Source: Bifidobacterium angulatum DSM 20098 = JCM 7096
GTDB lineage: Bacteria > Actinomycetota > Actinomycetes > Actinomycetales > Bifidobacteriaceae
Length of the DNA stretch: 64,000 nt
Assembly: GCF_001025155.1 (NCBI RefSeq)
Contig: NZ_AP012322.1
Span: 620,001 to 684,000 of the forward strand
Direction of reading: 5' to 3'
Shown: one piece after another, positions 1 to 64,000 of the stretch
Position numbering within the stretch: position 1 is the stretch's first letter
How the letters are laid out: every line of letters begins with the position of its first letter
Position numbers and translations under genes: made by a program
The notes under the pieces: model-generated
What the model was told of the DNA's origin: nothing
Database searches by the model: none
The model's input: the letters and a program-made list of their open reading frames with translations, nothing else

Positions 1-1
1 C

Positions 2-316
2 GTCACCGGATATGCCGAAGCCTACCGCGCCGGCGGCATCGTGATCGTCGATACGATGCCGATGAGCCGGCAATGGGATCCAGGCTCTGTGGAAACGCCC
101 GAACACCCTTACGGGGACAATACCTTGGACGCTTACGCCAAGCGGCAGGGGGCCCTGCAGGCCGATCAGAACGAACGCCATCTTGGGCTGGAGGACGCGC
201 ATATCATGCTGGTGGCCATGAAGCATCAGCTTGAGTGGCTGCACGAACAGCGGAAAGGGCCATGGGGTCCGGATGGTAGGCCGGGCGTGGGCGGTAAGCA
301 GTGCGGCAGACGGTGA
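2..316 (+). CDS. C-terminal fragment of an unidentified protein (5' end outside window)
   Basis: An open frame enters from the left edge and stops at a TGA at 314-316, giving about 104 residues. The visible part is charged and soluble, with no membrane segment; it begins VTGYAEAYRAGG and ends in a Gly/Pro/Lys-rich tail (GPWGPDGRPGVGG). I do not recognise the family. Its stop lies just before the start of the glycosyltransferase at 325 (or overlaps it if the GTG at 301 is used), so the two are probably co-transcribed and may act in the same glycan or lipid modification pathway; that is inference from position only. Confidence 0.5.
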   Translation, partial: VTGYAEAYRAGGIVIVDTMPMSRQWDPGSVETPEHPYGDNTLDAYAKRQGALQADQNERHLGLEDAHIMLVAMKHQLEWLHEQRKGPWGPDGRPGVGGKQCGRR

Positions 317-324
317 AGGAGACC

Positions 325-1491
325 ATGCATAACGCCGCGCAACAGCAGGACCATGAAGACAGGTCGCTTACCATCGCAATGGTGGTGGATTCGATAGGCA
401 ACCAGGGCAACGGCACGTCGAATTCGGCGCTGCAATGGGCGCAGGAGCTGGAACGGCAAGGGCATACCGTGCGATTAGTGGGCATCGGCGCTCCCGTATA
501 TGCTGCTCGCGTCCATCATGTGCCGCTGGTCTCCTGGGTCGCGGCAAAGCAGCAGATGCAGTTCGCCCAGCCCAGCGATGCCCTGTTCCGTAGCGCGTTC
601 AGCGGAGCGGATGTGGTGCATATCTACATGCCGTTCGCATTCGGTCGGCGAGCCGCGGCGGTCGCCAGACGAATGGGCATACCCGTAACCGCCGGGTATC
701 ACGTTCAGCCGGAGAATGTGCTGTACTCCGCAGGCCCGCTGCGCTACATTCCGGGTTTGCCGCATCTGATCTACCGGCTGTTCGATCATTGGCTGTATCA
801 CGATATCCGCCACATTCACGTGCCTACCGATATGACGGCACATCTATTGCGCGCAAACGGCTATACGGCGAAGCTGCATGTCATCTCAAACGGGTATTCG
901 CCGCGATTTACCACCGGCATGCCTGAAAGCGGAACCGAAAGGGGAGACAAGCCGTTCCGCATCATCGCATCAGGCAGACTGACCCATGAAAAAGACCATA
1001 TCACCCTGATCAAGGCGATTGAGCGTAGCAGGCATGCCGACGACATCGAACTCGTCATCGCCGGAACCGGTCCGCTGCGGCATTACCTGAAGGTTCAGGC
1101 AGGGCGCAGACTGCAACGTCCGGCGCATATCGGCTTTCATCGCAACGCCGACATGCCCGATCTGCTTCGTTCGGGCGATCTGCTTGTGCACTGCTCCATC
1201 GCGGATATCGAATCCATCAGCGTCATCGAAGCCATGGCCTGCGGGCTGGTACCGGTTATCGCAGTGTCGAATCTGTCGGCAGCAAGCCACTTCGCATTGC
1301 TTGACCAATCGCGTTTCCCCGTGCGCGATGCCACGGCGCTCGCGGCATGTATCGACTGGTGGATCGAGCATCCCCGGGAACGTGCCGAATGGAGTGCCCG
1401 CTATGCGCGGCATACGGCGCAATGCTATTCCGTATGCTCCAGTGTGAAGGCCTTCGTGGCCATGGAACGCGAGGCTATAGCAGATCGATGA
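325..1491 (+). CDS. Glycosyltransferase family 4 (GT-B fold)
   Basis: This 388-residue protein has the two-domain GT-B layout of family 4. The N-terminal half begins with a hydrophobic strand (TIAMVVDSIGNQGNGTSNSA) typical of the acceptor domain. The C-terminal half has a nucleotide-sugar site: ASGRLTHEKDHITLI followed by the E-x7-E signature in IESISVIEAMACG. It would transfer a sugar from an activated donor to a lipid or glycan at the cytoplasmic face; the acceptor cannot be told. I chose ATG 325 because AAGGAGA lies directly upstream at 316-322, although the spacing is short; a GTG at 301 in the same frame is the alternative. It overlaps the convergent threonine aldolase gene by 17 bp at the 3' end. 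Confidence 0.85.
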   Translation: MHNAAQQQDHEDRSLTIAMVVDSIGNQGNGTSNSALQWAQELERQGHTVRLVGIGAPVYAARVHHVPLVSWVAAKQQMQFAQPSDALFRSAFSGADVVHIYMPFAFGRRAAAVARRMGIPVTAGYHVQPENVLYSAGPLRYIPGLPHLIYRLFDHWLYHDIRHIHVPTDMTAHLLRANGYTAKLHVISNGYSPRFTTGMPESGTERGDKPFRIIASGRLTHEKDHITLIKAIERSRHADDIELVIAGTGPLRHYLKVQAGRRLQRPAHIGFHRNADMPDLLRSGDLLVHCSIADIESISVIEAMACGLVPVIAVSNLSAASHFALLDQSRFPVRDATALAACIDWWIEHPRERAEWSARYARHTAQCYSVCSSVKAFVAMEREAIADR

Positions 1492-2500
1492 GCTGATCGG
1501 TCTGCTCGGGCGTGGTCGCCCAGCTGGTGCAGATGCGCATCACCGTATGGGCGTCATCGGCCTTTTCCGTGAAACCGAGCAGCACATGCTGCTCCAGATG
1601 CGTACGCGTCGGTTCGTCCAGCGTGACGAAGATCTGGTTGGTGGGGGCGTCGAAGGTCAGCGTATACCCCTTCTCCTGCAGGGCCTTGCGGATGCGATCG
1701 GCGCATTCGTTGGCGTTGCGGGCGATGCGGAAATACAGGTCGTCGGTGAACAGCGCGTCGAACTGGGCGCCCAGCAGGAAGCCCTTGGCAAGCAATGCGC
1801 CATGCTGTTTGATGGTGGTCAGGAAATGCCTTGGCGTGTTGTGCTTCGTGAACACGACCGCTTCGCCGAACATGGCACCCACCTTGGTGCCTCCGATATA
1901 GAATACGTCGGCGATGTCGGCCAGATCGCCCAAGGTCATGTCGCAGCCGGTGGAGGTAAGCGCATAGCCGAGTCGTGCCCCGTCCACGAACAGCGGCATA
2001 TCGTATTTATGCGCCACGTCGGCGATGGCGCGCAGATGCTCTTTGGAATACACGGTTCCGTATTCGCTGGATTGTGATACATAGACGCAGCCGGGGAACA
2101 CCATGTGCTCGTAGTTGCCGTCAGCGTAGAACGTTGCGCAGAACTCGTCGAGTTCCGTGGCGTCCATCAGCCCGTTGTGGTGGGGGAGCGTCAGCACTTT
2201 GTGGCCGGAATACTCGATGGCGCCGGCCTCGTGCACATTCGGATGACCGGATTCGACGGTGACCACGCCGGCGTATGACGGCGTGATGGCGTCGATGACC
2301 ACTTGGTTGGTCTGTGTGCCGCCGACCAGGAACCAGACATCGGCGTCAGGCTTGCCGCAGGCCGTGCGAATCTTGGCCTTGGCCTGCTCGCAGACGGTAT
2401 CGCTGCCATAGCCGGGGTAGGAGCCGGTGCTGATGGCGCTGAGCTCGTTGAGTACGGCTGGGTGCGCGACCTGGGAGTAGTCGTTTTCGAAGTGCAGCAT
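1475..2500 (-). CDS. ltaE: Low-specificity L-threonine aldolase (PLP-dependent)
   Basis: The 341-residue product matches the beta-eliminating lyase / threonine aldolase family, which cleaves L-threonine or allo-threonine to glycine and acetaldehyde. It starts MLHFENDYSQVAHPAV and has the family signs VGGTQTNQ near residue 60, DGARLGYAL (PLP-contacting Asp and Arg) and YIGGTKVGAMFGEA, where the Lys would form the Schiff base with PLP. The start at 2500 is preceded by GGGAAGGAACATC; a longer frame reaching 2701 would run through the tRNA-His gene and is rejected. It lies downstream of tRNA-His and its terminator, so it probably has its own promoter or relies on read-through. Cytoplasmic. Confidence 0.9.
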   Translation of the reverse strand: MLHFENDYSQVAHPAVLNELSAISTGSYPGYGSDTVCEQAKAKIRTACGKPDADVWFLVGGTQTNQVVIDAITPSYAGVVTVESGHPNVHEAGAIEYSGHKVLTLPHHNGLMDATELDEFCATFYADGNYEHMVFPGCVYVSQSSEYGTVYSKEHLRAIADVAHKYDMPLFVDGARLGYALTSTGCDMTLGDLADIADVFYIGGTKVGAMFGEAVVFTKHNTPRHFLTTIKQHGALLAKGFLLGAQFDALFTDDLYFRIARNANECADRIRKALQEKGYTLTFDAPTNQIFVTLDEPTRTHLEQHVLLGFTEKADDAHTVMRICTSWATTPEQTDQLIDLL

Positions 2501-2530
2501 GATGTTCCTTCCCGTGGTCAATTGGATATG

Positions 2531-2559
2531 AAAAAGCCCTTCCGCATGGGAAGGGCTTT
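2531..2559 (-). terminator. Rho-independent terminator after tRNA-His
   Basis: Read on the minus strand, an 11-bp stem (AAAGCCCTTCC / GGAAGGGCTTT) with a short loop is followed by a T run. It sits between tRNA-His and the threonine aldolase gene, three bases downstream of the tRNA CCA end. Confidence 0.85.
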
Positions 2560-2561
2560 CG

Positions 2562-2638
2562 TGGGGTGGATAACGCGGCTCGAACGCGCGACCTTCTGAA
2601 CCACAATCAGATGCTCTACCAACTGAGCTATATCCACC
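2562..2638 (-). tRNA. tRNA-His (anticodon GTG)
   Basis: On the minus strand the sequence folds as a tRNA: acceptor GTGGATA/TATCCAC, D arm GCTC...GAGC, anticodon stem TCTGA/TCAGA with loop TTGTGGT (anticodon GTG), and T arm GCGCG-TTCGAGC-CGCGT. A G precedes the acceptor stem (position -1) opposite C73, the identity mark of bacterial tRNA-His. CCA is encoded. Coordinates include G-1 and CCA. Confidence 0.97.
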
Positions 2639-3003
2639 ATGTTCATGTGAACGGCGAACCGTTTCGCACAACGAGTGATTACTATACACGGTTTTTCCCA
2701 TTCGCGCTCATCGGCGTGTTGCGTGTGGCTGCGAGGTCGCTTCGACCGGGTGCTTGCCGTGGCATGTGCCGTTGTTCGTGTGTTTCGGATTATCGTGTCG
2801 GATGCTGTCGGATGTTCGTTTCTGATGGTGAAAATCGTAAAAAAGTTAGATTCTGTTCGTTGTGATGTGTGGGTTTGTATCGTTGAAAATAAAAGGGTTT
2901 ATGTCTCTTATATGCCGTGTTTCATGTTCGTATTGATGTATACTGTAACTGAAGGCCGGAGTTGCTGACTGGTCGAGAATTCGTCAGATCGCAACGAAGC
3001 GCC

Positions 3004-3111
3004 ATGGCCGTGAGGTACAAGCGCAACGCCTTCGAAATAACTGAAGATTGCATGAACGAAAACGGCAGGGAAATCAGCAAAGAAGCTGGGCCGTTGAAAC
3101 GAGATGATTGA
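3004..3111 (+). CDS. Possible 35-residue peptide within a candidate short transcript
   Basis: An ATG at 3004 opens a 35-codon frame (starting MAVRYKRNAFEITEDC, ending in GPLKRDD) that stops at 3111. The peptide is highly charged, with no membrane segment. The frame stays open upstream back to 2953, so a TTG at 2962 could also start it. It lies between a TATACT box (2939-2944) and a strong terminator-like hairpin (3176-3207), so this stretch is probably transcribed as a unit of about 250 nt. No clear Shine-Dalgarno precedes ATG 3004. The transcript may equally be a non-coding small RNA. No family recognised. Confidence 0.25.
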   Translation: MAVRYKRNAFEITEDCMNENGREISKEAGPLKRDD

Positions 3112-3175
3112 TTCCCAGTGTCGCGCAAGGTGGCGCGGGCATTCGGGGAAGGAATGATGGGCTGAATATCAGGAA

Positions 3176-3210
3176 GGCGCCCCGGCAGAGGTTATGGCCG
3201 GGGCGCCTTT
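3176..3210 (+). terminator. Strong GC-rich hairpin, likely terminator
   Basis: An 11-bp perfect stem (GGCGCCCCGGC / GCCGGGGCGCC) with a 10-nt loop is followed by TTTGTG. With no annotated gene just upstream, it suggests a short transcript starting near 2950. Confidence 0.6.
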
Positions 3211-3861
3211 GTGTCGTATGCACTGTCGTATCGCATGGCGTGGTGCTGCGTACCGGCATGCCGGTCTGTTCCTGCGTCGACAGCCATTTCCGATCGCGAC
3301 CCGTATTTGGCTTCGCTGAGGGGACGGCAGTGTAGCCGTATGCGGATGCGGTGTGTGCTTGGATTCGCTGGGTAGCCTGTCTGCGTGGCTGTTTTCGGCT
3401 GCGACCCATGCTCGGCCTTGCCGGGGAAGGTGCTGTCGTGGCTATTTTGGGGAGTGGCTCATACTTGGCTGCGGGGAGAGCCGGCCAGTGTAGCCATTTC
3501 CGGAAATGAATCGATTCCGGCCGGCATGCAGCAGTTTATGGCTGACTGTGAGGGGTGCATCGTGGCAGCTACCACAAGTTCCTGCTTGCGACACGGCGAA
3601 CGATGATTTTGTCCATCGATGCCGTATAGTTGTAATTCGTGTGTGCCAGCAGCATGCCTTATGTAACAGGCAGGTTGGTTGGGATATCCCGAGAATCGTT
3701 TGGATTGCAGGCAGCAATGCCGTGGCAAGAGAGGATCGGGTCATCGGGCCGGTGAACAGTGGCTATCTTTTCCGATGCGGGTACGCCCGCGCAGTGGAAG
3801 AGTGTGGTTGCGGTGCGGCGGCCTCACAGGTAAGAAGAACCACTGAATCGGAGAATTCAAG

Positions 3862-4233
3862 TTGCCTACTATTGAACAGCTCGTCCGTAAGGGACGTTCG
3901 CCGAAGCCGAAGAAGTCCAAGACTTTGGCGCTGAAGGGCAGCCCGCTGCGTCGCGGCGTGTGCACCCGTGTCTACACCACCACCCCGAAGAAGCCGAACT
4001 CCGCTCTGCGTAAGGTCGCCCGTGTGCGTCTTTCCTCCGGCATCGAAGTCACCGCTTACATCCCGGGTGAGGGCCACAACCTGCAGGAGCACTCCATCGT
4101 GCTCGTGCGCGGCGGCCGTGTGAAGGATCTGCCGGGCGTGCGTTACCACATCGTGCGTGGCGCACTCGATACCCAGGGCGTTAAGGACCGCAAGCAGGGT
4201 CGTTCCCTGTACGGAGCAAAGAAGGCGAAGTAA
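3862..4233 (+). CDS. rpsL: 30S ribosomal protein S12
   Basis: The 123-residue product is full-length S12: [11 protein letters not shown] at the start, the decoding-site loops [15 protein letters not shown] and [17 protein letters not shown], and a basic C-terminus. S12 sits at the A-site and controls decoding accuracy; the Lys residues in the KKPNS and RVKDLPG loops are the positions where streptomycin resistance arises in other species. The start codon is TTG at 3862, preceded by GGAG with 8-nt spacing; no ATG fits. It is the first gene of the str operon, 5 bp from rpsG. Confidence 0.98.
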
Positions 4234-4238
4234 GAGAT

Positions 4239-4709
4239 ATGTCACGTAAAGGACCTTCCAAGAAGCATCAGCTGCTGCCGGATCCGATTTACGGCTCCAC
4301 CGTTGTGGCACAGCTCATTAACAAGATCCTCCTCGACGGCAAGAAGTCGATCGCTGAGGACATCGTGTACTCCGCTCTCGATATGGTCAAGGAAAAGACC
4401 GAGCAGGAGCCCGTGGCCGTGCTCAAGCGCGCCCTCGACAACATCCGCCCGTCCCTCGAGGTTCGCTCCCGCCGTGTCGGTGGCGCTACCTACCAGGTGC
4501 CGGTCGAGGTCAAGCCCGCTCGTGCGAACACTCTGTCCCTGCGCTGGCTGACCGACTTCTCCCGCGCTCGTCGCGAGAAGACCATGGCCGAGCGTCTCGC
4601 CAACGAGATTCTCGACGCTTCCAACGGCCTGGGCGCTTCTGTGAAGCGTCGCGAGGACACCCACAAGATGGCCGAGGCCAACAAGGCCTTCGCCCACTAC
4701 CGCTGGTAA
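4239..4709 (+). CDS. rpsG: 30S ribosomal protein S7
   Basis: The 156-residue product is full-length S7, the primary 16S rRNA 3'-domain binder that nucleates assembly of the small-subunit head. It shows the conserved start [26 protein letters not shown] in the middle, and the C-terminal [21 protein letters not shown]. It follows rpsL after 5 bp, so translation is likely coupled. In other bacteria S7 represses translation of this operon; whether this holds here cannot be seen. Confidence 0.98.
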
Positions 4710-4742
4710 TCACTCGGACCTTTAGAAAGTTAAGGAATAAAA

Positions 4743-6869
4743 ATGGCTGAAGAGGTGCTTTCGGACCTTCATCACGTCCGCAACATCGGCATCATGGCTC
4801 ACATCGATGCCGGTAAGACCACCACTACCGAGCGTATTCTGTTCTACACCGGCAAGAACTACAAGATCGGCGAGACCCACGACGGCGCTTCCACCATGGA
4901 CTTCATGGAGCAGGAGCAGGAGCGTGGTATCACCATCCAGTCCGCCGCTACCACCTGCTTCTGGCACCGCCAGTCCCACGACACCAAGGACAAGTTCCAG
5001 ATCAACATCATCGATACCCCTGGCCACGTGGACTTCACGGCCGAGGTGGAACGTTCCCTGCGCGTGCTCGATGGCGCCGTCGCCGTGTTCGATGGCAAGG
5101 AAGGTGTGGAGCCGCAGTCCGAAACCGTGTGGCGTCAGGCCGATAAGTACGGTGTTCCACGTATCTGCTTCATCAATAAGATGGATAAGCTGGGCGCGAA
5201 CTTCTACTACTCCGTCGACACCATCAAGGACAAGCTGGGTGCAACCCCGCTCGTGATGCAGCTGCCGATCGGCGCTGAGAACGACTTCACCGGCGTTGTC
5301 GACCTGGTTGAGATGCAGGCCTACGTGTGGAACGGCACCGAGGAGCTCGGCGCCAAGTACGACACCACCGAGATCCCGGACGACCTGAAGGACAAGGCCG
5401 AGGAGTACCACAACGCCCTGATCGAGGCCGTTGCCGAAACCGACGACGCCCTGATGGAGAAGTTCTTCGGTGGCGAGGAGATCACCAAGGAAGAGATCCG
5501 CGCCGCTGTCCGCAAGCTGACCATCAACAAGGAAGCCTTCCCGGTCTTCTGCGGTTCCGCGTTCAAGGATAAGGGCGTCCAGCCGATGCTCGACGGCGTG
5601 GTTGACTACCTGCCGAGCCCGGAGGACGTGCCGGCCATCCAGGGTTACGACCCGCAGGATGAGTCCATCGAGATCGACCGCAAGCCGCTGAAGTCCGATC
5701 CGTTCTCGGCTCTGGTCTTCAAGATCTCCACCCACCCGTTCTACGGCAAGCTCGTGTTCGTGCGTGTCTACTCCGGTGCCGTCAAGCAGGGTGATTCCGT
5801 GCTCGACTCCACCCGTGGCAAGAAGGAACGCGTCGGCAAGATCTTCCAGATGCACGCCGACAAGGAGAACCCGGTGGATGAGGCTTCGGCCGGTAACATC
5901 TACACCTTCGTTGGTCTGAAGAACGTCACCACCGGCGACACCCTGTGCGCCATGGACGCTCCGATCTCCCTGAACTCCATGACCTTCCCGGATCCGGTGA
6001 TCCAGGTCGCCGTGGAGCCGAAGACCAAGGCCGATCAGGAGAAGATGGGCATCGCTCTGGCGAAGCTTTCCGAAGAGGATCCGACCTTCCAGGTCACCAC
6101 CGACGAAGAGTCCGGCCAGACCCTGATCGCAGGTATGGGCGAGCTCCAGCTCGACATCATCGTCGACCGTATGCGTCGTGAGTTCAAGGTGGAGTGCAAC
6201 CAGGGCAAGCCGCAGGTTGCCTACCGCGAGACCATCCGCAAGGCCGTTATGGACCAGGGCTACACCCACAAGAAGCAGACTGGTGGTTCCGGCCAGTTCG
6301 CAAAGGTCCTGATGAACTTCGAGCCGCTCGAGACCACCGACGGCAAGACCTTCGAGTTCGAGAACGCCGTCACTGGCGGCCACATCTCCCAGGAATTCAT
6401 CCCGTCCATCGAGGCTGGCGTCAAGGAAGCCATGGAATCCGGTATTCTCGCCGGCTTCCCGGTTGTGGGCGTCAAGGCCACCGTCACCGACGGTCAGATG
6501 CACCCGGTCGATTCCTCCGAAATGGCCTTCAAGCTCGCAGGCTCCATGTGCTTCAAGGAAGCCGCTCCGAAGGCCAAGCCGGTCATCCTCGAGCCGATCA
6601 TGGCCGTCGAAGTCCGTACCCCGGAAGAGTACATGGGCGAAGTCATCGGCGATCTGAACCAGCGTCGTGGCAGCATCTCCCAGATGTCCGACGCCACCGG
6701 TGTCAAGGTCATCGACGCCAAGGTCCCGCTGTCCGAGATGTTCGGCTACATCGGCGATCTGCGTTCCAAGACCCAGGGCCGTGCAATGTTCACCATGCAG
6801 ATGGACTCCTACGCTGAGGTGCCGAAGAGCGTCTCCGAAGAGATCATCAAGGCTCAGCGCGGAGAGTGA
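4743..6869 (+). CDS. fusA: Elongation factor G
   Basis: The 708-residue GTPase drives ribosomal translocation and, with RRF, ribosome recycling. Seen in order: G1 [13 protein letters not shown] (about residue 20), G2 region [13 protein letters not shown]3 DTPGHVDF, G4 NKMDK, then domains II to V ending in [17 protein letters not shown]. Start ATG 4743 is preceded by AAGGAA at the usual distance. It is the third gene of the str operon, 33 bp from rpsG. Codon use is very biased toward C-ending codons, as expected for a highly expressed gene. A long open frame on the opposite strand is a by-product of that bias. Confidence 0.99.
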
Positions 6870-6902
6870 CACACGTTGCCACGCGTGAGGTGGCGCCAGT
6901 CT

Positions 6903-6936
6903 CCAGTCAGCGGTAATATCTTGTATCGCTGACTGG
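6903..6936 (+). promoter_or_regulatory. Inverted repeat in the fusA-tuf spacer
   Basis: A perfect 10-bp inverted repeat (CCAGTCAGCG / CGCTGACTGG) with a 14-nt loop lies in the 137-bp spacer. A second, imperfect pairing (GGGTTCTGG with CCCAGAAACCC) follows. No T run follows, so it is not a standard terminator; it may be an mRNA processing or regulatory structure that lets tuf be expressed above fusA. Confidence 0.45.
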
Positions 6937-7006
6937 GTTCTGGCTCATCAATGTGGCACAACCCAGAAACCCAGTAAACCTACGAAACGTCCAGGAGGAC
7001 AAAGTA

Positions 7007-8206
<1,200 letters not shown>

Positions 8207-8250
8207 TTTCCATCATCAGCATGATTGACACGCTGTGAACTAGCGTTCTG

Positions 8251-8291
8251 AATGACCCCCTTGGGAAATCCCAAGGGGGTCATTCGTTTTT
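8251..8291 (+). terminator. Rho-independent terminator of the str operon
   Basis: A 15-bp perfect stem (AATGACCCCCTTGGG / CCCAAGGGGGTCATT) with a 4-nt loop is followed by CG and five T residues. Confidence 0.95.
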
Positions 8292-8438
8292 CGCTAGGTC
8301 CGCGCCGTGCCGATGCGATCGCGAACGATGACATAACGGGGGAGAGATGCTGCAACGGTTGCGAGCGGTCGGTGGAAGAACACGTCATGGCTTTCGGCAT
8401 GGCAATGAGTTTCTTGGAACCGGCATGGCGCAACTAGC

Positions 8439-8825
8439 ATGGAAACCATGGACGAACGCATATGGATCGAAAAGACGATGGAACGACTCTCACATTCGAC
8501 GTTCCGTTCGAAATTCGTCCTGTCCGACAAAGACAGAGCCTACGCCCGGTCAAAAGGCAAGACAACCATTGATCGCCATGCCTGCGAACTGTTGCATTCA
8601 CGAGTTGGTGCCGCCAATCCCGTGAAGGACGGCAAACAGACGCCCTGGCGTGGGCATCCGGTGTTCACGGCCCAACATGCCACCGCCACATGCTGCCGGG
8701 GATGCATTGAGAAATGGCACCATATCCCACGTGGCAGAGAACTGACGGATGAAGAGATCCGGCGGCTTGCCGACCTGATCATGGCCTGGATCGAACGCGA
8801 TCTCATCCGGCACCCGGCGGCATGA
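8439..8825 (+). CDS. DUF4186 family protein
   Basis: A 128-residue soluble protein that matches the small uncharacterised DUF4186 family. The typical features are SKFVLSDKDRAYARSKG near residue 25, a conserved block PWRGHPVFTAQHATATCCRG around residues 70-90 with a Cys-Cys-x2-Cys cluster, and IEKWHHIPRGRELT after it. The Cys/His content suggests metal binding, but no function is established. ATG 8439 or ATG 8448 may be the start; neither has a good Shine-Dalgarno. It stands alone between the str terminator and the his operon. Confidence 0.75.
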   Translation: METMDERIWIEKTMERLSHSTFRSKFVLSDKDRAYARSKGKTTIDRHACELLHSRVGAANPVKDGKQTPWRGHPVFTAQHATATCCRGCIEKWHHIPRGRELTDEEIRRLADLIMAWIERDLIRHPAA

Positions 8826-9033
8826 TGTCGTAATGCGTAACGGCGAGGCGATTCGGCACCCATCGGCATGACGCGACAGCCCATCCACGTAACCGGGGCG
8901 GGCCACGGCCGCAAGACATTACGGGAATATTGCATGCACCTTTTCTGCGGCTGCGGCAACGCCCGCATACCGTTTCCCGCATATATCCCTATAACCGCAT
9001 GATTCCAACATTTCCGCTTCCAAGATTCCCATC

Positions 9034-9062
9034 TGTCTCACGATTTGGGTTTTAGTGAGACA
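9034..9062 (+). promoter_or_regulatory. Inverted repeat upstream of hisD, possible operator
   Basis: TGTCTCAC at 9034-9041 and GTGAGACA at 9055-9062 form a perfect 8-bp inverted repeat with a 13-nt spacer, 42 bp before the hisD start. It could be a repressor operator or a leader hairpin for the his operon. No regulator can be assigned from the sequence. Confidence 0.45.
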
Positions 9063-9104
9063 ATGACGTTCCCCGGTCACGAAGAGAACATACACTGGGG
9101 AGCT

Positions 9105-10502
9105 ATGAGCGAAAACATTATGCGAATCATTGACCTTAGGGGCAAGAACCTCTCCCGTGCCGAACTGCTGGCCGCGATGCCGCGTGCCGCAATGGGCACT
9201 TCCGAAGCCACTGACCTGGTACGCCCGATTCTCGACGATGTGAAGGCTCGCGGTGCCGCCGCATTGCGCGACTTCGGCGAGAAGTTCGATGGCGTGCGCC
9301 CTGCTCATCTTCGCGTTCCCGCAGAAGCGATGAAGAACGCTCTGGAAACGCTTGACCCTGAAGTCCGCGCCGCTATCGAGGAATCCGTGCGCCGCGCCCG
9401 CGCCGTGGCGAAGAGCCAGGTGCCGAAGGACTTCTATACGGATCTGGCTGATGGCGCTCGTGTGGCCGAACGCTGGGTGCCGATTCAGCGCGTCGGCCTG
9501 TATGTGCCGGGCGGCAAGGCCGTATATCCCTCCTCCGTGATCATGAACACCGTTCCTGCACAGGCCGCTGGCGTGGAATCCCTCGCCATCGCGACCCCGC
9601 CGAGCAAGGGAGACCCGGACGGCCTGCCGAACAAGACGATTCTGGCCACATGCGCGATCCTCGGCGTTGAAGAAGTATATGCCGTGGGCGGTGCACAGGC
9701 CATCGCCATGTTCGCCTATGGTGCCAAGGGCAGCGAACCGCAGGATGGCGAGATCCTGTGCGATCCGGTTGATAAGATCACCGGTCCGGGCAACATCTTC
9801 GTGGCCACCGCCAAGTCCCTGGTCTCCGGCTTCGTGGGCATCGACGCCGTCGCCGGACCGACCGAAATCGGCATCATCGCCGATAAGACCGCCAATCCGA
9901 GTCTGCTGGCCGCCGATCTGATCGGCCAGGCCGAGCATGACGAGCTTGCCGGTTCCGTGCTGTTCACCGACTCCACCGATATCGCGGACAAGGTCCAGGA
10001 TAATCTGAACTACCGCGTGCCGCGTACCGAGCATGCCGAACGCGTGCACACCAGCCTGTCCGGCACCCAGTCCGCCATCGTGCTGACCGATGGCCTCGAC
10101 CAGTCCATCGATGCGGCCAATGCCTACGCGGCCGAGCACTTGGAGATTCAGACCGCCGACGCGGACGCCGTGGTGCCGCGCATCAAGAACGCCGGAGCCA
10201 TCTTCCGCGGACCGTATTCCCCGGTTCCGCTGGGCGATTACATGTCCGGCTCGAACCACGTGCTGCCTACCGGTGGCACTGCGCGCTTCGCCGCCGGTCT
10301 TGGCGTGCACACCTTCATGAAGCCCGTCGAAGTCATCGAATATGACGAGCAGGGGCTGAAGGCCATCGCCGCACGCATCAACGCGTTCGCCGTTTCCGAG
10401 GACCTGCCCGCCCACGGCGAGTGCGTGCTCAGCCGTTTCATCGACGATCCGTACAATAAGGAAACCATCGTCGAACAGGAGAAGAAAGCCGGTCTGCGAT
10501 GA
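9105..10502 (+). CDS. hisD: Histidinol dehydrogenase
   Basis: The enzyme oxidises L-histidinol to L-histidine in two NAD-dependent steps, the last reaction of histidine synthesis. The roughly 465-residue product shows RVGLYVPGGKAVYPSSVIMN, VYAVGGAQAIAMFAYG, the NAD and zinc region GPGNIFVATAKSLV, and the zinc-binding stretch LIGQAEHDELAGSV, with the catalytic Glu-His pair in AYAAEHLEIQ. I chose ATG 9105 because GGGGAG lies just before it; spacing is short, and ATG 9120 (MRIIDLRG) is the alternative. It opens the his cluster and overlaps hisC by 4 bp (ATGA), so translation is coupled. Confidence 0.95.
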   Translation: MSENIMRIIDLRGKNLSRAELLAAMPRAAMGTSEATDLVRPILDDVKARGAAALRDFGEKFDGVRPAHLRVPAEAMKNALETLDPEVRAAIEESVRRARAVAKSQVPKDFYTDLADGARVAERWVPIQRVGLYVPGGKAVYPSSVIMNTVPAQAAGVESLAIATPPSKGDPDGLPNKTILATCAILGVEEVYAVGGAQAIAMFAYGAKGSEPQDGEILCDPVDKITGPGNIFVATAKSLVSGFVGIDAVAGPTEIGIIADKTANPSLLAADLIGQAEHDELAGSVLFTDSTDIADKVQDNLNYRVPRTEHAERVHTSLSGTQSAIVLTDGLDQSIDAANAYAAEHLEIQTADADAVVPRIKNAGAIFRGPYSPVPLGDYMSGSNHVLPTGGTARFAAGLGVHTFMKPVEVIEYDEQGLKAIAARINAFAVSEDLPAHGECVLSRFIDDPYNKETIVEQEKKAGLR

Positions 10503-11659
10503 GCTCCATCCCCTCCAACCTGCCGCTGCGCAATGATCTGATCGGCGAGGAGCCTTACGGCGCCCCGCAGCTTGATGTGCCGGTATGCCTGAACGTCAAC
10601 GAGAACCCGTATGCGCCCGATCAGGCCGTATGCGAGGCCATCGCCAAGCGTGTGCTGGACATCGCGCCCACGCTGAATCGTTACCCGGATCGTGAGCATA
10701 TCGAACTTCGCCAGGCGTTCAGCGACTATCTGGAACGTGAATCCGGCGTGCGCCTTGATGTGGATGAGCTGTGGGGGGCCAACGGATCCAACGAGATTAT
10801 GCTGCAGCTGTTCCAGGCCTTCGGAGGGCCGGGACGCGTGGCGCTCGGTGCTGACCCCACGTACTCCATGTACCCCGAATACGCCCGCGACACGTTCACC
10901 GGTTGGCAGTTGGCGCATCGTAACGCCGACTTCACCCTGAATGTCGACGCGCTGATCGAGCAGATCAAGGCCGTCAAACCGTCCATGGTGCTGTTGACCA
11001 GCCCGAACAACCCCACCGGCACGCCGTTGCCGATGGCCGATATCGAACGTGTGCTCGCAGTATGCGAATCCGCCGAAGTGACAGGCGCCGCCGAAGGTGT
11101 CCACCCCGTCGTCGTTATCGATGAGGCCTATGTGGAGTTCCGCAATCCCGGCACCCCCAGTGCTGTCACCCTGATCAAGGACCATCCGAATCTGGCCGTC
11201 TCGCGCACCATGAGCAAGGCCTTCGCCTTCGCCGGCGCGCGCGTGGGCTATCTTGCCGCGTCCAAGGGCATCATCGATTGCGTACGCATCGTGCGCATGC
11301 CGTACCACCTGAGCGCGGTCACGCAGGCCGCTGCTCTGGCCGCCTTCGAACATACCGACGAGCAGCTGAGCCGTGTGGAGCATCTGCGCCAGACGCGCGA
11401 GGCCACCGCGGCATGGCTTAAGACGCAGACCTACCAGGGCAAGCCGCTTGCCGTGGCTCAGTCCGAATCGAACTTCCTGTTGTTCGGCGGTTCGTTCGAT
11501 AAGCGCGAGGCCATATTCGACGAGCTGCTCAAGCGTGGCGTGCTTATCCGCGTAGTGGGGCCGGACGGCTGGCTGCGCGTGTGCATGGGCACCGACGAGG
11601 AGATGGAGCGTTTCCGCACGGCGCTTACCGAAGTGCTGCGTATAGTGGAGGCGGAGTAA
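10499..11659 (+). CDS. hisC: Histidinol-phosphate aminotransferase
   Basis: This 386-residue class I/II PLP aminotransferase converts imidazole-acetol phosphate and glutamate to histidinol phosphate. Signs are NVNENPYAPD near the N-terminus, GANGSNEIM (phosphate contact), TSPNNPTGTPLP, the PLP-contacting DEAYVEF, and SRTMSKAFAFAGARVGY with the Schiff-base Lys. It overlaps hisD by ATGA. Two hairpins in the 147-bp gap to hisB (11668-11703 and 11720-11747) suggest partial separation of the downstream genes. Confidence 0.95.
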   Translation: MSSIPSNLPLRNDLIGEEPYGAPQLDVPVCLNVNENPYAPDQAVCEAIAKRVLDIAPTLNRYPDREHIELRQAFSDYLERESGVRLDVDELWGANGSNEIMLQLFQAFGGPGRVALGADPTYSMYPEYARDTFTGWQLAHRNADFTLNVDALIEQIKAVKPSMVLLTSPNNPTGTPLPMADIERVLAVCESAEVTGAAEGVHPVVVIDEAYVEFRNPGTPSAVTLIKDHPNLAVSRTMSKAFAFAGARVGYLAASKGIIDCVRIVRMPYHLSAVTQAAALAAFEHTDEQLSRVEHLRQTREATAAWLKTQTYQGKPLAVAQSESNFLLFGGSFDKREAIFDELLKRGVLIRVVGPDGWLRVCMGTDEEMERFRTALTEVLRIVEAE

Positions 11660-11667
11660 ACGCAACG

Positions 11668-11703
11668 GGTGCGGGGCGCGGGCAGGAGCCTGAGCCCCGC
11701 ACC
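11668..11703 (+). promoter_or_regulatory. GC-rich hairpin between hisC and hisB
   Basis: A perfect 10-bp stem (GGTGCGGGGC / GCCCCGCACC) begins 9 bp after the hisC stop. It is followed by ATGAATATATG and not by a T run, so it may stabilise the upstream mRNA or attenuate but is not a standard terminator. Confidence 0.5.
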
Positions 11704-11719
11704 ATGAATATATGTGTAA

Positions 11720-11747
11720 GTTCTACATGGTGGATACGTGGTAGAAC
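11720..11747 (+). promoter_or_regulatory. Second inverted repeat between hisC and hisB
   Basis: GTTCTAC and GTAGAAC form a perfect 7-bp inverted repeat with a 14-nt spacer, 59 bp before the hisB start. It may be an operator or a leader structure. Confidence 0.35.
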
Positions 11748-11806
11748 AGGCCGGCACCGACGCAAGGAACCGGTCGAAGAATACAGTCTGCCGTAAGGAG
11801 TGCAAT

Positions 11807-12406
11807 ATGGCAAGAACCGCACGCATCGTTCGCGAAACCAGCGAATCGCATATCGAACTTGAACTCAACCTTGACGGTACCGGCAAAACCGATATCGATA
11901 CGTCCGTGCCGTTCTACAACCATATGATGACCGCGCTGGGCAAGCATTCGCTGATCGACCTGACCATTCATGCCCATGGCGACACCGACATCGATGCGCA
12001 TCATACGGTGGAGGACACCGCGATCGTATTCGGCGAGGCGTTGAAGCAGGCATTGGGCGATAAACGAGGCATCCGTCGGTTCGCCGACGCCACCGTGCCG
12101 CTGGACGAAGCGCTCGCCAAAGCCGTGGTCGATATTTCCGGGCGCCCGTACTGCGTGTGCTCCGGGGAGCCCGAAGGCTTTGAATACTGCATGATCGGCG
12201 GTCATTTCACCGGATCACTGGTACGTCACGTGATGGAATCCATTGCCATGCACGCCGGTATCTGCCTGCATATGCAGGTGCTTGCCGGGCGCGACCCCCA
12301 CCATATCGCCGAAGCCGAATTCAAGGCATTGGCGCGTGCGTTGCGCTTCGCCGTCGAGCCGGATCCTCGTGTGGACGGCATTCCCAGCACCAAGGGCGCA
12401 CTGTGA
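11807..12406 (+). CDS. hisB: Imidazoleglycerol-phosphate dehydratase
   Basis: The 199-residue enzyme removes water from imidazoleglycerol phosphate to give imidazole-acetol phosphate; it is the monofunctional dehydratase without the phosphatase domain found in E. coli HisB. Manganese-binding motifs are [17 protein letters not shown] near residue 65 and [20 protein letters not shown] near residue 165. Start ATG 11807 has TAAGGAG with 6-nt spacing; a longer frame to 11738 is less likely. The stop overlaps the start of the next gene (TGATG). Confidence 0.95.
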
Positions 12407-13170
12407 TGTCCGATATGCCCGAAGACAAGAACGGCATGAATCCCGATTCGAACGAGCCGTCGTTCTCCGATGCGGAGCTCGAAGCGGCCATGTCCGATTT
12501 CGAGAAGGAATTCGCACAGTCAGACGATTCCGCGCAACAGGAAGATTCCGGCACAGCCGGTGACGCAAACGGAACGAGTGGCGTTGCCGCACCCAATGCG
12601 GACGACGGCATCGACATGGAGACCATCGATGTTCCCGATGACGCTTCGGAGCTCGACCCGTCCGTGGGATTCGAGGATGAGCTGGCCGGCCTGCTTGGCA
12701 ATAAGGCCAAAAGGGCGGCGCTGATCACCCGGATCGCGTCGGCTGAACTGTTGGCCGCATTCTGCCAGCTGTCCGATATCTCCGCGGATTGCATAGGGTC
12801 GAATCAGGGTGCTGTGGCCATGTTGAACAATCTCGACGGCGATTCGCCGGAGGCTGCCGCCAAGGACATCACCACCGTGGTTTCCGGCATGTCGGTGATT
12901 CTCGGCGTGAACCGTGCGGACAAGCTTGAAGTCACCATGTATGCCGGCGGCAAGGCCGGTCCTACGCTGGCTCCGCCTATCCTGTTCAATTCCACGCCGC
13001 GTTTTGTGGAGGACCTGATGCTAGGTATCACCACTGCGGCGCAGCTCAAGGAGCAGGGATTCGAAGTGATCGATGCGGGGCGTTTCGACCATGCGTCGGC
13101 CATGCAGGTAATCGCCAAGCACACTCGCCCCGGCAAAGGCGGCAGCGTTCGCGGCGCGAGCATCCAATAG
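12406..13170 (+). CDS. Conserved-looking hypothetical protein inside the his operon
   Basis: A 254-residue protein of unknown function. The first 105 residues are acidic and low-complexity (EDKNGMNPDSNEPSFSDAE and similar), probably disordered. From about residue 105 the protein is folded: LLGNKAKRAALITRIASAEL, then VVSGMSVILGVNRADKLEV, KAGPTLAPPILFNSTPRFV, and a basic tail TRPGKGGSVRGAS. No signal peptide or membrane segment. The start overlaps the hisB stop, and hisH begins 21 bp after its stop, so it is translated as part of the his operon. It has no known his-pathway motif. It could be an accessory or regulatory factor, or an unrelated passenger. GTG 12403 is an alternative start. Confidence 0.75.
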   Translation: MSDMPEDKNGMNPDSNEPSFSDAELEAAMSDFEKEFAQSDDSAQQEDSGTAGDANGTSGVAAPNADDGIDMETIDVPDDASELDPSVGFEDELAGLLGNKAKRAALITRIASAELLAAFCQLSDISADCIGSNQGAVAMLNNLDGDSPEAAAKDITTVVSGMSVILGVNRADKLEVTMYAGGKAGPTLAPPILFNSTPRFVEDLMLGITTAAQLKEQGFEVIDAGRFDHASAMQVIAKHTRPGKGGSVRGASIQ

Positions 13171-13191
13171 AAGACAAGCAAAGGGGAGACA

Positions 13192-13836
13192 ATGACCACG
13201 GCAGTTGTATTCGATTATGGTTTCGGCAATGTACGTTCCATGGTTCGTGCGATGGCCCGTCTGGGTGTCGATACCACGTTGACATCCGATTACCGTCAGG
13301 CCATAGAGGCGGACGGTCTGGTGGTGCCTGGCGTGGGCGCGTTCGCCGCATGCATGGAAGGACTGAAGGCGGTGGACGGCGACAGGGTGATTCTCGATCG
13401 TCTTCGTGCCGGCCGCCCGGTGCTTGGCGTGTGCGTCGGCGAACAGGTGATGTTCGAGCTTGGTCGCGAGCATGGTGCCGATGCTCCCGGCATCGGCCTG
13501 ATCGGTGGCAGTGTCGACCCGCTGGATGCCGATGTGGTGCCGCATATGGGTTGGGACACGGTTGAGGCCGCCGAGGGATCGCAGCTGTTGAAGGGAATCG
13601 AATCGGAACGATTCTACTTCGTGCATTCCTGCGCCGCGCATGAGGCGCGAGAGCTGGATCTGGCCGGTTTCGACATCGAGTTGAGCGCTCATCAGCAGGT
13701 GACATGGTGCGAATACGGCCGGAGTCACTTCGTCGCGGCATATGAGCGTGGCGCTCTGTCCGCCACGCAGTTCCACCCTGAGAAGTCGGGTGATGCCGGC
13801 GCGCAGCTGCTGAAGAACTGGATCGACACGTTCTGA
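13192..13836 (+). CDS. hisH: Imidazole glycerol phosphate synthase, glutaminase subunit
   Basis: This 214-residue class I glutamine amidotransferase supplies ammonia to HisF, which must lie outside the window. It begins TTAVVFDYGFGNVRSM. The nucleophile Cys is in GVCVGEQ (most family members read GVCLGMQ), and the catalytic His-x-Glu is in TQFHPEKSGD near the C-terminus. VVPHMGWDTV is also typical. Start ATG 13192 follows GGGGAGA. It lies between the unknown orf and hisA. Confidence 0.95.
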   Translation: MTTAVVFDYGFGNVRSMVRAMARLGVDTTLTSDYRQAIEADGLVVPGVGAFAACMEGLKAVDGDRVILDRLRAGRPVLGVCVGEQVMFELGREHGADAPGIGLIGGSVDPLDADVVPHMGWDTVEAAEGSQLLKGIESERFYFVHSCAAHEARELDLAGFDIELSAHQQVTWCEYGRSHFVAAYERGALSATQFHPEKSGDAGAQLLKNWIDTF

Positions 13837-13891
13837 TCGCCGGAAACGTCAATAGGACATAACGCTATAAATGCTATATAAGGAGAACATC

Positions 13892-14617
13892 ATGTCGCTT
13901 ACTCTTCTGCCCGCGGTGGACGTTCGTGACGGCAAGGCCGTGCGTCTGCGTCAGGGTGAGTCCGGTTCGGAAACCGATTACGGCTCCCCGTTGGAAGCCG
14001 CTCGCACGTGGGTCGAATCCGGTGCGCAGTGGATCCATCTGGTCGATCTGGACGCCGCCTTCGGTACCGGTGACAACCGTGATCAGCTGCGTGCCATCGT
14101 GCATGAGCTGGGTAGCGCGGTGAACATCGAGATGTCCGGTGGCGTGCGTGACGATGCCTCGCTGGAAGCCGCATTGGAGGCCGGCGCCGCCCGAGTGAAC
14201 ATCGGCACCGCCGCTCTGGAGAATCCGGACTGGACCGCTTCGGTCATCAAGAAGTACGGCGATCGTGTGGCGGTCGGCCTTGATGTGCGAGGGCACACGC
14301 TTGCCGCCCGCGGCTGGGTGAAGGAAGGCGGCGACCTGTTCGAGACCATGGCGTTCCTTGATTCCGTCGGCTGCTCGCGTTATGTGGTCACCGATGTTTC
14401 CCGCGATGGCATGATGAGCGGTCCGAATATCGAGCTGCTGCGCGAAGTGGCCGAACGCACCGATGCGAAGGTCACTGCATCCGGCGGCATTTCCAAGCTC
14501 GACGATCTGCGCAATATCAAGCAGCTTGCCGAAATCGGCGTTGACTCCGCCATTCTGGGCAAGTCGCTGTACGCTCGCGCCTTCACCCTTGAAGAGGCGC
14601 TTGAAGTGGCGCGCTGA
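13892..14617 (+). CDS. hisA: ProFAR isomerase, HisA/PriA type
   Basis: A 241-residue (beta-alpha)8 barrel that isomerises ProFAR to PRFAR in histidine synthesis. In Actinobacteria the same protein (PriA) often also acts as the TrpF isomerase of tryptophan synthesis; whether this one does cannot be told from the sequence alone. Catalytic Asp residues fall in [15 protein letters not shown] and [14 protein letters not shown], and the phosphate sites in [13 protein letters not shown] and [14 protein letters not shown] 13892 has AAGGAG at good spacing; an ATG at 13871 is less likely. It ends the his cluster before a terminator. Confidence 0.93.
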
Positions 14618-14643
14618 GCGGCATCCTTCCCGTTGCCATGAAC

Positions 14644-14693
14644 AAGGCGTATCGCCTGGGGCATGAACCCAAGCGATACGCCTTTCGCTTTTT
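14644..14693 (+). terminator. Rho-independent terminator of the his operon
   Basis: A perfect 12-bp stem (AAGGCGTATCGC / GCGATACGCCTT) with a 17-nt loop is followed by TCGC and five T residues. It lies between convergent genes and may serve both directions. Confidence 0.85.
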
Positions 14694-14729
14694 CGCGCAT
14701 GCTGCGGCGGTACCTGGTGGTACGGGCGG

Positions 14730-16193
14730 CTATTTCTTGCTGCAGGGAAGCTCGCCCGAATCGATAAGCGAACGGAACAAGGCGTAATCCTCGTCGTTCT
14801 GATCGGCATACGAGTCGGCGAACGAGGTGATGGCCCTGTCGAATTCGTCGGTACGCCCCAAGTAACTGGAGATCGCGATACTATCGCCGGTGCGTGCATG
14901 GGCATGCGCCAGGCATCGAGCGCACATACGGGACAGATCGCTCAAGGTGAATTCGTTGAGATGATCGATATCGATCGATCCCTTGCCATTCCACAGTTGG
15001 CGAACGTAGTAGTCGCGTCGTTTGGCGTTTCCCTCGCTGAATTTTGCCCATCCGAGCAGCACATCGGCGGTCGATTGGATGAGCTTCTGGCCCTGCACCA
15101 CACGTTCGCCGTGGGTCGCATAGGGGGAATACCCCACGAAGCGTTCCAATACCGATTCGGTGGCCTCCTTCATCTGCAGCATCAGCGGATCGTCAAGATC
15201 ACGCCCCGTCAGAATCGAGACCCACGCCCGGGTGCCGACCGAGCCTACCCCCACCACCTTGCGCGCGGTGTCGTGGTAGCGATATTGGTCGAACACATGA
15301 CGGCGATCCTGGTAGAGGCTATGCCGGTAATCGTTCATCAGCGCTTCCAGCCTGGACTGCATGGTTTCCAGATCGGCGTAATCCTGCAATTCTGCGATCG
15401 GCACCAATGCCGGCGGCTTCGACTTAAACCGCAGCTTGTCGCCATCCAGGTAGGTCAGTTTCGCCGCAGCGCTGTTGGAATCCTTCATCAGCGCTTTCGC
15501 GGCGGCGTCGCGCAGCGTACGATTACGTTTGCCGTTTTGCGTGTATTCATAGCGATCCAGCGACTCCTGAACATCCAGATGGTCGTACCACATATCGAGA
15601 TAGTTCATGTGGGAATACTGTTCGATGCGCTCGCGATAGGTGTGCACGCATCGTGCCACCGCGTTATGGCAGGCTGTGGGGCTGAGCTTGTTCGCACGCC
15701 CGCAGATCTCGACGGAAACAGCGAGGCGCTTGATATCCCATTCCCAGGGGCCGGTGGTGGTTTCGTCGAAATCGTTGATATCGAACACCAGTCGGCGCGA
15801 CGGGCTGTAGAACATGCCGAAGTTGCCGATATGCGCGTCTCCCACGCATTGCACGGGTATGCCGGTCACCGGCGTTGACGCCAGATCGTTGGCCATGATA
15901 AGCGCGGTTCCCCGGTAGAACGTGAACGCGGAGGCGCTCATGCGGTAGTAGCGCAATGGGATCAGCGATTGCACACGTTGATGCGACTGCTCCTCAAGCA
16001 GGCCGATGACGCCGCGCCGGTTGGCGCGGACCTGCCATTTGGCATGGCTTGATAGCGGCACACGGCCGCGGGCTTCGAGCCCCGCCCGGGCCCGCTGCTC
16101 GGCCGTCGTTGCCTGCTTCCATGATCTGACGTCTACAACGGGATGGTCGGCACTTGATCTGACTACGGTGTTATCACTGGTGTTATCGCTCAC
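14730..16193 (-). CDS. DUF2252 family protein
   Basis: The 487-residue protein belongs to DUF2252, a family with distant resemblance to aminoglycoside-phosphotransferase-like kinases and no proven substrate. The N-terminal third has VPLSSHAKWQVRANRRGVI and RYYRMSASAFTFYRGTA; the core has CVGDAHIGNFGMF followed by VFDINDFDETTTGPWEWD, which resembles the kinase catalytic Asp and metal-binding Asp pair. VVGVGSVGTRAWV near residue 320 is also typical. The start is a GTG at 16193 without a clear Shine-Dalgarno, so the true start could be internal. Monocistronic, convergent with the his operon. Confidence 0.8.
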   Translation of the reverse strand: MSDNTSDNTVVRSSADHPVVDVRSWKQATTAEQRARAGLEARGRVPLSSHAKWQVRANRRGVIGLLEEQSHQRVQSLIPLRYYRMSASAFTFYRGTALIMANDLASTPVTGIPVQCVGDAHIGNFGMFYSPSRRLVFDINDFDETTTGPWEWDIKRLAVSVEICGRANKLSPTACHNAVARCVHTYRERIEQYSHMNYLDMWYDHLDVQESLDRYEYTQNGKRNRTLRDAAAKALMKDSNSAAAKLTYLDGDKLRFKSKPPALVPIAELQDYADLETMQSRLEALMNDYRHSLYQDRRHVFDQYRYHDTARKVVGVGSVGTRAWVSILTGRDLDDPLMLQMKEATESVLERFVGYSPYATHGERVVQGQKLIQSTADVLLGWAKFSEGNAKRRDYYVRQLWNGKGSIDIDHLNEFTLSDLSRMCARCLAHAHARTGDSIAISSYLGRTDEFDRAITSFADSYADQNDEDYALFRSLIDSGELPCSKK

Positions 16194-16347
16194 GACCAGT
16201 ATGCTACATCAGTTTTTCGCTCCTGATGGCCGGTGCGGGCCCGGTGGACGAGTCGGATTGCGATGCAATCGTTGGCAATTCGTAAGGGGTGAAGACGGGG
16301 GAGTCGGGTGGCCGCCGGTGTAGTGGCAGGAAACGAATACACGACTT

Positions 16348-16369
16348 GTGTTAACGATGTTCGTAACAC
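16348..16369 (+). promoter_or_regulatory. Inverted repeat upstream of glutamine synthetase
   Basis: GTGTTA and TAACAC form a perfect 6-bp inverted repeat with a 10-nt spacer, 22 bp before the glutamine synthetase start. Its place suggests a nitrogen-regulator operator, but I cannot assign GlnR, AmtR or another factor. Confidence 0.4.
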
Positions 16370-16391
16370 GCACATGGAACCATAGGGCACT

Positions 16392-17729
16392 ATGGATAAG
16401 CAGCAGGAGTTTGCTCTGCGCACAGTCGAAGAACGTGACGTGCGCTTCATTCGGTTATGGTTCACCGACGTGCTCGGCACACTGAAATCAGTGGCCATCG
16501 CACCTGCGGAACTTGAAGCGGCATTCGAGGAGGGGCTCGGTTTCGACGGTTCTGCCATCGAGGGCATGACCCGTGTCTCCGAAGACGACATGATCGTCAA
16601 GCCCGATCCCTCGACGTTCCAGATTCTGCCGTGGCGAGGAGGCCCACAGGGCACCGCCCGCATGTTCTGCGACGTGCTGACCCCTGACGGGGAGCCAAGC
16701 CTCGGCGATCCGCGCCACGTGCTCAAACGTGCGCTCGCCAAGGCGAAGGAGAAGGGGTTCACCTTCTACGTTCACCCGGAGATCGAATTCTACCTGTTCG
16801 AAAGCCAGAACGACTGGTCGCAGACACCCAAGCCCATCGACGAAGGCGGCTACTTCGACCATGTGCCGCGCAGCCCAGGCATGGACTTCCGCCGCGCCAC
16901 CGTGAATATGCTCGAACAGATGGGCATCTCGGTGGAATACTCCCACCATGAGGGTGGGCCAGGCCAGAACGAGATCGATCTGCGTTATGCGGACGCACTC
17001 ACCACTGCCGACAACATCATGACCTTCCGCACCGTCGTCAAGGAGATCTCGCTGGAACGCGGCATCCATGCCAGCTTCATGCCCAAGCCCCTAGCCGACG
17101 CCCCGGGATCCGGCATGCACACGCATCTGAGCCTGTTCGAGGGGGATTCCAACGCCTTCTACGAGGCCGGCCAGGAATTCAACATGTCCCTTACGGCGCG
17201 TCAGTTCGCCGCCGGCATTCTCGCCCATGCCGCCGAGATCTGCGCGGTGACCGACCAGTACGTGAACTCGTACAAGCGTCTGTGGGGCGGCAACGAGGCG
17301 CCGAGCTACATCTGCTGGGGCCATAACAACCGTTCCGCATTGCTGCGCATCCCGCAGTACAAGCCGGGCAAGGGCAACTCCGCGCGTATGGAGTTCCGTG
17401 CGCTCGACCCGGTGGCCAATCCGTATCTTGCGTATTCGGTGCTGCTGGCTGCCGGCCTCGACGGCATCGACAAGCAGATGCAGCTGGGCGAGCCCACCAG
17501 CGACGATGTATGGGAGTTCACCGACGCCGAACGCCAGGCCATGGGCATCGAGCCGTTGCCCACTTCACTCGGCGAAGCACTGGAGATCATGGAGAAGTCC
17601 GACTTCGTGGCCGATGTGCTCGGCGAGCACGTATTCGAGTATTTCCTGGCCAACAAGCGTCAGGAATGGCATGAATACAACCGTCAGGTCACACCGTTCG
17701 AGCTGAAGAAGTACCTGCCGAAGCTGTGA
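16392..17729 (+). CDS. glnA: Glutamine synthetase, type I
   Basis: The 445-residue enzyme makes glutamine from glutamate, ammonia and ATP, the main route of ammonia assimilation. It has LWFTDVLGTLKSVAI (beta-grasp domain), FDGSAIEGMTRVSEDDM, HPEIEFYLFE (metal site), SGMHTHLSLFEGD, and the nucleotide/glutamate site NNRSALLRIPQYKPGKGNSA with RMEFRALDPVANPYLAY. The region where adenylylated GS-I enzymes carry the NLYDLPPEE tyrosine lacks that motif, so it resembles the actinobacterial GlnA2 / GS-I-alpha class. A start at ATG 16392 fits the family N-terminus. Single gene followed by a hairpin. Confidence 0.93.
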   Translation: MDKQQEFALRTVEERDVRFIRLWFTDVLGTLKSVAIAPAELEAAFEEGLGFDGSAIEGMTRVSEDDMIVKPDPSTFQILPWRGGPQGTARMFCDVLTPDGEPSLGDPRHVLKRALAKAKEKGFTFYVHPEIEFYLFESQNDWSQTPKPIDEGGYFDHVPRSPGMDFRRATVNMLEQMGISVEYSHHEGGPGQNEIDLRYADALTTADNIMTFRTVVKEISLERGIHASFMPKPLADAPGSGMHTHLSLFEGDSNAFYEAGQEFNMSLTARQFAAGILAHAAEICAVTDQYVNSYKRLWGGNEAPSYICWGHNNRSALLRIPQYKPGKGNSARMEFRALDPVANPYLAYSVLLAAGLDGIDKQMQLGEPTSDDVWEFTDAERQAMGIEPLPTSLGEALEIMEKSDFVADVLGEHVFEYFLANKRQEWHEYNRQVTPFELKKYLPKL

Positions 17730-17777
17730 GCATGCGAGTATAGGCAAACGCATGGCGGTGGCCCCGCAGTAGAGAAC

Positions 17778-17815
17778 AACGGGAAGCCCCCACCCTGGAG
17801 GCTTCCCGTTGTTTG
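17778..17815 (+). terminator. Probable terminator after glutamine synthetase
   Basis: A perfect 11-bp stem (AACGGGAAGCC / GGCTTCCCGTT) is followed by GTTTGTGAG, a weak T tract. Confidence 0.65.
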
Positions 17816-17881
17816 TGAGTATTCGGTTCCGAATCCAAGACGGTCGCCGATTCGGAGCGGTCTTGTGCCAAGGTGGAACGG

Positions 17882-18817
17882 ATGGCAGATACACGCAAGA
17901 AGAAGACAGGTTCGAAGACGGGTGCGGCACGCGGCAGGGGATCGGCGCCGAAGGGACGCAAACGCAGAAAAAGGGTCACGCTGACACAGCGCTGGAAAAG
18001 AGCGGGTTTCGCCAAACGCTTCAGAATCGTCTCCATCGGCACGGTCGTAGTGGTCGTGGTGGTGGCACTGGTGACGGGGCTTGTCCACTTCCTGCGCTGG
18101 TACAACGATCTGCAAGTCGCCGAGGCGCGTCAGCTGGAACTGTCGCAGCAATACAACTTCGATCCCGGCAACATCATCTCGGACGGCCAGTTCTTCAACG
18201 GCAACGCCATGAGCGAGGCCGAAATCCAAGCCTTCCTGGAATCCAAGGGCGGGGCCATCGCCTCGATGCGGTTCGACACGCAGACGCAGAAGGCCGACGA
18301 TCTGTGCGGCAAGTACCAGGGGGCGGCGAAGGAAAGCGCAGCCGCGATCATCGAGAAATCGGGGCGTGCCTGCAAGGTGAGTCAGAAGGTGCTGCTTACC
18401 GTACTGCAGAAGGAACAGCATCTTGTCACCGCCACCGATCCGAGCGATTTCCAGCTCAAATCGGCCATGGGATTAAGCTGCCCCGACGACGACAGCTGCG
18501 ATCCGCAATACGCCGGGTTCTTCAAACAGGTGTTCGGCGCGGCGAAACGGTACCAGTATTACGTCAAGCATGAGGACGACTACGGATACCAGTCGGGAAA
18601 GCTCACTCCGATTCTCTACAATCCGAACAAGGCATGCGGGACCTCGGATGTCTACATCCGTAACAAGGCGACGGCGCTGCTGTACATCTACACGCCGTAT
18701 CAGCCCAATAAGGCGGCGCTCGAGGCCGGTGACGGCGAGGGCGACGAATGCTCCAGCTACGGCAACCGCAATTTCTCGAATATCTACAGCTATTGGTTCG
18801 GCAATCCGCGCAACTGA
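17882..18817 (+). CDS. Membrane-anchored exported protein, function unknown
   Basis: A 311-residue protein. The first 45 residues are very basic (KKKTGSKTGAARGRG, KGRKRRKRVTL), then one membrane segment (IVSIGTVVVVVVVALVTGL) places the rest outside. The external domain has NAMSEAEIQAFLESKGG, SQKVLLTVLQKEQHLV and MGLSCPDDDSCDPQYAGFF, a pattern I know from uncharacterised exported Gram-positive proteins with a lysozyme-like look, and six Cys residues that could form disulfides. It may act on or bind the cell wall, but no catalytic residue can be named with confidence. ATG 17882 is preceded by AAGGTGG; the GTG at 17873 is an alternative. Single gene. Confidence 0.65.
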   Translation: MADTRKKKTGSKTGAARGRGSAPKGRKRRKRVTLTQRWKRAGFAKRFRIVSIGTVVVVVVVALVTGLVHFLRWYNDLQVAEARQLELSQQYNFDPGNIISDGQFFNGNAMSEAEIQAFLESKGGAIASMRFDTQTQKADDLCGKYQGAAKESAAAIIEKSGRACKVSQKVLLTVLQKEQHLVTATDPSDFQLKSAMGLSCPDDDSCDPQYAGFFKQVFGAAKRYQYYVKHEDDYGYQSGKLTPILYNPNKACGTSDVYIRNKATALLYIYTPYQPNKAALEAGDGEGDECSSYGNRNFSNIYSYWFGNPRN

Positions 18818-18855
18818 TATGCCGGTACGGAGAATCGCACGTGTCGGCAAAAGTA

Positions 18856-18893
18856 AATGGCCCGTCTCCCCACAGTAGGGGAGACGGGCCATT
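18856..18893. terminator. Bidirectional terminator between convergent genes
   Basis: A perfect 16-bp stem (AATGGCCCGTCTCCCC and its complement) with a 6-nt loop. Reading leftward it is followed by TTTACTTTT, so it best serves the minus-strand dehydrogenase gene; it can also stop the gene ending at 18817. Confidence 0.85.
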
Positions 18894-18913
18894 GCCGTGC
18901 GATAGATGCCGTG

Positions 18914-20113
18914 TCAGCTGATCACGCGCATGCGGATGGTGCCTTCGATGGAGCGCAGGGCCTCAAGCGTCTCGCGGTTCGGGCGCTGTGCCACGTCGGT
19001 GACCACATAGCCGAGTTCGCCCTCGGTGCCCAGAGCCTGTGCGGCGATATTGATGTTCTCCTCGCCGAGCACATGGTTCACGCGGGCCAGCACGCCGGGC
19101 AGATTCGAATGCAGGTGGGCGATGCGCGCCACGCCGCGGTTCTCGCTCAGATTGATCTGAGGCATATTCACCGATAGGGACGTGGAACCCTTCTCCCAGT
19201 AGTCTTCGAGCCGCTGCGAAACGAAGTGGCCGATGGACTCCTGCGCCTCCAGCGTGGAACCGCCGATATGCGGGGTCAGGATCATGTTGTCTTCGTCGGC
19301 CAGGGCGGTTTCGAACGGGTCGCCGGTCTTCTTCGGTTCGATGGGGAACACGTCCACGGCGGCGCCGGCGATATGGCCGGAATCCAGATGCTGCTTCAAC
19401 GCGCCCAGATCGGCGACGAAGCCGCGGGACAGGTTCAGGAAGATGGAATCCTGCTTCATATGCGCGAACTGGTCCTCACCGAAGAAACCGGTATTGGACT
19501 TGCGTCCGTCCACGTGAAGCGTCACGATGTCGGACTGTTCCAGCAGCTCGTTCAGGGTCTCGCAACGCTGGGCGTTGCCCAGGGCGAGCTTTTCCTCCAG
19601 ATCGTAGAACATCACGCGCATACCGAGCGCCTCGGCCAGCACCGAAAGCTGCGAGCCGATATTGCCGTAGCCGATGATGCCCAAGGTCTTGCCGCGGACC
19701 TCGTGGGAGCCGTTGGCGGACTTATCCCACATGCCGTGCTTCATATGATGCGTATGTGCCGGAATACGGCGCAGCAGGCAGATGATGTCACCGATGACCA
19801 GCTCCACCACGGAGCGGGTGTTCGAATACGGTGCGTTGAACACGGCGATGCCATGCGTGCCGGCATAGTCGAGATCGACCTGATTGGTGCCGATGCAGAA
19901 GCATCCGATGGCGCTGAGGTTCGGTCGTGCGTCGATGACCTTCCGCGTGACGGTCGTCTTGGATCTCACGCCAAGCAGATCGACGCCATCAAGCGCTTCG
20001 ATGAGCTCATCCTCGCTCAAAGCGCCCTTCATGGTGGTGACGGTGAATCCGTGATCGCGCAGCGACTTGGCTGCGTCGGGATGGATGTTTTCCAATAACA
20101 GTGCTTGAGGCAT
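18914..20113 (-). CDS. serA: D-3-phosphoglycerate dehydrogenase with ACT domain
   Basis: The 399-residue enzyme belongs to the D-2-hydroxyacid dehydrogenases and would oxidise 3-phosphoglycerate in the first step of serine synthesis. The NAD-binding motif is LGIIGYGNIGSQLSVLAEAL; catalytic Arg is in LNLSRGFV, and the Glu/His dyad in the later region ends in ILTPHIGGSTLEAQ. The C-terminus (RIAHLHSNLPGVLARVNHVL onward) is an ACT domain, as in the E. coli-type short SerA, suggesting serine feedback. Start ATG 20113 is preceded by GGTGGGAAG inside the end of the HelD gene region; the gap between them is 10 bp, so they form an operon. Confidence 0.9.
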   Translation of the reverse strand: MPQALLLENIHPDAAKSLRDHGFTVTTMKGALSEDELIEALDGVDLLGVRSKTTVTRKVIDARPNLSAIGCFCIGTNQVDLDYAGTHGIAVFNAPYSNTRSVVELVIGDIICLLRRIPAHTHHMKHGMWDKSANGSHEVRGKTLGIIGYGNIGSQLSVLAEALGMRVMFYDLEEKLALGNAQRCETLNELLEQSDIVTLHVDGRKSNTGFFGEDQFAHMKQDSIFLNLSRGFVADLGALKQHLDSGHIAGAAVDVFPIEPKKTGDPFETALADEDNMILTPHIGGSTLEAQESIGHFVSQRLEDYWEKGSTSLSVNMPQINLSENRGVARIAHLHSNLPGVLARVNHVLGEENINIAAQALGTEGELGYVVTDVAQRPNRETLEALRSIEGTIRMRVIS

Positions 20114-20123
20114 GCTTCCCACC

Positions 20124-22403
20124 TTAGAGTTCGAGTTCCCGTTCGTCCAGCGATGTCCGAACAATGGCCAGACGCTGGGTCGGACGGGTCATGGCCACAT
20201 AAAGGTCGGCCGCCGACACCAGACGACTCGGCGCCTCCTGATCGATGAGCGCCGGTTCAACCACTACAACGGCATCATATTCGAGACCCTTCACCGTTTC
20301 GGTATCGCTTACCATGATCTGGCAATCCCAGGAATCCTGGGCGCGCAGACGGCGGGCCTCCTCCGTGCCAAGCTCATGCTCCAGCCTGGCATATACACGG
20401 TCCTCCAATTGACCCAACAGCTGCTTCGGGCCGATAACGGCCACACGGCCGGTGCCGTCCTGGGCGACGAATTCGCCGGCGAACCGTGCGGTGGTATCGG
20501 CCACGGCGTCGAACAGCGCGTCCCGATCCTGCACGGTGATGCGCCGGACGGAATCCGGAATGCCACGCACGGCGTGCACGGTGGAGATGTACAGACCCTG
20601 CTTGGCAGCGAAATCGGAAGCGAGCTGGGAAACCTCCTGCGGATTGCGATAGTCGATGGTCAGCTCGTTCACATCCCAGTGCCCATGCCCGAACAGACGA
20701 TTCATGGTCTTCGCCCAGGAGCGTGTGCCGCCCAATGCCGATGTCTGCGCGACATCGCCCACGATGGTGAACGAACGAGACGGGCAGCGGCGCATCAGCA
20801 TACGCCAATCCATGGCGGTCAGCTCCTGAGCCTCATCCACCACGATATGTCCGTACGTCCATTCGCGATCGTTGGCCGCACGCTGGGCGGTGTCTTCGGG
20901 GGAGCTGCCGTTGATGTTGTCCAGCAGCATCTGCGAGGTGACGATGCCGTTGCCGATGCCGTTCTGGGCAAGCGTATCCTTGGCGAACTGGATTTCCTCG
21001 TCATGTTTCGCCTCGAGGCGCTTGCGGCGTGCCTCCACCTTCGGGTCCTCGCCCAGCAGCTGCATCGCCTCGTCCAGCAGGGCGATGTCGGAACGGGTCA
21101 GCGGCGCGCCCTTCTCGCGGGTCAGCGCCTTTACCTGCTCGTCGCTGAGCCACGGGGCGTAGCGACGCAGCTTATGCGGCTTGGAGAACATGTCGTCAAG
21201 CATCCATTGCGCGGTCATCGGCAGCCAAGCCAGATTCAACGCCACACGAACCTTGTCGTTCATGCGCAGCAGCGAGACCGTGCGATACAGCTCATCCTGG
21301 TCTGGCGTGTAGTCCAGCTGCTCCTCGTACCGCATGCGCATGGCGGACAGCATGGATTTGACAAAGGTCTCACGCGACTTGTTATGCGGTTGATGAGTGC
21401 GCTTGGCATCGCCGAGCGCCTGCTCGACGTCGGAAGGCAGCATGGGGACGTCGATGCCGTTGATGTGCACGACCGGCAGATTCGCGGGAACGCGCTCGCG
21501 GTCGGCCACCGCGTTGCGAATCGCTGCCACCATACGCCGGTCGCCCTTGATATAGGCGACCTGCGGCGTATCCACGGCGGTGACGACCACGCCGGGAATC
21601 AGATCGGCGATGGTACGGCTCACCACACCCGTCTCGCCAAGCGAAGGCAGTACCTGATCGATGTAATGCAGGAAGGCCGAGCTCGGGCCGACGACAAGCA
21701 CACCGGATCTGGAAAGCGTGCGGCGGTGCGTGTACAGCAGGTATGCGGCGCGATGCAATGCGACGGCGGTCTTACCGGTGCCCGGGCCGCCCTGCACCAC
21801 TACGGCACGATTGAGAGGCGAACGGATGATCGCGTCCTGCTCGCCTTGAATCGTGGCGACGATATCGGTCATCTTGCCGGTACGACGGGAACTGAGCGAA
21901 GCCAGCAAGGCGCCCTCGCCGGTAAGTGTTCCGGAGGTGGAGGCCTCGTCGACGGACTGTGAATGGATGTCCAGCACCTCATCCTCCAACGCCACCACGT
22001 CGCGCAGGTGCAAGGTGATGTGGCGTCGCATCACGATATCGCCATGATGCGACGGCGTTGCCTCATAGAACGGGCGGGCGGCCTCGGCTCGCCAATCGAT
22101 CAGCATGGGTGTGTGCTGTTCGTCGGTCAACCCGATGCGCCCGATGTACAGGCGGTCGTTCTTCGCGTTATCAAGACGCCCGAACACCAGGCGATCCTCC
22201 ACGCCGCGCAGCTGTATGAGACGATCCTCGTACATGGTGGCGAAGGAATCCCGTTCGGTGCGCTGTGTGGGCGAGCCGTGGGAACCGGCCGCCCTGACCA
22301 CATCAAGGCGCTGTTTCGTCTCCGCACGCAATGCGTCCAGACGATTGTAAGCGCGGGTGACCGCGCGCTGTTCTTCCTCAAGTTGCGAGGCATAGGTCGA
22401 CAT
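20124..22403 (-). CDS. HelD-like UvrD/Rep-family ATPase
   Basis: The 759-residue SF1 helicase-like protein has the N-terminal coiled-coil (MSTYASQLEEEQRAVTRAYN) of HelD proteins, which in Gram-positive bacteria bind RNA polymerase and release it from stalled DNA complexes. Walker A is VVQGGPGTGKTAVALHRAAY near residue 210; motif II is in HIVVDEAQELTAMDWRML; motif III is FTIVGDVAQTSALGG; motifs near the C-terminus are ELTIDYRNPQEVSQLA, VKGLEYDAVVVVEP and LYVAMTRPTQRLAI. It lacks the UvrD DNA-repair layout. It is read before serA in one transcript. The choice of HelD over a plain helicase rests on the N-terminal coil and overall length. Confidence 0.85.
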   Translation of the reverse strand: MSTYASQLEEEQRAVTRAYNRLDALRAETKQRLDVVRAAGSHGSPTQRTERDSFATMYEDRLIQLRGVEDRLVFGRLDNAKNDRLYIGRIGLTDEQHTPMLIDWRAEAARPFYEATPSHHGDIVMRRHITLHLRDVVALEDEVLDIHSQSVDEASTSGTLTGEGALLASLSSRRTGKMTDIVATIQGEQDAIIRSPLNRAVVVQGGPGTGKTAVALHRAAYLLYTHRRTLSRSGVLVVGPSSAFLHYIDQVLPSLGETGVVSRTIADLIPGVVVTAVDTPQVAYIKGDRRMVAAIRNAVADRERVPANLPVVHINGIDVPMLPSDVEQALGDAKRTHQPHNKSRETFVKSMLSAMRMRYEEQLDYTPDQDELYRTVSLLRMNDKVRVALNLAWLPMTAQWMLDDMFSKPHKLRRYAPWLSDEQVKALTREKGAPLTRSDIALLDEAMQLLGEDPKVEARRKRLEAKHDEEIQFAKDTLAQNGIGNGIVTSQMLLDNINGSSPEDTAQRAANDREWTYGHIVVDEAQELTAMDWRMLMRRCPSRSFTIVGDVAQTSALGGTRSWAKTMNRLFGHGHWDVNELTIDYRNPQEVSQLASDFAAKQGLYISTVHAVRGIPDSVRRITVQDRDALFDAVADTTARFAGEFVAQDGTGRVAVIGPKQLLGQLEDRVYARLEHELGTEEARRLRAQDSWDCQIMVSDTETVKGLEYDAVVVVEPALIDQEAPSRLVSAADLYVAMTRPTQRLAIVRTSLDERELEL

Positions 22404-22658
22404 CTGTTAGTTTCCGTCCCCTCACGATGCGTGAAAACTCAGACGTTCCAATGTACTCCGCCCCTCGGTCATTTTCACTGCCGGCAAGGCGGGACCACGA
22501 CAGGAACATCGCACGGTGCGCATGCGTCATATGGGGTTTCCTGCATATATATAAGGAATACGTAAGAGATTGGTCGCATACCGGTAACGCCGTCTACGGC
22601 AGGCGGAAACGGCAAGTGTGTCTTTTATGCGTCGAAATGTCCTAAAAGGGCAACACTG

Positions 22659-22693
22659 TGGGGAGGAATGGGGAGAGGTGGGGTAAAGTGGGG
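22659..22693 (+). promoter_or_regulatory. Four TGGGG boxes at 10-bp spacing, MraZ operator
   Basis: TGGGG occurs at 22659, 22669, 22679 and 22689, exactly one helical turn apart, with a degenerate TGCGT at 22699. MraZ of E. coli binds direct TGGGN repeats with 5-nt spacers upstream of its own gene, so this is very likely the autoregulatory operator of the dcw cluster, about 50-85 bp before the mraZ start. Confidence 0.85.
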
Positions 22694-22744
22694 CACAGTG
22701 CGTGAGTGAAACTATCCAATGTCGTTGTCAGGGAGGTGGGCGTA

Positions 22745-23251
22745 GTGGCTGAAGAATCAGTGGAGGCCACTCCGATCGCCCCTATGGCCGGCGAAACGGC
22801 GGCAGGGCTTCCGCCACTGCTGCTGGGTACGTACACTCCGAAAATCGACGCTAAAGGGCGAATGGCCCTGCCGGCGAAAATGCGCTCGCAGTTCGGTAAC
22901 GGCCTGGTCATGGCGCGTGGCCAGGAACATTGCGTGTACCTGCTGCCGGGAATGGAATTTCGCCGTATCGCCATGCAGATTCAACGGACATCGATGGTGA
23001 ACAAGGCCGCACGTGAATATCTGCGCGTGTTCCTATCCGGTGCCAGCGATCAGACGCCGGACAGGCAGGGGCGTGTGCTCGTGCCGCAGATACTGCGCGA
23101 TTATGCCGATCTTGGCGACGACATTGTAGTGATTGGTGTGGGAACGCGCGCTGAAATCTGGAATCGAAGGGCTTGGGAAGAATACTTGGCCAATACGGAA
23201 CAGAACTATGCGGATATTGCCGATGATGTGCTGCCGGAGGTGGAATTCTGA
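22745..23251 (+). CDS. mraZ: Transcriptional regulator MraZ
   Basis: The 168-residue protein has two tandem AbrB-like swapped-hairpin repeats: GTYTPKIDAKGRMALPAKM near residue 30 and DRQGRVLVPQILRDYADL near residue 105. MraZ forms a ring-shaped oligomer that binds repeat boxes before the dcw cluster. It carries about 25 extra residues (AEESVEATPIAPMAGETAAG) before the usual start LLLGTYTP. I chose GTG 22745 because GGGAGG lies 8 nt upstream; translation from 22706 is less likely. The stop overlaps the rsmH start (TGATG). Confidence 0.93.
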   Translation: MAEESVEATPIAPMAGETAAGLPPLLLGTYTPKIDAKGRMALPAKMRSQFGNGLVMARGQEHCVYLLPGMEFRRIAMQIQRTSMVNKAAREYLRVFLSGASDQTPDRQGRVLVPQILRDYADLGDDIVVIGVGTRAEIWNRRAWEEYLANTEQNYADIADDVLPEVEF

Positions 23252-24315
23252 TGACAATGGACAATCGTGACGTTTCCACCATCCATCAGCCGGTGCTGCT
23301 CGAAGACTGCGTTCGTCTGGTCACAGGCGGTCTATCGCGCAAACAGTCGCCGATCATAGTGGATTGCACGTTGGGGCTTGCCGGTCACGCCACCGCTTTC
23401 CTGAAGGCGGCACCGCAGGCGCGTCTGGTCGGCATCGACCGTGACGCCGAGGCTTTGGCGCTCGCCACGGAACGTATGAAAGCCGAAGGGCTTGCCGACA
23501 GGTTCATTCCCGTGCATGCGCCGTTCGACGAGTTCACCCGTGCCCTGGATGATAACGGCATTCACCATGTCGATGCCGCGTTCATGGATTTGGGATTGTC
23601 GAGTCTGCAGATCGACGAGACGGAACGTGGATTCTCCTACTCCCATGACGCTCCGCTGGACATGCGTATGGATGTCAGCCAGGCGTTGACAGCCGAACAG
23701 GTGCTGGCGGAATACGATGAACGGGATTTGGCCCGCATCTTCAAGGTGTATGGCGAGGAACGGTTCGCCCGACCCATCGCCCGTCGCATTGTGGCCCGTC
23801 GCACCCAGGAGGGGCCGCTTACCACGTCCGCCGAACTCAATGAGCTGGTCGATGAGGTGATTCCGAAGGCGCATCGCCCTGCCGGCAACCCGGCCAAGCG
23901 CGTATTCCAGGCGTTGCGCATCGAAGTGAACGGCGAACTCGACAAGCTTGCCGGCACGTTGCCGCAGATCGCGCTGAAACTGAATAAGGGCGGGCGCATC
24001 GTGGTCGAATCGTACCACTCGTTGGAGGATAAAACCGTCAAATCCTTTATGACTCAAGGGCTTACGGCTCGTGTGCCGGCGAATATGCCGATTGTGCCGC
24101 CCGAAGCCATGCCGTTCTTCAAGGAGTTGACCAGGGGCGCGGTCAAGGCCGATGAGCAGGAGATCGCAAGCAATCCGCGTTCGGCTTCCGTACGGTTGCG
24201 TGCCGTGGAACTCACCAGGCCGCTGCCTGAGGATATTCGTCATCAGTTCGTGGAACGGGTCGCGCTGCCAGGCAAGGCGTTGCGTGCCCGTCACGCTCAA
24301 GGGAAGGGCATCTGA
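23251..24315 (+). CDS. rsmH: 16S rRNA (cytosine(1402)-N4)-methyltransferase
   Basis: The 354-residue SAM-dependent enzyme methylates N4 of C1402 in the 16S rRNA decoding centre. Motifs are HQPVLLEDCVRLV at the start, VDCTLGLAGHATAFLKAAP (SAM site; the family usually reads GxGGH, here GLAGH), LVGIDRDAEAL, and FMDLGLSSLQIDETERGFSY, with RVFQALRIEVNGELDKL and RIVVESYHSLEDKTVK later. It overlaps mraZ and is followed after 1 bp by the FtsL gene, so all are one operon. Confidence 0.95.
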   Translation: MTMDNRDVSTIHQPVLLEDCVRLVTGGLSRKQSPIIVDCTLGLAGHATAFLKAAPQARLVGIDRDAEALALATERMKAEGLADRFIPVHAPFDEFTRALDDNGIHHVDAAFMDLGLSSLQIDETERGFSYSHDAPLDMRMDVSQALTAEQVLAEYDERDLARIFKVYGEERFARPIARRIVARRTQEGPLTTSAELNELVDEVIPKAHRPAGNPAKRVFQALRIEVNGELDKLAGTLPQIALKLNKGGRIVVESYHSLEDKTVKSFMTQGLTARVPANMPIVPPEAMPFFKELTRGAVKADEQEIASNPRSASVRLRAVELTRPLPEDIRHQFVERVALPGKALRARHAQGKGI

Positions 24316-24316
24316 G

Positions 24317-24772
24317 ATGGCCGCAGCACGTACGATTCGTTCCTCATCTGCCCCATCCACGAAGAAGGCGTCGCCTGACATCAGACCGGCAGCCCGACCT
24401 GAGCTTCGTGTCGTGCAGGGCGGCAAAAGCTCCGAGCAGGGCGCTGGCGCGAAACGCAGATTCGACCGCATCATCGCATGGGTCGGCAGTCGCAGGGCGC
24501 CAGCCATGCATGTGGTGGTGGCCGTGGTGTTTCTGGCCGCCACATTAGTCGCCGCCTTGTTGCTTCGTACGCAGATGGTGCAGAACTCCTTCGAATCCTC
24601 CAATCTGGAGGTTTCCATCAGTCATCTGACGCAGGACGTGCAGGACGATCAGGCCAAACTGAACCAGCTTCAAGCCTCATTGCCGCAGAAGGCGACCGAT
24701 ATGGGCATGGTTCCCCAGCAGGGGTCGGTATCGATCGATCTGAATGGCTATAAGAAGGGCGGTCAGCAGTAA
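24317..24772 (+). CDS. ftsL: FtsL-like division protein
   Basis: A 151-residue bitopic membrane protein: a basic cytoplasmic N-terminus of about 70 residues, one membrane segment (HVVVAVVFLAATLVAALLL), and an external part with a coiled-coil (SNLEVSISHLTQDVQDDQAK). The size, topology and place between rsmH and ftsI are those of FtsL, which joins FtsB and FtsQ to activate septal wall synthesis. Sequence identity in FtsL families is low, so the call rests mostly on position and topology. Its stop overlaps the ftsI start (TAATG). Confidence 0.8.
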   Translation: MAAARTIRSSSAPSTKKASPDIRPAARPELRVVQGGKSSEQGAGAKRRFDRIIAWVGSRRAPAMHVVVAVVFLAATLVAALLLRTQMVQNSFESSNLEVSISHLTQDVQDDQAKLNQLQASLPQKATDMGMVPQQGSVSIDLNGYKKGGQQ

Positions 24773-26586
24773 TGGCGCATCGTGTTCGCGACTGGTTTCG
24801 TGCTCGTGGCATCGACGCGTTTGCGGCCCGCTGCATAGCGGTCGGCATGATTCTGGTCATCGTGGCGTGCACATGCTTCGGCAAACTCATTCAGGTGCAA
24901 CTGCTCGACGGTCAGGCCACCGCCGAGGCTGCCACGAATTCGCGTACCTCCAAAGTGGTCGTCAGCGCCAAACGCGGCCGTATCCTCGCCTCCAACGGGA
25001 CCGTGCTCGCTCAGAGCGTGGAACGATACAACATCATCGGCGTTCCCGACGCAGCCACTTCGTTCACGCCGGTCGACTGCGGCACCAAACAGGCCAAGGC
25101 TTTAGGGTATTGCCATTCCATCGATGGAAAACCGGTCGGTGTGAGCGGTGCGGCGGCCGTTGCGCGTCTGCTCGCGCCGTTGCTGGACATGGATGCGATG
25201 GAACTGGGAGCCGATCTGAACGGCACCAACCAGTACGTGATTTTGAAAAAGGACGTTACGCCCCAGGTGAAGCGCGCCATCGACAAACTGAACCTCGGCG
25301 GCATCGTCTACGGCGAGTTGAGCAGCCAGCGCGTGTATGCGGAGAACACGTTGATCGGTGCGTTGCTCGGCGGCGTCAACGATGACGGCAGCGGCGCCTC
25401 CGGCCTTGAACTTACGCTGAACAAACAGCTCAGCGGCACCGACGGCTATACCGTGTACCAGCGCGGCAACGGCGGCGAGGTGATCCCCGGAACCGTCAGC
25501 AAGACCAAGGCGGCGCAGGACGGCAGCGACGTGACCCTTACCATCGACTCGGATGTGGACTGGTATGTCAAGAGGGTGCTGGCCGAAGGGGTCGCCTCCA
25601 GCCATGCCAAATGGGGCATTGCGGTGGTCGAGGACGCCCTTACCGGCGAGATTCTCGCCTTGGAGGACAGCGACGCCATCCAGGCGGGGTCCAGCGAGGC
25701 CAAAGCCAGCGCGTCGCGTGCCGTATCCCAGACCTTCGAACCCGGATCGATCGGTAAGGTGCCGGCTCTGGCCGCAATCCTGCAGAACGGTGTGCATAAG
25801 ATCGACGACCATTTCACCGTGCCCTACGAATACACGTCGGAAGGGCAGAAGTTCCATGACGCCATCTACCATCCGGACAAGCGGTGGACATTGGCTGGCA
25901 TTCTGCAGAACTCCTCGAATTCCGGCATGGTCATGGCGGCCGAGAAACTGACCAGCCAGCAGCGCTACGACATGCTCACCAAATTCGGCATAGGCCAGGC
26001 CACGGGGCTGAACCTTCCCGGTGAATCGCGCGGTGTGCTGGGCACGCCGAGCTCGTGGGACGGACGAACCAAAAACACCGTACTGTTCGGGCAGGGGTAC
26101 ACGGTGAACGCGCTTCAGCTCAGCCGAGTCGTCTCCGTCATCGCCAACAAAGGCGTGAACCGGCAGCAGTCGCTGATCAAATCCGTCACCGACAAGAACG
26201 GCAAGCCCGTAGACATGCTGAATCGTTCCGCCGCCAGGGTGCTGGATGAGAAGATCGCGAACCAGGTCAGGAACGCCATGGAATCGGCATTGGAGGAATA
26301 TAAGGGCGTGGCCGGCGTCAACGGGTATCGTGTGGCGGTCAAGTCGGGTACCGCCGAAGTGGTCGGAAGCGACGGCAGCCTCAGCTCGATCATCGCCGAT
26401 TTCGCCGGCATCATTCCCGCCAATGACCCAAGGTTCATCGTCACCGTGGTCATGCAGGATCCGGACGGTTCATACGGCGGCACCACGTCGGGTAAGCTGT
26501 TTGCGAAGATAGGTGAATTCCTTATGCAGAAGTACGATGTGCCGAATTCGCCGGCACGCACCGATGCTATTCCAGTGGAATGGTGA
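24772..26586 (+). CDS. ftsI: Septal peptidoglycan transpeptidase, class B PBP
   Basis: The 604-residue penicillin-binding protein crosslinks peptidoglycan at the septum. It has one N-terminal membrane segment (CIAVGMILVIVACTCFG), the class B pedestal motif RGRILASNGTVLA, and the transpeptidase motifs in order: SxxK as EPGSIGK (near residue 327), SxN as NSSNSGM, and KSG as AVKSGTAEVVG near residue 525. No PASTA repeats are present. It overlaps the FtsL gene by one base, and its partner SEDS polymerase FtsW is encoded at 31698. Confidence 0.95.
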   Translation: MAHRVRDWFRARGIDAFAARCIAVGMILVIVACTCFGKLIQVQLLDGQATAEAATNSRTSKVVVSAKRGRILASNGTVLAQSVERYNIIGVPDAATSFTPVDCGTKQAKALGYCHSIDGKPVGVSGAAAVARLLAPLLDMDAMELGADLNGTNQYVILKKDVTPQVKRAIDKLNLGGIVYGELSSQRVYAENTLIGALLGGVNDDGSGASGLELTLNKQLSGTDGYTVYQRGNGGEVIPGTVSKTKAAQDGSDVTLTIDSDVDWYVKRVLAEGVASSHAKWGIAVVEDALTGEILALEDSDAIQAGSSEAKASASRAVSQTFEPGSIGKVPALAAILQNGVHKIDDHFTVPYEYTSEGQKFHDAIYHPDKRWTLAGILQNSSNSGMVMAAEKLTSQQRYDMLTKFGIGQATGLNLPGESRGVLGTPSSWDGRTKNTVLFGQGYTVNALQLSRVVSVIANKGVNRQQSLIKSVTDKNGKPVDMLNRSAARVLDEKIANQVRNAMESALEEYKGVAGVNGYRVAVKSGTAEVVGSDGSLSSIIADFAGIIPANDPRFIVTVVMQDPDGSYGGTTSGKLFAKIGEFLMQKYDVPNSPARTDAIPVEW

Positions 26587-26616
26587 TGTGCTTGATGAGA
26601 ATCGGAAGGCCAGAAT

Positions 26617-27507
26617 ATGAGTGCGGTAAATGAGTCCATCATGCAACGGACCACGCTCGGGCAATTAGTGGAGCATTACGGTTGGGATCTTGTGCCCGCC
26701 TTCGCATCCGGCGTCACCATCACCTCGCTGGCAAACGATGTGGAATCGGTGACCCCGGGGGCGCTGGTGATCTTCGGCGACGACATCGATGCCGACAAGC
26801 TGCACCGAGCCCGAGCCCGAGGCGCCTACGCGGCACTGGTTCCCCCCTCCGCCAGAGAAAACCTGTTGACGGAAGCCGACCTGCCGGTGCTCTATGCCAA
26901 TCCCACACCGCAGCAGCTGGGATTGCTCACGTCGCGTATGGCGGGCAATCCCTCCTCCATGCTGGCGGTGTTCGCGGTCTGCGGCAGCACGGCACGGCAG
27001 AACGCCGCGGTCGTCACCCAGCTGACGCGTTTCCTGCATATGCTCGGCAACCCCGTGGGCATGCTGAGCGTAGCCGGATCGTATTCCCTGGAACGGGATC
27101 TGAATCTCAACTATCCGCTGAATATGCTTGACGTACAACGTTCCCTTGCGGTGTGCAGCGAGGACGGCGTTGCCGCGGTCGCGGTCTCGTTGGACGACCT
27201 TACCGTGGCGGCGCACGGCATGCAGGCCGTGAACGTGGACGTGCTCGGCTCCATGCAGCCGGTGCCTCCCAATGCGGATCAGGCGTTCATCGAACGCCTG
27301 CAGGACGAATACGGATTCAAAACCGAAAACCCCATCAAGGTGACGGTACGAACGTTGGAATCGGACGCGTTGGCGCGTCAGGCGGCCGGAACGCTCGATC
27401 AGGAGGACGAGCAGCGGCTGTCGCTTGCCATAGCCATGGTTCTGGCGGCCGGCGTGCACCGTACGAATATTCGCAGCGCCCTGCGCATGGCCAAGGAATT
27501 GCATTAG
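26617..27507 (+). CDS. MurE-like protein lacking P-loop and ligase domain (probable pseudo-enzyme)
   Basis: This 296-residue protein sits exactly where murE lies in the dcw cluster, between ftsI and murF. It aligns by eye with the first half of MurE: SLANDVESVTPGALVIF (usual DSRxVxPGDLF), RARGAYAAL, LPVLYANPTPQQLGLLTSRM then a P-loop position, and NYPLNMLDVQRSLAVCSEDG followed by VAAVAVSLDDLTVAAHGMQ, matching the TTPE-LQ...MEVSSHAL region of MurE. At the P-loop, where MurE has GTNGKTTT, it reads GSTARQNA (residues 123-130; 26983-27006), so the ATP-binding Lys and Thr are gone. The C-terminal amino-acid-binding domain is also absent; after about residue 210 the sequence is not MurE-like. It is intact, has GGAAGG with 7-nt spacing, and starts 30 bp after ftsI. 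It cannot be an active ligase; a structural or regulatory role is inference. A working MurE must lie elsewhere. Confidence 0.8.
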   Translation: MSAVNESIMQRTTLGQLVEHYGWDLVPAFASGVTITSLANDVESVTPGALVIFGDDIDADKLHRARARGAYAALVPPSARENLLTEADLPVLYANPTPQQLGLLTSRMAGNPSSMLAVFAVCGSTARQNAAVVTQLTRFLHMLGNPVGMLSVAGSYSLERDLNLNYPLNMLDVQRSLAVCSEDGVAAVAVSLDDLTVAAHGMQAVNVDVLGSMQPVPPNADQAFIERLQDEYGFKTENPIKVTVRTLESDALARQAAGTLDQEDEQRLSLAIAMVLAAGVHRTNIRSALRMAKELH

Positions 27508-27582
27508 GGCATGACTCGCCCTGCGCTATGAGCGGATTATGAGCCGATACAGACGAGAACACGGAAAGACGAGGATCTGAAA

Positions 27583-29061
27583 GTGACAAGCATGATGATG
27601 CCGATGACCATCGGCGAGGTGGCCGAGGCCGTTGCAGGCCGACTGGTGGAAGGTGCCAACGGCGTGCCCGAGGGGGCTGTTGCACTGCATGCCGTGAGCG
27701 ATTCGCGGCAAGTCGAGAACGGCAGCGTATTCGTGGCGATTCAGGGGGAGCGCGTCGACGGCCATGACTACGTGGCGTCGGTTGCGGACCAGGGCGCGGT
27801 CGCCGCGATTGTGGACCATGAGGTTCCGGGCGCCGCAGTGCCGCAGATCGTGGTGGACAACACCGTCACGGCATTGGGCGATCTGGCCAAGGCCAACATT
27901 GCGCGCCGTCGTGCCAGCGGCGAGCCGTTCACCATCATCGGCATCACCGGATCGGTAGGCAAAACCACCACCAAGGATCTGACCAAGGCCCTGCTCTCCA
28001 CGTTGGGGCCGACCGTGGCCCCGGTCGGATCGTTCAACAACGAGATCGGGCTGCCGCTTACCGCCTTGACGGTTGGCGAGCATACGCGCTATTTCGTAGC
28101 CGAAATGGGTGCGAATCATGTTGGCGAGATCGCGCATCTGACCACCATTGCACCTCCCGATATCGCAGTGGTGCTCAAAGTCGGTGTGGCGCACTTGGGG
28201 GAGTTCGGCTCCGTGGAGCGCATCGCGCAGGCCAAGACCGAAATCGTGCGCGGCCTGCTGCCCAACGGCATCGCCATGCTCAACACCGACGACGAGCATG
28301 TGGAGGCCATGTCGGCAGTGGCTCCGGGCGAAGTGCTGCGTTTCGGCATCGACGAGTCCAATGCCGGGCGGGATGCTCTGCATGCGTGCGACATCGTCAC
28401 CGACAGCTTCGACAGGGCGTCCTTCACCATGGTCGCCGGCGACGGCGAACAGTCACAGGTTGCTCTGGCGATTCCGGGCGCCCATAACGTGATGAACGCG
28501 TTAGCCGCCGCAATGGTGGCTCACCGGCTGGGCATGCCGTTGGAGGACATCGCCAGGGTGTTGGGGGAGCAGCGTCATATCAGCCCCCACCGTATGGCGG
28601 TCTCCACCGTCGAACGTGGCGGCGCGCGATTCACGTTGATCGACGACTCCTTCAACGCGAACCCCGATTCGATGCATGCCGGGTTGGATGGGCTTGCGCG
28701 CTGGTCCGAGGGGGCGCAGTACCGTGTGGCCGTGCTCGGCGCGATGCTCGAGCTTGGCGGCGACGAAAAACAGCTGCATCGTTCCATCGGCGCCTATGCG
28801 GCCGAACATGGCATCGACGAGGTAGTGGCCGTGGGCAGTCCAACCGATCAGGCGCTCGACGCCCTGGCAGGTGAGCTGGCGCAAGGCGCGAAGAACGCCG
28901 ATGGCGCCATGGCCGTGGAATGGGCGCATAGTGCCGCGCAGGCGGACGACATGATCGTGCGCATCGCCCGCGAACATGAAGGTACGGTGGTGCTGCTGAA
29001 AGGTTCGCACGCATCCGGCCTGAGCACGCTTGCCGAACGTTGGTCGGCAGACGAGAAATAA
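27583..29061 (+). CDS. murF: UDP-MurNAc-tripeptide--D-Ala-D-Ala ligase
   Basis: The 492-residue Mur ligase adds D-Ala-D-Ala to the UDP-muramoyl tripeptide, completing the soluble precursor. The N-terminal domain has DSRQVENGSVFVAIQGERVD, then the P-loop GITGSVGKTTTKDL near residue 125, NNEIGLPLT, and FVAEMGANHVGEIAHLT. The C-terminal half has GAHNVMNALAAAMVA and LIDDSFNANPDSMHAGL. The start GTG 27583 lies 7 nt after GAGGATC-like bases; ATGs at 27592-27598 are alternatives. In contrast to its upstream neighbour, all catalytic motifs are present. Confidence 0.95.
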   Translation: MTSMMMPMTIGEVAEAVAGRLVEGANGVPEGAVALHAVSDSRQVENGSVFVAIQGERVDGHDYVASVADQGAVAAIVDHEVPGAAVPQIVVDNTVTALGDLAKANIARRRASGEPFTIIGITGSVGKTTTKDLTKALLSTLGPTVAPVGSFNNEIGLPLTALTVGEHTRYFVAEMGANHVGEIAHLTTIAPPDIAVVLKVGVAHLGEFGSVERIAQAKTEIVRGLLPNGIAMLNTDDEHVEAMSAVAPGEVLRFGIDESNAGRDALHACDIVTDSFDRASFTMVAGDGEQSQVALAIPGAHNVMNALAAAMVAHRLGMPLEDIARVLGEQRHISPHRMAVSTVERGGARFTLIDDSFNANPDSMHAGLDGLARWSEGAQYRVAVLGAMLELGGDEKQLHRSIGAYAAEHGIDEVVAVGSPTDQALDALAGELAQGAKNADGAMAVEWAHSAAQADDMIVRIAREHEGTVVLLKGSHASGLSTLAERWSADEK

Positions 29062-29096
29062 CGCAATAGGAACATAGAGGGAAAAGAGACGTTTAC

Positions 29097-30203
29097 GTGA
29101 TCGCGCTCATCATTGGAATCCTGGTATCGTTCATCGTCACGATTGTGGGTACCCCACTGCTCATCCGACTGGTGCATCGCCTGCATTACGGTCAGTACAT
29201 TCGCCAGGACGGCCCGCAATCCCATCAGGTCAAGCGCGGCACGCCCACGCTTGGCGGTGTGGTCATCAACCTGGCTATCCTGCTCGGCTGGCTTGCCAGC
29301 GCGACCTATCGCTACTGCCGGAGCGGCGAAACGCCATCTCCTTCGGCGGTGCTGGTGTTGTTCGCCATGCTGTCCATGGGTCTGCTTGGGTTCATCGACG
29401 ATTTCGCCAAGGTGCGTAAAAAGCAGAGCGAGGGCCTGACCGTTCGCGGCAAATTCATCGGGCAGTTCATTCTCGCCACCATCTACGCGGTGCTGTCTTT
29501 GATGATCCCGACCAAATCCGGCTTCGCCAGTGCGCAGGCGGGCATCAGCTTCGTGGAAAAGCCGTTCATCAGTTTCGAATTCGCCGGTAGGGTGATCGCC
29601 ATTGTCCTGTTCGTCATTTGGGTGAACTTCCTGATGGCGGCGTGGAGCAATGCCGTCAACCTGACCGATGGGCTGGATGGTCTTGCTGCAGGCTCGTCCA
29701 TGATCGCCTTCGTCGGCTTCGCCGTCATCGCCTTCTGGGAAAGCTACCATCTGAAGGGAGCCGATCATGGCGGATTCGCCTATGCTGTTTCCGATCCGCT
29801 CGATCTGACCATCATCGCGGTATGCGCCGCGGTGGCCTGCCTTGGATTCCTGTGGTACAACACGAATCCCGCGTCGATCTTCATGGGCGACACCGGGTCC
29901 CTGGCATTGGGCGGCCTGTTCGCGGCACTGTCCATCGCCACGCACACCGAAGTGCTTGCCGTCATCCTTGGCGGCCTGTTCGTCATCGAGGCGATGAGCG
30001 ACGTGATCCAGGTGGGCTACTTCAAGATGACGCACAAGCGTGTATTCAAGATGGCTCCGATCCACCACCATTTCGAACTGTTGGGATGGCAGGAATCAAA
30101 GGTTGTTGTACGGTTCTGGATCATCGAATTGATATTCGTGGTGATCGCCCTGGTGCTGTTCTACGGTGACTGGGCCTCCAGGTCCGGCCTGCTGTTCGGC
30201 TGA
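29097..30203 (+). CDS. mraY: Phospho-MurNAc-pentapeptide translocase
   Basis: The 368-residue polytopic membrane enzyme moves phospho-MurNAc-pentapeptide to undecaprenyl phosphate, making lipid I. Typical blocks are YIRQDGPQSHQVKRGTPTLG (cytoplasmic loop), LGFIDDFAKVRKKQSEGL (the metal-binding DD pair), NAVNLTDGLDGLAAG, MGDTGSLALGGL, and KMAPIHHHFELLGW (the HHH motif). About ten hydrophobic segments are visible. The start is GTG 29097. It lies 35 bp after murF. Confidence 0.97.
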   Translation: MIALIIGILVSFIVTIVGTPLLIRLVHRLHYGQYIRQDGPQSHQVKRGTPTLGGVVINLAILLGWLASATYRYCRSGETPSPSAVLVLFAMLSMGLLGFIDDFAKVRKKQSEGLTVRGKFIGQFILATIYAVLSLMIPTKSGFASAQAGISFVEKPFISFEFAGRVIAIVLFVIWVNFLMAAWSNAVNLTDGLDGLAAGSSMIAFVGFAVIAFWESYHLKGADHGGFAYAVSDPLDLTIIAVCAAVACLGFLWYNTNPASIFMGDTGSLALGGLFAALSIATHTEVLAVILGGLFVIEAMSDVIQVGYFKMTHKRVFKMAPIHHHFELLGWQESKVVVRFWIIELIFVVIALVLFYGDWASRSGLLFG

Positions 30204-30256
30204 AACCGTTGAATAGCGCACGTATCAGGGGTATTTGAGTATTTGAAGGAGCGATA

Positions 30257-31711
30257 ATGGATTTCACCAATGCAACAGTGCTGATTGCCGGTCTCGGGGT
30301 TTCCGGCACCTCGCTGGCCGAAGTGCTTGCCGAGCGGGGAGCCCGCGTGATCGGCGTGGACGAGCGAAAGCCGACCGCCGACCTGCACTCCTTTGACGAG
30401 GTGAATTGGGACGAGATCGATTACGTGATGGCGTCGCCGGTGTTCAATCCCCGAACCCCGTTCATTCTCGAGGCAGCCAAGCGCGGCATCCCCGTGATGA
30501 GCGAAGTGGAATTCGCCTGGCAGCTGCGTGTGGCCAACGAACGTACCGGCAAGCCGGCGCCATGGATCGGCATCACCGGCACCAACGGCAAAACCTCCAC
30601 CACGGAGATGACCTCGGCCATGCTGAGCGCATGCGGGCTTGACGCTCCGACCGCGGGCAACATCGCCTCCGGCAACATGTCCATGAGCCTGTCGCGATGC
30701 GTCACCAATCCGAAGCATGACGCGCTGTGCGTGGAGCTGAGCTCCTTCCAGATGCATTTCACCGATTCGCTGGAACTCGACTGCGCCGCGATCACCAATA
30801 TCGCCGACGATCATCTTGACTGGCATGGCGGGCGCGAGAACTACGCCGCAGACAAGGCCAAGGTCTTCCATCGTGTGAAGCGTGCACTTGTATACAACGC
30901 CGACGATGCGGTGGTCACAGCCAAGGCGAATGAGGCCGAAACGGCGGAAGGTTGCCGTAGGATCGGCTTCACTCTTGGTGTTCCGCAAGCCGGGCAGATC
31001 GGTGTGGCCGACGGCTGGATCGTGGATATGAGCGGTGTGGCCTCGGGCGAGTTCGGCAAGCCGAATCGTCTTGCCCCTGTCGGCGAATTCACCCATCTGG
31101 CGGAGCCGGACGGCACCATCTACCCGCATCTGCTCGCCGACGCGCTGACCGCCCTTGCGCTGGCTTTGGGCCTTGGTGTGGATAGCGGCAAGGCGTTGGA
31201 GGCATTGAAGTCCTTCGCCCCCGGAGGCCATCGCATCGCCACCGTGGCCGCTACGGCACCCGATGAGCATGGCAACGTCATCCGCTTCGTGGACGATTCC
31301 AAAGCGACCAACGCCCATGCGGTGAAGGCGTCCATTTCCAGCTTCGCGCAGGGCAGCGTGGTATGGATCGCAGGCGGTCTTGCCAAGGGCAGCCGTTTCG
31401 AGGATCTGGTGGCGTCCCAATCCAAGGCGTTGAGAGGCGCGGTCATCATCGGCACCGATCAGGCGCCTATGCTTGAGGCGTTCGCCTCGCAGGCCCCGCA
31501 GATCCCATTGGCGGTCATCGACCCCTCGACCCCGAACGAACAGGTGATGGAACGTGCCGTGCAGGAGGCCGGTCGGATGGCTCAGCCTGGGGACGTGGTG
31601 CTCATGGCGCCGGCCTGCGCATCCTTCGACCAGTTCAAGTCGTATGCGGATCGTGGCGACAAATTCGCTCAGGCTGCGCAGCAGTGGGTGGTGGGTCGTG
31701 ACGCGCACTGA
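30257..31711 (+). CDS. murD: UDP-MurNAc-L-alanine--D-glutamate ligase
   Basis: The 484-residue ligase adds D-Glu to UDP-MurNAc-L-Ala. It starts with a Rossmann domain ([17 protein letters not shown]), then the P-loop [14 protein letters not shown] near residue 110, [14 protein letters not shown], and [12 protein letters not shown]. The C-terminal domain has [17 protein letters not shown] and [10 protein letters not shown], with [12 protein letters not shown] near the end. ATG 30257 is preceded by AAGGAG. It overlaps ftsW by 14 bp in another frame, which implies coupled translation. Confidence 0.96.
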
Positions 31712-32987
31712 ATCGTCAAAGCCCGAGCCGAAGCAATCACGTAGGGCGTCGTCCTCGGGCAAAGTGTCGCAGCATGCGGCACCGGTGGATTTCTTCGACT
31801 CGAATACGGCTAAGACGGGTGTCGACAATGCGAAACGCCAGGGCTTCGGTATCAACAGCCTGTTCAATCCGTTGTGGTGCTACCACGGATTCCGTATGGC
31901 GGTGCTGGGGCTGAGCGTATTCGGCGTCATCATGGTGTTCTCCAGTTCAGCGGTCACCGCGGCATCAGCCGGGAAATCACCCTTCGTCTCATCCATGAGC
32001 CAGGGCGTGTTCTGCGTGATCGGCCTGGCAACGGGCATATTCTGCTCGTTCGTGCCGGTGAACTGGTATCGTAAGCTCGGCTTTTTCGCGGTGCTTGGAT
32101 CGGGTCTTCTGCAGGCGTTGACGCTGTCGTCCCTAGGCGTGGGCCAATATGGCAACAACGGCTGGATCCAGCTCGGACCGGTTACCCTGCAGCCTGCCGA
32201 ATTCGTGAAATTCGCATTATGCATATGGCTGCCGTCGGCATTGTCCGTGGCGAACAAACGCTATAAGGACAAGGGCATCCTGGTATACATCCCCTCGGGC
32301 ATCGTATACATTGCGCTGCTGGTGCTGATTCTTGCCGGCAAGGATCTGGGCACGGCGCTTATCGTGGTGTTCATCGGTCTGGTGGCGTTCCTCACCTCGG
32401 GCTTCCCGGGCAAATGGATGCTCGGCATGATCGGCGGATTGGGGGCGGTGGTGCTGATGTTGGTCATGACGAGCCGCAATCGTCTTGACCGTATTCTTGC
32501 GGCATATTCGACCTGCTCCGCCGAGGACGCGCAAGGCATCTGCTATCAGTCCACGCATGCCCGCTACGCCATCGCATCCGGTGGGCTGTTCGGCGTCGGC
32601 CTGGGTAATTCCCGTGAAAAGTGGAATTATCTGCCTGCCGCGCATAACGATTTCATTTTCGCCATCATCGGCGAGGAGACCGGGTTCATCGGCGCGGCCA
32701 TGGTGATTCTGGTGTTCATGGTGCTCGGCTGGTGCCTGGTGTTCAGCGCGATACAGGTCAGGCAAAGCTACAGTTCGGTGGTGCTGATGTGCATCGCCAC
32801 ATGGCTTGTGGGGCAGGCCATGGTCAATATCGGCGTTGTGGTCGGCGTGTTCCCCGTGTTCGGCGTACCGATGCCATTCGTTTCGGCGGGTGGCTCGTCC
32901 ATGATCATGTGCCTGATGATATCCGGCGTGGCCATCAGCATGATGCGCCAGCAGCCGCAGGTCAAGGCCGCGTCGCAACGCGTTTAG
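31698..32987 (+). CDS. ftsW: SEDS peptidoglycan glycosyltransferase FtsW
   Basis: The 429-residue polytopic protein polymerises lipid II at the septum with FtsI. After a cytoplasmic tail of about 70 residues ([14 protein letters not shown]), there are ten hydrophobic segments. Family marks are [46 protein letters not shown], the large loop [38 protein letters not shown], and [15 protein letters not shown] chose GTG 31698, which overlaps the end of murD; longer frames read through murD in another frame. Confidence 0.94.
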
Positions 32988-33010
32988 TTCACGGACTATG
33001 CTCGGAGATT

Positions 33011-34183
33011 ATGAAAAAGATTGTTCTTGCGGGCGGTGGGACCGCCGGTCATGTCAACCCGTTGCTTGCTGTAGCCGACGCCATTGTCAGGCTTGATCCT
33101 GAGGCCAAGGTAAGTGCGCTTGGAACCGAGGTTGGCTTGGAGAAGGATCTTGTTCCAGCCGCGGGCTATGAGCTCGACACCATAGAAAAGGTGCCGTTCC
33201 CCAGGCGGCTTAACAAGGCGGCGTTCCAATTCCCTGCACGCTGGCGTAGGGAATGCGCCAAGACGCGTGCGATTCTGGAACGTCGCGAGGCCGATGTGGT
33301 CGTCGGATTCGGCGGCTATGCGTCGGCGCCGGCATATTCCGTGGCGCATACGATGGGCATCCCCGTGGTGATCCATGAACAGAACGCCCGCGCTGGCATG
33401 GCCAACAAACTGGGTGCCAGGTATGCCGATTTTGTCGGCACCGTATACGAGTCGACGGGGCTGAAAGTCGGCAAGCAAGGAACCATCGAACGGGTCGGCC
33501 TGCCATTGCGCCCCGTCATCGCCAAGCTGGCCGCCGAACTCGAATCCAATCGTGAACAGGCACGTGAGCGCGCAGCTCAGGAGCTCGGCGTTGATTCGAA
33601 GCGCCCGCTTGTGCTGGTGACCGGCGGTTCGCTGGGTGCGGTCAGCCTCAACCGGGCGGTGGCCGCGGCGTCCAAAGACATATTGTCCGTCGCACAGATC
33701 GTGCATCTGACCGGCCGCGGCAAGGCCGACGAGGTGCGCAATCTGGTGGAGGTGAACGCCGGCGAAGGGCATCTTGCCGGCATCGGACCGCAGTCCGCCG
33801 ACGAGGGCGATTATCATGTCGCCGAATATCTGGAGCGTATTGACCTGGCCTTCGCCTGCGCCGATCTGATCATCTGCCGGTCCGGTGCGGGAACCGTTGC
33901 GGAACTCACCGCGCTCGGCCTGCCCGCCGTATATGTGCCGCTTCCCATTGGCAATGGCGAGCAGCGATTCAACGCGCAGCCCGTAGTGGAAGCCGGCGGC
34001 GGCATGATGGTCGACGATGCCGAGCTGACCCCCGCATGGGTGCGTAAGCACATCCCCGCTCTGCTGAACGACACGGATGCGCTGCTGGCGATGGGCGGCA
34101 AAGCATGGGAGTACGGTATTCGTGACGCGGCCGATACCATGGCACGCCGCATTCTTGACTTGGCGGATCGCCATACCGTGTGA
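33011..34183 (+). CDS. murG: UDP-GlcNAc:lipid I GlcNAc transferase
   Basis: The 390-residue GT-B enzyme (GT28) adds GlcNAc to lipid I at the inner membrane face, forming lipid II. The G loop [18 protein letters not shown] begins at residue 7; [17 protein letters not shown] and [16 protein letters not shown] follow. The C-terminal domain has [15 protein letters not shown] and [20 protein letters not shown] for the donor. ATG 33011 follows GGAG. It starts 23 bp after ftsW. Confidence 0.97.
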
Positions 34184-34277
34184 ACCTACCGCATGAACCG
34201 TGGACTGCTCGCCTCGGGCGGGTGCGCCATGGTTCATAATGAAACACAGTCGAATCAATCCAACAAGGAGCGTTGTC

Positions 34278-35795
34278 GTGACTGCAACCATCACCCTTAC
34301 CCCTGCCACCGCAGCATTCGATGCCGATGAACGCATCGAGGTATTGGGACGTACTCATTTCATCGGCATCGGAGGCGCAGGCATGAGCGTTCTTGCCGAG
34401 ATGCTTCATGAACGAGGCGTTGCGGTCGACGGCTCCGATCGTGAGCGCAGCGCCAAAACCGATCGCCTGGAATCCCTGGGCATCACCGTGCAGTTCGGGC
34501 AGAAGGCCGAAAACGTGGACGATGCGGACACCGTCGTGTATTCCAGCGCCATCAAACCAAGCAATCCCGAAATCGTCGCAGCGGCCCAGCGTGGTGCCCG
34601 CATCGTGCATCGCAGCGATATCCTCGCACTGCTGATGAACGGGTGCCGTGCGGTAACCGTTGCCGGTGCGCATGGCAAGACCACGACCAGCTCGATGCTG
34701 TCGCATGTTCTCGTGCAGACAGGCAAGGACCCAAGCTATGCCATCGGCGGTTCCATCCAAGGCGCGGACGGTTCGACCCTTGACGGCGGCCACGTTGGCG
34801 CAGGCGACGTGCTGGTGGCCGAAGCCGACGAATCCGACGGTAGCTTCGACAAATACCGTCCACAGATCGCCATCATCACCAATTGCGAGGCCGATCATCT
34901 CGACCATTACGGCGACGAAGCCCATTACCGTGCCGCATTCGTGCGTCATGCAAGCCACGCGGTGGGCCATGTGGTGCTTTGCGCGGATGACGCCGATGCG
35001 CTCGCCGTGCTCGACGCCATGCCGGCTGAGGTGGCATCCAAGGCCGTGGCTTACGGAACCGCCGATCCGAACGGTTTGAACCTGAACGGTGCGGCCTACG
35101 TGCATATCGTGTCGGAACAGGAGAGCGCCGGAAGCGGCGTGGAACGGTTCACACTGCGTATGCCGGCCGGTATCGCAGGCGATCAGCCCCGTGATATTCC
35201 GGTGGAACTGTCCGTGCCGGGCGTCCATAACGCGCGTAATGCCGCCGCCGCACTCACCGCCGCCATGCTGCTGGGGGTCGATGCGGACGAAGCCGCCAAG
35301 TCCATCACCGGGTTCCTTGGCGCCGCGCGTCGTTTCCAGGTGCGTGGCACCGTCAAGCAGGTCACGGTGGTCGACGATTACGCGCATCATCCCACCGAGA
35401 TCGCGGCCCTGCTGGATGCGGCTCGCCGCCGCTACCCGGAAAGCACCATTCGTGTGCTGTTCCAACCGCACCTGTTCTCCCGTACGAAGTTCTTCGCCCA
35501 TGAGTTCGCCGAAGCGCTCGCCAAGGCCGACGATGTCATCGTCACCGGCGTGTTCCCCGCACGCGAGAAGCAGGAGGATTTCCCCGGAGTCGGCCCGCTG
35601 AGCATCGTGCGCGAGGCCAAGGGCATGCAGGGCGTCGAATTCAGCGCTCAGGAAGACATGCGTGTGGCGGCCCAGATGATGGTGATGCGTGCGCATCATG
35701 GCGATGTGATCTTCACCGTGGGCGCCGGCGACATCACCGACATGGGGCCGGTCATGCTGCATGCGCTGGAAGCGCACCGCGAAGGGTGTGAGTGA
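34278..35795 (+). CDS. murC: UDP-N-acetylmuramate--L-alanine ligase
   Basis: The 505-residue ligase adds L-Ala to UDP-MurNAc, the first peptide step. It starts with HFIGIGGAGMSVLAEMLHER, has the P-loop VAGAHGKTTTSSMLSHVL near residue 130, EADESDGSFDKYRPQIAIIT, and NARNAAAALTAAMLLG. VVDDYAHHPTEIAALLDAAR and RVLFQPHLFSRTKFF mark the C-terminal domain. Start GTG 34278 has AAGGAG with 7-nt spacing, so a frame opening at 34200 is rejected. Its stop overlaps the ftsQ start. Confidence 0.96.
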   Translation: MTATITLTPATAAFDADERIEVLGRTHFIGIGGAGMSVLAEMLHERGVAVDGSDRERSAKTDRLESLGITVQFGQKAENVDDADTVVYSSAIKPSNPEIVAAAQRGARIVHRSDILALLMNGCRAVTVAGAHGKTTTSSMLSHVLVQTGKDPSYAIGGSIQGADGSTLDGGHVGAGDVLVAEADESDGSFDKYRPQIAIITNCEADHLDHYGDEAHYRAAFVRHASHAVGHVVLCADDADALAVLDAMPAEVASKAVAYGTADPNGLNLNGAAYVHIVSEQESAGSGVERFTLRMPAGIAGDQPRDIPVELSVPGVHNARNAAAALTAAMLLGVDADEAAKSITGFLGAARRFQVRGTVKQVTVVDDYAHHPTEIAALLDAARRRYPESTIRVLFQPHLFSRTKFFAHEFAEALAKADDVIVTGVFPAREKQEDFPGVGPLSIVREAKGMQGVEFSAQEDMRVAAQMMVMRAHHGDVIFTVGAGDITDMGPVMLHALEAHREGCE

Positions 35796-37126
35796 TGACG
35801 GGAAGGGTGGTTCGCTCGGGCCCCGACCATCAGGGACGCAAGCCACGCACCCTTACGGGCAAGGAACGGCAAACCGCTAAGACGGAGAATGCCGCAAACG
35901 GCAGGCAACAGCCCAAGCATCCCATCAAGCCGAGCACCCGTACCCAGTTGCGCAGGGTCGGCGGCACCAAGCAGCGGTCGAACGCGAAATCCGGCGGCAA
36001 AGCGTCGAATGCGGGCGCGGCACGGAACGTCGCCGCGAAGGGCACTACGAGAAAAGCCGTAGCGTCGGCCGGAATCGTTCCCGGATCCGTAAGCAAACCG
36101 AGAAAACGCAGCCCATACAAGTCGGCGGCGAACGGCGGAACGTCAAGAAGCGCCCGGTCGTCAGGCGGCATAATGCCGTCAGGCCAGCGGCGTAGCGTTT
36201 CAGGCGGTGTCGCCAAACGTACGGTGGAATCGCATACCGGAACGGTGAACGGCCGGGCAAGCCGAAGCGAGCCAGGCTCCTTCGTCGATGCCAGAAAACT
36301 CGCCAGCGAAGATCTTGTCGCCAAGACGTTGCGGGAGAGCGCCGGCACATTCGGCATGGCAGCCCGACCGAAGGTCGTGGATTTCACCGCCAGGGCCAAG
36401 GAGCGCAAGCGGGTGAATGCGCGCATTATCATCGTGCGGATTCTTATCGCGTTGGTAAGCGTGCTCGCGGTGATCGGTCTCGGCTGGCTGCTGTTCTTCT
36501 CACCGGTGCTGAAGCTCAACGCCACACAGATCAGCGTTGACGGGCTTAACGGTTGGGTGTCCGAGGCGGAGGTGCGCAGCCTTGCCGTGGAACAGGTCGA
36601 CCGGTCGCTGCTATTGGTGGATACATCGAAGATCGCCTCGCAGGCCAAGGGCATCCCTGGCGTTTTCGATGCCAAAGTGTCGAGGGAATTCCCGCATGGG
36701 CTTGCCATATCGTTGACGACCCAGCGCCCGGCGGCCATGCTAAAGACCCCGAGCGGCACCGTTGCAGCGGTCGATGCGCAATACCGTGTGCTGAACGTCA
36801 TTTCGAAAAGCGACAGCGTGGGCATTCCCGTTATCGAAGTCGGCGATATCGAATCCAGTGTGAGGAACCGTTCCGTCAAGGAAGCGGTGAAGGTACTTGA
36901 CTCCCTGCCGGAGTCGATGCGCAGGCAGATCACCAAGGTGACTGCGAAAACCCAGGATTCGGTGACCACCGAGTTGAACGACGGCGAGCATTCCGTGGTG
37001 TGGGGCGATTCGTCGAATATCGAATTGAAGAAGGCGGATGTCGATAAGATTCTTTCCGATCCGAACGTGATCGGCGACAAGAAGCAGGTCGATGTGTCGT
37101 CGCCGTATCATCCGGTGCTGCGCTGA
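35795..37126 (+). CDS. ftsQ: Division protein FtsQ with a long basic cytoplasmic tail
   Basis: The 443-residue protein has about 205 cytoplasmic residues rich in Lys, Arg, Ser and Gly (KHPIKPSTRTQLRRVGGT and similar), then one membrane segment (IIIVRILIALVSVLAVIGL), and an external part with a POTRA domain (QISVDGLNGWVSEAEVRSLA) and FtsQ/DivIB region (FDAKVSREFPHGLAISLTTQ). The tail is much longer than in E. coli FtsQ (about 25 residues). It is the last gene of the dcw cluster here: ftsA and ftsZ do not follow. Start ATG 35795 overlaps the murC stop; GTG 35792 is an alternative. Confidence 0.88.
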   Translation: MTGRVVRSGPDHQGRKPRTLTGKERQTAKTENAANGRQQPKHPIKPSTRTQLRRVGGTKQRSNAKSGGKASNAGAARNVAAKGTTRKAVASAGIVPGSVSKPRKRSPYKSAANGGTSRSARSSGGIMPSGQRRSVSGGVAKRTVESHTGTVNGRASRSEPGSFVDARKLASEDLVAKTLRESAGTFGMAARPKVVDFTARAKERKRVNARIIIVRILIALVSVLAVIGLGWLLFFSPVLKLNATQISVDGLNGWVSEAEVRSLAVEQVDRSLLLVDTSKIASQAKGIPGVFDAKVSREFPHGLAISLTTQRPAAMLKTPSGTVAAVDAQYRVLNVISKSDSVGIPVIEVGDIESSVRNRSVKEAVKVLDSLPESMRRQITKVTAKTQDSVTTELNDGEHSVVWGDSSNIELKKADVDKILSDPNVIGDKKQVDVSSPYHPVLR

Positions 37127-37175
37127 ACCGTTGAACTGCCGAATCTGCCGGATGCGCCGTTATGCCTGCAGCGGA

Positions 37176-37204
37176 TTGCATGAGTCGCTGATCGGGTGTA
37201 CTCT
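37176..37204 (+). promoter_or_regulatory. Promoter of ssrA
   Basis: TTGCAT at 37176-37181 and TACTCT at 37199-37204 are 17 bp apart, which fits a sigma-70 promoter. Transcription would start near 37211, about 35 nt before the mature tmRNA 5' end. A small hairpin (TCCGGTT-CAC-AACCGGA, 37211-37227) lies in the leader that RNase P would remove. Confidence 0.6.
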
Positions 37205-37245
37205 AAAAAGTCCGGTTCACAACCGGAGCTTGATAATTCAAGATT

Positions 37246-37640
37246 GGGGCTGATCGGTTTCGACGGTGACCTGTTCGTCGCAGGGAAGCGTGCCGAGAAC
37301 GCAGGGTCCGCTCGCGATGCCCCCTGCAAAAGAATAAGTGCTAAATCTAACCGCACTGAGTTCGCTCTCGCTGCCTGAGCTTCGCGCCAGGATTAACCAG
37401 TGAGCAGCCGCTCCGTTCACTCCTCTTCGTCTTTGGGAGGATGCTGAGCGTCGTTTAGAAGACTTGCTCTACCAGTTGAGCCACAGGGCTGGTAGGGGAC
37501 TCGTACTGTAGATATGCTCGCCAACAGTTGTCTGCGACATCGTTGGGGGCAGAAAAATCGCCATCTTGGCCAGCAGACTACGCACGTAGAAGACTGAGGG
37601 TACGGTCATCGGACCGGGGTTCAATTCCCCGCAGCTCCAC
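37246..37640 (+). ncRNA. ssrA: Transfer-messenger RNA (tmRNA)
   Basis: The 5' end GGGGCTGATCGGTTTCGACGG and the 3' end with T arm GGGGTTCAATTCCCC and CAGCTCCA form the tRNA-like domain, with GGGGCTG pairing to CAGCTCC. The resume codon is GCT at 37340, and the tag reads AKSNRTEFALAA before the TGA at 37376-37378. This tag is, from memory, the bifidobacterial one. tmRNA rescues ribosomes stalled on broken mRNAs and marks the peptides for proteolysis. CCA is not encoded. Short protein-like frames across this gene are artefacts. Confidence 0.97.
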
Positions 37641-37646
37641 GAATGA

Positions 37647-37672
37647 AAGCCGCCAGAAATGGCGGCTTTTCT
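37647..37672 (+). terminator. Rho-independent terminator of ssrA
   Basis: A 10-bp stem (AAAGCCGCCA / TGGCGGCTTT) with GAAA tetraloop is followed by TCTTG. Confidence 0.85.
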
Positions 37673-37766
37673 TGTATTCCCGGTGCTCCGCTACGGCAGA
37701 TGCGCCGGGATCCATGCGGTTTTGCGACATATCGGGCTGGTCGGGCTGATTCGCGGGCATAGGAAG

Positions 37767-37821
37767 GCCGGGCTGGTTGGGTGCAATGGGCGCAATGGAA
37801 ACCCACCCAAGCCAGCCCGGC
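37767..37821 (-). terminator. Long hairpin after the arylsulfotransferase gene
   Basis: About 17 bp (GCCGGGCTGG-TTGGGTG with CACCCAA-GCCAGCCCGGC, one bulged base) close a loop of about 20 nt. It starts 8 bp past the stop of the minus-strand gene; the T tract is weak (CTTCCT). Confidence 0.6.
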
Positions 37822-37828
37822 TCGCACG

Positions 37829-39547
37829 CTACGCGAAGTAGAAGTCTTGGAAATCGTACAGGTACACGCGGTAGATGTACGAGGTGGCGAGCTTCATCGC
37901 ATACTGCGCCTGCAAGGTGCCGTCCGAATCGTAGATGCCGAACAGGCCCTGCATGCCCGAATCCACCAGATTCAGGTCGTCGTCGATCTCCTGCACGGAG
38001 CTGACGTAGGGGGAATAGGGCACCTTGAAGGAATTCACCTCGGTGTACGTGCCGTCGTTCTCATTCACCAGGTACTTACGCAGGCGGGATCGCGAGTCCG
38101 CATCGGTGGCGCTTTGCGAAGTGCTCAACCCCTTGATCGTGGTCCAGTCATAATCGGGGCGGGTCATCGCATATCCGAAGCTGTTGTCGAACAGTGTGAG
38201 ATAGTAGCTGCCGCTTTCCAGCGAATCATCGGTGCTGTAGGTTACGGAATGCTGGCCGCCGGTATCGCCGAAATCACCGTTCCTGGTGAGGAAGGATGCT
38301 GTGTACTGCGTGCCGTTCCACACGCTCGGCTCGCCGATCATATATTGCAGTTTCGGTGTTCCTTCAATATCCGCCACTTTGATGATCGTGGACGTTTCGC
38401 GTGCCGAAAGAATCGCCGAACCGTCGTCCAACAGCTGGATGGTGTTGCAGTGGATCCAATCCCAACGGCCTATGGCGCTTGTATCGGATTCGTCGATGCC
38501 CGAATGCGTGGTCGTGGATTTGTAGTCGGGGAACATCGTGCCCAGATCGAGCAGCAGTGTGGTTTTACCGGTGGTGGTGTCGAGCTTGACCACCTGATCC
38601 TGCACCGCGTGGTCCGATCGCGTCAGATCGGTGGCGAGCAGCACCAGATTGCCGTCGGAGTCGAGCACGTAATCGTGGTGGAGAATGAACTGGTCGTCCA
38701 GGTCGAGAATCTTCTCCAGCTTGCCGAGCCTGTTCATGCCGACCATGGTGTGCGTGGATGCCGAGAACCACATCAGGCCGTTATCGTCGAACAGCAACCG
38801 GTGCGAACGGTAGTATTTCACCGGGATCTCGCCGCGGATCACGCCATTGACGTCGTAGTAGTACATGAAGTCCTGGTCGTCGGAATCGTTGCCGAGGATT
38901 GCATACAATCCGTTGCCCACGCTTTGTGCCGCGGCCGAAGTGGGCGTTCGTTTCTGTTCGAGTTGGATTTCCTCGTCGCCGAGGAGCTTCGGGCCTTTGC
39001 AGGTGAGCTGCCCGGTCGCCACGGTGGAGCCGCTGGCATCGGTGAGTTTCAGCGTGATGGTGTTGGTCGTCTTTGGAATAAGACCGAGCACGATGAACTC
39101 ATGGGTGGTGGCGTAGTCCTTGCCCTGGTTGGCGGTTGCGGTGAAATCCGGGTACCCTTCGGCGTGCACGGTGTAGGAGACGCTGGTGGCTTCGCTTGTG
39201 GTGAAGTACACGTACATCGATGTGGTGTTGGTTCCGTAGGGGTTGACTGCGGTGAACGGATCGTCCAGTGTGGCGGTGGCCTTGTCTCGGTTCGTGATGA
39301 GCGTGGCGTCGGCGTCCTGCTGGTATGCGGTGGTGTAGATGTTGGTGATTGTGGCATTTAGGCGTTCGATCCGATTGCGTTCGATGGCTTCGCCGATCTT
39401 GGCGGTGCCACCAAGGGGGAACATGGTGATGATGATCGCCACTGCCGTGGCTGCGGCGGCGATGGTGGTGATGCGTTTGCGTGTGAATGGGGTGCCTGTT
39501 GCATTCGCTGTTGCGTTTGCGCGTGAATGCGGTCGCAGTGGTCTCAT
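37829..39547 (-). CDS. Arylsulfotransferase (ASST) family protein, membrane anchored
   Basis: The 572-residue protein resembles bacterial arylsulfate sulfotransferases, six-bladed beta-propellers that move sulfate from one phenolic sulfate to another phenol. An N-terminal membrane segment (TIAAAATAVAIIITMFPLGG, near residues 28-47) anchors it outside the cell, followed by an N-terminal beta-sandwich-like domain. Propeller signatures are LHHDYVLDSDGNLVLLATD (His290/291), WDWIHCNTIQLLDDGSAILS (His366) with SARETSTI (Arg383), and GGQHSVTY (His433). These match in order and spacing the catalytic His, His, Arg, His of the E. coli enzyme as I remember them, so activity is plausible. It stands alone with no DsbA-like partner nearby. 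Start ATG 39547 has only a weak Shine-Dalgarno. Confidence 0.78.
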   Translation of the reverse strand: MRPLRPHSRANATANATGTPFTRKRITTIAAAATAVAIIITMFPLGGTAKIGEAIERNRIERLNATITNIYTTAYQQDADATLITNRDKATATLDDPFTAVNPYGTNTTSMYVYFTTSEATSVSYTVHAEGYPDFTATANQGKDYATTHEFIVLGLIPKTTNTITLKLTDASGSTVATGQLTCKGPKLLGDEEIQLEQKRTPTSAAAQSVGNGLYAILGNDSDDQDFMYYYDVNGVIRGEIPVKYYRSHRLLFDDNGLMWFSASTHTMVGMNRLGKLEKILDLDDQFILHHDYVLDSDGNLVLLATDLTRSDHAVQDQVVKLDTTTGKTTLLLDLGTMFPDYKSTTTHSGIDESDTSAIGRWDWIHCNTIQLLDDGSAILSARETSTIIKVADIEGTPKLQYMIGEPSVWNGTQYTASFLTRNGDFGDTGGQHSVTYSTDDSLESGSYYLTLFDNSFGYAMTRPDYDWTTIKGLSTSQSATDADSRSRLRKYLVNENDGTYTEVNSFKVPYSPYVSSVQEIDDDLNLVDSGMQGLFGIYDSDGTLQAQYAMKLATSYIYRVYLYDFQDFYFA

Positions 39548-39724
39548 AATGGTCGCTTTCGCAGTGGTCCAAGTGGTAGCAGACTCGTCGTTGGTCTGAG
39601 CAATTGTTCGCTAATAGCGTCGTGCATCACCCCGCGGATTGTGTGTGGTCTTGCTGGGGGTGTCGATGGTATTTGCTGATTGTTCTCTGAGAAGAATGCC
39701 GCTTTGCTTCCTGCTCCCATCGGT

Positions 39725-39907
39725 TCCCAAACTGCCGACGCTGATGGTCCTCTCACCATCGATAGTTTGGACATTCCTCAAGCTGTTGACGGTGGGAGGG
39801 GAGTCACCGTCGACAGTTTGGGAGGATGGTGTCTCTTTCCCAAACTGTTGACGCTGGCGGCTCTCTCACCGTCGGTGGTTTGGACGTTCCTCGGTCTGCC
39901 GACGATA
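39725..39907. repeat. Array of seven 17-bp repeats in alternating orientation
   Basis: The unit is close to ACCGTCGACAGTTTGGGA. Plus-oriented copies lie at 39755-39771, 39806-39823 and 39868-39884; minus-oriented copies at 39725-39742, 39778-39793, 39838-39855 and 39891-39907. Neighbours can pair to form hairpins. The array lies in the 512-bp gap between the arylsulfotransferase gene and efp, both of which read away from it, so it sits in a divergent promoter region. Confidence 0.75.
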
Positions 39908-40059
39908 GGTGAGGGAGAGGGGGAGTAACACGGCGGGTCGAACGGGGTCGGCGAATCGCATAACGAGGCGTAACAAAGGTGTTCTAGGGGTGGTGGCATA
40001 ATAGCCAAGGCAATTTTTAGGGTTTTGCCCTTGAGGACCAACAGTATAGGTGAGTAAAC

Positions 40060-40617
40060 GTGGCACAGACTACCAATGACATCAAGAACGGCTCTGTTCT
40101 GAACCTTGACGGCCAGCTGTGGACCGTCCTGAAGTTCCAGCACGTCAAGCCGGGCAAGGGCCCCGCTTTCGTGCGTACCACCATCAAGAACGTGCTGAGC
40201 GGCAAGATCGTCGATAAGACCTTCAACGCCGGCATGAAGATGGAGTTCGAGACCGTGGACAACCGTACGCTCCAGTACTCCTATGAGGACGGCGACAACT
40301 ACGTGTTCATGGATATGACCACCTACGATCAGATCATGGTTCCGAAGACCCTGGTCGACAGCAAGTTCCTGCTTGAGGGCACCGACTGCATCGTGTCCTT
40401 CCATGACGGTACCCCGCTGTCCGTCGAACTGCCGGCTTCCGTCATCCTGACCGTCACCCACACCGAGCCGGGCCTGCAGGGCAACCGCTCCAACGCCGGC
40501 ACCAAGCCCGCCACCGTCGAGACCGGCGCCGAGATCCAGGTCCCGCTGTTCATCAACGAGGGTGAGCGTGTGAAGGTCAACACCACCGACGGCTCCTACC
40601 TCGGCCGCGAAAACTGA
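40060..40617 (+). CDS. efp: Elongation factor P
   Basis: The 185-residue, three-domain protein relieves ribosome stalling at polyproline stretches. The N-terminal loop reads [10 protein letters not shown], with Lys33 at the tip that is modified in many bacteria. [20 protein letters not shown] and the C-terminal [16 protein letters not shown] are typical. The start is GTG 40060 after AGGTGAG. An extended -10-like box (TGGCATAAT, 39994-40002) may be its promoter. nusB follows 54 bp later. Confidence 0.96.
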
Positions 40618-40671
40618 GTTATCGGATTATCGATCACCAAGTTACGACCAAGGTAAAGGACTGACGGCTGT

Positions 40672-41085
40672 ATGGCACGTTCCACTGCTCGTAAGAGGGC
40701 TCTGAATACGTTGTATGAAGCGGATGAGAAGGGGCAGGATATTCTTTCCCTTCTTGAGGAGCGCATTGCGGTTCCCGGCGCACAGACGCCGTTGCCGGAA
40801 TACGCCATCGAAATCGTTCGTGGCGTTGCCGAGCATCGTCGCGATATCGACGAAAAGCTCGATGAATGCTCCACTGGTTGGAAGATCAGTCGTATGGGCG
40901 TTGTCGATCGCAATATTCTGCGCATTGCCGCATGGGAGATCATGTATAACGATGAGGTGCCCGACAGGGTGGCCATCGATGAGGCTCTCGGCCTTGCGAA
41001 GACATTGTGCGACGGCGAATCGCCTGCTTTCATTCACGGACTGCTGTCCGCTGTATGCACGGCTCACGAGAAGCCGTTGGATTGA
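40672..41085 (+). CDS. nusB: Transcription antitermination factor NusB
   Basis: The 137-residue helical protein binds boxA RNA with S10 (NusE) during rRNA antitermination. It shows RSTARKRALNTLYEADEKGQ at the N-terminus, WKISRMGVVDRNILRIAAWE in the middle, and VAIDEALGLAKTLCDGESPAF near the end, all typical. Start ATG 40672 has AAAGGA at 11 nt. It forms a unit with efp, ended by a terminator at 41095. Confidence 0.95.
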   Translation: MARSTARKRALNTLYEADEKGQDILSLLEERIAVPGAQTPLPEYAIEIVRGVAEHRRDIDEKLDECSTGWKISRMGVVDRNILRIAAWEIMYNDEVPDRVAIDEALGLAKTLCDGESPAFIHGLLSAVCTAHEKPLD

Positions 41086-41094
41086 TATTTGTTG

Positions 41095-41128
41095 AACGCC
41101 TCCCGTTATTGCACGGGGGGCGTTCTTA
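41095..41128 (+). terminator. Terminator after nusB
   Basis: A 12-bp stem with one G-T pair (AACGCCTCCCGT / ACGGGGGGCGTT) and a 6-nt loop is followed by CTTATG. Confidence 0.7.
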
Positions 41129-41158
41129 TGAGATGTGACAAATGTGGTATCGGGTTCC

Positions 41159-41185
41159 GTTCTATGGGCGCACAGGGCATAGAAC
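41159..41185 (+). promoter_or_regulatory. Inverted repeat upstream of carA
   Basis: GTTCTATG and CATAGAAC form a perfect 8-bp inverted repeat with an 11-nt spacer, about 115 bp before the carA start. It could be an operator or a leader hairpin for pyrimidine or arginine control; no regulator can be named. Confidence 0.4.
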
Positions 41186-41300
41186 GATACAAGCGTGAGA
41201 GAATCGAAGTAGTCAGGTAATACGCCCGGTCGGCGTGTGAATTCGTGATGAACGTTACTCTTGGCTTGAATAACCCGAATGAGAATAAGGGGGTTGCGCG

Positions 41301-42497
41301 GTGAGCGACAAACCAATCTGTGACCAGAATGAGGCCATTCTCGTTCTGGAAGATGGTCAGGTATATGTAGGCGAGCCTTACGGGGCCGAAGGCAAGACGA
41401 CCGGCGAGATCGTGTTCGCCACTGCCATGACCGGCTATCAGGAGACTCTTACCGATCCGAGCTACGACCGTCAGATTGTGGTGCAGACCTTCCCGCATAT
41501 CGGCGATACCGGTGTGAACAGCGAGGATCCGGAATCCGCCCGCATCTGGGTCGCCGGCTATGTGGTCCGCGATCCCAGCCCGAACGTGAGCAACTGGCGT
41601 GCCGAAGGCAGCCTCGACGATGATCTGACGAAGCAGGGCATTGTGGGCATCAGCGGCATCGACACCCGTAAGCTGGTGCGTCACCTGCGTTCCGCCGGTG
41701 TGATGCGCGCCGGTGTGTTCTCCGGTGAGGCGCTGCTGGACGCCAAGGGCAAGGTCAAGGAACTGGATGAGTTCCTGGCGGATGTGAAGGCCACCGCGCA
41801 GATGCAGGGGCTGAGCCTGTATGAGGAGGTCAGCACCAAGGAGGCGTACACCATCGAGCCGTGCGGCGAGTTCGAAGGCAAGGAGCCGCTGTACACCGTG
41901 GCCGCCGTCGATCTGGGCATCAAGGCCATGACTCCGCATCGTATGGCGGAGCGCGGCTGCCGTGTGCACGTCGTCCCCTCCAACATCACGTTCGAACAGC
42001 TGCAGGAGCTCAATCCCGACGGCGTGTTCTTCTCCAACGGCCCGGGCGACCCGGAACAGGCCGGCCCCGAAGTCGAACTGCTACGCAAGGTGCTCGACGC
42101 CGGTTACCCGTTCTTCGGCATCTGCTTCGGCAACCAGCTGCTTGGCCGCGCACTCGGCTTCGGCACCTACAAGCTGAAGTTCGGCCACCGTGGCATCAAC
42201 CAGCCGGTGAAGGACATGACTACCGGCAAGATCGAGATCACCGCGCACAATCACGGCTTCGCGGTCGACGCCCCGATCGGCCAGACCGTCGACGCCCCGT
42301 TCGAGAACGGCAAGTACGGCAAGGTGTTCGTCTCGCATATCGATCTGAACGACAATGTGGTGGAGGGTCTGCAGTGCGTGGACATTCCCGCGTTCTCCGT
42401 GCAGTACCACCCCGAAGCCGCCGCCGGACCGCACGACGCGGCATACCTGTTTGATCGTTTCGTTGAACTGATGAAGAATTCCAAGGAAGGTAAGTGA
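41301..42497 (+). CDS. carA: Carbamoyl-phosphate synthase, small (glutaminase) subunit
   Basis: The 398-residue subunit splits glutamine and channels ammonia to CarB. The N-terminal CarA domain has [20 protein letters not shown] and [18 protein letters not shown]; the amidotransferase domain has [20 protein letters not shown], the nucleophile Cys in [16 protein letters not shown], and the His-Glu pair near [19 protein letters not shown]. The start GTG 41301 follows AAGGGGG. carB begins one base after its stop. Confidence 0.97.
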
Positions 42498-42498
42498 C

Positions 42499-45882
<3,384 letters not shown>

Positions 45883-45883
45883 G

Positions 45884-46813
45884 ATGAACGACGTCATTGC
45901 CAGCAGCCACGAGGATCAGCTTCGTGCGGAACGCTCCAATTTCGGCCTGCGTCTGCACAACTCCATGAGCAAGTACGGTCCGCTGTGCGTTGGCATTGAC
46001 CCGCATCGCAGACTCCTGACGGACTGGGGCTACAACGTTGACGCGAACGGCGCGGAGATGTTCTCGATGCGCATGCTGCAGGCCGCGAACGGCCGCGCCG
46101 CCGCCGTCAAATTCCAGATGCCCATGTTCGAACGGTACGGTTCCAAAGGCTTTGTCGTATTGGAACGGCTGCTCTACGCGGCACGGCAGATGGGTGTGAT
46201 CACCATCGTGGATTGCGTGCATGGAGGTCTTTCCACCACCATCTCCGCCATCGCCGACGCGTATTTCAAGCCTGGTGCGCCGATGAAGGCCGATGCGATC
46301 ACGCTACTGCCGTATTACGGTGAGCGTTCGCTACGTGGCCTGATCGATGATGCCCTTGATAACGGCAGTGGTGTGTTCATCGCTTCGCTGACCTCGAACG
46401 AGGAGGGGCGCAGCGTGCAAAGCGCCATTCGCCAAGGCGGCTCCTACAAGGGGCAGACCGTGGCGTATGGCATTGCCGCCGCCGCGCAGAAGCATAATGC
46501 CGAGCATGAGGGCATGGGGTCCGTTGGTCTGATCGTGGGTGCGACCGTAGGGCAGTGGATCGAGCAGACCGGTGTCAATCCGGCGCATTTCACCGGTCCG
46601 ATCCTTTCCCCGGGCTACGGCTGGCAGGGGGCCGAGGCTCAGGATCTGAAAACCCTGTTCAAGGGAACGCATGGCAACGTGCTGGTCACCGTGTCGCGTT
46701 CCATCGCTACCAAAGGGCCTGACATCGCCGATCTTGCAGCGGCTACCGAAGCCATTGCGTTCGACGTGCGCCAGGCCATGATGGAAGCCGAAGACGAAAC
46801 CATGGAGGTATAA
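45884..46813 (+). CDS. PyrF (OMP decarboxylase, type 2) homologue lacking catalytic Lys and Asp
   Basis: The 309-residue protein follows the actinobacterial type 2 PyrF along its whole length: GPLCVGIDPHRRLLTDWG near residue 32, AAVKFQMPMFERYGSKGF near residue 73, VFIASLTSNEEGRSVQ, VGLIVGATVG, and FTGPILSPGYGWQG. At the catalytic motif, where the family reads DAKRGDIGST, it reads DCVHGGLSTT (residues 110-119; 46211-46240). The first Asp is kept, but the Lys that protonates C6 becomes Val and the second Asp becomes Gly. Without these, decarboxylation of OMP is not expected. The frame is intact and sits one base after carB, so it is kept and translated with carAB. Another true pyrF elsewhere is expected. 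Reasonable roles are a regulatory pseudo-enzyme or a changed activity; this is inference. Automatic annotation would call it pyrF. Confidence 0.85.
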   Translation: MNDVIASSHEDQLRAERSNFGLRLHNSMSKYGPLCVGIDPHRRLLTDWGYNVDANGAEMFSMRMLQAANGRAAAVKFQMPMFERYGSKGFVVLERLLYAARQMGVITIVDCVHGGLSTTISAIADAYFKPGAPMKADAITLLPYYGERSLRGLIDDALDNGSGVFIASLTSNEEGRSVQSAIRQGGSYKGQTVAYGIAAAAQKHNAEHEGMGSVGLIVGATVGQWIEQTGVNPAHFTGPILSPGYGWQGAEAQDLKTLFKGTHGNVLVTVSRSIATKGPDIADLAAATEAIAFDVRQAMMEAEDETMEV

Positions 46814-46816
46814 GCA

Positions 46817-47401
46817 GTGACGAACGGACGTCTTATCGTGCTCAGCGGGCCCACCGCGGTCGGCAAGGGCACGGTGGAGCAGAAGCTGCTGGCCGACCAT
46901 CCCGAAATCTGGGTGTCGGTGTCCGCCACCACCCGCGATCCGCGACCCGGCGAGCAGGATGGCGTGAACTATTGGTTCATGACGGAAGACGAGTTTGTGG
47001 CCGGCGAACGCGACGGCAAGTTCCTGGAAACCGCCGTGGTGCACGGTATGGCCCATTACGGCACGCCTCTGGAACCGGTGAAGGAGCATTTGAGCAGGAA
47101 CGTTCCCACGCTGCTGGAAATCGATCTGCAAGGCGCCAGGCGCGTCCGCGAACGTGCCACCGAGCTTGGGCTTGACGTGGTGACGGTGTTCATCGCGCCG
47201 CCGTCGTTCGAAGAGCTGAAGCGTCGCCTGATCGGTCGCGGTACCGAAACCGCCGAACAGCAGGCCAAGCGGTTGGAAACCGCCAAGGTGGAGCTTGCGG
47301 CCGAGAATGAATTCGATGTGGTCATCGTCAACGACACCGTGGACAAGGCCGCGGACGACCTGTGGAAGGTGATCGCCGAAGAGTACGGCCTGAGCGAATA
47401 G
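46817..47401 (+). CDS. gmk: Guanylate kinase
   Basis: The 194-residue enzyme phosphorylates GMP to GDP with ATP. The P-loop is SGPTAVGKGTVEQ (the family more often reads GPSGVGKGT), and the GMP-binding region has VSATTRDPRPGEQDGVNYWF, GKFLETAVVHGMAHYGTP and LEIDLQGARRVR. The C-terminal RRLIGRGTETAEQQAKRL is the lid. The start is GTG 46817, three bases after the PyrF homologue, so it is the last gene of the carA operon. Confidence 0.95.
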   Translation: MTNGRLIVLSGPTAVGKGTVEQKLLADHPEIWVSVSATTRDPRPGEQDGVNYWFMTEDEFVAGERDGKFLETAVVHGMAHYGTPLEPVKEHLSRNVPTLLEIDLQGARRVRERATELGLDVVTVFIAPPSFEELKRRLIGRGTETAEQQAKRLETAKVELAAENEFDVVIVNDTVDKAADDLWKVIAEEYGLSE

Positions 47402-47605
47402 TGCGCGATAGGGGAGTGCCGGAAATACGCATTTCGGTGCGCTCCGAGGCTTTCCCCATACCGCCGTTCCTAGCCATGTGCGGTAAGCCTGCGGCTGTGG
47501 GCAGCATGCTCATGGCAGATCGGGTGACATGTCAAGTCGGACGGAATCATTGAGATTCCATCTCTTCCCACACCCACGTATGCATCCGCATCGATGCGCC
47601 ATATA

Positions 47606-47655
47606 TACGAATGCGCCGGCGAACGGCATGGATTCCGTTCGCCGGCGCATTCGTA
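47606..47655. terminator. Long bidirectional terminator between gmk and the thiamine genes
   Basis: A perfect 21-bp stem, TACGAATGCGCCGGCGAACG plus one pair, with an 8-nt loop (CATGGATT) lies between convergent operons. The preceding 200 bp after gmk hold nothing else that I can recognise. Confidence 0.85.
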
Positions 47656-47668
47656 TTCTTCGAGAGCG

Positions 47669-48043
47669 TCAGTCCTGCTTATCGCCCAGGATCTCGTTCA
47701 CCAGCTCCTGCTTGGCGTGGATCTGTCCTTCGAATCCAGGGCGGATGTCAAGGCGGATCACCACGTCGGTGCGGTAGCCCTGGCCGGCGAGCTTCATCGT
47801 CGCGTCACGAATCACCTTGAGCACATCGTCGATGTCGCCTTCGATGTTGGTGAACATGGCGTTCGTCTCATTCGGCAGGCCGGACTGTCGAATCACATCC
47901 ACCGCCTGCGACACGTAGGTGGATTTCTCCGGGCTTGCTCCGGCCGGGCTGATGGCGACGGCCGCCAGCGTGTTGATGTACGGCTTGCCGGTTTTCGGAT
48001 CGACCGGCACTTCCTGCTTTTCGGCATTGCGGTCAAGGGGCAT
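47669..48043 (-). CDS. Thiamine-binding protein, MTH1187/YqgV family
   Basis: The 124-residue protein belongs to the small MTH1187 (formerly DUF77) family of ferredoxin-like folds. Some members bind thiamine or its precursors. Typical parts are AAVAISPAGASPEKSTYVSQ, SGLPNETNAMFTNIEGDIDD and VIRLDIRPGFEGQIHAKQEL. It has about 25 additional residues before the domain. The start at 48043 is preceded by GAGGAACATC. It is the last gene of the thiM-thiEC-thiD group, which agrees with a thiamine link. Confidence 0.82.
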   Translation of the reverse strand: MPLDRNAEKQEVPVDPKTGKPYINTLAAVAISPAGASPEKSTYVSQAVDVIRQSGLPNETNAMFTNIEGDIDDVLKVIRDATMKLAGQGYRTDVVIRLDIRPGFEGQIHAKQELVNEILGDKQD

Positions 48044-48133
48044 GATGTTCCTCGTTTCTCGTAGGTGTTGCTTACGGTTTGTACGGATAGCGGCGTATTG
48101 GCGCGTGCGTTTGGGTCTCGTCGGCCCCGGCGC

Positions 48134-48934
48134 TCAGCGCCAATGCCAGGCGTGATCCATCGGGCCGGAGCCGTGGCCCAGGTCAAGCTGCGCGTTCAAC
48201 GCGCCGGTCAGGTACGTCTTGGCGCTGCGGATGGCTTCGGGCAGCGTTTCGCCAAGCGCCAGGTGCGAGGCGATGGCGGAGCTCAGCGTGCAGCCGGTGC
48301 CGTGCGTGTTCGGATTGTCCACGCGCTTGCCCTTGAACCAGGTGATGGTGCCGTCGGTCTGCGCCAGCACGTCGTTCGCGTCGTTCGTGTCGTGCCCGCC
48401 TTTGACCAGCGAGGCGCAGCCATACTGCCGGGTGAGCGCCAGCGCGGCACGTTCCATGCCTGCCGCATCGTCGATATCCAGTCCGGTCAGCGCACAGGTT
48501 TCCGGAATGTTCGGTGTGATCACCGTGGCGAGGGGGAACAGGCGGCTTGTGAGCGCGTCGATGGCGTCGTCGCTGATGAGCTTTGCGCCCGAGGTGGCCA
48601 CCATAACCGGGTCGAGCACCACGTTGGTGGCGTGATGGGCGGTGAGGCGATCGGCGATGGCGTTGATGAGATCCACCGAGGAGACCATGCCGATCTTCAC
48701 CGCGACCGGTGGAATATCGTCGAATACTGCATCGATCTGATCGGCGAGGATCGACGGTTCGGTGTCTTGAATGGAACGCACGCCGGTGGTGTTCTGCGCG
48801 GTGAGCGCGGTGATGGCGCTCATGCCGAATACGCCGTTGGCCAGCATGGTCTTCAGATCGGCCTGAATGCCTGCGCCGCCGGAGGAATCCGATCCGGCGA
48901 TGGCGAGTACCGGTTGCAATGTCGTGTGTTCCAT
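48134..48934 (-). CDS. thiD: Hydroxymethylpyrimidine/phosphomethylpyrimidine kinase
   Basis: The 266-residue ribokinase-fold enzyme phosphorylates HMP and HMP-P to HMP-PP, the pyrimidine donor for thiamine. It has AIAGSDSSGGAGIQADLKTM near residue 10, KIGMVSSVDLINAIADRL, VLDPVMVATSGAKLI and the anion hole/catalytic Asp region THGTGCTLSSAIASHLALG (Cys near residue 210). Start ATG 48934 has AAGGAG with 6-nt spacing. It lies 50 bp after the thiE-thiC fusion. Confidence 0.95.
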   Translation of the reverse strand: MEHTTLQPVLAIAGSDSSGGAGIQADLKTMLANGVFGMSAITALTAQNTTGVRSIQDTEPSILADQIDAVFDDIPPVAVKIGMVSSVDLINAIADRLTAHHATNVVLDPVMVATSGAKLISDDAIDALTSRLFPLATVITPNIPETCALTGLDIDDAAGMERAALALTRQYGCASLVKGGHDTNDANDVLAQTDGTITWFKGKRVDNPNTHGTGCTLSSAIASHLALGETLPEAIRSAKTYLTGALNAQLDLGHGSGPMDHAWHWR

Positions 48935-48984
48935 TCATGTCTCCTTGGTGTGTGGTTCTCTGCTTTCAGCCTACTCGCAGTCGT

Positions 48985-51762
<2,778 letters not shown>

Positions 51763-52671
51763 TCAGCCGATCAGAATCTCGGACTGAGCCACCTGTTCTG
51801 CGGTGACGTTCCACAATGCGTCGAGGAACGCGACCTGGAAGGAGCCCGGGCCGTTGGACTCACGTTCGGCGATTTCGCTGGCACGGTTGTACAGCAGCGA
51901 TGCCGCGATGGAGGCGGTCAGTGGTTCCGCCACGGCCAGGTAGGTGGCGGTCACGCCGCCAAGCGAGCAGCCGGCTCCGGTGATCTTCGTCATCATCGCG
52001 CTGCCGCCGGGCAAACGGTATACGGTCTCGCCATCGGTCACCAGATCGGATGCGCCGGATACGGCGACCGCGCCTTTGCCGCCAGCGGCATGCTGTGCAA
52101 GATAGCGTGCCAGTCGTTTGGCGGCATCCACGGCGGCTTCCACCTCGTCCACGGCTTCCACGCCGGCAGGGCGGGTGGTCTCGCCTTCAGCGCCGTCGTT
52201 CGCGCCAAGCTCCCACATGGCGTCCAAGGCGATGATCTCGCTGGCGTTGCCGCGAATCACCGTCGGGGGAGCAGTCTTGAAGGACTGCAGGATGGCGGTG
52301 CGGGTCTTGCCGATGCCAGCGGCCACCGGGTCAAGCACCCACGGCTTGCCCAAATACTGCAGTTTCGGGGCGATGTCCGCCAGCGCGTCCTTGTAGAACG
52401 GCAGCAGCGTGCCCACGTTGATGTATGTCGAACCGGCGATCTTCGCGGTATCCACGATATCGTCCGGCAGAAAGCTCATGGCCGCGGTGCCGCCAGCGGC
52501 AAGCTGGGCGTTCGCCACCAGGTTGATGGTGACGAAATTCGTGAACGACTGCGCCAGCGGCGTGGTGGAACGTACGTCGCTCACCGCCTGTGCGATGCGC
52601 TCGCGAATCGGGTCTGCTGCGGAAATCGCGGAAACGGCTGCTGTGCCGTCAGTGTATGAGCTGTCACTCAT
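51763..52671 (-). CDS. thiM: Hydroxyethylthiazole kinase
   Basis: The 302-residue ribokinase-fold enzyme phosphorylates 4-methyl-5-(2-hydroxyethyl)thiazole for salvage into thiamine. Motifs are SFTNFVTINLVANAQLAAGG, STYINVGTLLPFYKDAL, VLDPVAAGIGKTRT and VIRGNASEIIAL, with the catalytic Cys in KITGAGCSLGGVTATYLA. The start at 52671 lies 6-9 nt after GGGAG, which is itself the 3' end of a TPP riboswitch, so translation is likely controlled by TPP. It is the first gene of the thiamine group. A frame reaching 52710 would run into the aptamer and is rejected. Confidence 0.94.
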   Translation of the reverse strand: MSDSSYTDGTAAVSAISAADPIRERIAQAVSDVRSTTPLAQSFTNFVTINLVANAQLAAGGTAAMSFLPDDIVDTAKIAGSTYINVGTLLPFYKDALADIAPKLQYLGKPWVLDPVAAGIGKTRTAILQSFKTAPPTVIRGNASEIIALDAMWELGANDGAEGETTRPAGVEAVDEVEAAVDAAKRLARYLAQHAAGGKGAVAVSGASDLVTDGETVYRLPGGSAMMTKITGAGCSLGGVTATYLAVAEPLTASIAASLLYNRASEIAERESNGPGSFQVAFLDALWNVTAEQVAQSEILIG

Positions 52672-52676
52672 TGCGC

Positions 52677-52765
52677 TGCTCCCTACGTTGGTCCTAACCA
52701 ACAGGTTCAAAGGGTCAGGCGTTCGCCTATCTCAGCCTCCCGCGCGTGCGGGAAGCCCCCCTGCA
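52677..52765 (-). promoter_or_regulatory. TPP riboswitch (THI element) of thiM
   Basis: On the minus strand the conserved parts occur in order: GGGGGGCTTCCCGC, GGGAGGCTGAGATAGGC (with CTGAGA), GCCTGACCCTTTGAACCTG, and GTTGGTTAGGACCAACGTAGGGAG. These are the P2/P3 and P4/P5 arms of the thi-box aptamer. The last GGGAG is also the Shine-Dalgarno of thiM, so TPP binding would hide it directly. Ends are approximate. Confidence 0.93.
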
Positions 52766-52791
52766 TGTACAAATACGGTTTTCAACGTATA

Positions 52792-52817
52792 CAAGGGTAT
52801 TGACCAAGGGTATTGAC
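52792..52817. repeat. Tandem 13-bp direct repeat upstream of the TPP riboswitch
   Basis: CAAGGGTATTGAC occurs twice without a gap (52792-52804 and 52805-52817), between the thiM leader and the stop of the next minus-strand gene. It probably overlaps the thiM promoter region. Confidence 0.7.
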
Positions 52818-52858
52818 ATGGCGGCGCGATGCTGGTAAAAGCATTGACACCGCGTGGC

Positions 52859-54007
52859 TTACGCACAGGTGCCGTTGTGAATGGACTGCGCGATCTGGTC
52901 GCTCTGCGCGTCCATCGCATACGCGGCCAAACCCTGCTGACTGCCTGCGATGCGCTCGCGGCTGGCGCCGAGGAACTGCACCGCATACGAATTGGTCACC
53001 GCCTCCGTCCGGTTCGCGGCGATCTCAGGCTCGGTGGTGCCGCACACGATCATGATCGAACGATGCGCCAGCTCATGCTTCGTGTAGTCGACCAGCAGCG
53101 GACTGCGCTCCACCGTGGGCCACTCCGGGTGTGTGGTCAGCATGTTCACCTCGTTGCGGCTGGCTTGCGAGCCGCCACAGAAGAAGCCGATCACCATGTC
53201 GGCGTTGTCGTCTCCGTTGTCGTCGGCGCCGGGGCAGCCGTATACGCTGGTCTGTTTGACCTGCACGCCCAAGGTGGACGCCACCGATTGCGCCGTGCCC
53301 AGCCACCCGGCGGCATCCATCGCGCCCGCTTCGGTCGGCACGGCAATCTGCGCCGCGTTCGTCTCTTCCGTGTGCAGGCTGGCTATGGAATCCGCCACCT
53401 GTTGGCGCACCCGCTGCTCCAGGTTGTACAGGCTTTTCAGATCATCGAGATGCTCCTGCAAGGTCTGGTATGAACGCTGCTTGCCATAGCGGGAAACGAG
53501 TTCGTTGATGGCGGCTGGGTCGTCGACCTGTACCATCCAATGCCCGCCATCGGTGCGGAAATCGTTGGCGAAACTGGTTTCCATGGCGTCGATAAGCGCG
53601 GCTGTTTGCGTTTGCATGGTATTCGCGGCGTTGTTGAGCCTGTCGACGGTGCCCAGCAGGGTGGTTCGCGGGGTGAAGACGAACTGGGCGAATGGCGAAT
53701 CCGAAGTGAAACGCGTGAGACTGGCGCTCGCGGCCAACTGGTCATAATCGGCAACGGCTTGGCGAGTGGACGTGATGGCGCTTTGGAAATCGTTGGCATG
53801 CATGGTGCCTTGCGCGAAATCCATACTTGCCGCTGCGGTGGCGCGTGTGGATTTCGCGGATTCGATCACGGCGCGAATGTCTGCCAGCTCGCCGCTGGAA
53901 ATCTGCCCGCGGCCGGCAATGCCAATGCCTCCGGCCACGATCAGCAGCGCGATGAGAATCCTCGCCGCAATGCGCGAACCACGTCGGTTGGCATCGTAGA
54001 ACATCAT
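52859..54007 (-). CDS. Membrane-anchored protein with HELAH metalloprotease-like motif
   Basis: A 382-residue protein of unrecognised family. A basic start (YDANRRGSRIAAR) and one membrane segment (ILIALLIVAGGIGIAG) put the rest outside the cell. Residues 40-220 are helical and Ala-rich. The C-terminal third has paired Cys residues (YGCPG, FFCGG, IVCG, NGTCA) and the zinc-site-like HELAH at residues 311-315 (53063-53077), with TEAVTNSYAVQF about 20 residues later, where gluzincin proteases place their third ligand (Glu). A secreted zinc protease is plausible but not proven. M1 or M2 may be the start; Shine-Dalgarno is weak. It seems monocistronic. Confidence 0.6.
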   Translation of the reverse strand: MMFYDANRRGSRIAARILIALLIVAGGIGIAGRGQISSGELADIRAVIESAKSTRATAAASMDFAQGTMHANDFQSAITSTRQAVADYDQLAASASLTRFTSDSPFAQFVFTPRTTLLGTVDRLNNAANTMQTQTAALIDAMETSFANDFRTDGGHWMVQVDDPAAINELVSRYGKQRSYQTLQEHLDDLKSLYNLEQRVRQQVADSIASLHTEETNAAQIAVPTEAGAMDAAGWLGTAQSVASTLGVQVKQTSVYGCPGADDNGDDNADMVIGFFCGGSQASRNEVNMLTTHPEWPTVERSPLLVDYTKHELAHRSIMIVCGTTEPEIAANRTEAVTNSYAVQFLGASRERIAGSQQGLAAYAMDAQSDQIAQSIHNGTCA

Positions 54008-54222
54008 CCTGCGTCAGCCCCTTTTTCTGTAATCGCTCTTCCCTAGGCGTTTCCTCGGATTGCGCTCTTTTGGATTATGCCCCTCAGAGCATCCATGCCT
54101 GCCCAGTCTATCCCAGGTCGTTCTTCTTTCATGCGGTCGTGGTGACTCGCTTGTTTTTGCGGCGGATCGGTGTGCCGCCGCGTGAAGATGAGCACGAATG
54201 GTATGAACAGCTGTAGTCCGGG

Positions 54223-54355
54223 ATTCCGTAGGTGGTTTTTGCATTCCGTAGGTGGTTGGGCTTGGAAAGCGGTTGCGGAAACCGCTGTATTTCAGCCGTC
54301 TCCATTCGCGGTTTCGGAAGGCGAACACCTACGGAACCGCAAACCCCCTACGGAA
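54223..54355. repeat. Two direct and two inverted copies of ATTCCGTAGGTGGTT
   Basis: Copies lie at 54223-54237 and 54243-54257 (plus) and, reversed, at 54323-54335 and 54341-54355. A hairpin AGCGGTT/AACCGCT (54268-54286) sits between them, so the whole block could fold into a large cruciform or stem. It lies in the roughly 500-bp gap (54008-54502) between the HELAH gene and pilT, which holds no recognisable gene. Confidence 0.75.
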
Positions 54356-54415
54356 TTCTCCAGAACAGCAGGGAATATGTGCCGTCGTTCGCTCTGATCG
54401 GATTGCTCAAAACAG

Positions 54416-54450
54416 AAGGGTGTGAAGCCGTTTGTCTGCTTCACACCCTT
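54416..54450 (-). terminator. Terminator of the pilT transcript
   Basis: A perfect 13-bp stem (AAGGGTGTGAAGC and its complement) is followed, reading leftward, by CTGTTTTGAG. Confidence 0.8.
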
Positions 54451-54502
54451 GGGGCGGTTACGGAAGAAAGAAAAGCGTCTCCGGATTCCGGCTCCGCCGC
54501 TT

Positions 54503-56377
54503 CTAGAACACGGACCGGGCGCCGGCCATCTTCTCGAACTCCTCAAGCACCTGCACTTTGGCGAGGGCGTCCTCGTATTTCACGGTGCCCTTGTTCACCA
54601 GGCGCGCCAGATCCTGGTCGAGCGTGTGCATGCCTTCCTTTTCGCCGGATTGCAGCACCGTGCGGATCTGATGGGCTTTGCCGCCGCGGATCAGTGCCGC
54701 CACGGCCGGGGTGTTGAGCATCACTTCGGTGGCGGGCACTCGGCCATGCCCGCTGGCGCGGGGCAGTAGGGTTTGCACGACCACGGCGCGCAGTGTGGAC
54801 GCCACCTGCATGCGGATCTGCTGCTGCTGGTTCTCCGGGTATACGTCGATCAGACGGTCCACGGTGGAGCCTGCGTCCTGCGTGTGCAGGGTGGCGAACA
54901 CCAGGTGGCCGGTTTCCACTGCGGTCAATGCGGTGGAGATGGTCTCCAGGTCTCGAAGCTCACCTACTTCGATGATGTCAGGGTCTTCGCGAAGCGCTCG
55001 CTTCAGCGCTTCGGCGAAGCTTTTCGTGTCGGTGCCCACTTCGCGCTGGCTCATTACGCAGCGCTTGTGCTGGTGCACGAATTCGATCGGGTCTTCGATG
55101 GTGATGATGTGGTCGGCGCGTTCCGCGTTCGCCTTGTCTACGATCGCGGCCAAGGTGGTCGACTTTCCGGAGCCGGTCGGGCCGCATACGAGCACCAGTC
55201 CGCGCGGCAGCAGCGCCAGGTCGGCGATGCGCGGGTCGAGGTCGAGCTGCTTGGCGGTTTTGATTTCGGTGGGGATGGTTCGTAGCGCGGCGCAGACGCC
55301 CAGGCGGTCGTGGTATACATTTACGCGGAAGCGTAGCAGGTCGCCGATGGAGAATGAGATGTCGAGTTCCAGATCGTCTTTGAAGCGTTCGAGTTCCAGA
55401 TCGTTGGTCATGGTCTGCACGGCGGCGAAGGTGTGGTCTTTGTTCCACACGCTCAGGTCTTTGGCGGGCTGGAGTTTGCCATCCACGCGCAGCATGGGAG
55501 GGTCGTTGATCACCAGGTGCAGATCGGAGGCGTTCAATTCCACGAGCTGGCGGATGGCGGCTACGAACTCGTCGTCTGCGTCGGGGTGTTCGGCGCGTAG
55601 GGTTTCCTCTACGAGCCGGGCTTTTTCCAGCCGTTGCGGCGGGATGGCGTCTTTGTCGGAGCCGGTGGTTTCCGGCACTACGAAATCGGTGACGGGCAGC
55701 GGTGAGGGAATGCTGTTCAATGGGATTTTCGGTGTTGTGCCGGTGTCGCGCGTGAATTCGGGGTCGAGTTCGGGCATGCGCGCCGTCAATGGCTCGTCTT
55801 GTTGCTCTTCGAACGTGTTTTCGGGCATGGTGTAATAGTCTTCGACCGGCGTCATGGAGGGCTTTTGGGCTTCGGGGAATGGCGCGGGGCGCTGTGCGGG
55901 CGTGGAGGGGGCCGGTTTGGAGAACCAGGGTTTGGTGTGGCGTTTGTTGCCGTCGCCGTGTGCTGTGGCGTCGACTTGGCTCGGGGCGGACTGGCGTGAG
56001 GTCGGCTGGTGCTGGGCGGCTGTGGGCGAGGCTGCGGTTGCGCCGTTGGCTTTCCTGTGTTCGTCTTCGTTGCCGCGTGCCGTCTGATTGGCGTTGTCGG
56101 CGTTCTCTGCGTCGTCGCCTTCGGCTTTCGGGGCCGGTTTTGCCGGGACAATCGATTCGACGGTCATTTGCACGGCTGGTTTGCCGTTCAGTGATTCGAA
56201 GATGCCCATCATGTCGGATGCGTTGGCTCGCAACGCGTCTTCGGATGAGCCGTGGCGACCGCGTTTGTACGATTCGTTGAGCGAGGGGGCGGTGCCGGGA
56301 ATGGTCACGCCTTTCAACCCGGCCAGATATGAGCCATTGTCCGAATCCCACTCGGCCTGCTCTGCCGCATCAGTCAT
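54503..56377 (-). CDS. pilT: Type IV pilus retraction ATPase (PilT-like) with long N-terminal extension
   Basis: The 624-residue protein has a C-terminal PilT ATPase of about 350 residues and an unusual N-terminal extension of about 270 residues rich in Ala, Pro, Gln, Asn and Thr, probably disordered. ATPase motifs are LNASDLHLVINDPPMLRVDG (PilT N-domain start), Walker A LVCGPTGSGKSTTLAAIV, Asp box ITIEDPIEFVHQHK, Walker B PDIIEVGELRDLETISTAL and His box TGHLVFATLHTQDAGSTVDRL. These favour PilT over PilB, although it is longer than normal PilT (about 350). GELRD replaces the more usual GEMRD. It would drive pilus retraction. The start at 56377 follows AAGGACAACAC. pilB lies upstream on the same strand. 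Confidence 0.88.
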   Translation of the reverse strand: MTDAAEQAEWDSDNGSYLAGLKGVTIPGTAPSLNESYKRGRHGSSEDALRANASDMMGIFESLNGKPAVQMTVESIVPAKPAPKAEGDDAENADNANQTARGNEDEHRKANGATAASPTAAQHQPTSRQSAPSQVDATAHGDGNKRHTKPWFSKPAPSTPAQRPAPFPEAQKPSMTPVEDYYTMPENTFEEQQDEPLTARMPELDPEFTRDTGTTPKIPLNSIPSPLPVTDFVVPETTGSDKDAIPPQRLEKARLVEETLRAEHPDADDEFVAAIRQLVELNASDLHLVINDPPMLRVDGKLQPAKDLSVWNKDHTFAAVQTMTNDLELERFKDDLELDISFSIGDLLRFRVNVYHDRLGVCAALRTIPTEIKTAKQLDLDPRIADLALLPRGLVLVCGPTGSGKSTTLAAIVDKANAERADHIITIEDPIEFVHQHKRCVMSQREVGTDTKSFAEALKRALREDPDIIEVGELRDLETISTALTAVETGHLVFATLHTQDAGSTVDRLIDVYPENQQQQIRMQVASTLRAVVVQTLLPRASGHGRVPATEVMLNTPAVAALIRGGKAHQIRTVLQSGEKEGMHTLDQDLARLVNKGTVKYEDALAKVQVLEEFEKMAGARSVF

Positions 56378-56480
56378 GTGTTGTCCTTAATCTCGATTGC
56401 TTTCTTCGTTGAAAATCTTGGGGGAGCGCCGCCCCGGCGCATTGGCCGTTGGGCGGCTGCCCGATGAGCGCGGGTACAGT

Positions 56481-56530
56481 GTGCATGAACGTGCATGAAC
56501 GTGCATGAACGTGCATGCACGTGTATGAGC
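56481..56530. repeat. Tandem decamer repeat between pilB and pilT
   Basis: GTGCATGAAC is repeated three times exactly (56481-56510), then GTGCATGCAC and GTGTATGAGC, making five units of 10 bp. It lies in the 210-bp gap upstream of pilT. A 10-bp period equals one DNA helix turn, so bound proteins would line up on one face; alternatively it is a slippage-prone repeat. Confidence 0.9.
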
Positions 56531-56587
56531 GTGTGCCGTGCCGCCGGTCACAACCACGAAATCGGTGGCACGTCATCGTCCACGCTG

Positions 56588-58333
56588 CTACACGGTGACG
56601 CGCAGCACCTCGTCCACGGAGGTGATGCCTTCCAGCACCTTCTGCCAGCCGTCGTCACGCAGACTGGTCATGCCTGCGGCCTCTGCCGCGGCCTGAATAT
56701 CCAGCGAGGTGGCGCCCTTGGCGATCATGTCCTCCATCTTCGCGTCCACGCCCATCACCTGCTGGATGGCCACGCGCCCGCGATACCCGGTGTTGGAACA
56801 TTCACGGCACCCCACGGGGCGGTACACGGTCGGCAACGGGTCGCCCGGCTTGTACGGCACGCCCATCAGCTTGAGTTCCACCGGTGTGGCCTGGTCGGCC
56901 TTGCAGCATTTCTTGCATAGGCGTCGCGCCAGTCGTTGTGCCATCACGGCGGCCAGCGACGAGCTCACCAGGAACGGTTCCACGCCCATTTCCGTCAAAC
57001 GGGTTACGGCGCTCGGCGCATCGTTGGTGTGCAGGGTGGAAAGCACCAAATGGCCGGTCAGCGAGGCTTCGATGGCGATGTTCGCCGTTTCGGCGTCACG
57101 GATCTCGCCGATGAGCACCACATCGGGGTCGGCTCGCAGGATGGAACGCAGTGCCGCGGCGAAGGTCATGCCGGCCTTGTTGTTCACCTGCACCTGGTTG
57201 ATGCCCCTCATGCGAAATTCCACAGGGTCTTCGACGGTGATGATGTTGATCTCCGGCTTGGCCACGTCGCCCAGTGTGGCGTACAGGGTGGTGGATTTAC
57301 CCGAACCGGTCGGACCGGTGACCAGCACCATGCCGTATGGGCGCGAATACGCTTTGGAATACACTTCGAAGTTGCGTTTGCTGAAGTTCAGATCCGCCAC
57401 CTTCAGGTTGCCTGCCGGGGTGCTGAGGATTCGCATGACGATTTTCTCACCCCACACGGTCGGCAGTGCGGCCACACGCAAATCGACCTTCTCGCCGTTG
57501 TGCTTGACGGTGATGCGGCCGTCCTGTGGCTTGCGGCGCTCGCCGATGTCCATGTCGGACATCACCTTGATACGGCTGATCACGCCGGCGGTCATGGCGC
57601 GGGGTGCCCGCTGGAACACGTGCAGTACGCCGTCGATGCGGTAGCGGACGAGCAGGCCGTCCTCCTGCGGTTCGATGTGGATATCGGAGCAGTGGTCGTC
57701 GATGGCCTGGTTGATGAGCAGGGTGACGAATCGTGCGACGGGCGATGACGCTTCGGCATCGTCCTTTTCGAGGTCGATTTCCTTTTTGGCGGTGACGGCG
57801 ACCTCATGCGAGATCTCGTCGAGCTCGGCGTTGGCGCGCAGGTGTCGGTTGATGGATTCCTGCACTTGGGATGGCATGGCCACCATGGCGATGACGGGCA
57901 TGCCGGTGATGGCGGAGACGTCGTCGATGGCGGAGAAGTTCTTCGGGTCGGCCATGGCGATGGTGAGTCGCCCGTTGATGATGGACAGCGGCAGCAGGTT
58001 GTTGCGGCGGCACAGGTCATCGGGCACGAGTTTCATCACGCTGTCGTCGATCTGGTATTCGTTGAGGTCCACGAAGGGGAAGCTCAGGCTTTGCGCCAGG
58101 GCCAGCGCCTTGGCGCGTTCGGTTTCCTCGTCCATTTTCTCGTCGCCGTCTTCGGGCATTTCCGGCTTGGGCAGCGTCATGTTTTCGGCGGCGTGCCGTG
58201 GCACGGCTCCGGTGGGCGTCGGTGCGAACACCTGTGGGATGTCGCCGGTGCTGACGTGCGGCGCGGTGTCGTCTTCGTCTTTGTTTTTCCGTCTGAAATT
58301 GAACAGAGCTCCTGCGGCGTCACTCATGCTCAT
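56588..58333 (-). CDS. pilB: Type IV pilus assembly ATPase (PilB/GspE family)
   Basis: The 581-residue ATPase powers pilus extension. It has an N-terminal MshEN-like domain (LSFPFVDLNEYQIDDSVMKL, then NLLPLSIINGRLTIAMADP), Walker A LVTGPTGSGKSTTLYATL near residue 350, Asp box ITVEDPVEFRMRGINQVQVN, Walker B PDVVLIGEIRDAETANIA and His box TGHLVLSTLHTNDAPSAVTR. A tetra-Cys zinc motif (CKKCCK ... CREC) near residue 480 identifies the PilB/GspE class. The start at 58333 follows GGAGGAGTC; the frame is open to 58456 but with weaker starts. It is divergent from the prepilin genes. Confidence 0.92.
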   Translation of the reverse strand: MSMSDAAGALFNFRRKNKDEDDTAPHVSTGDIPQVFAPTPTGAVPRHAAENMTLPKPEMPEDGDEKMDEETERAKALALAQSLSFPFVDLNEYQIDDSVMKLVPDDLCRRNNLLPLSIINGRLTIAMADPKNFSAIDDVSAITGMPVIAMVAMPSQVQESINRHLRANAELDEISHEVAVTAKKEIDLEKDDAEASSPVARFVTLLINQAIDDHCSDIHIEPQEDGLLVRYRIDGVLHVFQRAPRAMTAGVISRIKVMSDMDIGERRKPQDGRITVKHNGEKVDLRVAALPTVWGEKIVMRILSTPAGNLKVADLNFSKRNFEVYSKAYSRPYGMVLVTGPTGSGKSTTLYATLGDVAKPEINIITVEDPVEFRMRGINQVQVNNKAGMTFAAALRSILRADPDVVLIGEIRDAETANIAIEASLTGHLVLSTLHTNDAPSAVTRLTEMGVEPFLVSSSLAAVMAQRLARRLCKKCCKADQATPVELKLMGVPYKPGDPLPTVYRPVGCRECSNTGYRGRVAIQQVMGVDAKMEDMIAKGATSLDIQAAAEAAGMTSLRDDGWQKVLEGITSVDEVLRVTV

Positions 58334-58537
58334 GACTCCTCCTCCCCGCCCCGCACGCCACTGTGGGGCTTGTTCGTCCGCGGTTTCGGAGCTTCCGTGC
58401 TTGCCGGAGCCGCGGACTGTAACGTATGCAAAATAATTGCAGACTTTCGTAGTCATTGTAAAGGATGAATCTGGAAAAACCTAATACAGCAGGGTTTGTG
58501 AGACGTCTTCTGTTCTGAAAACGTTGGCACGGTATCG

Positions 58538-58546
58538 TGGTATAGT
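58538..58546 (+). promoter_or_regulatory. Extended -10 promoter element before the prepilin genes
   Basis: TGGTATAGT is an extended -10 box; a clear -35 is not seen. It lies in the AT-rich divergent spacer between pilB and the first prepilin gene and reads rightward. A leftward box TACAAT (complement at 58455-58460) may serve pilB. Confidence 0.45.
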
Positions 58547-58636
58547 CAAGCAAAGAGTGATAATGCGTGGTTGTGTTGTCAGGTCTTATGATCGCGTGCC
58601 CACTGATGGGCGGGCGTCAGCGTGGAAGGGCTGAAT

Positions 58637-59446
58637 ATGGGGCGCAGAAGAGGCGTCGGCTCCCCGCAGGAAGGCGGGGCCGAAGGCGTGATGCTGACTG
58701 GGCGCATGTTGAAACGAGGCATGCCGAAACGTGGCGAACGGGGTTTCACGTTGGTGGAGACCATTGTGGCCGTGCTGGTGCTGAGCCTGGTCGGCTTGGC
58801 GGCGGCGCAGTTCGCGGTGACGGCGATTCGCACATCGTACGCGCAGCAGATGCGTTCCACCGCCGTCTCACTGGGCGACGATGGTGTGGAGCGTGTGCAG
58901 GCGCAGATCGCCTCGGTGAATTCCGACTCGTATTTCGACGAGCTGACCAAAGGCATGGGCGAGTCCAGAGTGGACGACGCCTATACGGCATTGCAGAAGG
59001 CCGGTGCCTTCACTGCCAACGGCGCCGTCACCACGCAACTGAAGGATCTGGGCTGGGCCGCCACGGCCGACTCCTCCGATAAATACATCCATCCGGCTCG
59101 TACCACCACCGGCAAGGATTTCAAGCAGTCCGAGTTCACGGTGTATACGGTGGTGGAGAAGGCCTACCGGCTTTCCGGCACCATGCAGGTCAAGACGGCC
59201 AGCGCATGGGGGCTTCCCAATCACGGCCTGGACTATGTGAACGGCGGCGACGCCTCGGGTGATGTGTGGACGCCCACCAAGCCGGTCACCAAGGCGTTCG
59301 AGTCCGGTTCCACCAGCACCTATGTTCCTGTGATCCGCGTGGTGGTGGGCGTGACATGGCCGGATAACCTGACCAAGAACAAGACCTGCATTTACACCAC
59401 GGCCACGGTGCTTGACGTGAATGCCGACTGGAAGCTGATTGTGTGA
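58637..59446 (+). CDS. Type IV prepilin-like protein (minor pilin, PilV-like)
   Basis: The 269-residue protein has a class III (prepilin) signal: a 36-residue basic leader ending in KRGERG, cleaved before FTLVETIVAVLVLSLVGLAA with Glu at +5. The hydrophobic helix is followed by a globular domain of about 210 residues with two Trp-rich stretches (WAATADSSDKYIHPA, WTPTKPVTKAF). It is probably a minor pilin in the pilus tip or priming complex. ATG 58637 has GGAAGGG with 6-nt spacing; GTG 58622 is an alternative. The next prepilin gene starts soon after its stop. Confidence 0.82.
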   Translation: MGRRRGVGSPQEGGAEGVMLTGRMLKRGMPKRGERGFTLVETIVAVLVLSLVGLAAAQFAVTAIRTSYAQQMRSTAVSLGDDGVERVQAQIASVNSDSYFDELTKGMGESRVDDAYTALQKAGAFTANGAVTTQLKDLGWAATADSSDKYIHPARTTTGKDFKQSEFTVYTVVEKAYRLSGTMQVKTASAWGLPNHGLDYVNGGDASGDVWTPTKPVTKAFESGSTSTYVPVIRVVVGVTWPDNLTKNKTCIYTTATVLDVNADWKLIV

Positions 59447-59514
59447 TCGGTGCCATGATGCCAGAGCAAAAGCCAAGCCGGCAGGCGTGTGAAGGAAACG
59501 GGGGAGCGATGACG

Positions 59515-60228
59515 ATGAATAGGGAATGCGAAGCGGGTATGAGTGGTGTTGTGCGTCGGATGCGGCGTGGGCTTCGGGCAGGCTGTGGCGCTGGTCGGCG
59601 TACCGTATTCCCCGCACGGCGGGGCGAGCGTGGCGTGAGCATGGTGGAGCTGATGGTGGCGATGTTCATCTTCATGATGATTTCCGGCATCTTCCTCACG
59701 TCCATCATCCAGTTCCTGCACACCACCACCACGGATGCGATCCGCACCAGGTCGGCGTCCGAGATCGCCACGGCCACGCAGCGCATCGACCGGTATGTGC
59801 GCTACGCCTCCGCCATGGAATACGATGATGCGGCGCAGCGGGTCACCATGCTTATGCCGGGCGAGGCCGCCGGCAAGCAGCGCTGCGTGGTGCTGCAATA
59901 CGATGAGGCCGCGTGGGCGAACGGCACGGTGAACACCTATGGCAAGCTGGTGCTTAAGACCAAGGATGCCGGGGCGGCTTCGTGGAGTTCGAATGTGGTG
60001 CTCGGCTCGCTGATGAACCATTCGTCGAGCAGTGGTGTCACGTCGGACGATTCCTTGTTCGGCGCGCAGATGTTCGGCCTGGACGGCATGAAGAAGGTGC
60101 TGACTTTCTCGCCGGTGGCCGGCTCGTATTCGGGCGGCAAGCCGATCACTTCGAATGTGACTACCACGTTCACCGCACGCAATGTGAAGGCCACGAACCC
60201 CACGCCGGATTTTTCGGTGTGCAGCTGA
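59515..60228 (+). CDS. Type IV prepilin-like protein (minor pilin, PilW-like)
   Basis: The 237-residue protein has a basic leader of about 40 residues ending RRGERG, then VSMVELMVAMFIFMMISGIF with Glu at +5, so it fits the prepilin consensus, although Val replaces the usual Phe at +1. The globular part holds repeats of Ser, Gly and Thr (NHSSSSGVTSDDSLFG) and ends in a Cys. It is likely a second minor pilin. I chose ATG 59515 for its 8-nt distance from GGGGAG; ATG 59509 and GTG 59443 are in frame. Confidence 0.75.
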   Translation: MNRECEAGMSGVVRRMRRGLRAGCGAGRRTVFPARRGERGVSMVELMVAMFIFMMISGIFLTSIIQFLHTTTTDAIRTRSASEIATATQRIDRYVRYASAMEYDDAAQRVTMLMPGEAAGKQRCVVLQYDEAAWANGTVNTYGKLVLKTKDAGAASWSSNVVLGSLMNHSSSSGVTSDDSLFGAQMFGLDGMKKVLTFSPVAGSYSGGKPITSNVTTTFTARNVKATNPTPDFSVCS

Positions 60229-60756
60229 GCGGTATGAGCCGGGGCGTGGGCCGGGTCGTGTACACTGTGGACAAGTTCTCGGCTGTAATGCCCGGAGCGT
60301 TTTCGGGGCCCCGTGTCTGCCGCTGGCTGGTGGCGGGCGCGGGGCTTGTTGCTGCCACACGTGCCGGGTGCGGCTGATTGAGGAGCTTTATATATAGGTA
60401 TGCCGCATATGGAGAGGTATGTGGCGGAAGCGGCGATGGCGTGCGACACGCGGGATTCATGATGCGGACACATGGTGCAGAGGGGATTTTCGGGGAGCCG
60501 GCAGGCTGGCGGAAGCGGCGATGGTCATGGATTTGTTTTTGTGTTTTCATAAACATAAACGGCGTTAACGTTTTGTGGCCGTGGCGCAGACCTTGTAACG
60601 ACGGGGGTTGCGACGGGGGTATGCGTGCGAAAAAGCGGAGTGCATGATCGATAATGCATTAGTTGATGAAATAAAGTAAAGATTCTGTAATACCATCGTT
60701 TGCAGGAATTAAACGCGTTAATCAACAGATGTGGTGCAAATATTGGGTTTCTTGGT
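60229..60756 (+). other. Spacer before the main pilin promoter, with 18-bp direct repeat
   Basis: No convincing gene is present. TGGCGGAAGCGGCGATGG occurs twice exactly (60422-60439 and 60507-60524), 85 bp apart. An 89-codon frame at 60378-60647 crosses it but is Trp/Arg/Cys-rich with no homology I recognise, so I take it as chance. The part from 60640 to 60756 is AT-rich. Confidence 0.6.
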
Positions 60757-60785
60757 TTGACAACGGTTGCATAACGACGTACTAT
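60757..60785 (+). promoter_or_regulatory. Near-consensus promoter of the main pilin gene
   Basis: TTGACA (60757-60762) and TACTAT (60780-60785) are separated by exactly 17 bp. Transcription would begin near 60792, leaving a leader of about 195 nt before the pilin start. Confidence 0.85.
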
Positions 60786-60811
60786 AGGAGCCATCAGTTC
60801 ACAAAACTGAG

Positions 60812-60833
60812 GCCCTGCCCATAAGGGCAGGGC
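60812..60833 (+). promoter_or_regulatory. Stable hairpin in the pilin mRNA leader
   Basis: GCCCTGCCC-ATAA-GGGCAGGGC is a 9-bp perfect stem with a tetraloop, about 20 nt from the predicted transcript 5' end. No T run follows. It may protect the mRNA 5' end or control translation. Confidence 0.55.
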
Positions 60834-60988
60834 AAGGTGCCGGAAGTCCGCAGATGGGCGTTCGGCAACAGGAGATTGGTTGCGATTCCAATAGGTATTC
60901 CGTGGGGGAAGCACTGGTTGGAAATGTCTGTTGTGTGGGACATGAGTTTTGCAGCCACTCTCCGCTGAATTGGAGGGAAGAATCCAAT

Positions 60989-61435
60989 ATGAAGAGTGTG
61001 CAGAATGCACTGAAGCGTCGCGCCAACGGTGAAAAGGGCTTCACCCTCGTCGAGCTGCTTGTCGTGGTCATCATCATCGGCATCCTTGCCGCAGTGGCTG
61101 TTCCGATCTACCTGAACCAGCGCAAGGCCGCATGGAATAGCACCATTCAGTCTGACGTTAAGAATGCAAGTCTAGTTGTTGAGACCGCTATGACCAGCAA
61201 TAACGGCAAGTTTGATAGCACTTGGGCAAAGACCTACAAGGGAAATACTGGCAAAATTGGTGATAATACCGTCACTGTATCTAAGGATGTGACGATTACG
61301 ATTTCTGATTTGGGTGGCAATGCCTACGAGGTCTCTGGACAAGACACCAATGATGGAACCAAGAAGTATACATATAATTCTTCGACTGGCGAGACTAAGG
61401 AAGAAGCCAAGGCTGCTGCTCCTGCTAAGCCCTGA
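60989..61435 (+). CDS. pilA: Main type IV pilin (PilA-like)
   Basis: The 148-residue prepilin has a short leader of 17 residues ending in EKG, then the classic FTLVELLVVVIIIGILAAVA and VPIYLNQRKAAW with Glu at +5. The globular part of about 95 residues is rich in Thr, Asn, Ser and Lys (TKKYTYNSSTGETKEEA), with a C-terminus AAAPAKP and no Cys pair. Base composition after the first 60 codons is less GC-rich and codon use differs from the flanks, as is common for a fast-changing surface protein. A strong promoter and GGAGGGAAG upstream point to high expression. I chose ATG 60989 over the frame opening at 60854 because the latter's leader has no prepilin features. Confidence 0.9.
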   Translation: MKSVQNALKRRANGEKGFTLVELLVVVIIIGILAAVAVPIYLNQRKAAWNSTIQSDVKNASLVVETAMTSNNGKFDSTWAKTYKGNTGKIGDNTVTVSKDVTITISDLGGNAYEVSGQDTNDGTKKYTYNSSTGETKEEAKAAAPAKP

Positions 61436-61464
61436 TAAATAACGGGCTGAACATTTGATGACTG

Positions 61465-61497
61465 AGGTGTCGAAGGCAAATGATGCCTTCGACACCT
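61465..61497 (+). terminator. Hairpin between the pilin gene and pilC
   Basis: A 14-bp stem (AGGTGTCGAAGGCA / TGCCTTCGACACCT) with a 5-nt loop is followed by TACTCATATT, a weak tract. It may stop most transcripts, giving more pilin than PilC. Confidence 0.65.
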
Positions 61498-61550
61498 TAC
61501 TCATATTCACGAAAATATTATGTACGCCATTCGGTAATTGAGGGGAATCC

Positions 61551-62828
61551 ATGGCCAAGGCACAGGCACAAGCGCCACTGCAGCAGAACACCACGCAGAA
61601 GTGGAAGTACAAGGGCGTCTCGCTCGACGGCTCCAAGCAGATGAAGGGCACCATCGAAGCCAACTCGCGCGATCAGGCCGTGGCACGCATCACCCAGATG
61701 GGTGCCATCCCCACCGAACTGGTGAACCTCTCCGCAGGCACCGGCCTCAACAAGAACATCGAAATCAAGGGCCTGGCCAAACTGCCCTCCAAAAAGGACT
61801 TCGCCGTCACCTCGCGCCAGCTCGCCACCATGGTCTCTGCAGGTGTCTCGCTCATCCGCGCGCTGAACATCGTCATCGAACAGACCCGCAACGAGAAGCT
61901 GCGCACCGCGCTGGCAGAATGCGCCGCCAAGATCGAAGCCGGCTCATCCTTCTCCCAGGCCATGGAGGAAAACGAGGACGACATCTTCCCGCCCGTCATG
62001 GTGTACATGGTGCGTGCCGGCGAAACCGGCGGCTTCCTTGACAAATCGCTTATCACCGTGGCCGACAGCTTCGAAGCGGACGTGCGCCTGCAGGGCCAGA
62101 TCAAATCCGCCCTCGCCTACCCGGTGGTTGTGCTGTGCATCGCCCTGGCGCTCGTCGCCGTGATGCTGCTCACCATCGTCCCCATGTTCGACAACATGTA
62201 CAAATCCATGAACGCCACCCTGCCGCTCATCACGCAGATCATGGTGGCCATGGGCAAAGTCGCCCCCGTGGCCATTCCGCTGGTCATCGTGGGGCTCATC
62301 GCATTCTTCATGTTCTGGCGGCGCAACCGCAACAAGGACTTCATTCGCTCCTGGTGGGAGCCGTTCCTGCTCAAGGCGCCGGTATTTGGCAAGCTCAACA
62401 CCAACGTGGCCCTGGCGCGCTTCTGCAACAACTTCTCGTCCATGCTCGCCTCCGGCGTGCCGATTCTCAACGCCCTCGACATCGTGGGCTCCACCTCCGG
62501 CAACTATGTGCTCGACACCGCCTCCAAACGCGTCTCCAACCTGGTGGAACGCGGCTACCGCCTCTCCGACAGCATGGCCAGCGAAAACGTGTTCCCCACC
62601 ATGCTCACCCAAATGGTCTCCATCGGCGAGGACTCCGGCGCCATCGACCAGATGCTCGCCAGCGCCGGCAAAGCCTACGACGAGGAAGCGCAATCCATGG
62701 CCAAGCAGCTCACCTCACTGCTTGAACCATTGATGATCCTGGTGCTTGGCGTGGTGGTCGGCTTCATGGTGCTCGGCCTGTACATGCCGATGTTCTCCAT
62801 GTTCGACGCCATGAACGCCACCGCCTGA
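61551..62828 (+). CDS. pilC: Type IV pilus inner-membrane platform protein (PilC/GspF family)
   Basis: The 425-residue protein has the family layout: a cytoplasmic start (WKYKGVSLDGSKQMKGTIEA), two tandem T2SSF domains (first FAVTSRQLATMVSAGVSLIR, second ARFCNNFSSMLASGVPILNA), and membrane segments after each (VLCIALALVAVMLLTIVP; LMILVLGVVVGFMVLGLYM). It couples PilB and PilT to pilin movement. Start ATG 61551 has GAGGGGAATCC. The next gene starts 22 bp later. Confidence 0.95.
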   Translation: MAKAQAQAPLQQNTTQKWKYKGVSLDGSKQMKGTIEANSRDQAVARITQMGAIPTELVNLSAGTGLNKNIEIKGLAKLPSKKDFAVTSRQLATMVSAGVSLIRALNIVIEQTRNEKLRTALAECAAKIEAGSSFSQAMEENEDDIFPPVMVYMVRAGETGGFLDKSLITVADSFEADVRLQGQIKSALAYPVVVLCIALALVAVMLLTIVPMFDNMYKSMNATLPLITQIMVAMGKVAPVAIPLVIVGLIAFFMFWRRNRNKDFIRSWWEPFLLKAPVFGKLNTNVALARFCNNFSSMLASGVPILNALDIVGSTSGNYVLDTASKRVSNLVERGYRLSDSMASENVFPTMLTQMVSIGEDSGAIDQMLASAGKAYDEEAQSMAKQLTSLLEPLMILVLGVVVGFMVLGLYMPMFSMFDAMNATA

Positions 62829-62850
62829 CGGCTGGGGAGAGGAAGCAACC

Positions 62851-64000
62851 ATGAAGCATTCGCAGCTTTGGGCAACATTGAACAAACGCTACCGCGCACG
62901 CCTCAACGCCTGCGTGGGGGAGCAGGGCGCCGCCATGCTCATGGCCATCATGTTCGTGATGGTGGTGCTCGCCACCTCCGCACTGGTATTGAGCATCCTG
63001 CTCGCCCAGGCATTGCCCTACAAGAACAACAGGGCCAATGCCCAGGCCGGCTACGCCGCCGAATCCGGGCTCGAAGCCGCATTGAGCTTCCTGCGCGAGG
63101 CCGAAGCCGGCGGCAGCGCCTCCGCACTACTGCCCACCACCGTCGCCGATAAGGGCGCGGCCGCCAAAGACGAACAGTTCACCAAAACCGCGGGCGGCAC
63201 CGTACTGCTCAACAACGTCGCCGTGAATGCGGGCACCGCCAACGCCAGCACCATCGCCTACGCGCCGGCGAACATGTCGTACAAAGTGGAGATCGCCTAC
63301 TTCGACGGCGACCCCGACGCCAGCGGCACCAACCAGATCACCACCACCAGCGGCCTAAGCGGCGTGAAATACGCGGTGGCCAAATCCTACGGCTACATCA
63401 ACCGCTACCCGAACGGGCGCACCGGCAGCGAATCCAATCCGCTGCGCTCCATGCGAGCCGTCTACAAGTTCGAACAGCAGAGCAGCGTCACCCCGCCGCC
63501 CACGCCGCCCACCCCATCCGGTGGCGGCGGCCGCGTCGGCATGGGCTTCTACGCCGCCGCCCCATACAACGGGCGTATGGACAACCAGCCCACATGGAAG
63601 ATCATCGCCAAGCCCGACTTCGACACCGACAAGAACCCGACCGGCGAAGTCAAATACGCCAACGGTTCGGGAACCTCGGGTGGCTCCGATCCCATTTCGC
63701 CCTCCAGCGTGATGAACCCGGTGAACCAGACCTGCATGCTGGCCACCACCAAGGTGGTCGACAAGGCCGAGACCCTGGACCAGATGGTCGACCCCACCGG
63801 CATGCCGCAGGTCGGCTCCGCGCTGGTCATCATCCCGCAGGCGCATAAGACCACCAGCAGCGACAGCGCTGTACGCTACACCGAACAGTGCAAGGCCAAC
63901 GGCACATACTCCAAGCTCAACACATGGGTGTATTGGACGGACAACACCATCCGCCCCAGCTCCGACATGTCGCTGTGTGTCACCGGTGCAGACATCAGCA
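62851..64000 (+). CDS. PilX-like membrane-anchored pilus protein (partial, runs off window)
   Basis: The frame is open from ATG 62851 to the window end (383 residues seen). A short cytoplasmic start ends in GEQGAAMLMAIMFVMVVLAT, the type of N-terminus seen in PilX proteins, which lack the FTLxE motif. After the helix, the external part carries AGYAAESGLEAALSFLREAE, again like PilX, then Thr- and Asn-rich stretches and a Pro-rich hinge (TPPPTPPTPSGGGGR). ATG 62851 follows GAGAGGAAGC. Part of the pilC transcript. Likely a minor pilin or assembly factor; its complete length is unknown. Confidence 0.75.
   Translation, partial: MKHSQLWATLNKRYRARLNACVGEQGAAMLMAIMFVMVVLATSALVLSILLAQALPYKNNRANAQAGYAAESGLEAALSFLREAEAGGSASALLPTTVADKGAAAKDEQFTKTAGGTVLLNNVAVNAGTANASTIAYAPANMSYKVEIAYFDGDPDASGTNQITTTSGLSGVKYAVAKSYGYINRYPNGRTGSESNPLRSMRAVYKFEQQSSVTPPPTPPTPSGGGGRVGMGFYAAAPYNGRMDNQPTWKIIAKPDFDTDKNPTGEVKYANGSGTSGGSDPISPSSVMNPVNQTCMLATTKVVDKAETLDQMVDPTGMPQVGSALVIIPQAHKTTSSDSAVRYTEQCKANGTYSKLNTWVYWTDNTIRPSSDMSLCVTGADIS

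Follow-up and report, generated by a model that had tools for sequence, protein, structure and literature searches.

A MurE-derived protein without the active-site residues of Mur ligases in the ancestral murE slot of Bifidobacterium angulatum and its family

Catalytic MurE (TIGR01085; Mtb MurE 2wtz/2xja) is the UDP-MurNAc-L-Ala-D-Glu:diamino acid ligase. PAP11, the MurE-like subunit of the plant plastid-encoded RNA polymerase (8r6s, 8r5o, 8qma), is a MurE relative within a larger complex, and a table in PMC4080259 gives its function as unknown and its mutants as having low polymerase activity. The MurE-MurF fusion of Bordetella pertussis is described as binding MurG, which supports Mur ligase assemblies (PMC6420597; structure 8f5d), and MurT is described as a Mur-ligase-like partner of GatD (PMC6085368, PMC3267633).

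The window analysed here, a stretch of 64,000 nucleotides of the genome of B. angulatum, carries a gene whose product (psMurE) has, like MurE, the fold of domains 1 and 2 and the dcw place between ftsI and murF. Unlike MurE (approximately 500 aa), it is 296 aa long and is without the P-loop, the Glu, Ser-Ser, Arg, His and Lys of domain 2, and domain 3. PAP11 resembles it as a MurE relative but is a plant plastid protein of 768 aa, and there is no sign of psMurE in RNA polymerase. The position of psMurE directly before murF recalls the fusion, where MurE and MurF are held together; the Bordetella protein, however, is one bifunctional polypeptide, whereas psMurE and murF are separate genes and the MurE half is without catalytic residues. 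By its description, MurT, a relative of the Mur ligases recruited as a subunit into a different wall-modifying complex, would resemble the reading of psMurE proposed below, although it pairs with GatD. A literature search, outside which most subscription journals lay, turned up no paper whose title or abstract dealt with a non-catalytic bifidobacterial MurE, and the main text of the B. breve essential-gene paper (PMC5514069) had no word starting with 'mur' or 'fts'.

The murE-slot gene and its fold

The psMurE ORF was intact, with ftsI ending 30 bases before it and murF beginning 75 bases after it (Table 1). An antisense open frame spanned the gene, probably as a composition effect since similar shadow frames were found over the neighbouring genes. 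A tmRNA gene lay directly after the dcw cluster and was the sole match of an RNA element search of window positions 22000-38000. A phage origin of psMurE was rejected, with 0 matches among 50,697 phage records.

Table 1. Position of psMurE, its parts and nearby features in the window
Feature	Position	Strand	Length or residues	Remark
ftsI	24772..26586	+		upstream neighbour of psMurE; 51/55 genomes read
psMurE	26617..27507	+	296 aa	name used here; putatively non-catalytic MurE-derived protein
MurE domain 1 (UDP-substrate domain) equivalent	26650..26964	+	residues ~12-116	
P-loop equivalent GSTARQNA	26983..27006	+	residues 123-130	
Newly conserved motif L-H-M-L-G-N-P-V	27034..27057	+	residues 140-147	
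Conserved E-D-G	27160..27168	+	residues 182-184	past second helix of domain 2
Kept last helices of MurE domain 2 (LSLAIAMVLAAGV..NIRSAL)	27418..27504	+	residues 268-296	
murF	27583..29061	+		downstream neighbour of psMurE; 55/55 genomes read
Antisense open frame	26665-27504	-	279 aa	spans psMurE
tmRNA gene	37246-37642	+		directly after dcw cluster

Single-sequence searches with psMurE gave weak MurE signals only and would alone leave its relation to MurE doubtful, so profiles and structure were needed. In one comparison, the alignment of 85 psMurE sequences matched a profile of 42 MurEs over 268 columns (hhalign E 5.5e-16). The best hits of a PDB profile search were the MurE-MurF fusion 8f5d (E 1e-14), plant PAP11 (7e-11) and Mtb MurE (1.4e-10). 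For the AF2 model (pLDDT 91.3, pTM 0.88), mycobacterial MurE and plant PAP11 were at the top of both Foldseek and VIA-align, with PAP11 first in Foldseek. The structure match stopped at approximately chain residue 372 of Mtb MurE, with domain 3 absent; in psMurE, the C-terminal ligase domain PF02875 had no Pfam match and TIGR01085 scored 21 bits, under its curated cut-off of 257.3. Domains 1 and 2 of the Mur ligase fold were present by profile comparison and structure match and are kept in the predicted structure.

Lost and newly conserved residues

The MurE reference set (n = 42) comprised 30 sequences from other families of the order and 12 from the family of the window, one of which (L082) was without its start, and a column was taken as conserved when at least 90% of the set agreed. 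Within the part common to psMurE there were 36 such columns, of which psMurE keeps 9 (all Gly, Ala, Pro or Leu), substitutes 22 and deletes 5, while 22 more fall in the missing domain 3. The losses (MurE residues in L132 numbering throughout) included the P-loop save its first Gly, a Thr pair, Glu180, Ser182-Ser183, Arg190, both His and Lys222. Within domain 2, E180, S182, S183, R190 and H208 were substituted and H212 and K222 deleted, in an alignment that is least certain at 202-222; we take these residues to be catalytic in MurE. In domain 1, 9 of the 23 positions conserved in outgroup MurEs were kept, 12 substituted and 2 deleted, and the 14 lost take in Ser31 and His49-Gly50.

The P-loop G[TSAN]xGK[TS] was found in 0 of 141 psMurE-family sequences, a set made up of the 85 alignment sequences (window included) and 56 genome ORFs with overlapping species. 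A GK[ST] string was present in 13 of the 141, one of them as a generic GxxxxGK[ST]; these strings sit near residues 72-81 or 194, except in P0129, where GKS stands at the P-loop place but the rest of the motif is missing. The original prediction had described a MurE-like gene between ftsI and murF with the P-loop GTNGKTTT replaced by GSTARQNA and without the C-terminal ligase domain. Both observations were confirmed, the latter by Pfam and by the end of the structure match, and the proposed relation to MurE was borne out by hhalign, PDB profiles and Foldseek alike. The P-loop loss was common to the relatives. The active-site residues of MurE are lost from psMurE, and the catalytic activity itself appears to have gone with them. 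psMurE is probably a pseudoenzyme of the Mur ligase family and can hardly be a synthase; public entries that name it use 'UDP-N-acetylmuramyl peptide synthase', a similar synthetase name or hypothetical.

New conservation was also present. H141, G144 and N145 were invariant in the 85 sequences, H-x-[LIMV]-G-N-P was found in 56/56 psMurE genome ORFs (genus g12 included), and other near-invariant positions included P146, S157, R160 and D183. Y71, H141, N145, P146, S155, S157, R160 and D183 were at least 95% conserved in psMurE and rare in MurE. The P-loop equivalent was nearly unchanged in the three closest relatives (pN 0.000-0.029 over 16 codons) and hypervariable across the wider psMurE family, where identity falls to 26-28% in distant genera. 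Long low-complexity insertions that leave the frame unbroken, placed by eye, were seen in several genera: near window residue 55-62 (L046, L048, L049), near 212-222 (L044, L053, L057, L060) and at the former P-loop place (L067).

Nei-Gojobori dN/dS was calculated pairwise (six pairs) for the window together with the B. pongonis, B. merycicum and B. erythrocebi records. psMurE is under purifying selection, with dN/dS of 0.078-0.123; dS is close to 1 for some of the pairs, and comparisons within the three named records take in a few codons ahead of the start. The same pairs gave 0.096-0.182 for murF, 0.092-0.163 for ftsI, 0.154-0.260 for ftsQ and lower values of 0.036-0.070 for mraY. The pS of psMurE was within the range of its neighbours and the constraint therefore acts on the protein, more tightly on domain 2 (residues 137-211) than on domain 1.

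Distribution, descent and the presumed working MurE

A psMurE match was found in 177 of 189 genomes of the family, taken from record names to be the Bifidobacteriaceae, and in all 161 that were at least 90% complete and at most 5% contaminated; the gene was kept even in genomes of 0.6-0.9 Mb. The 12 genomes without a match were 57-89% complete. In G168 and G169 (genus g10) and G188 (g16), ftsI and murF lie directly against each other without an intervening gene, and some absences are therefore real. In genus g4, the frame before murF was an acyltransferase in G010 and a 454-aa frame without psMurE profile match in G012, while the absence from G162 (g8), whose two relatives carry the gene, may be an assembly gap. 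Since psMurE is absent from g4, g10 and g16, a Mur pathway can do without it. In g10, a strong murE was seen inverted within the dcw cluster, with ftsW on one side and murG on the other (L095, L097); in L096 only the ftsW side was on the stretch. Among the 55 genomes whose neighbourhood was read, murF always followed psMurE, and mraW took the place of ftsI before it in four, all of genus g12.

Two tandem MurE genes were found in the source genome outside the window (G000:C1:716187-719346), approximately 70 kb from psMurE, both just above the TIGR01085 cut-off and above that of NF001129 (PRK00139.2-3). The expectations of the original prediction thus held for a presumed working murE elsewhere, for family-wide retention with the same P-loop loss (177/189 genomes, 161/161 near-complete, 0/141 P-loops), for purifying selection and for a frame free of decay, with no internal stop among the matches listed. 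In the surrounding region (G000:C1:714153-719346; L012:8154-13347), the tandem MurEs are followed on the same strand by two further genes, one with weak matches to carbamoyl-phosphate-synthase-like models, which we take to be ATP-grasp, and then an amino acid racemase (TIGR00035). The region looks like a wall-chemistry island, which we assume is possibly for a D-Asp cross-bridge.

With a line at E<1e-95 that was drawn after the values were seen (the curated cut-off is passed by 115/189 genomes), an NF001129-type MurE was found in 174 of the 177 psMurE genomes, and both occurred together in 161/161 near-complete genomes. The psMurE genomes without it were G091, G171 and G172 (78-87% complete), G171 having a weaker match of 3.7e-77. 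The 12 psMurE-less genomes comprised one with an NF001129-type MurE (G162), eight with weak matches (1e-45 to 1e-63) and three with none; all four exceptions to co-occurrence were 76-87% complete.

For outgroup synteny, 119 genomes were searched (9 of which belong to the family) and the best 30 murE loci outside the family were compared. An intact murE was preceded by ftsI in 28 of these 30 and followed by murF in 24 and mraY in 5, and the psMurE slot is therefore the ancestral murE slot. The psMurE profile scored all 30 outgroup MurEs at 26-63 bits, three NF001129-type family MurEs at 13-21, nine g4/g10/g16 MurEs at -1 to 31 and MurFs at most at 20. Conserved slot and profile scores favour vertical descent of psMurE from the dcw MurE. 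In a tree of domains 1-2 (24 of the 85 psMurE rows, with psMurE columns placed via the hhalign alignment), psMurE grouped with outgroup dcw MurE with a support of 96. The AU test rejected no alternative (psMurE with NF001129-type MurE, p 0.276; with all family MurE, p 0.509; with g4/g10/g16 MurE, p 0.073), and the case for descent is therefore built on synteny and profile scores. We considered whether a switch from diaminopimelate to Lys/Orn had caused the MurE replacement: most outgroup MurEs read have DNPR, and the switch is not claimed because L119 and L132 have DDPH and family MurEs show several variants.

Possible roles of psMurE

psMurE has no catalytic residues, yet its fold is kept, selection on it is strong and its position among the precursor genes is fixed; it most likely acts by binding other proteins. 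It is tentatively proposed to be a non-catalytic MurE descendant that serves the precursor machinery of the cytoplasm as a structural subunit, either adapter or scaffold. Catalysis would have been taken over by a MurE of a different subtype whose gene lies elsewhere, while the old MurE stayed in its ancestral slot, keeping the fold of domains 1 and 2 without the catalytic residues and holding the former place of MurE in a Mur complex. Candidate partners would be MurF, MurC/D, MurG/MraY and possibly the new MurE. A stricter version appears rather unlikely, namely that the old MurE, after a foreign MurE subtype took over, became a family-wide obligate non-catalytic subunit through which MurF and the new MurE dock onto MurG/MraY. 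That psMurE and murF are adjacent may simply reflect an inherited operon order.

It is likewise rather improbable that psMurE is devoted to the NF001129-type MurE as its chaperone, activator or tether, heterodimerising with it and bringing it to the pathway. The near-perfect co-occurrence (174/177 genomes with psMurE, and absence of that MurE from 11/12 genomes without it) is what such a partnership would give; however, as psMurE and this MurE are both probably shared by descent, the association may be close to a single evolutionary event, the E line was set post hoc, and the genes lie approximately 70 kb apart here.

It is unlikely that psMurE senses or regulates by binding UDP-MurNAc-peptide or a nucleotide without turnover. 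The domain 1 fold is kept and the new polar residues H141, N145, S157, R160 and D183 could form a changed pocket, but the peptide binding suggested in the original prediction became less supported, with 14 of the 23 outgroup-conserved domain 1 positions gone, Ser31 and His49-Gly50 among them, and the P-loop equivalent is hypervariable.

A place in the divisome with FtsI, FtsL or FtsW is improbable to a somewhat greater degree, and here the evidence diverges. ftsI precedes psMurE in 51/55 genomes, and in a mirror-tree of 48 of the 55 genomes (L031, L033, L040 and four g12 genomes without ftsI dropped) the psMurE distances correlated better with FtsI than with MurF (r 0.931 vs 0.857; partial 0.755 vs 0.376), which favours the divisome reading. 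MurF is not singled out; the result counts against it as a special partner and is weak evidence in either direction. Genus g12 weakens the divisome reading. Its seven genomes (0.6-0.9 Mb, six at least 94% complete) all have psMurE, and a query with the window FtsI matched 0/7 of them, in a search that included no genome with a match; in a control with another program, the same FtsI scored at least 404 bits beside psMurE in each of 51 genomes. The g12 cluster read in G174 and G180 was mraW-psMurE-murF-mraY-murD-murG-murC, with no match to ftsL, ftsI, ftsW or ftsQ in either stretch, and the frames abut or overlap at mraW/psMurE and murD/murG, which leaves no space for ftsL/ftsI or ftsW. One SEDS protein was found in 6/7 g12 genomes and none in G176 (87% complete), against two each in five genomes of other genera; the lone protein adjoins a transpeptidase-domain protein of 479-561 aa (frame length). 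FtsZ matched in 7/7, fragmentarily in G175 and G176. psMurE thus persists alongside the precursor genes in a genus that is without the FtsI/FtsW module, and the divisome role in the original prediction is less supported, although the mirror-tree distances fit FtsI better than MurF. The g12 stretches L135 and L136 show a dcw cluster without ftsL, ftsI, ftsW and ftsQ, in which murC, murD, murF, murG, mraY and mraW stay.

It is very unlikely that the fold has gained a new catalytic activity at a different site: the positions conserved in psMurE and rare in MurE would suit it, yet psMurE has no recognised catalytic motif, and from secondary structure and strand order H141-P146 and E182-G184 would lie at helix ends or strand starts, opposite the old ATP site. 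It is scarcely credible that psMurE is a relic in decay, retained by chance or because it spaces ftsI from murF. The great divergence in distant genera (to 26-28% identity) would suit this reading, but it is contradicted at protein level by dN/dS of 0.08-0.12, and there was no internal stop among the matches listed and the gene is retained in 0.6-0.9 Mb genomes.

The finding corrects the synthase/synthetase annotation of psMurE. It is an open question whether the Mur enzymes of the cytoplasm act as a complex, since the loss of a Mur ligase means the loss of its reaction too. A conserved MurE without catalytic residues next to murF would separate a structural from a chemical role, and the bifidobacteria that host psMurE are genetically tractable commensals. 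If psMurE is indeed a docking adapter, it would give genetics its first access to a Mur-ligase complex that does not depend on the divisome.
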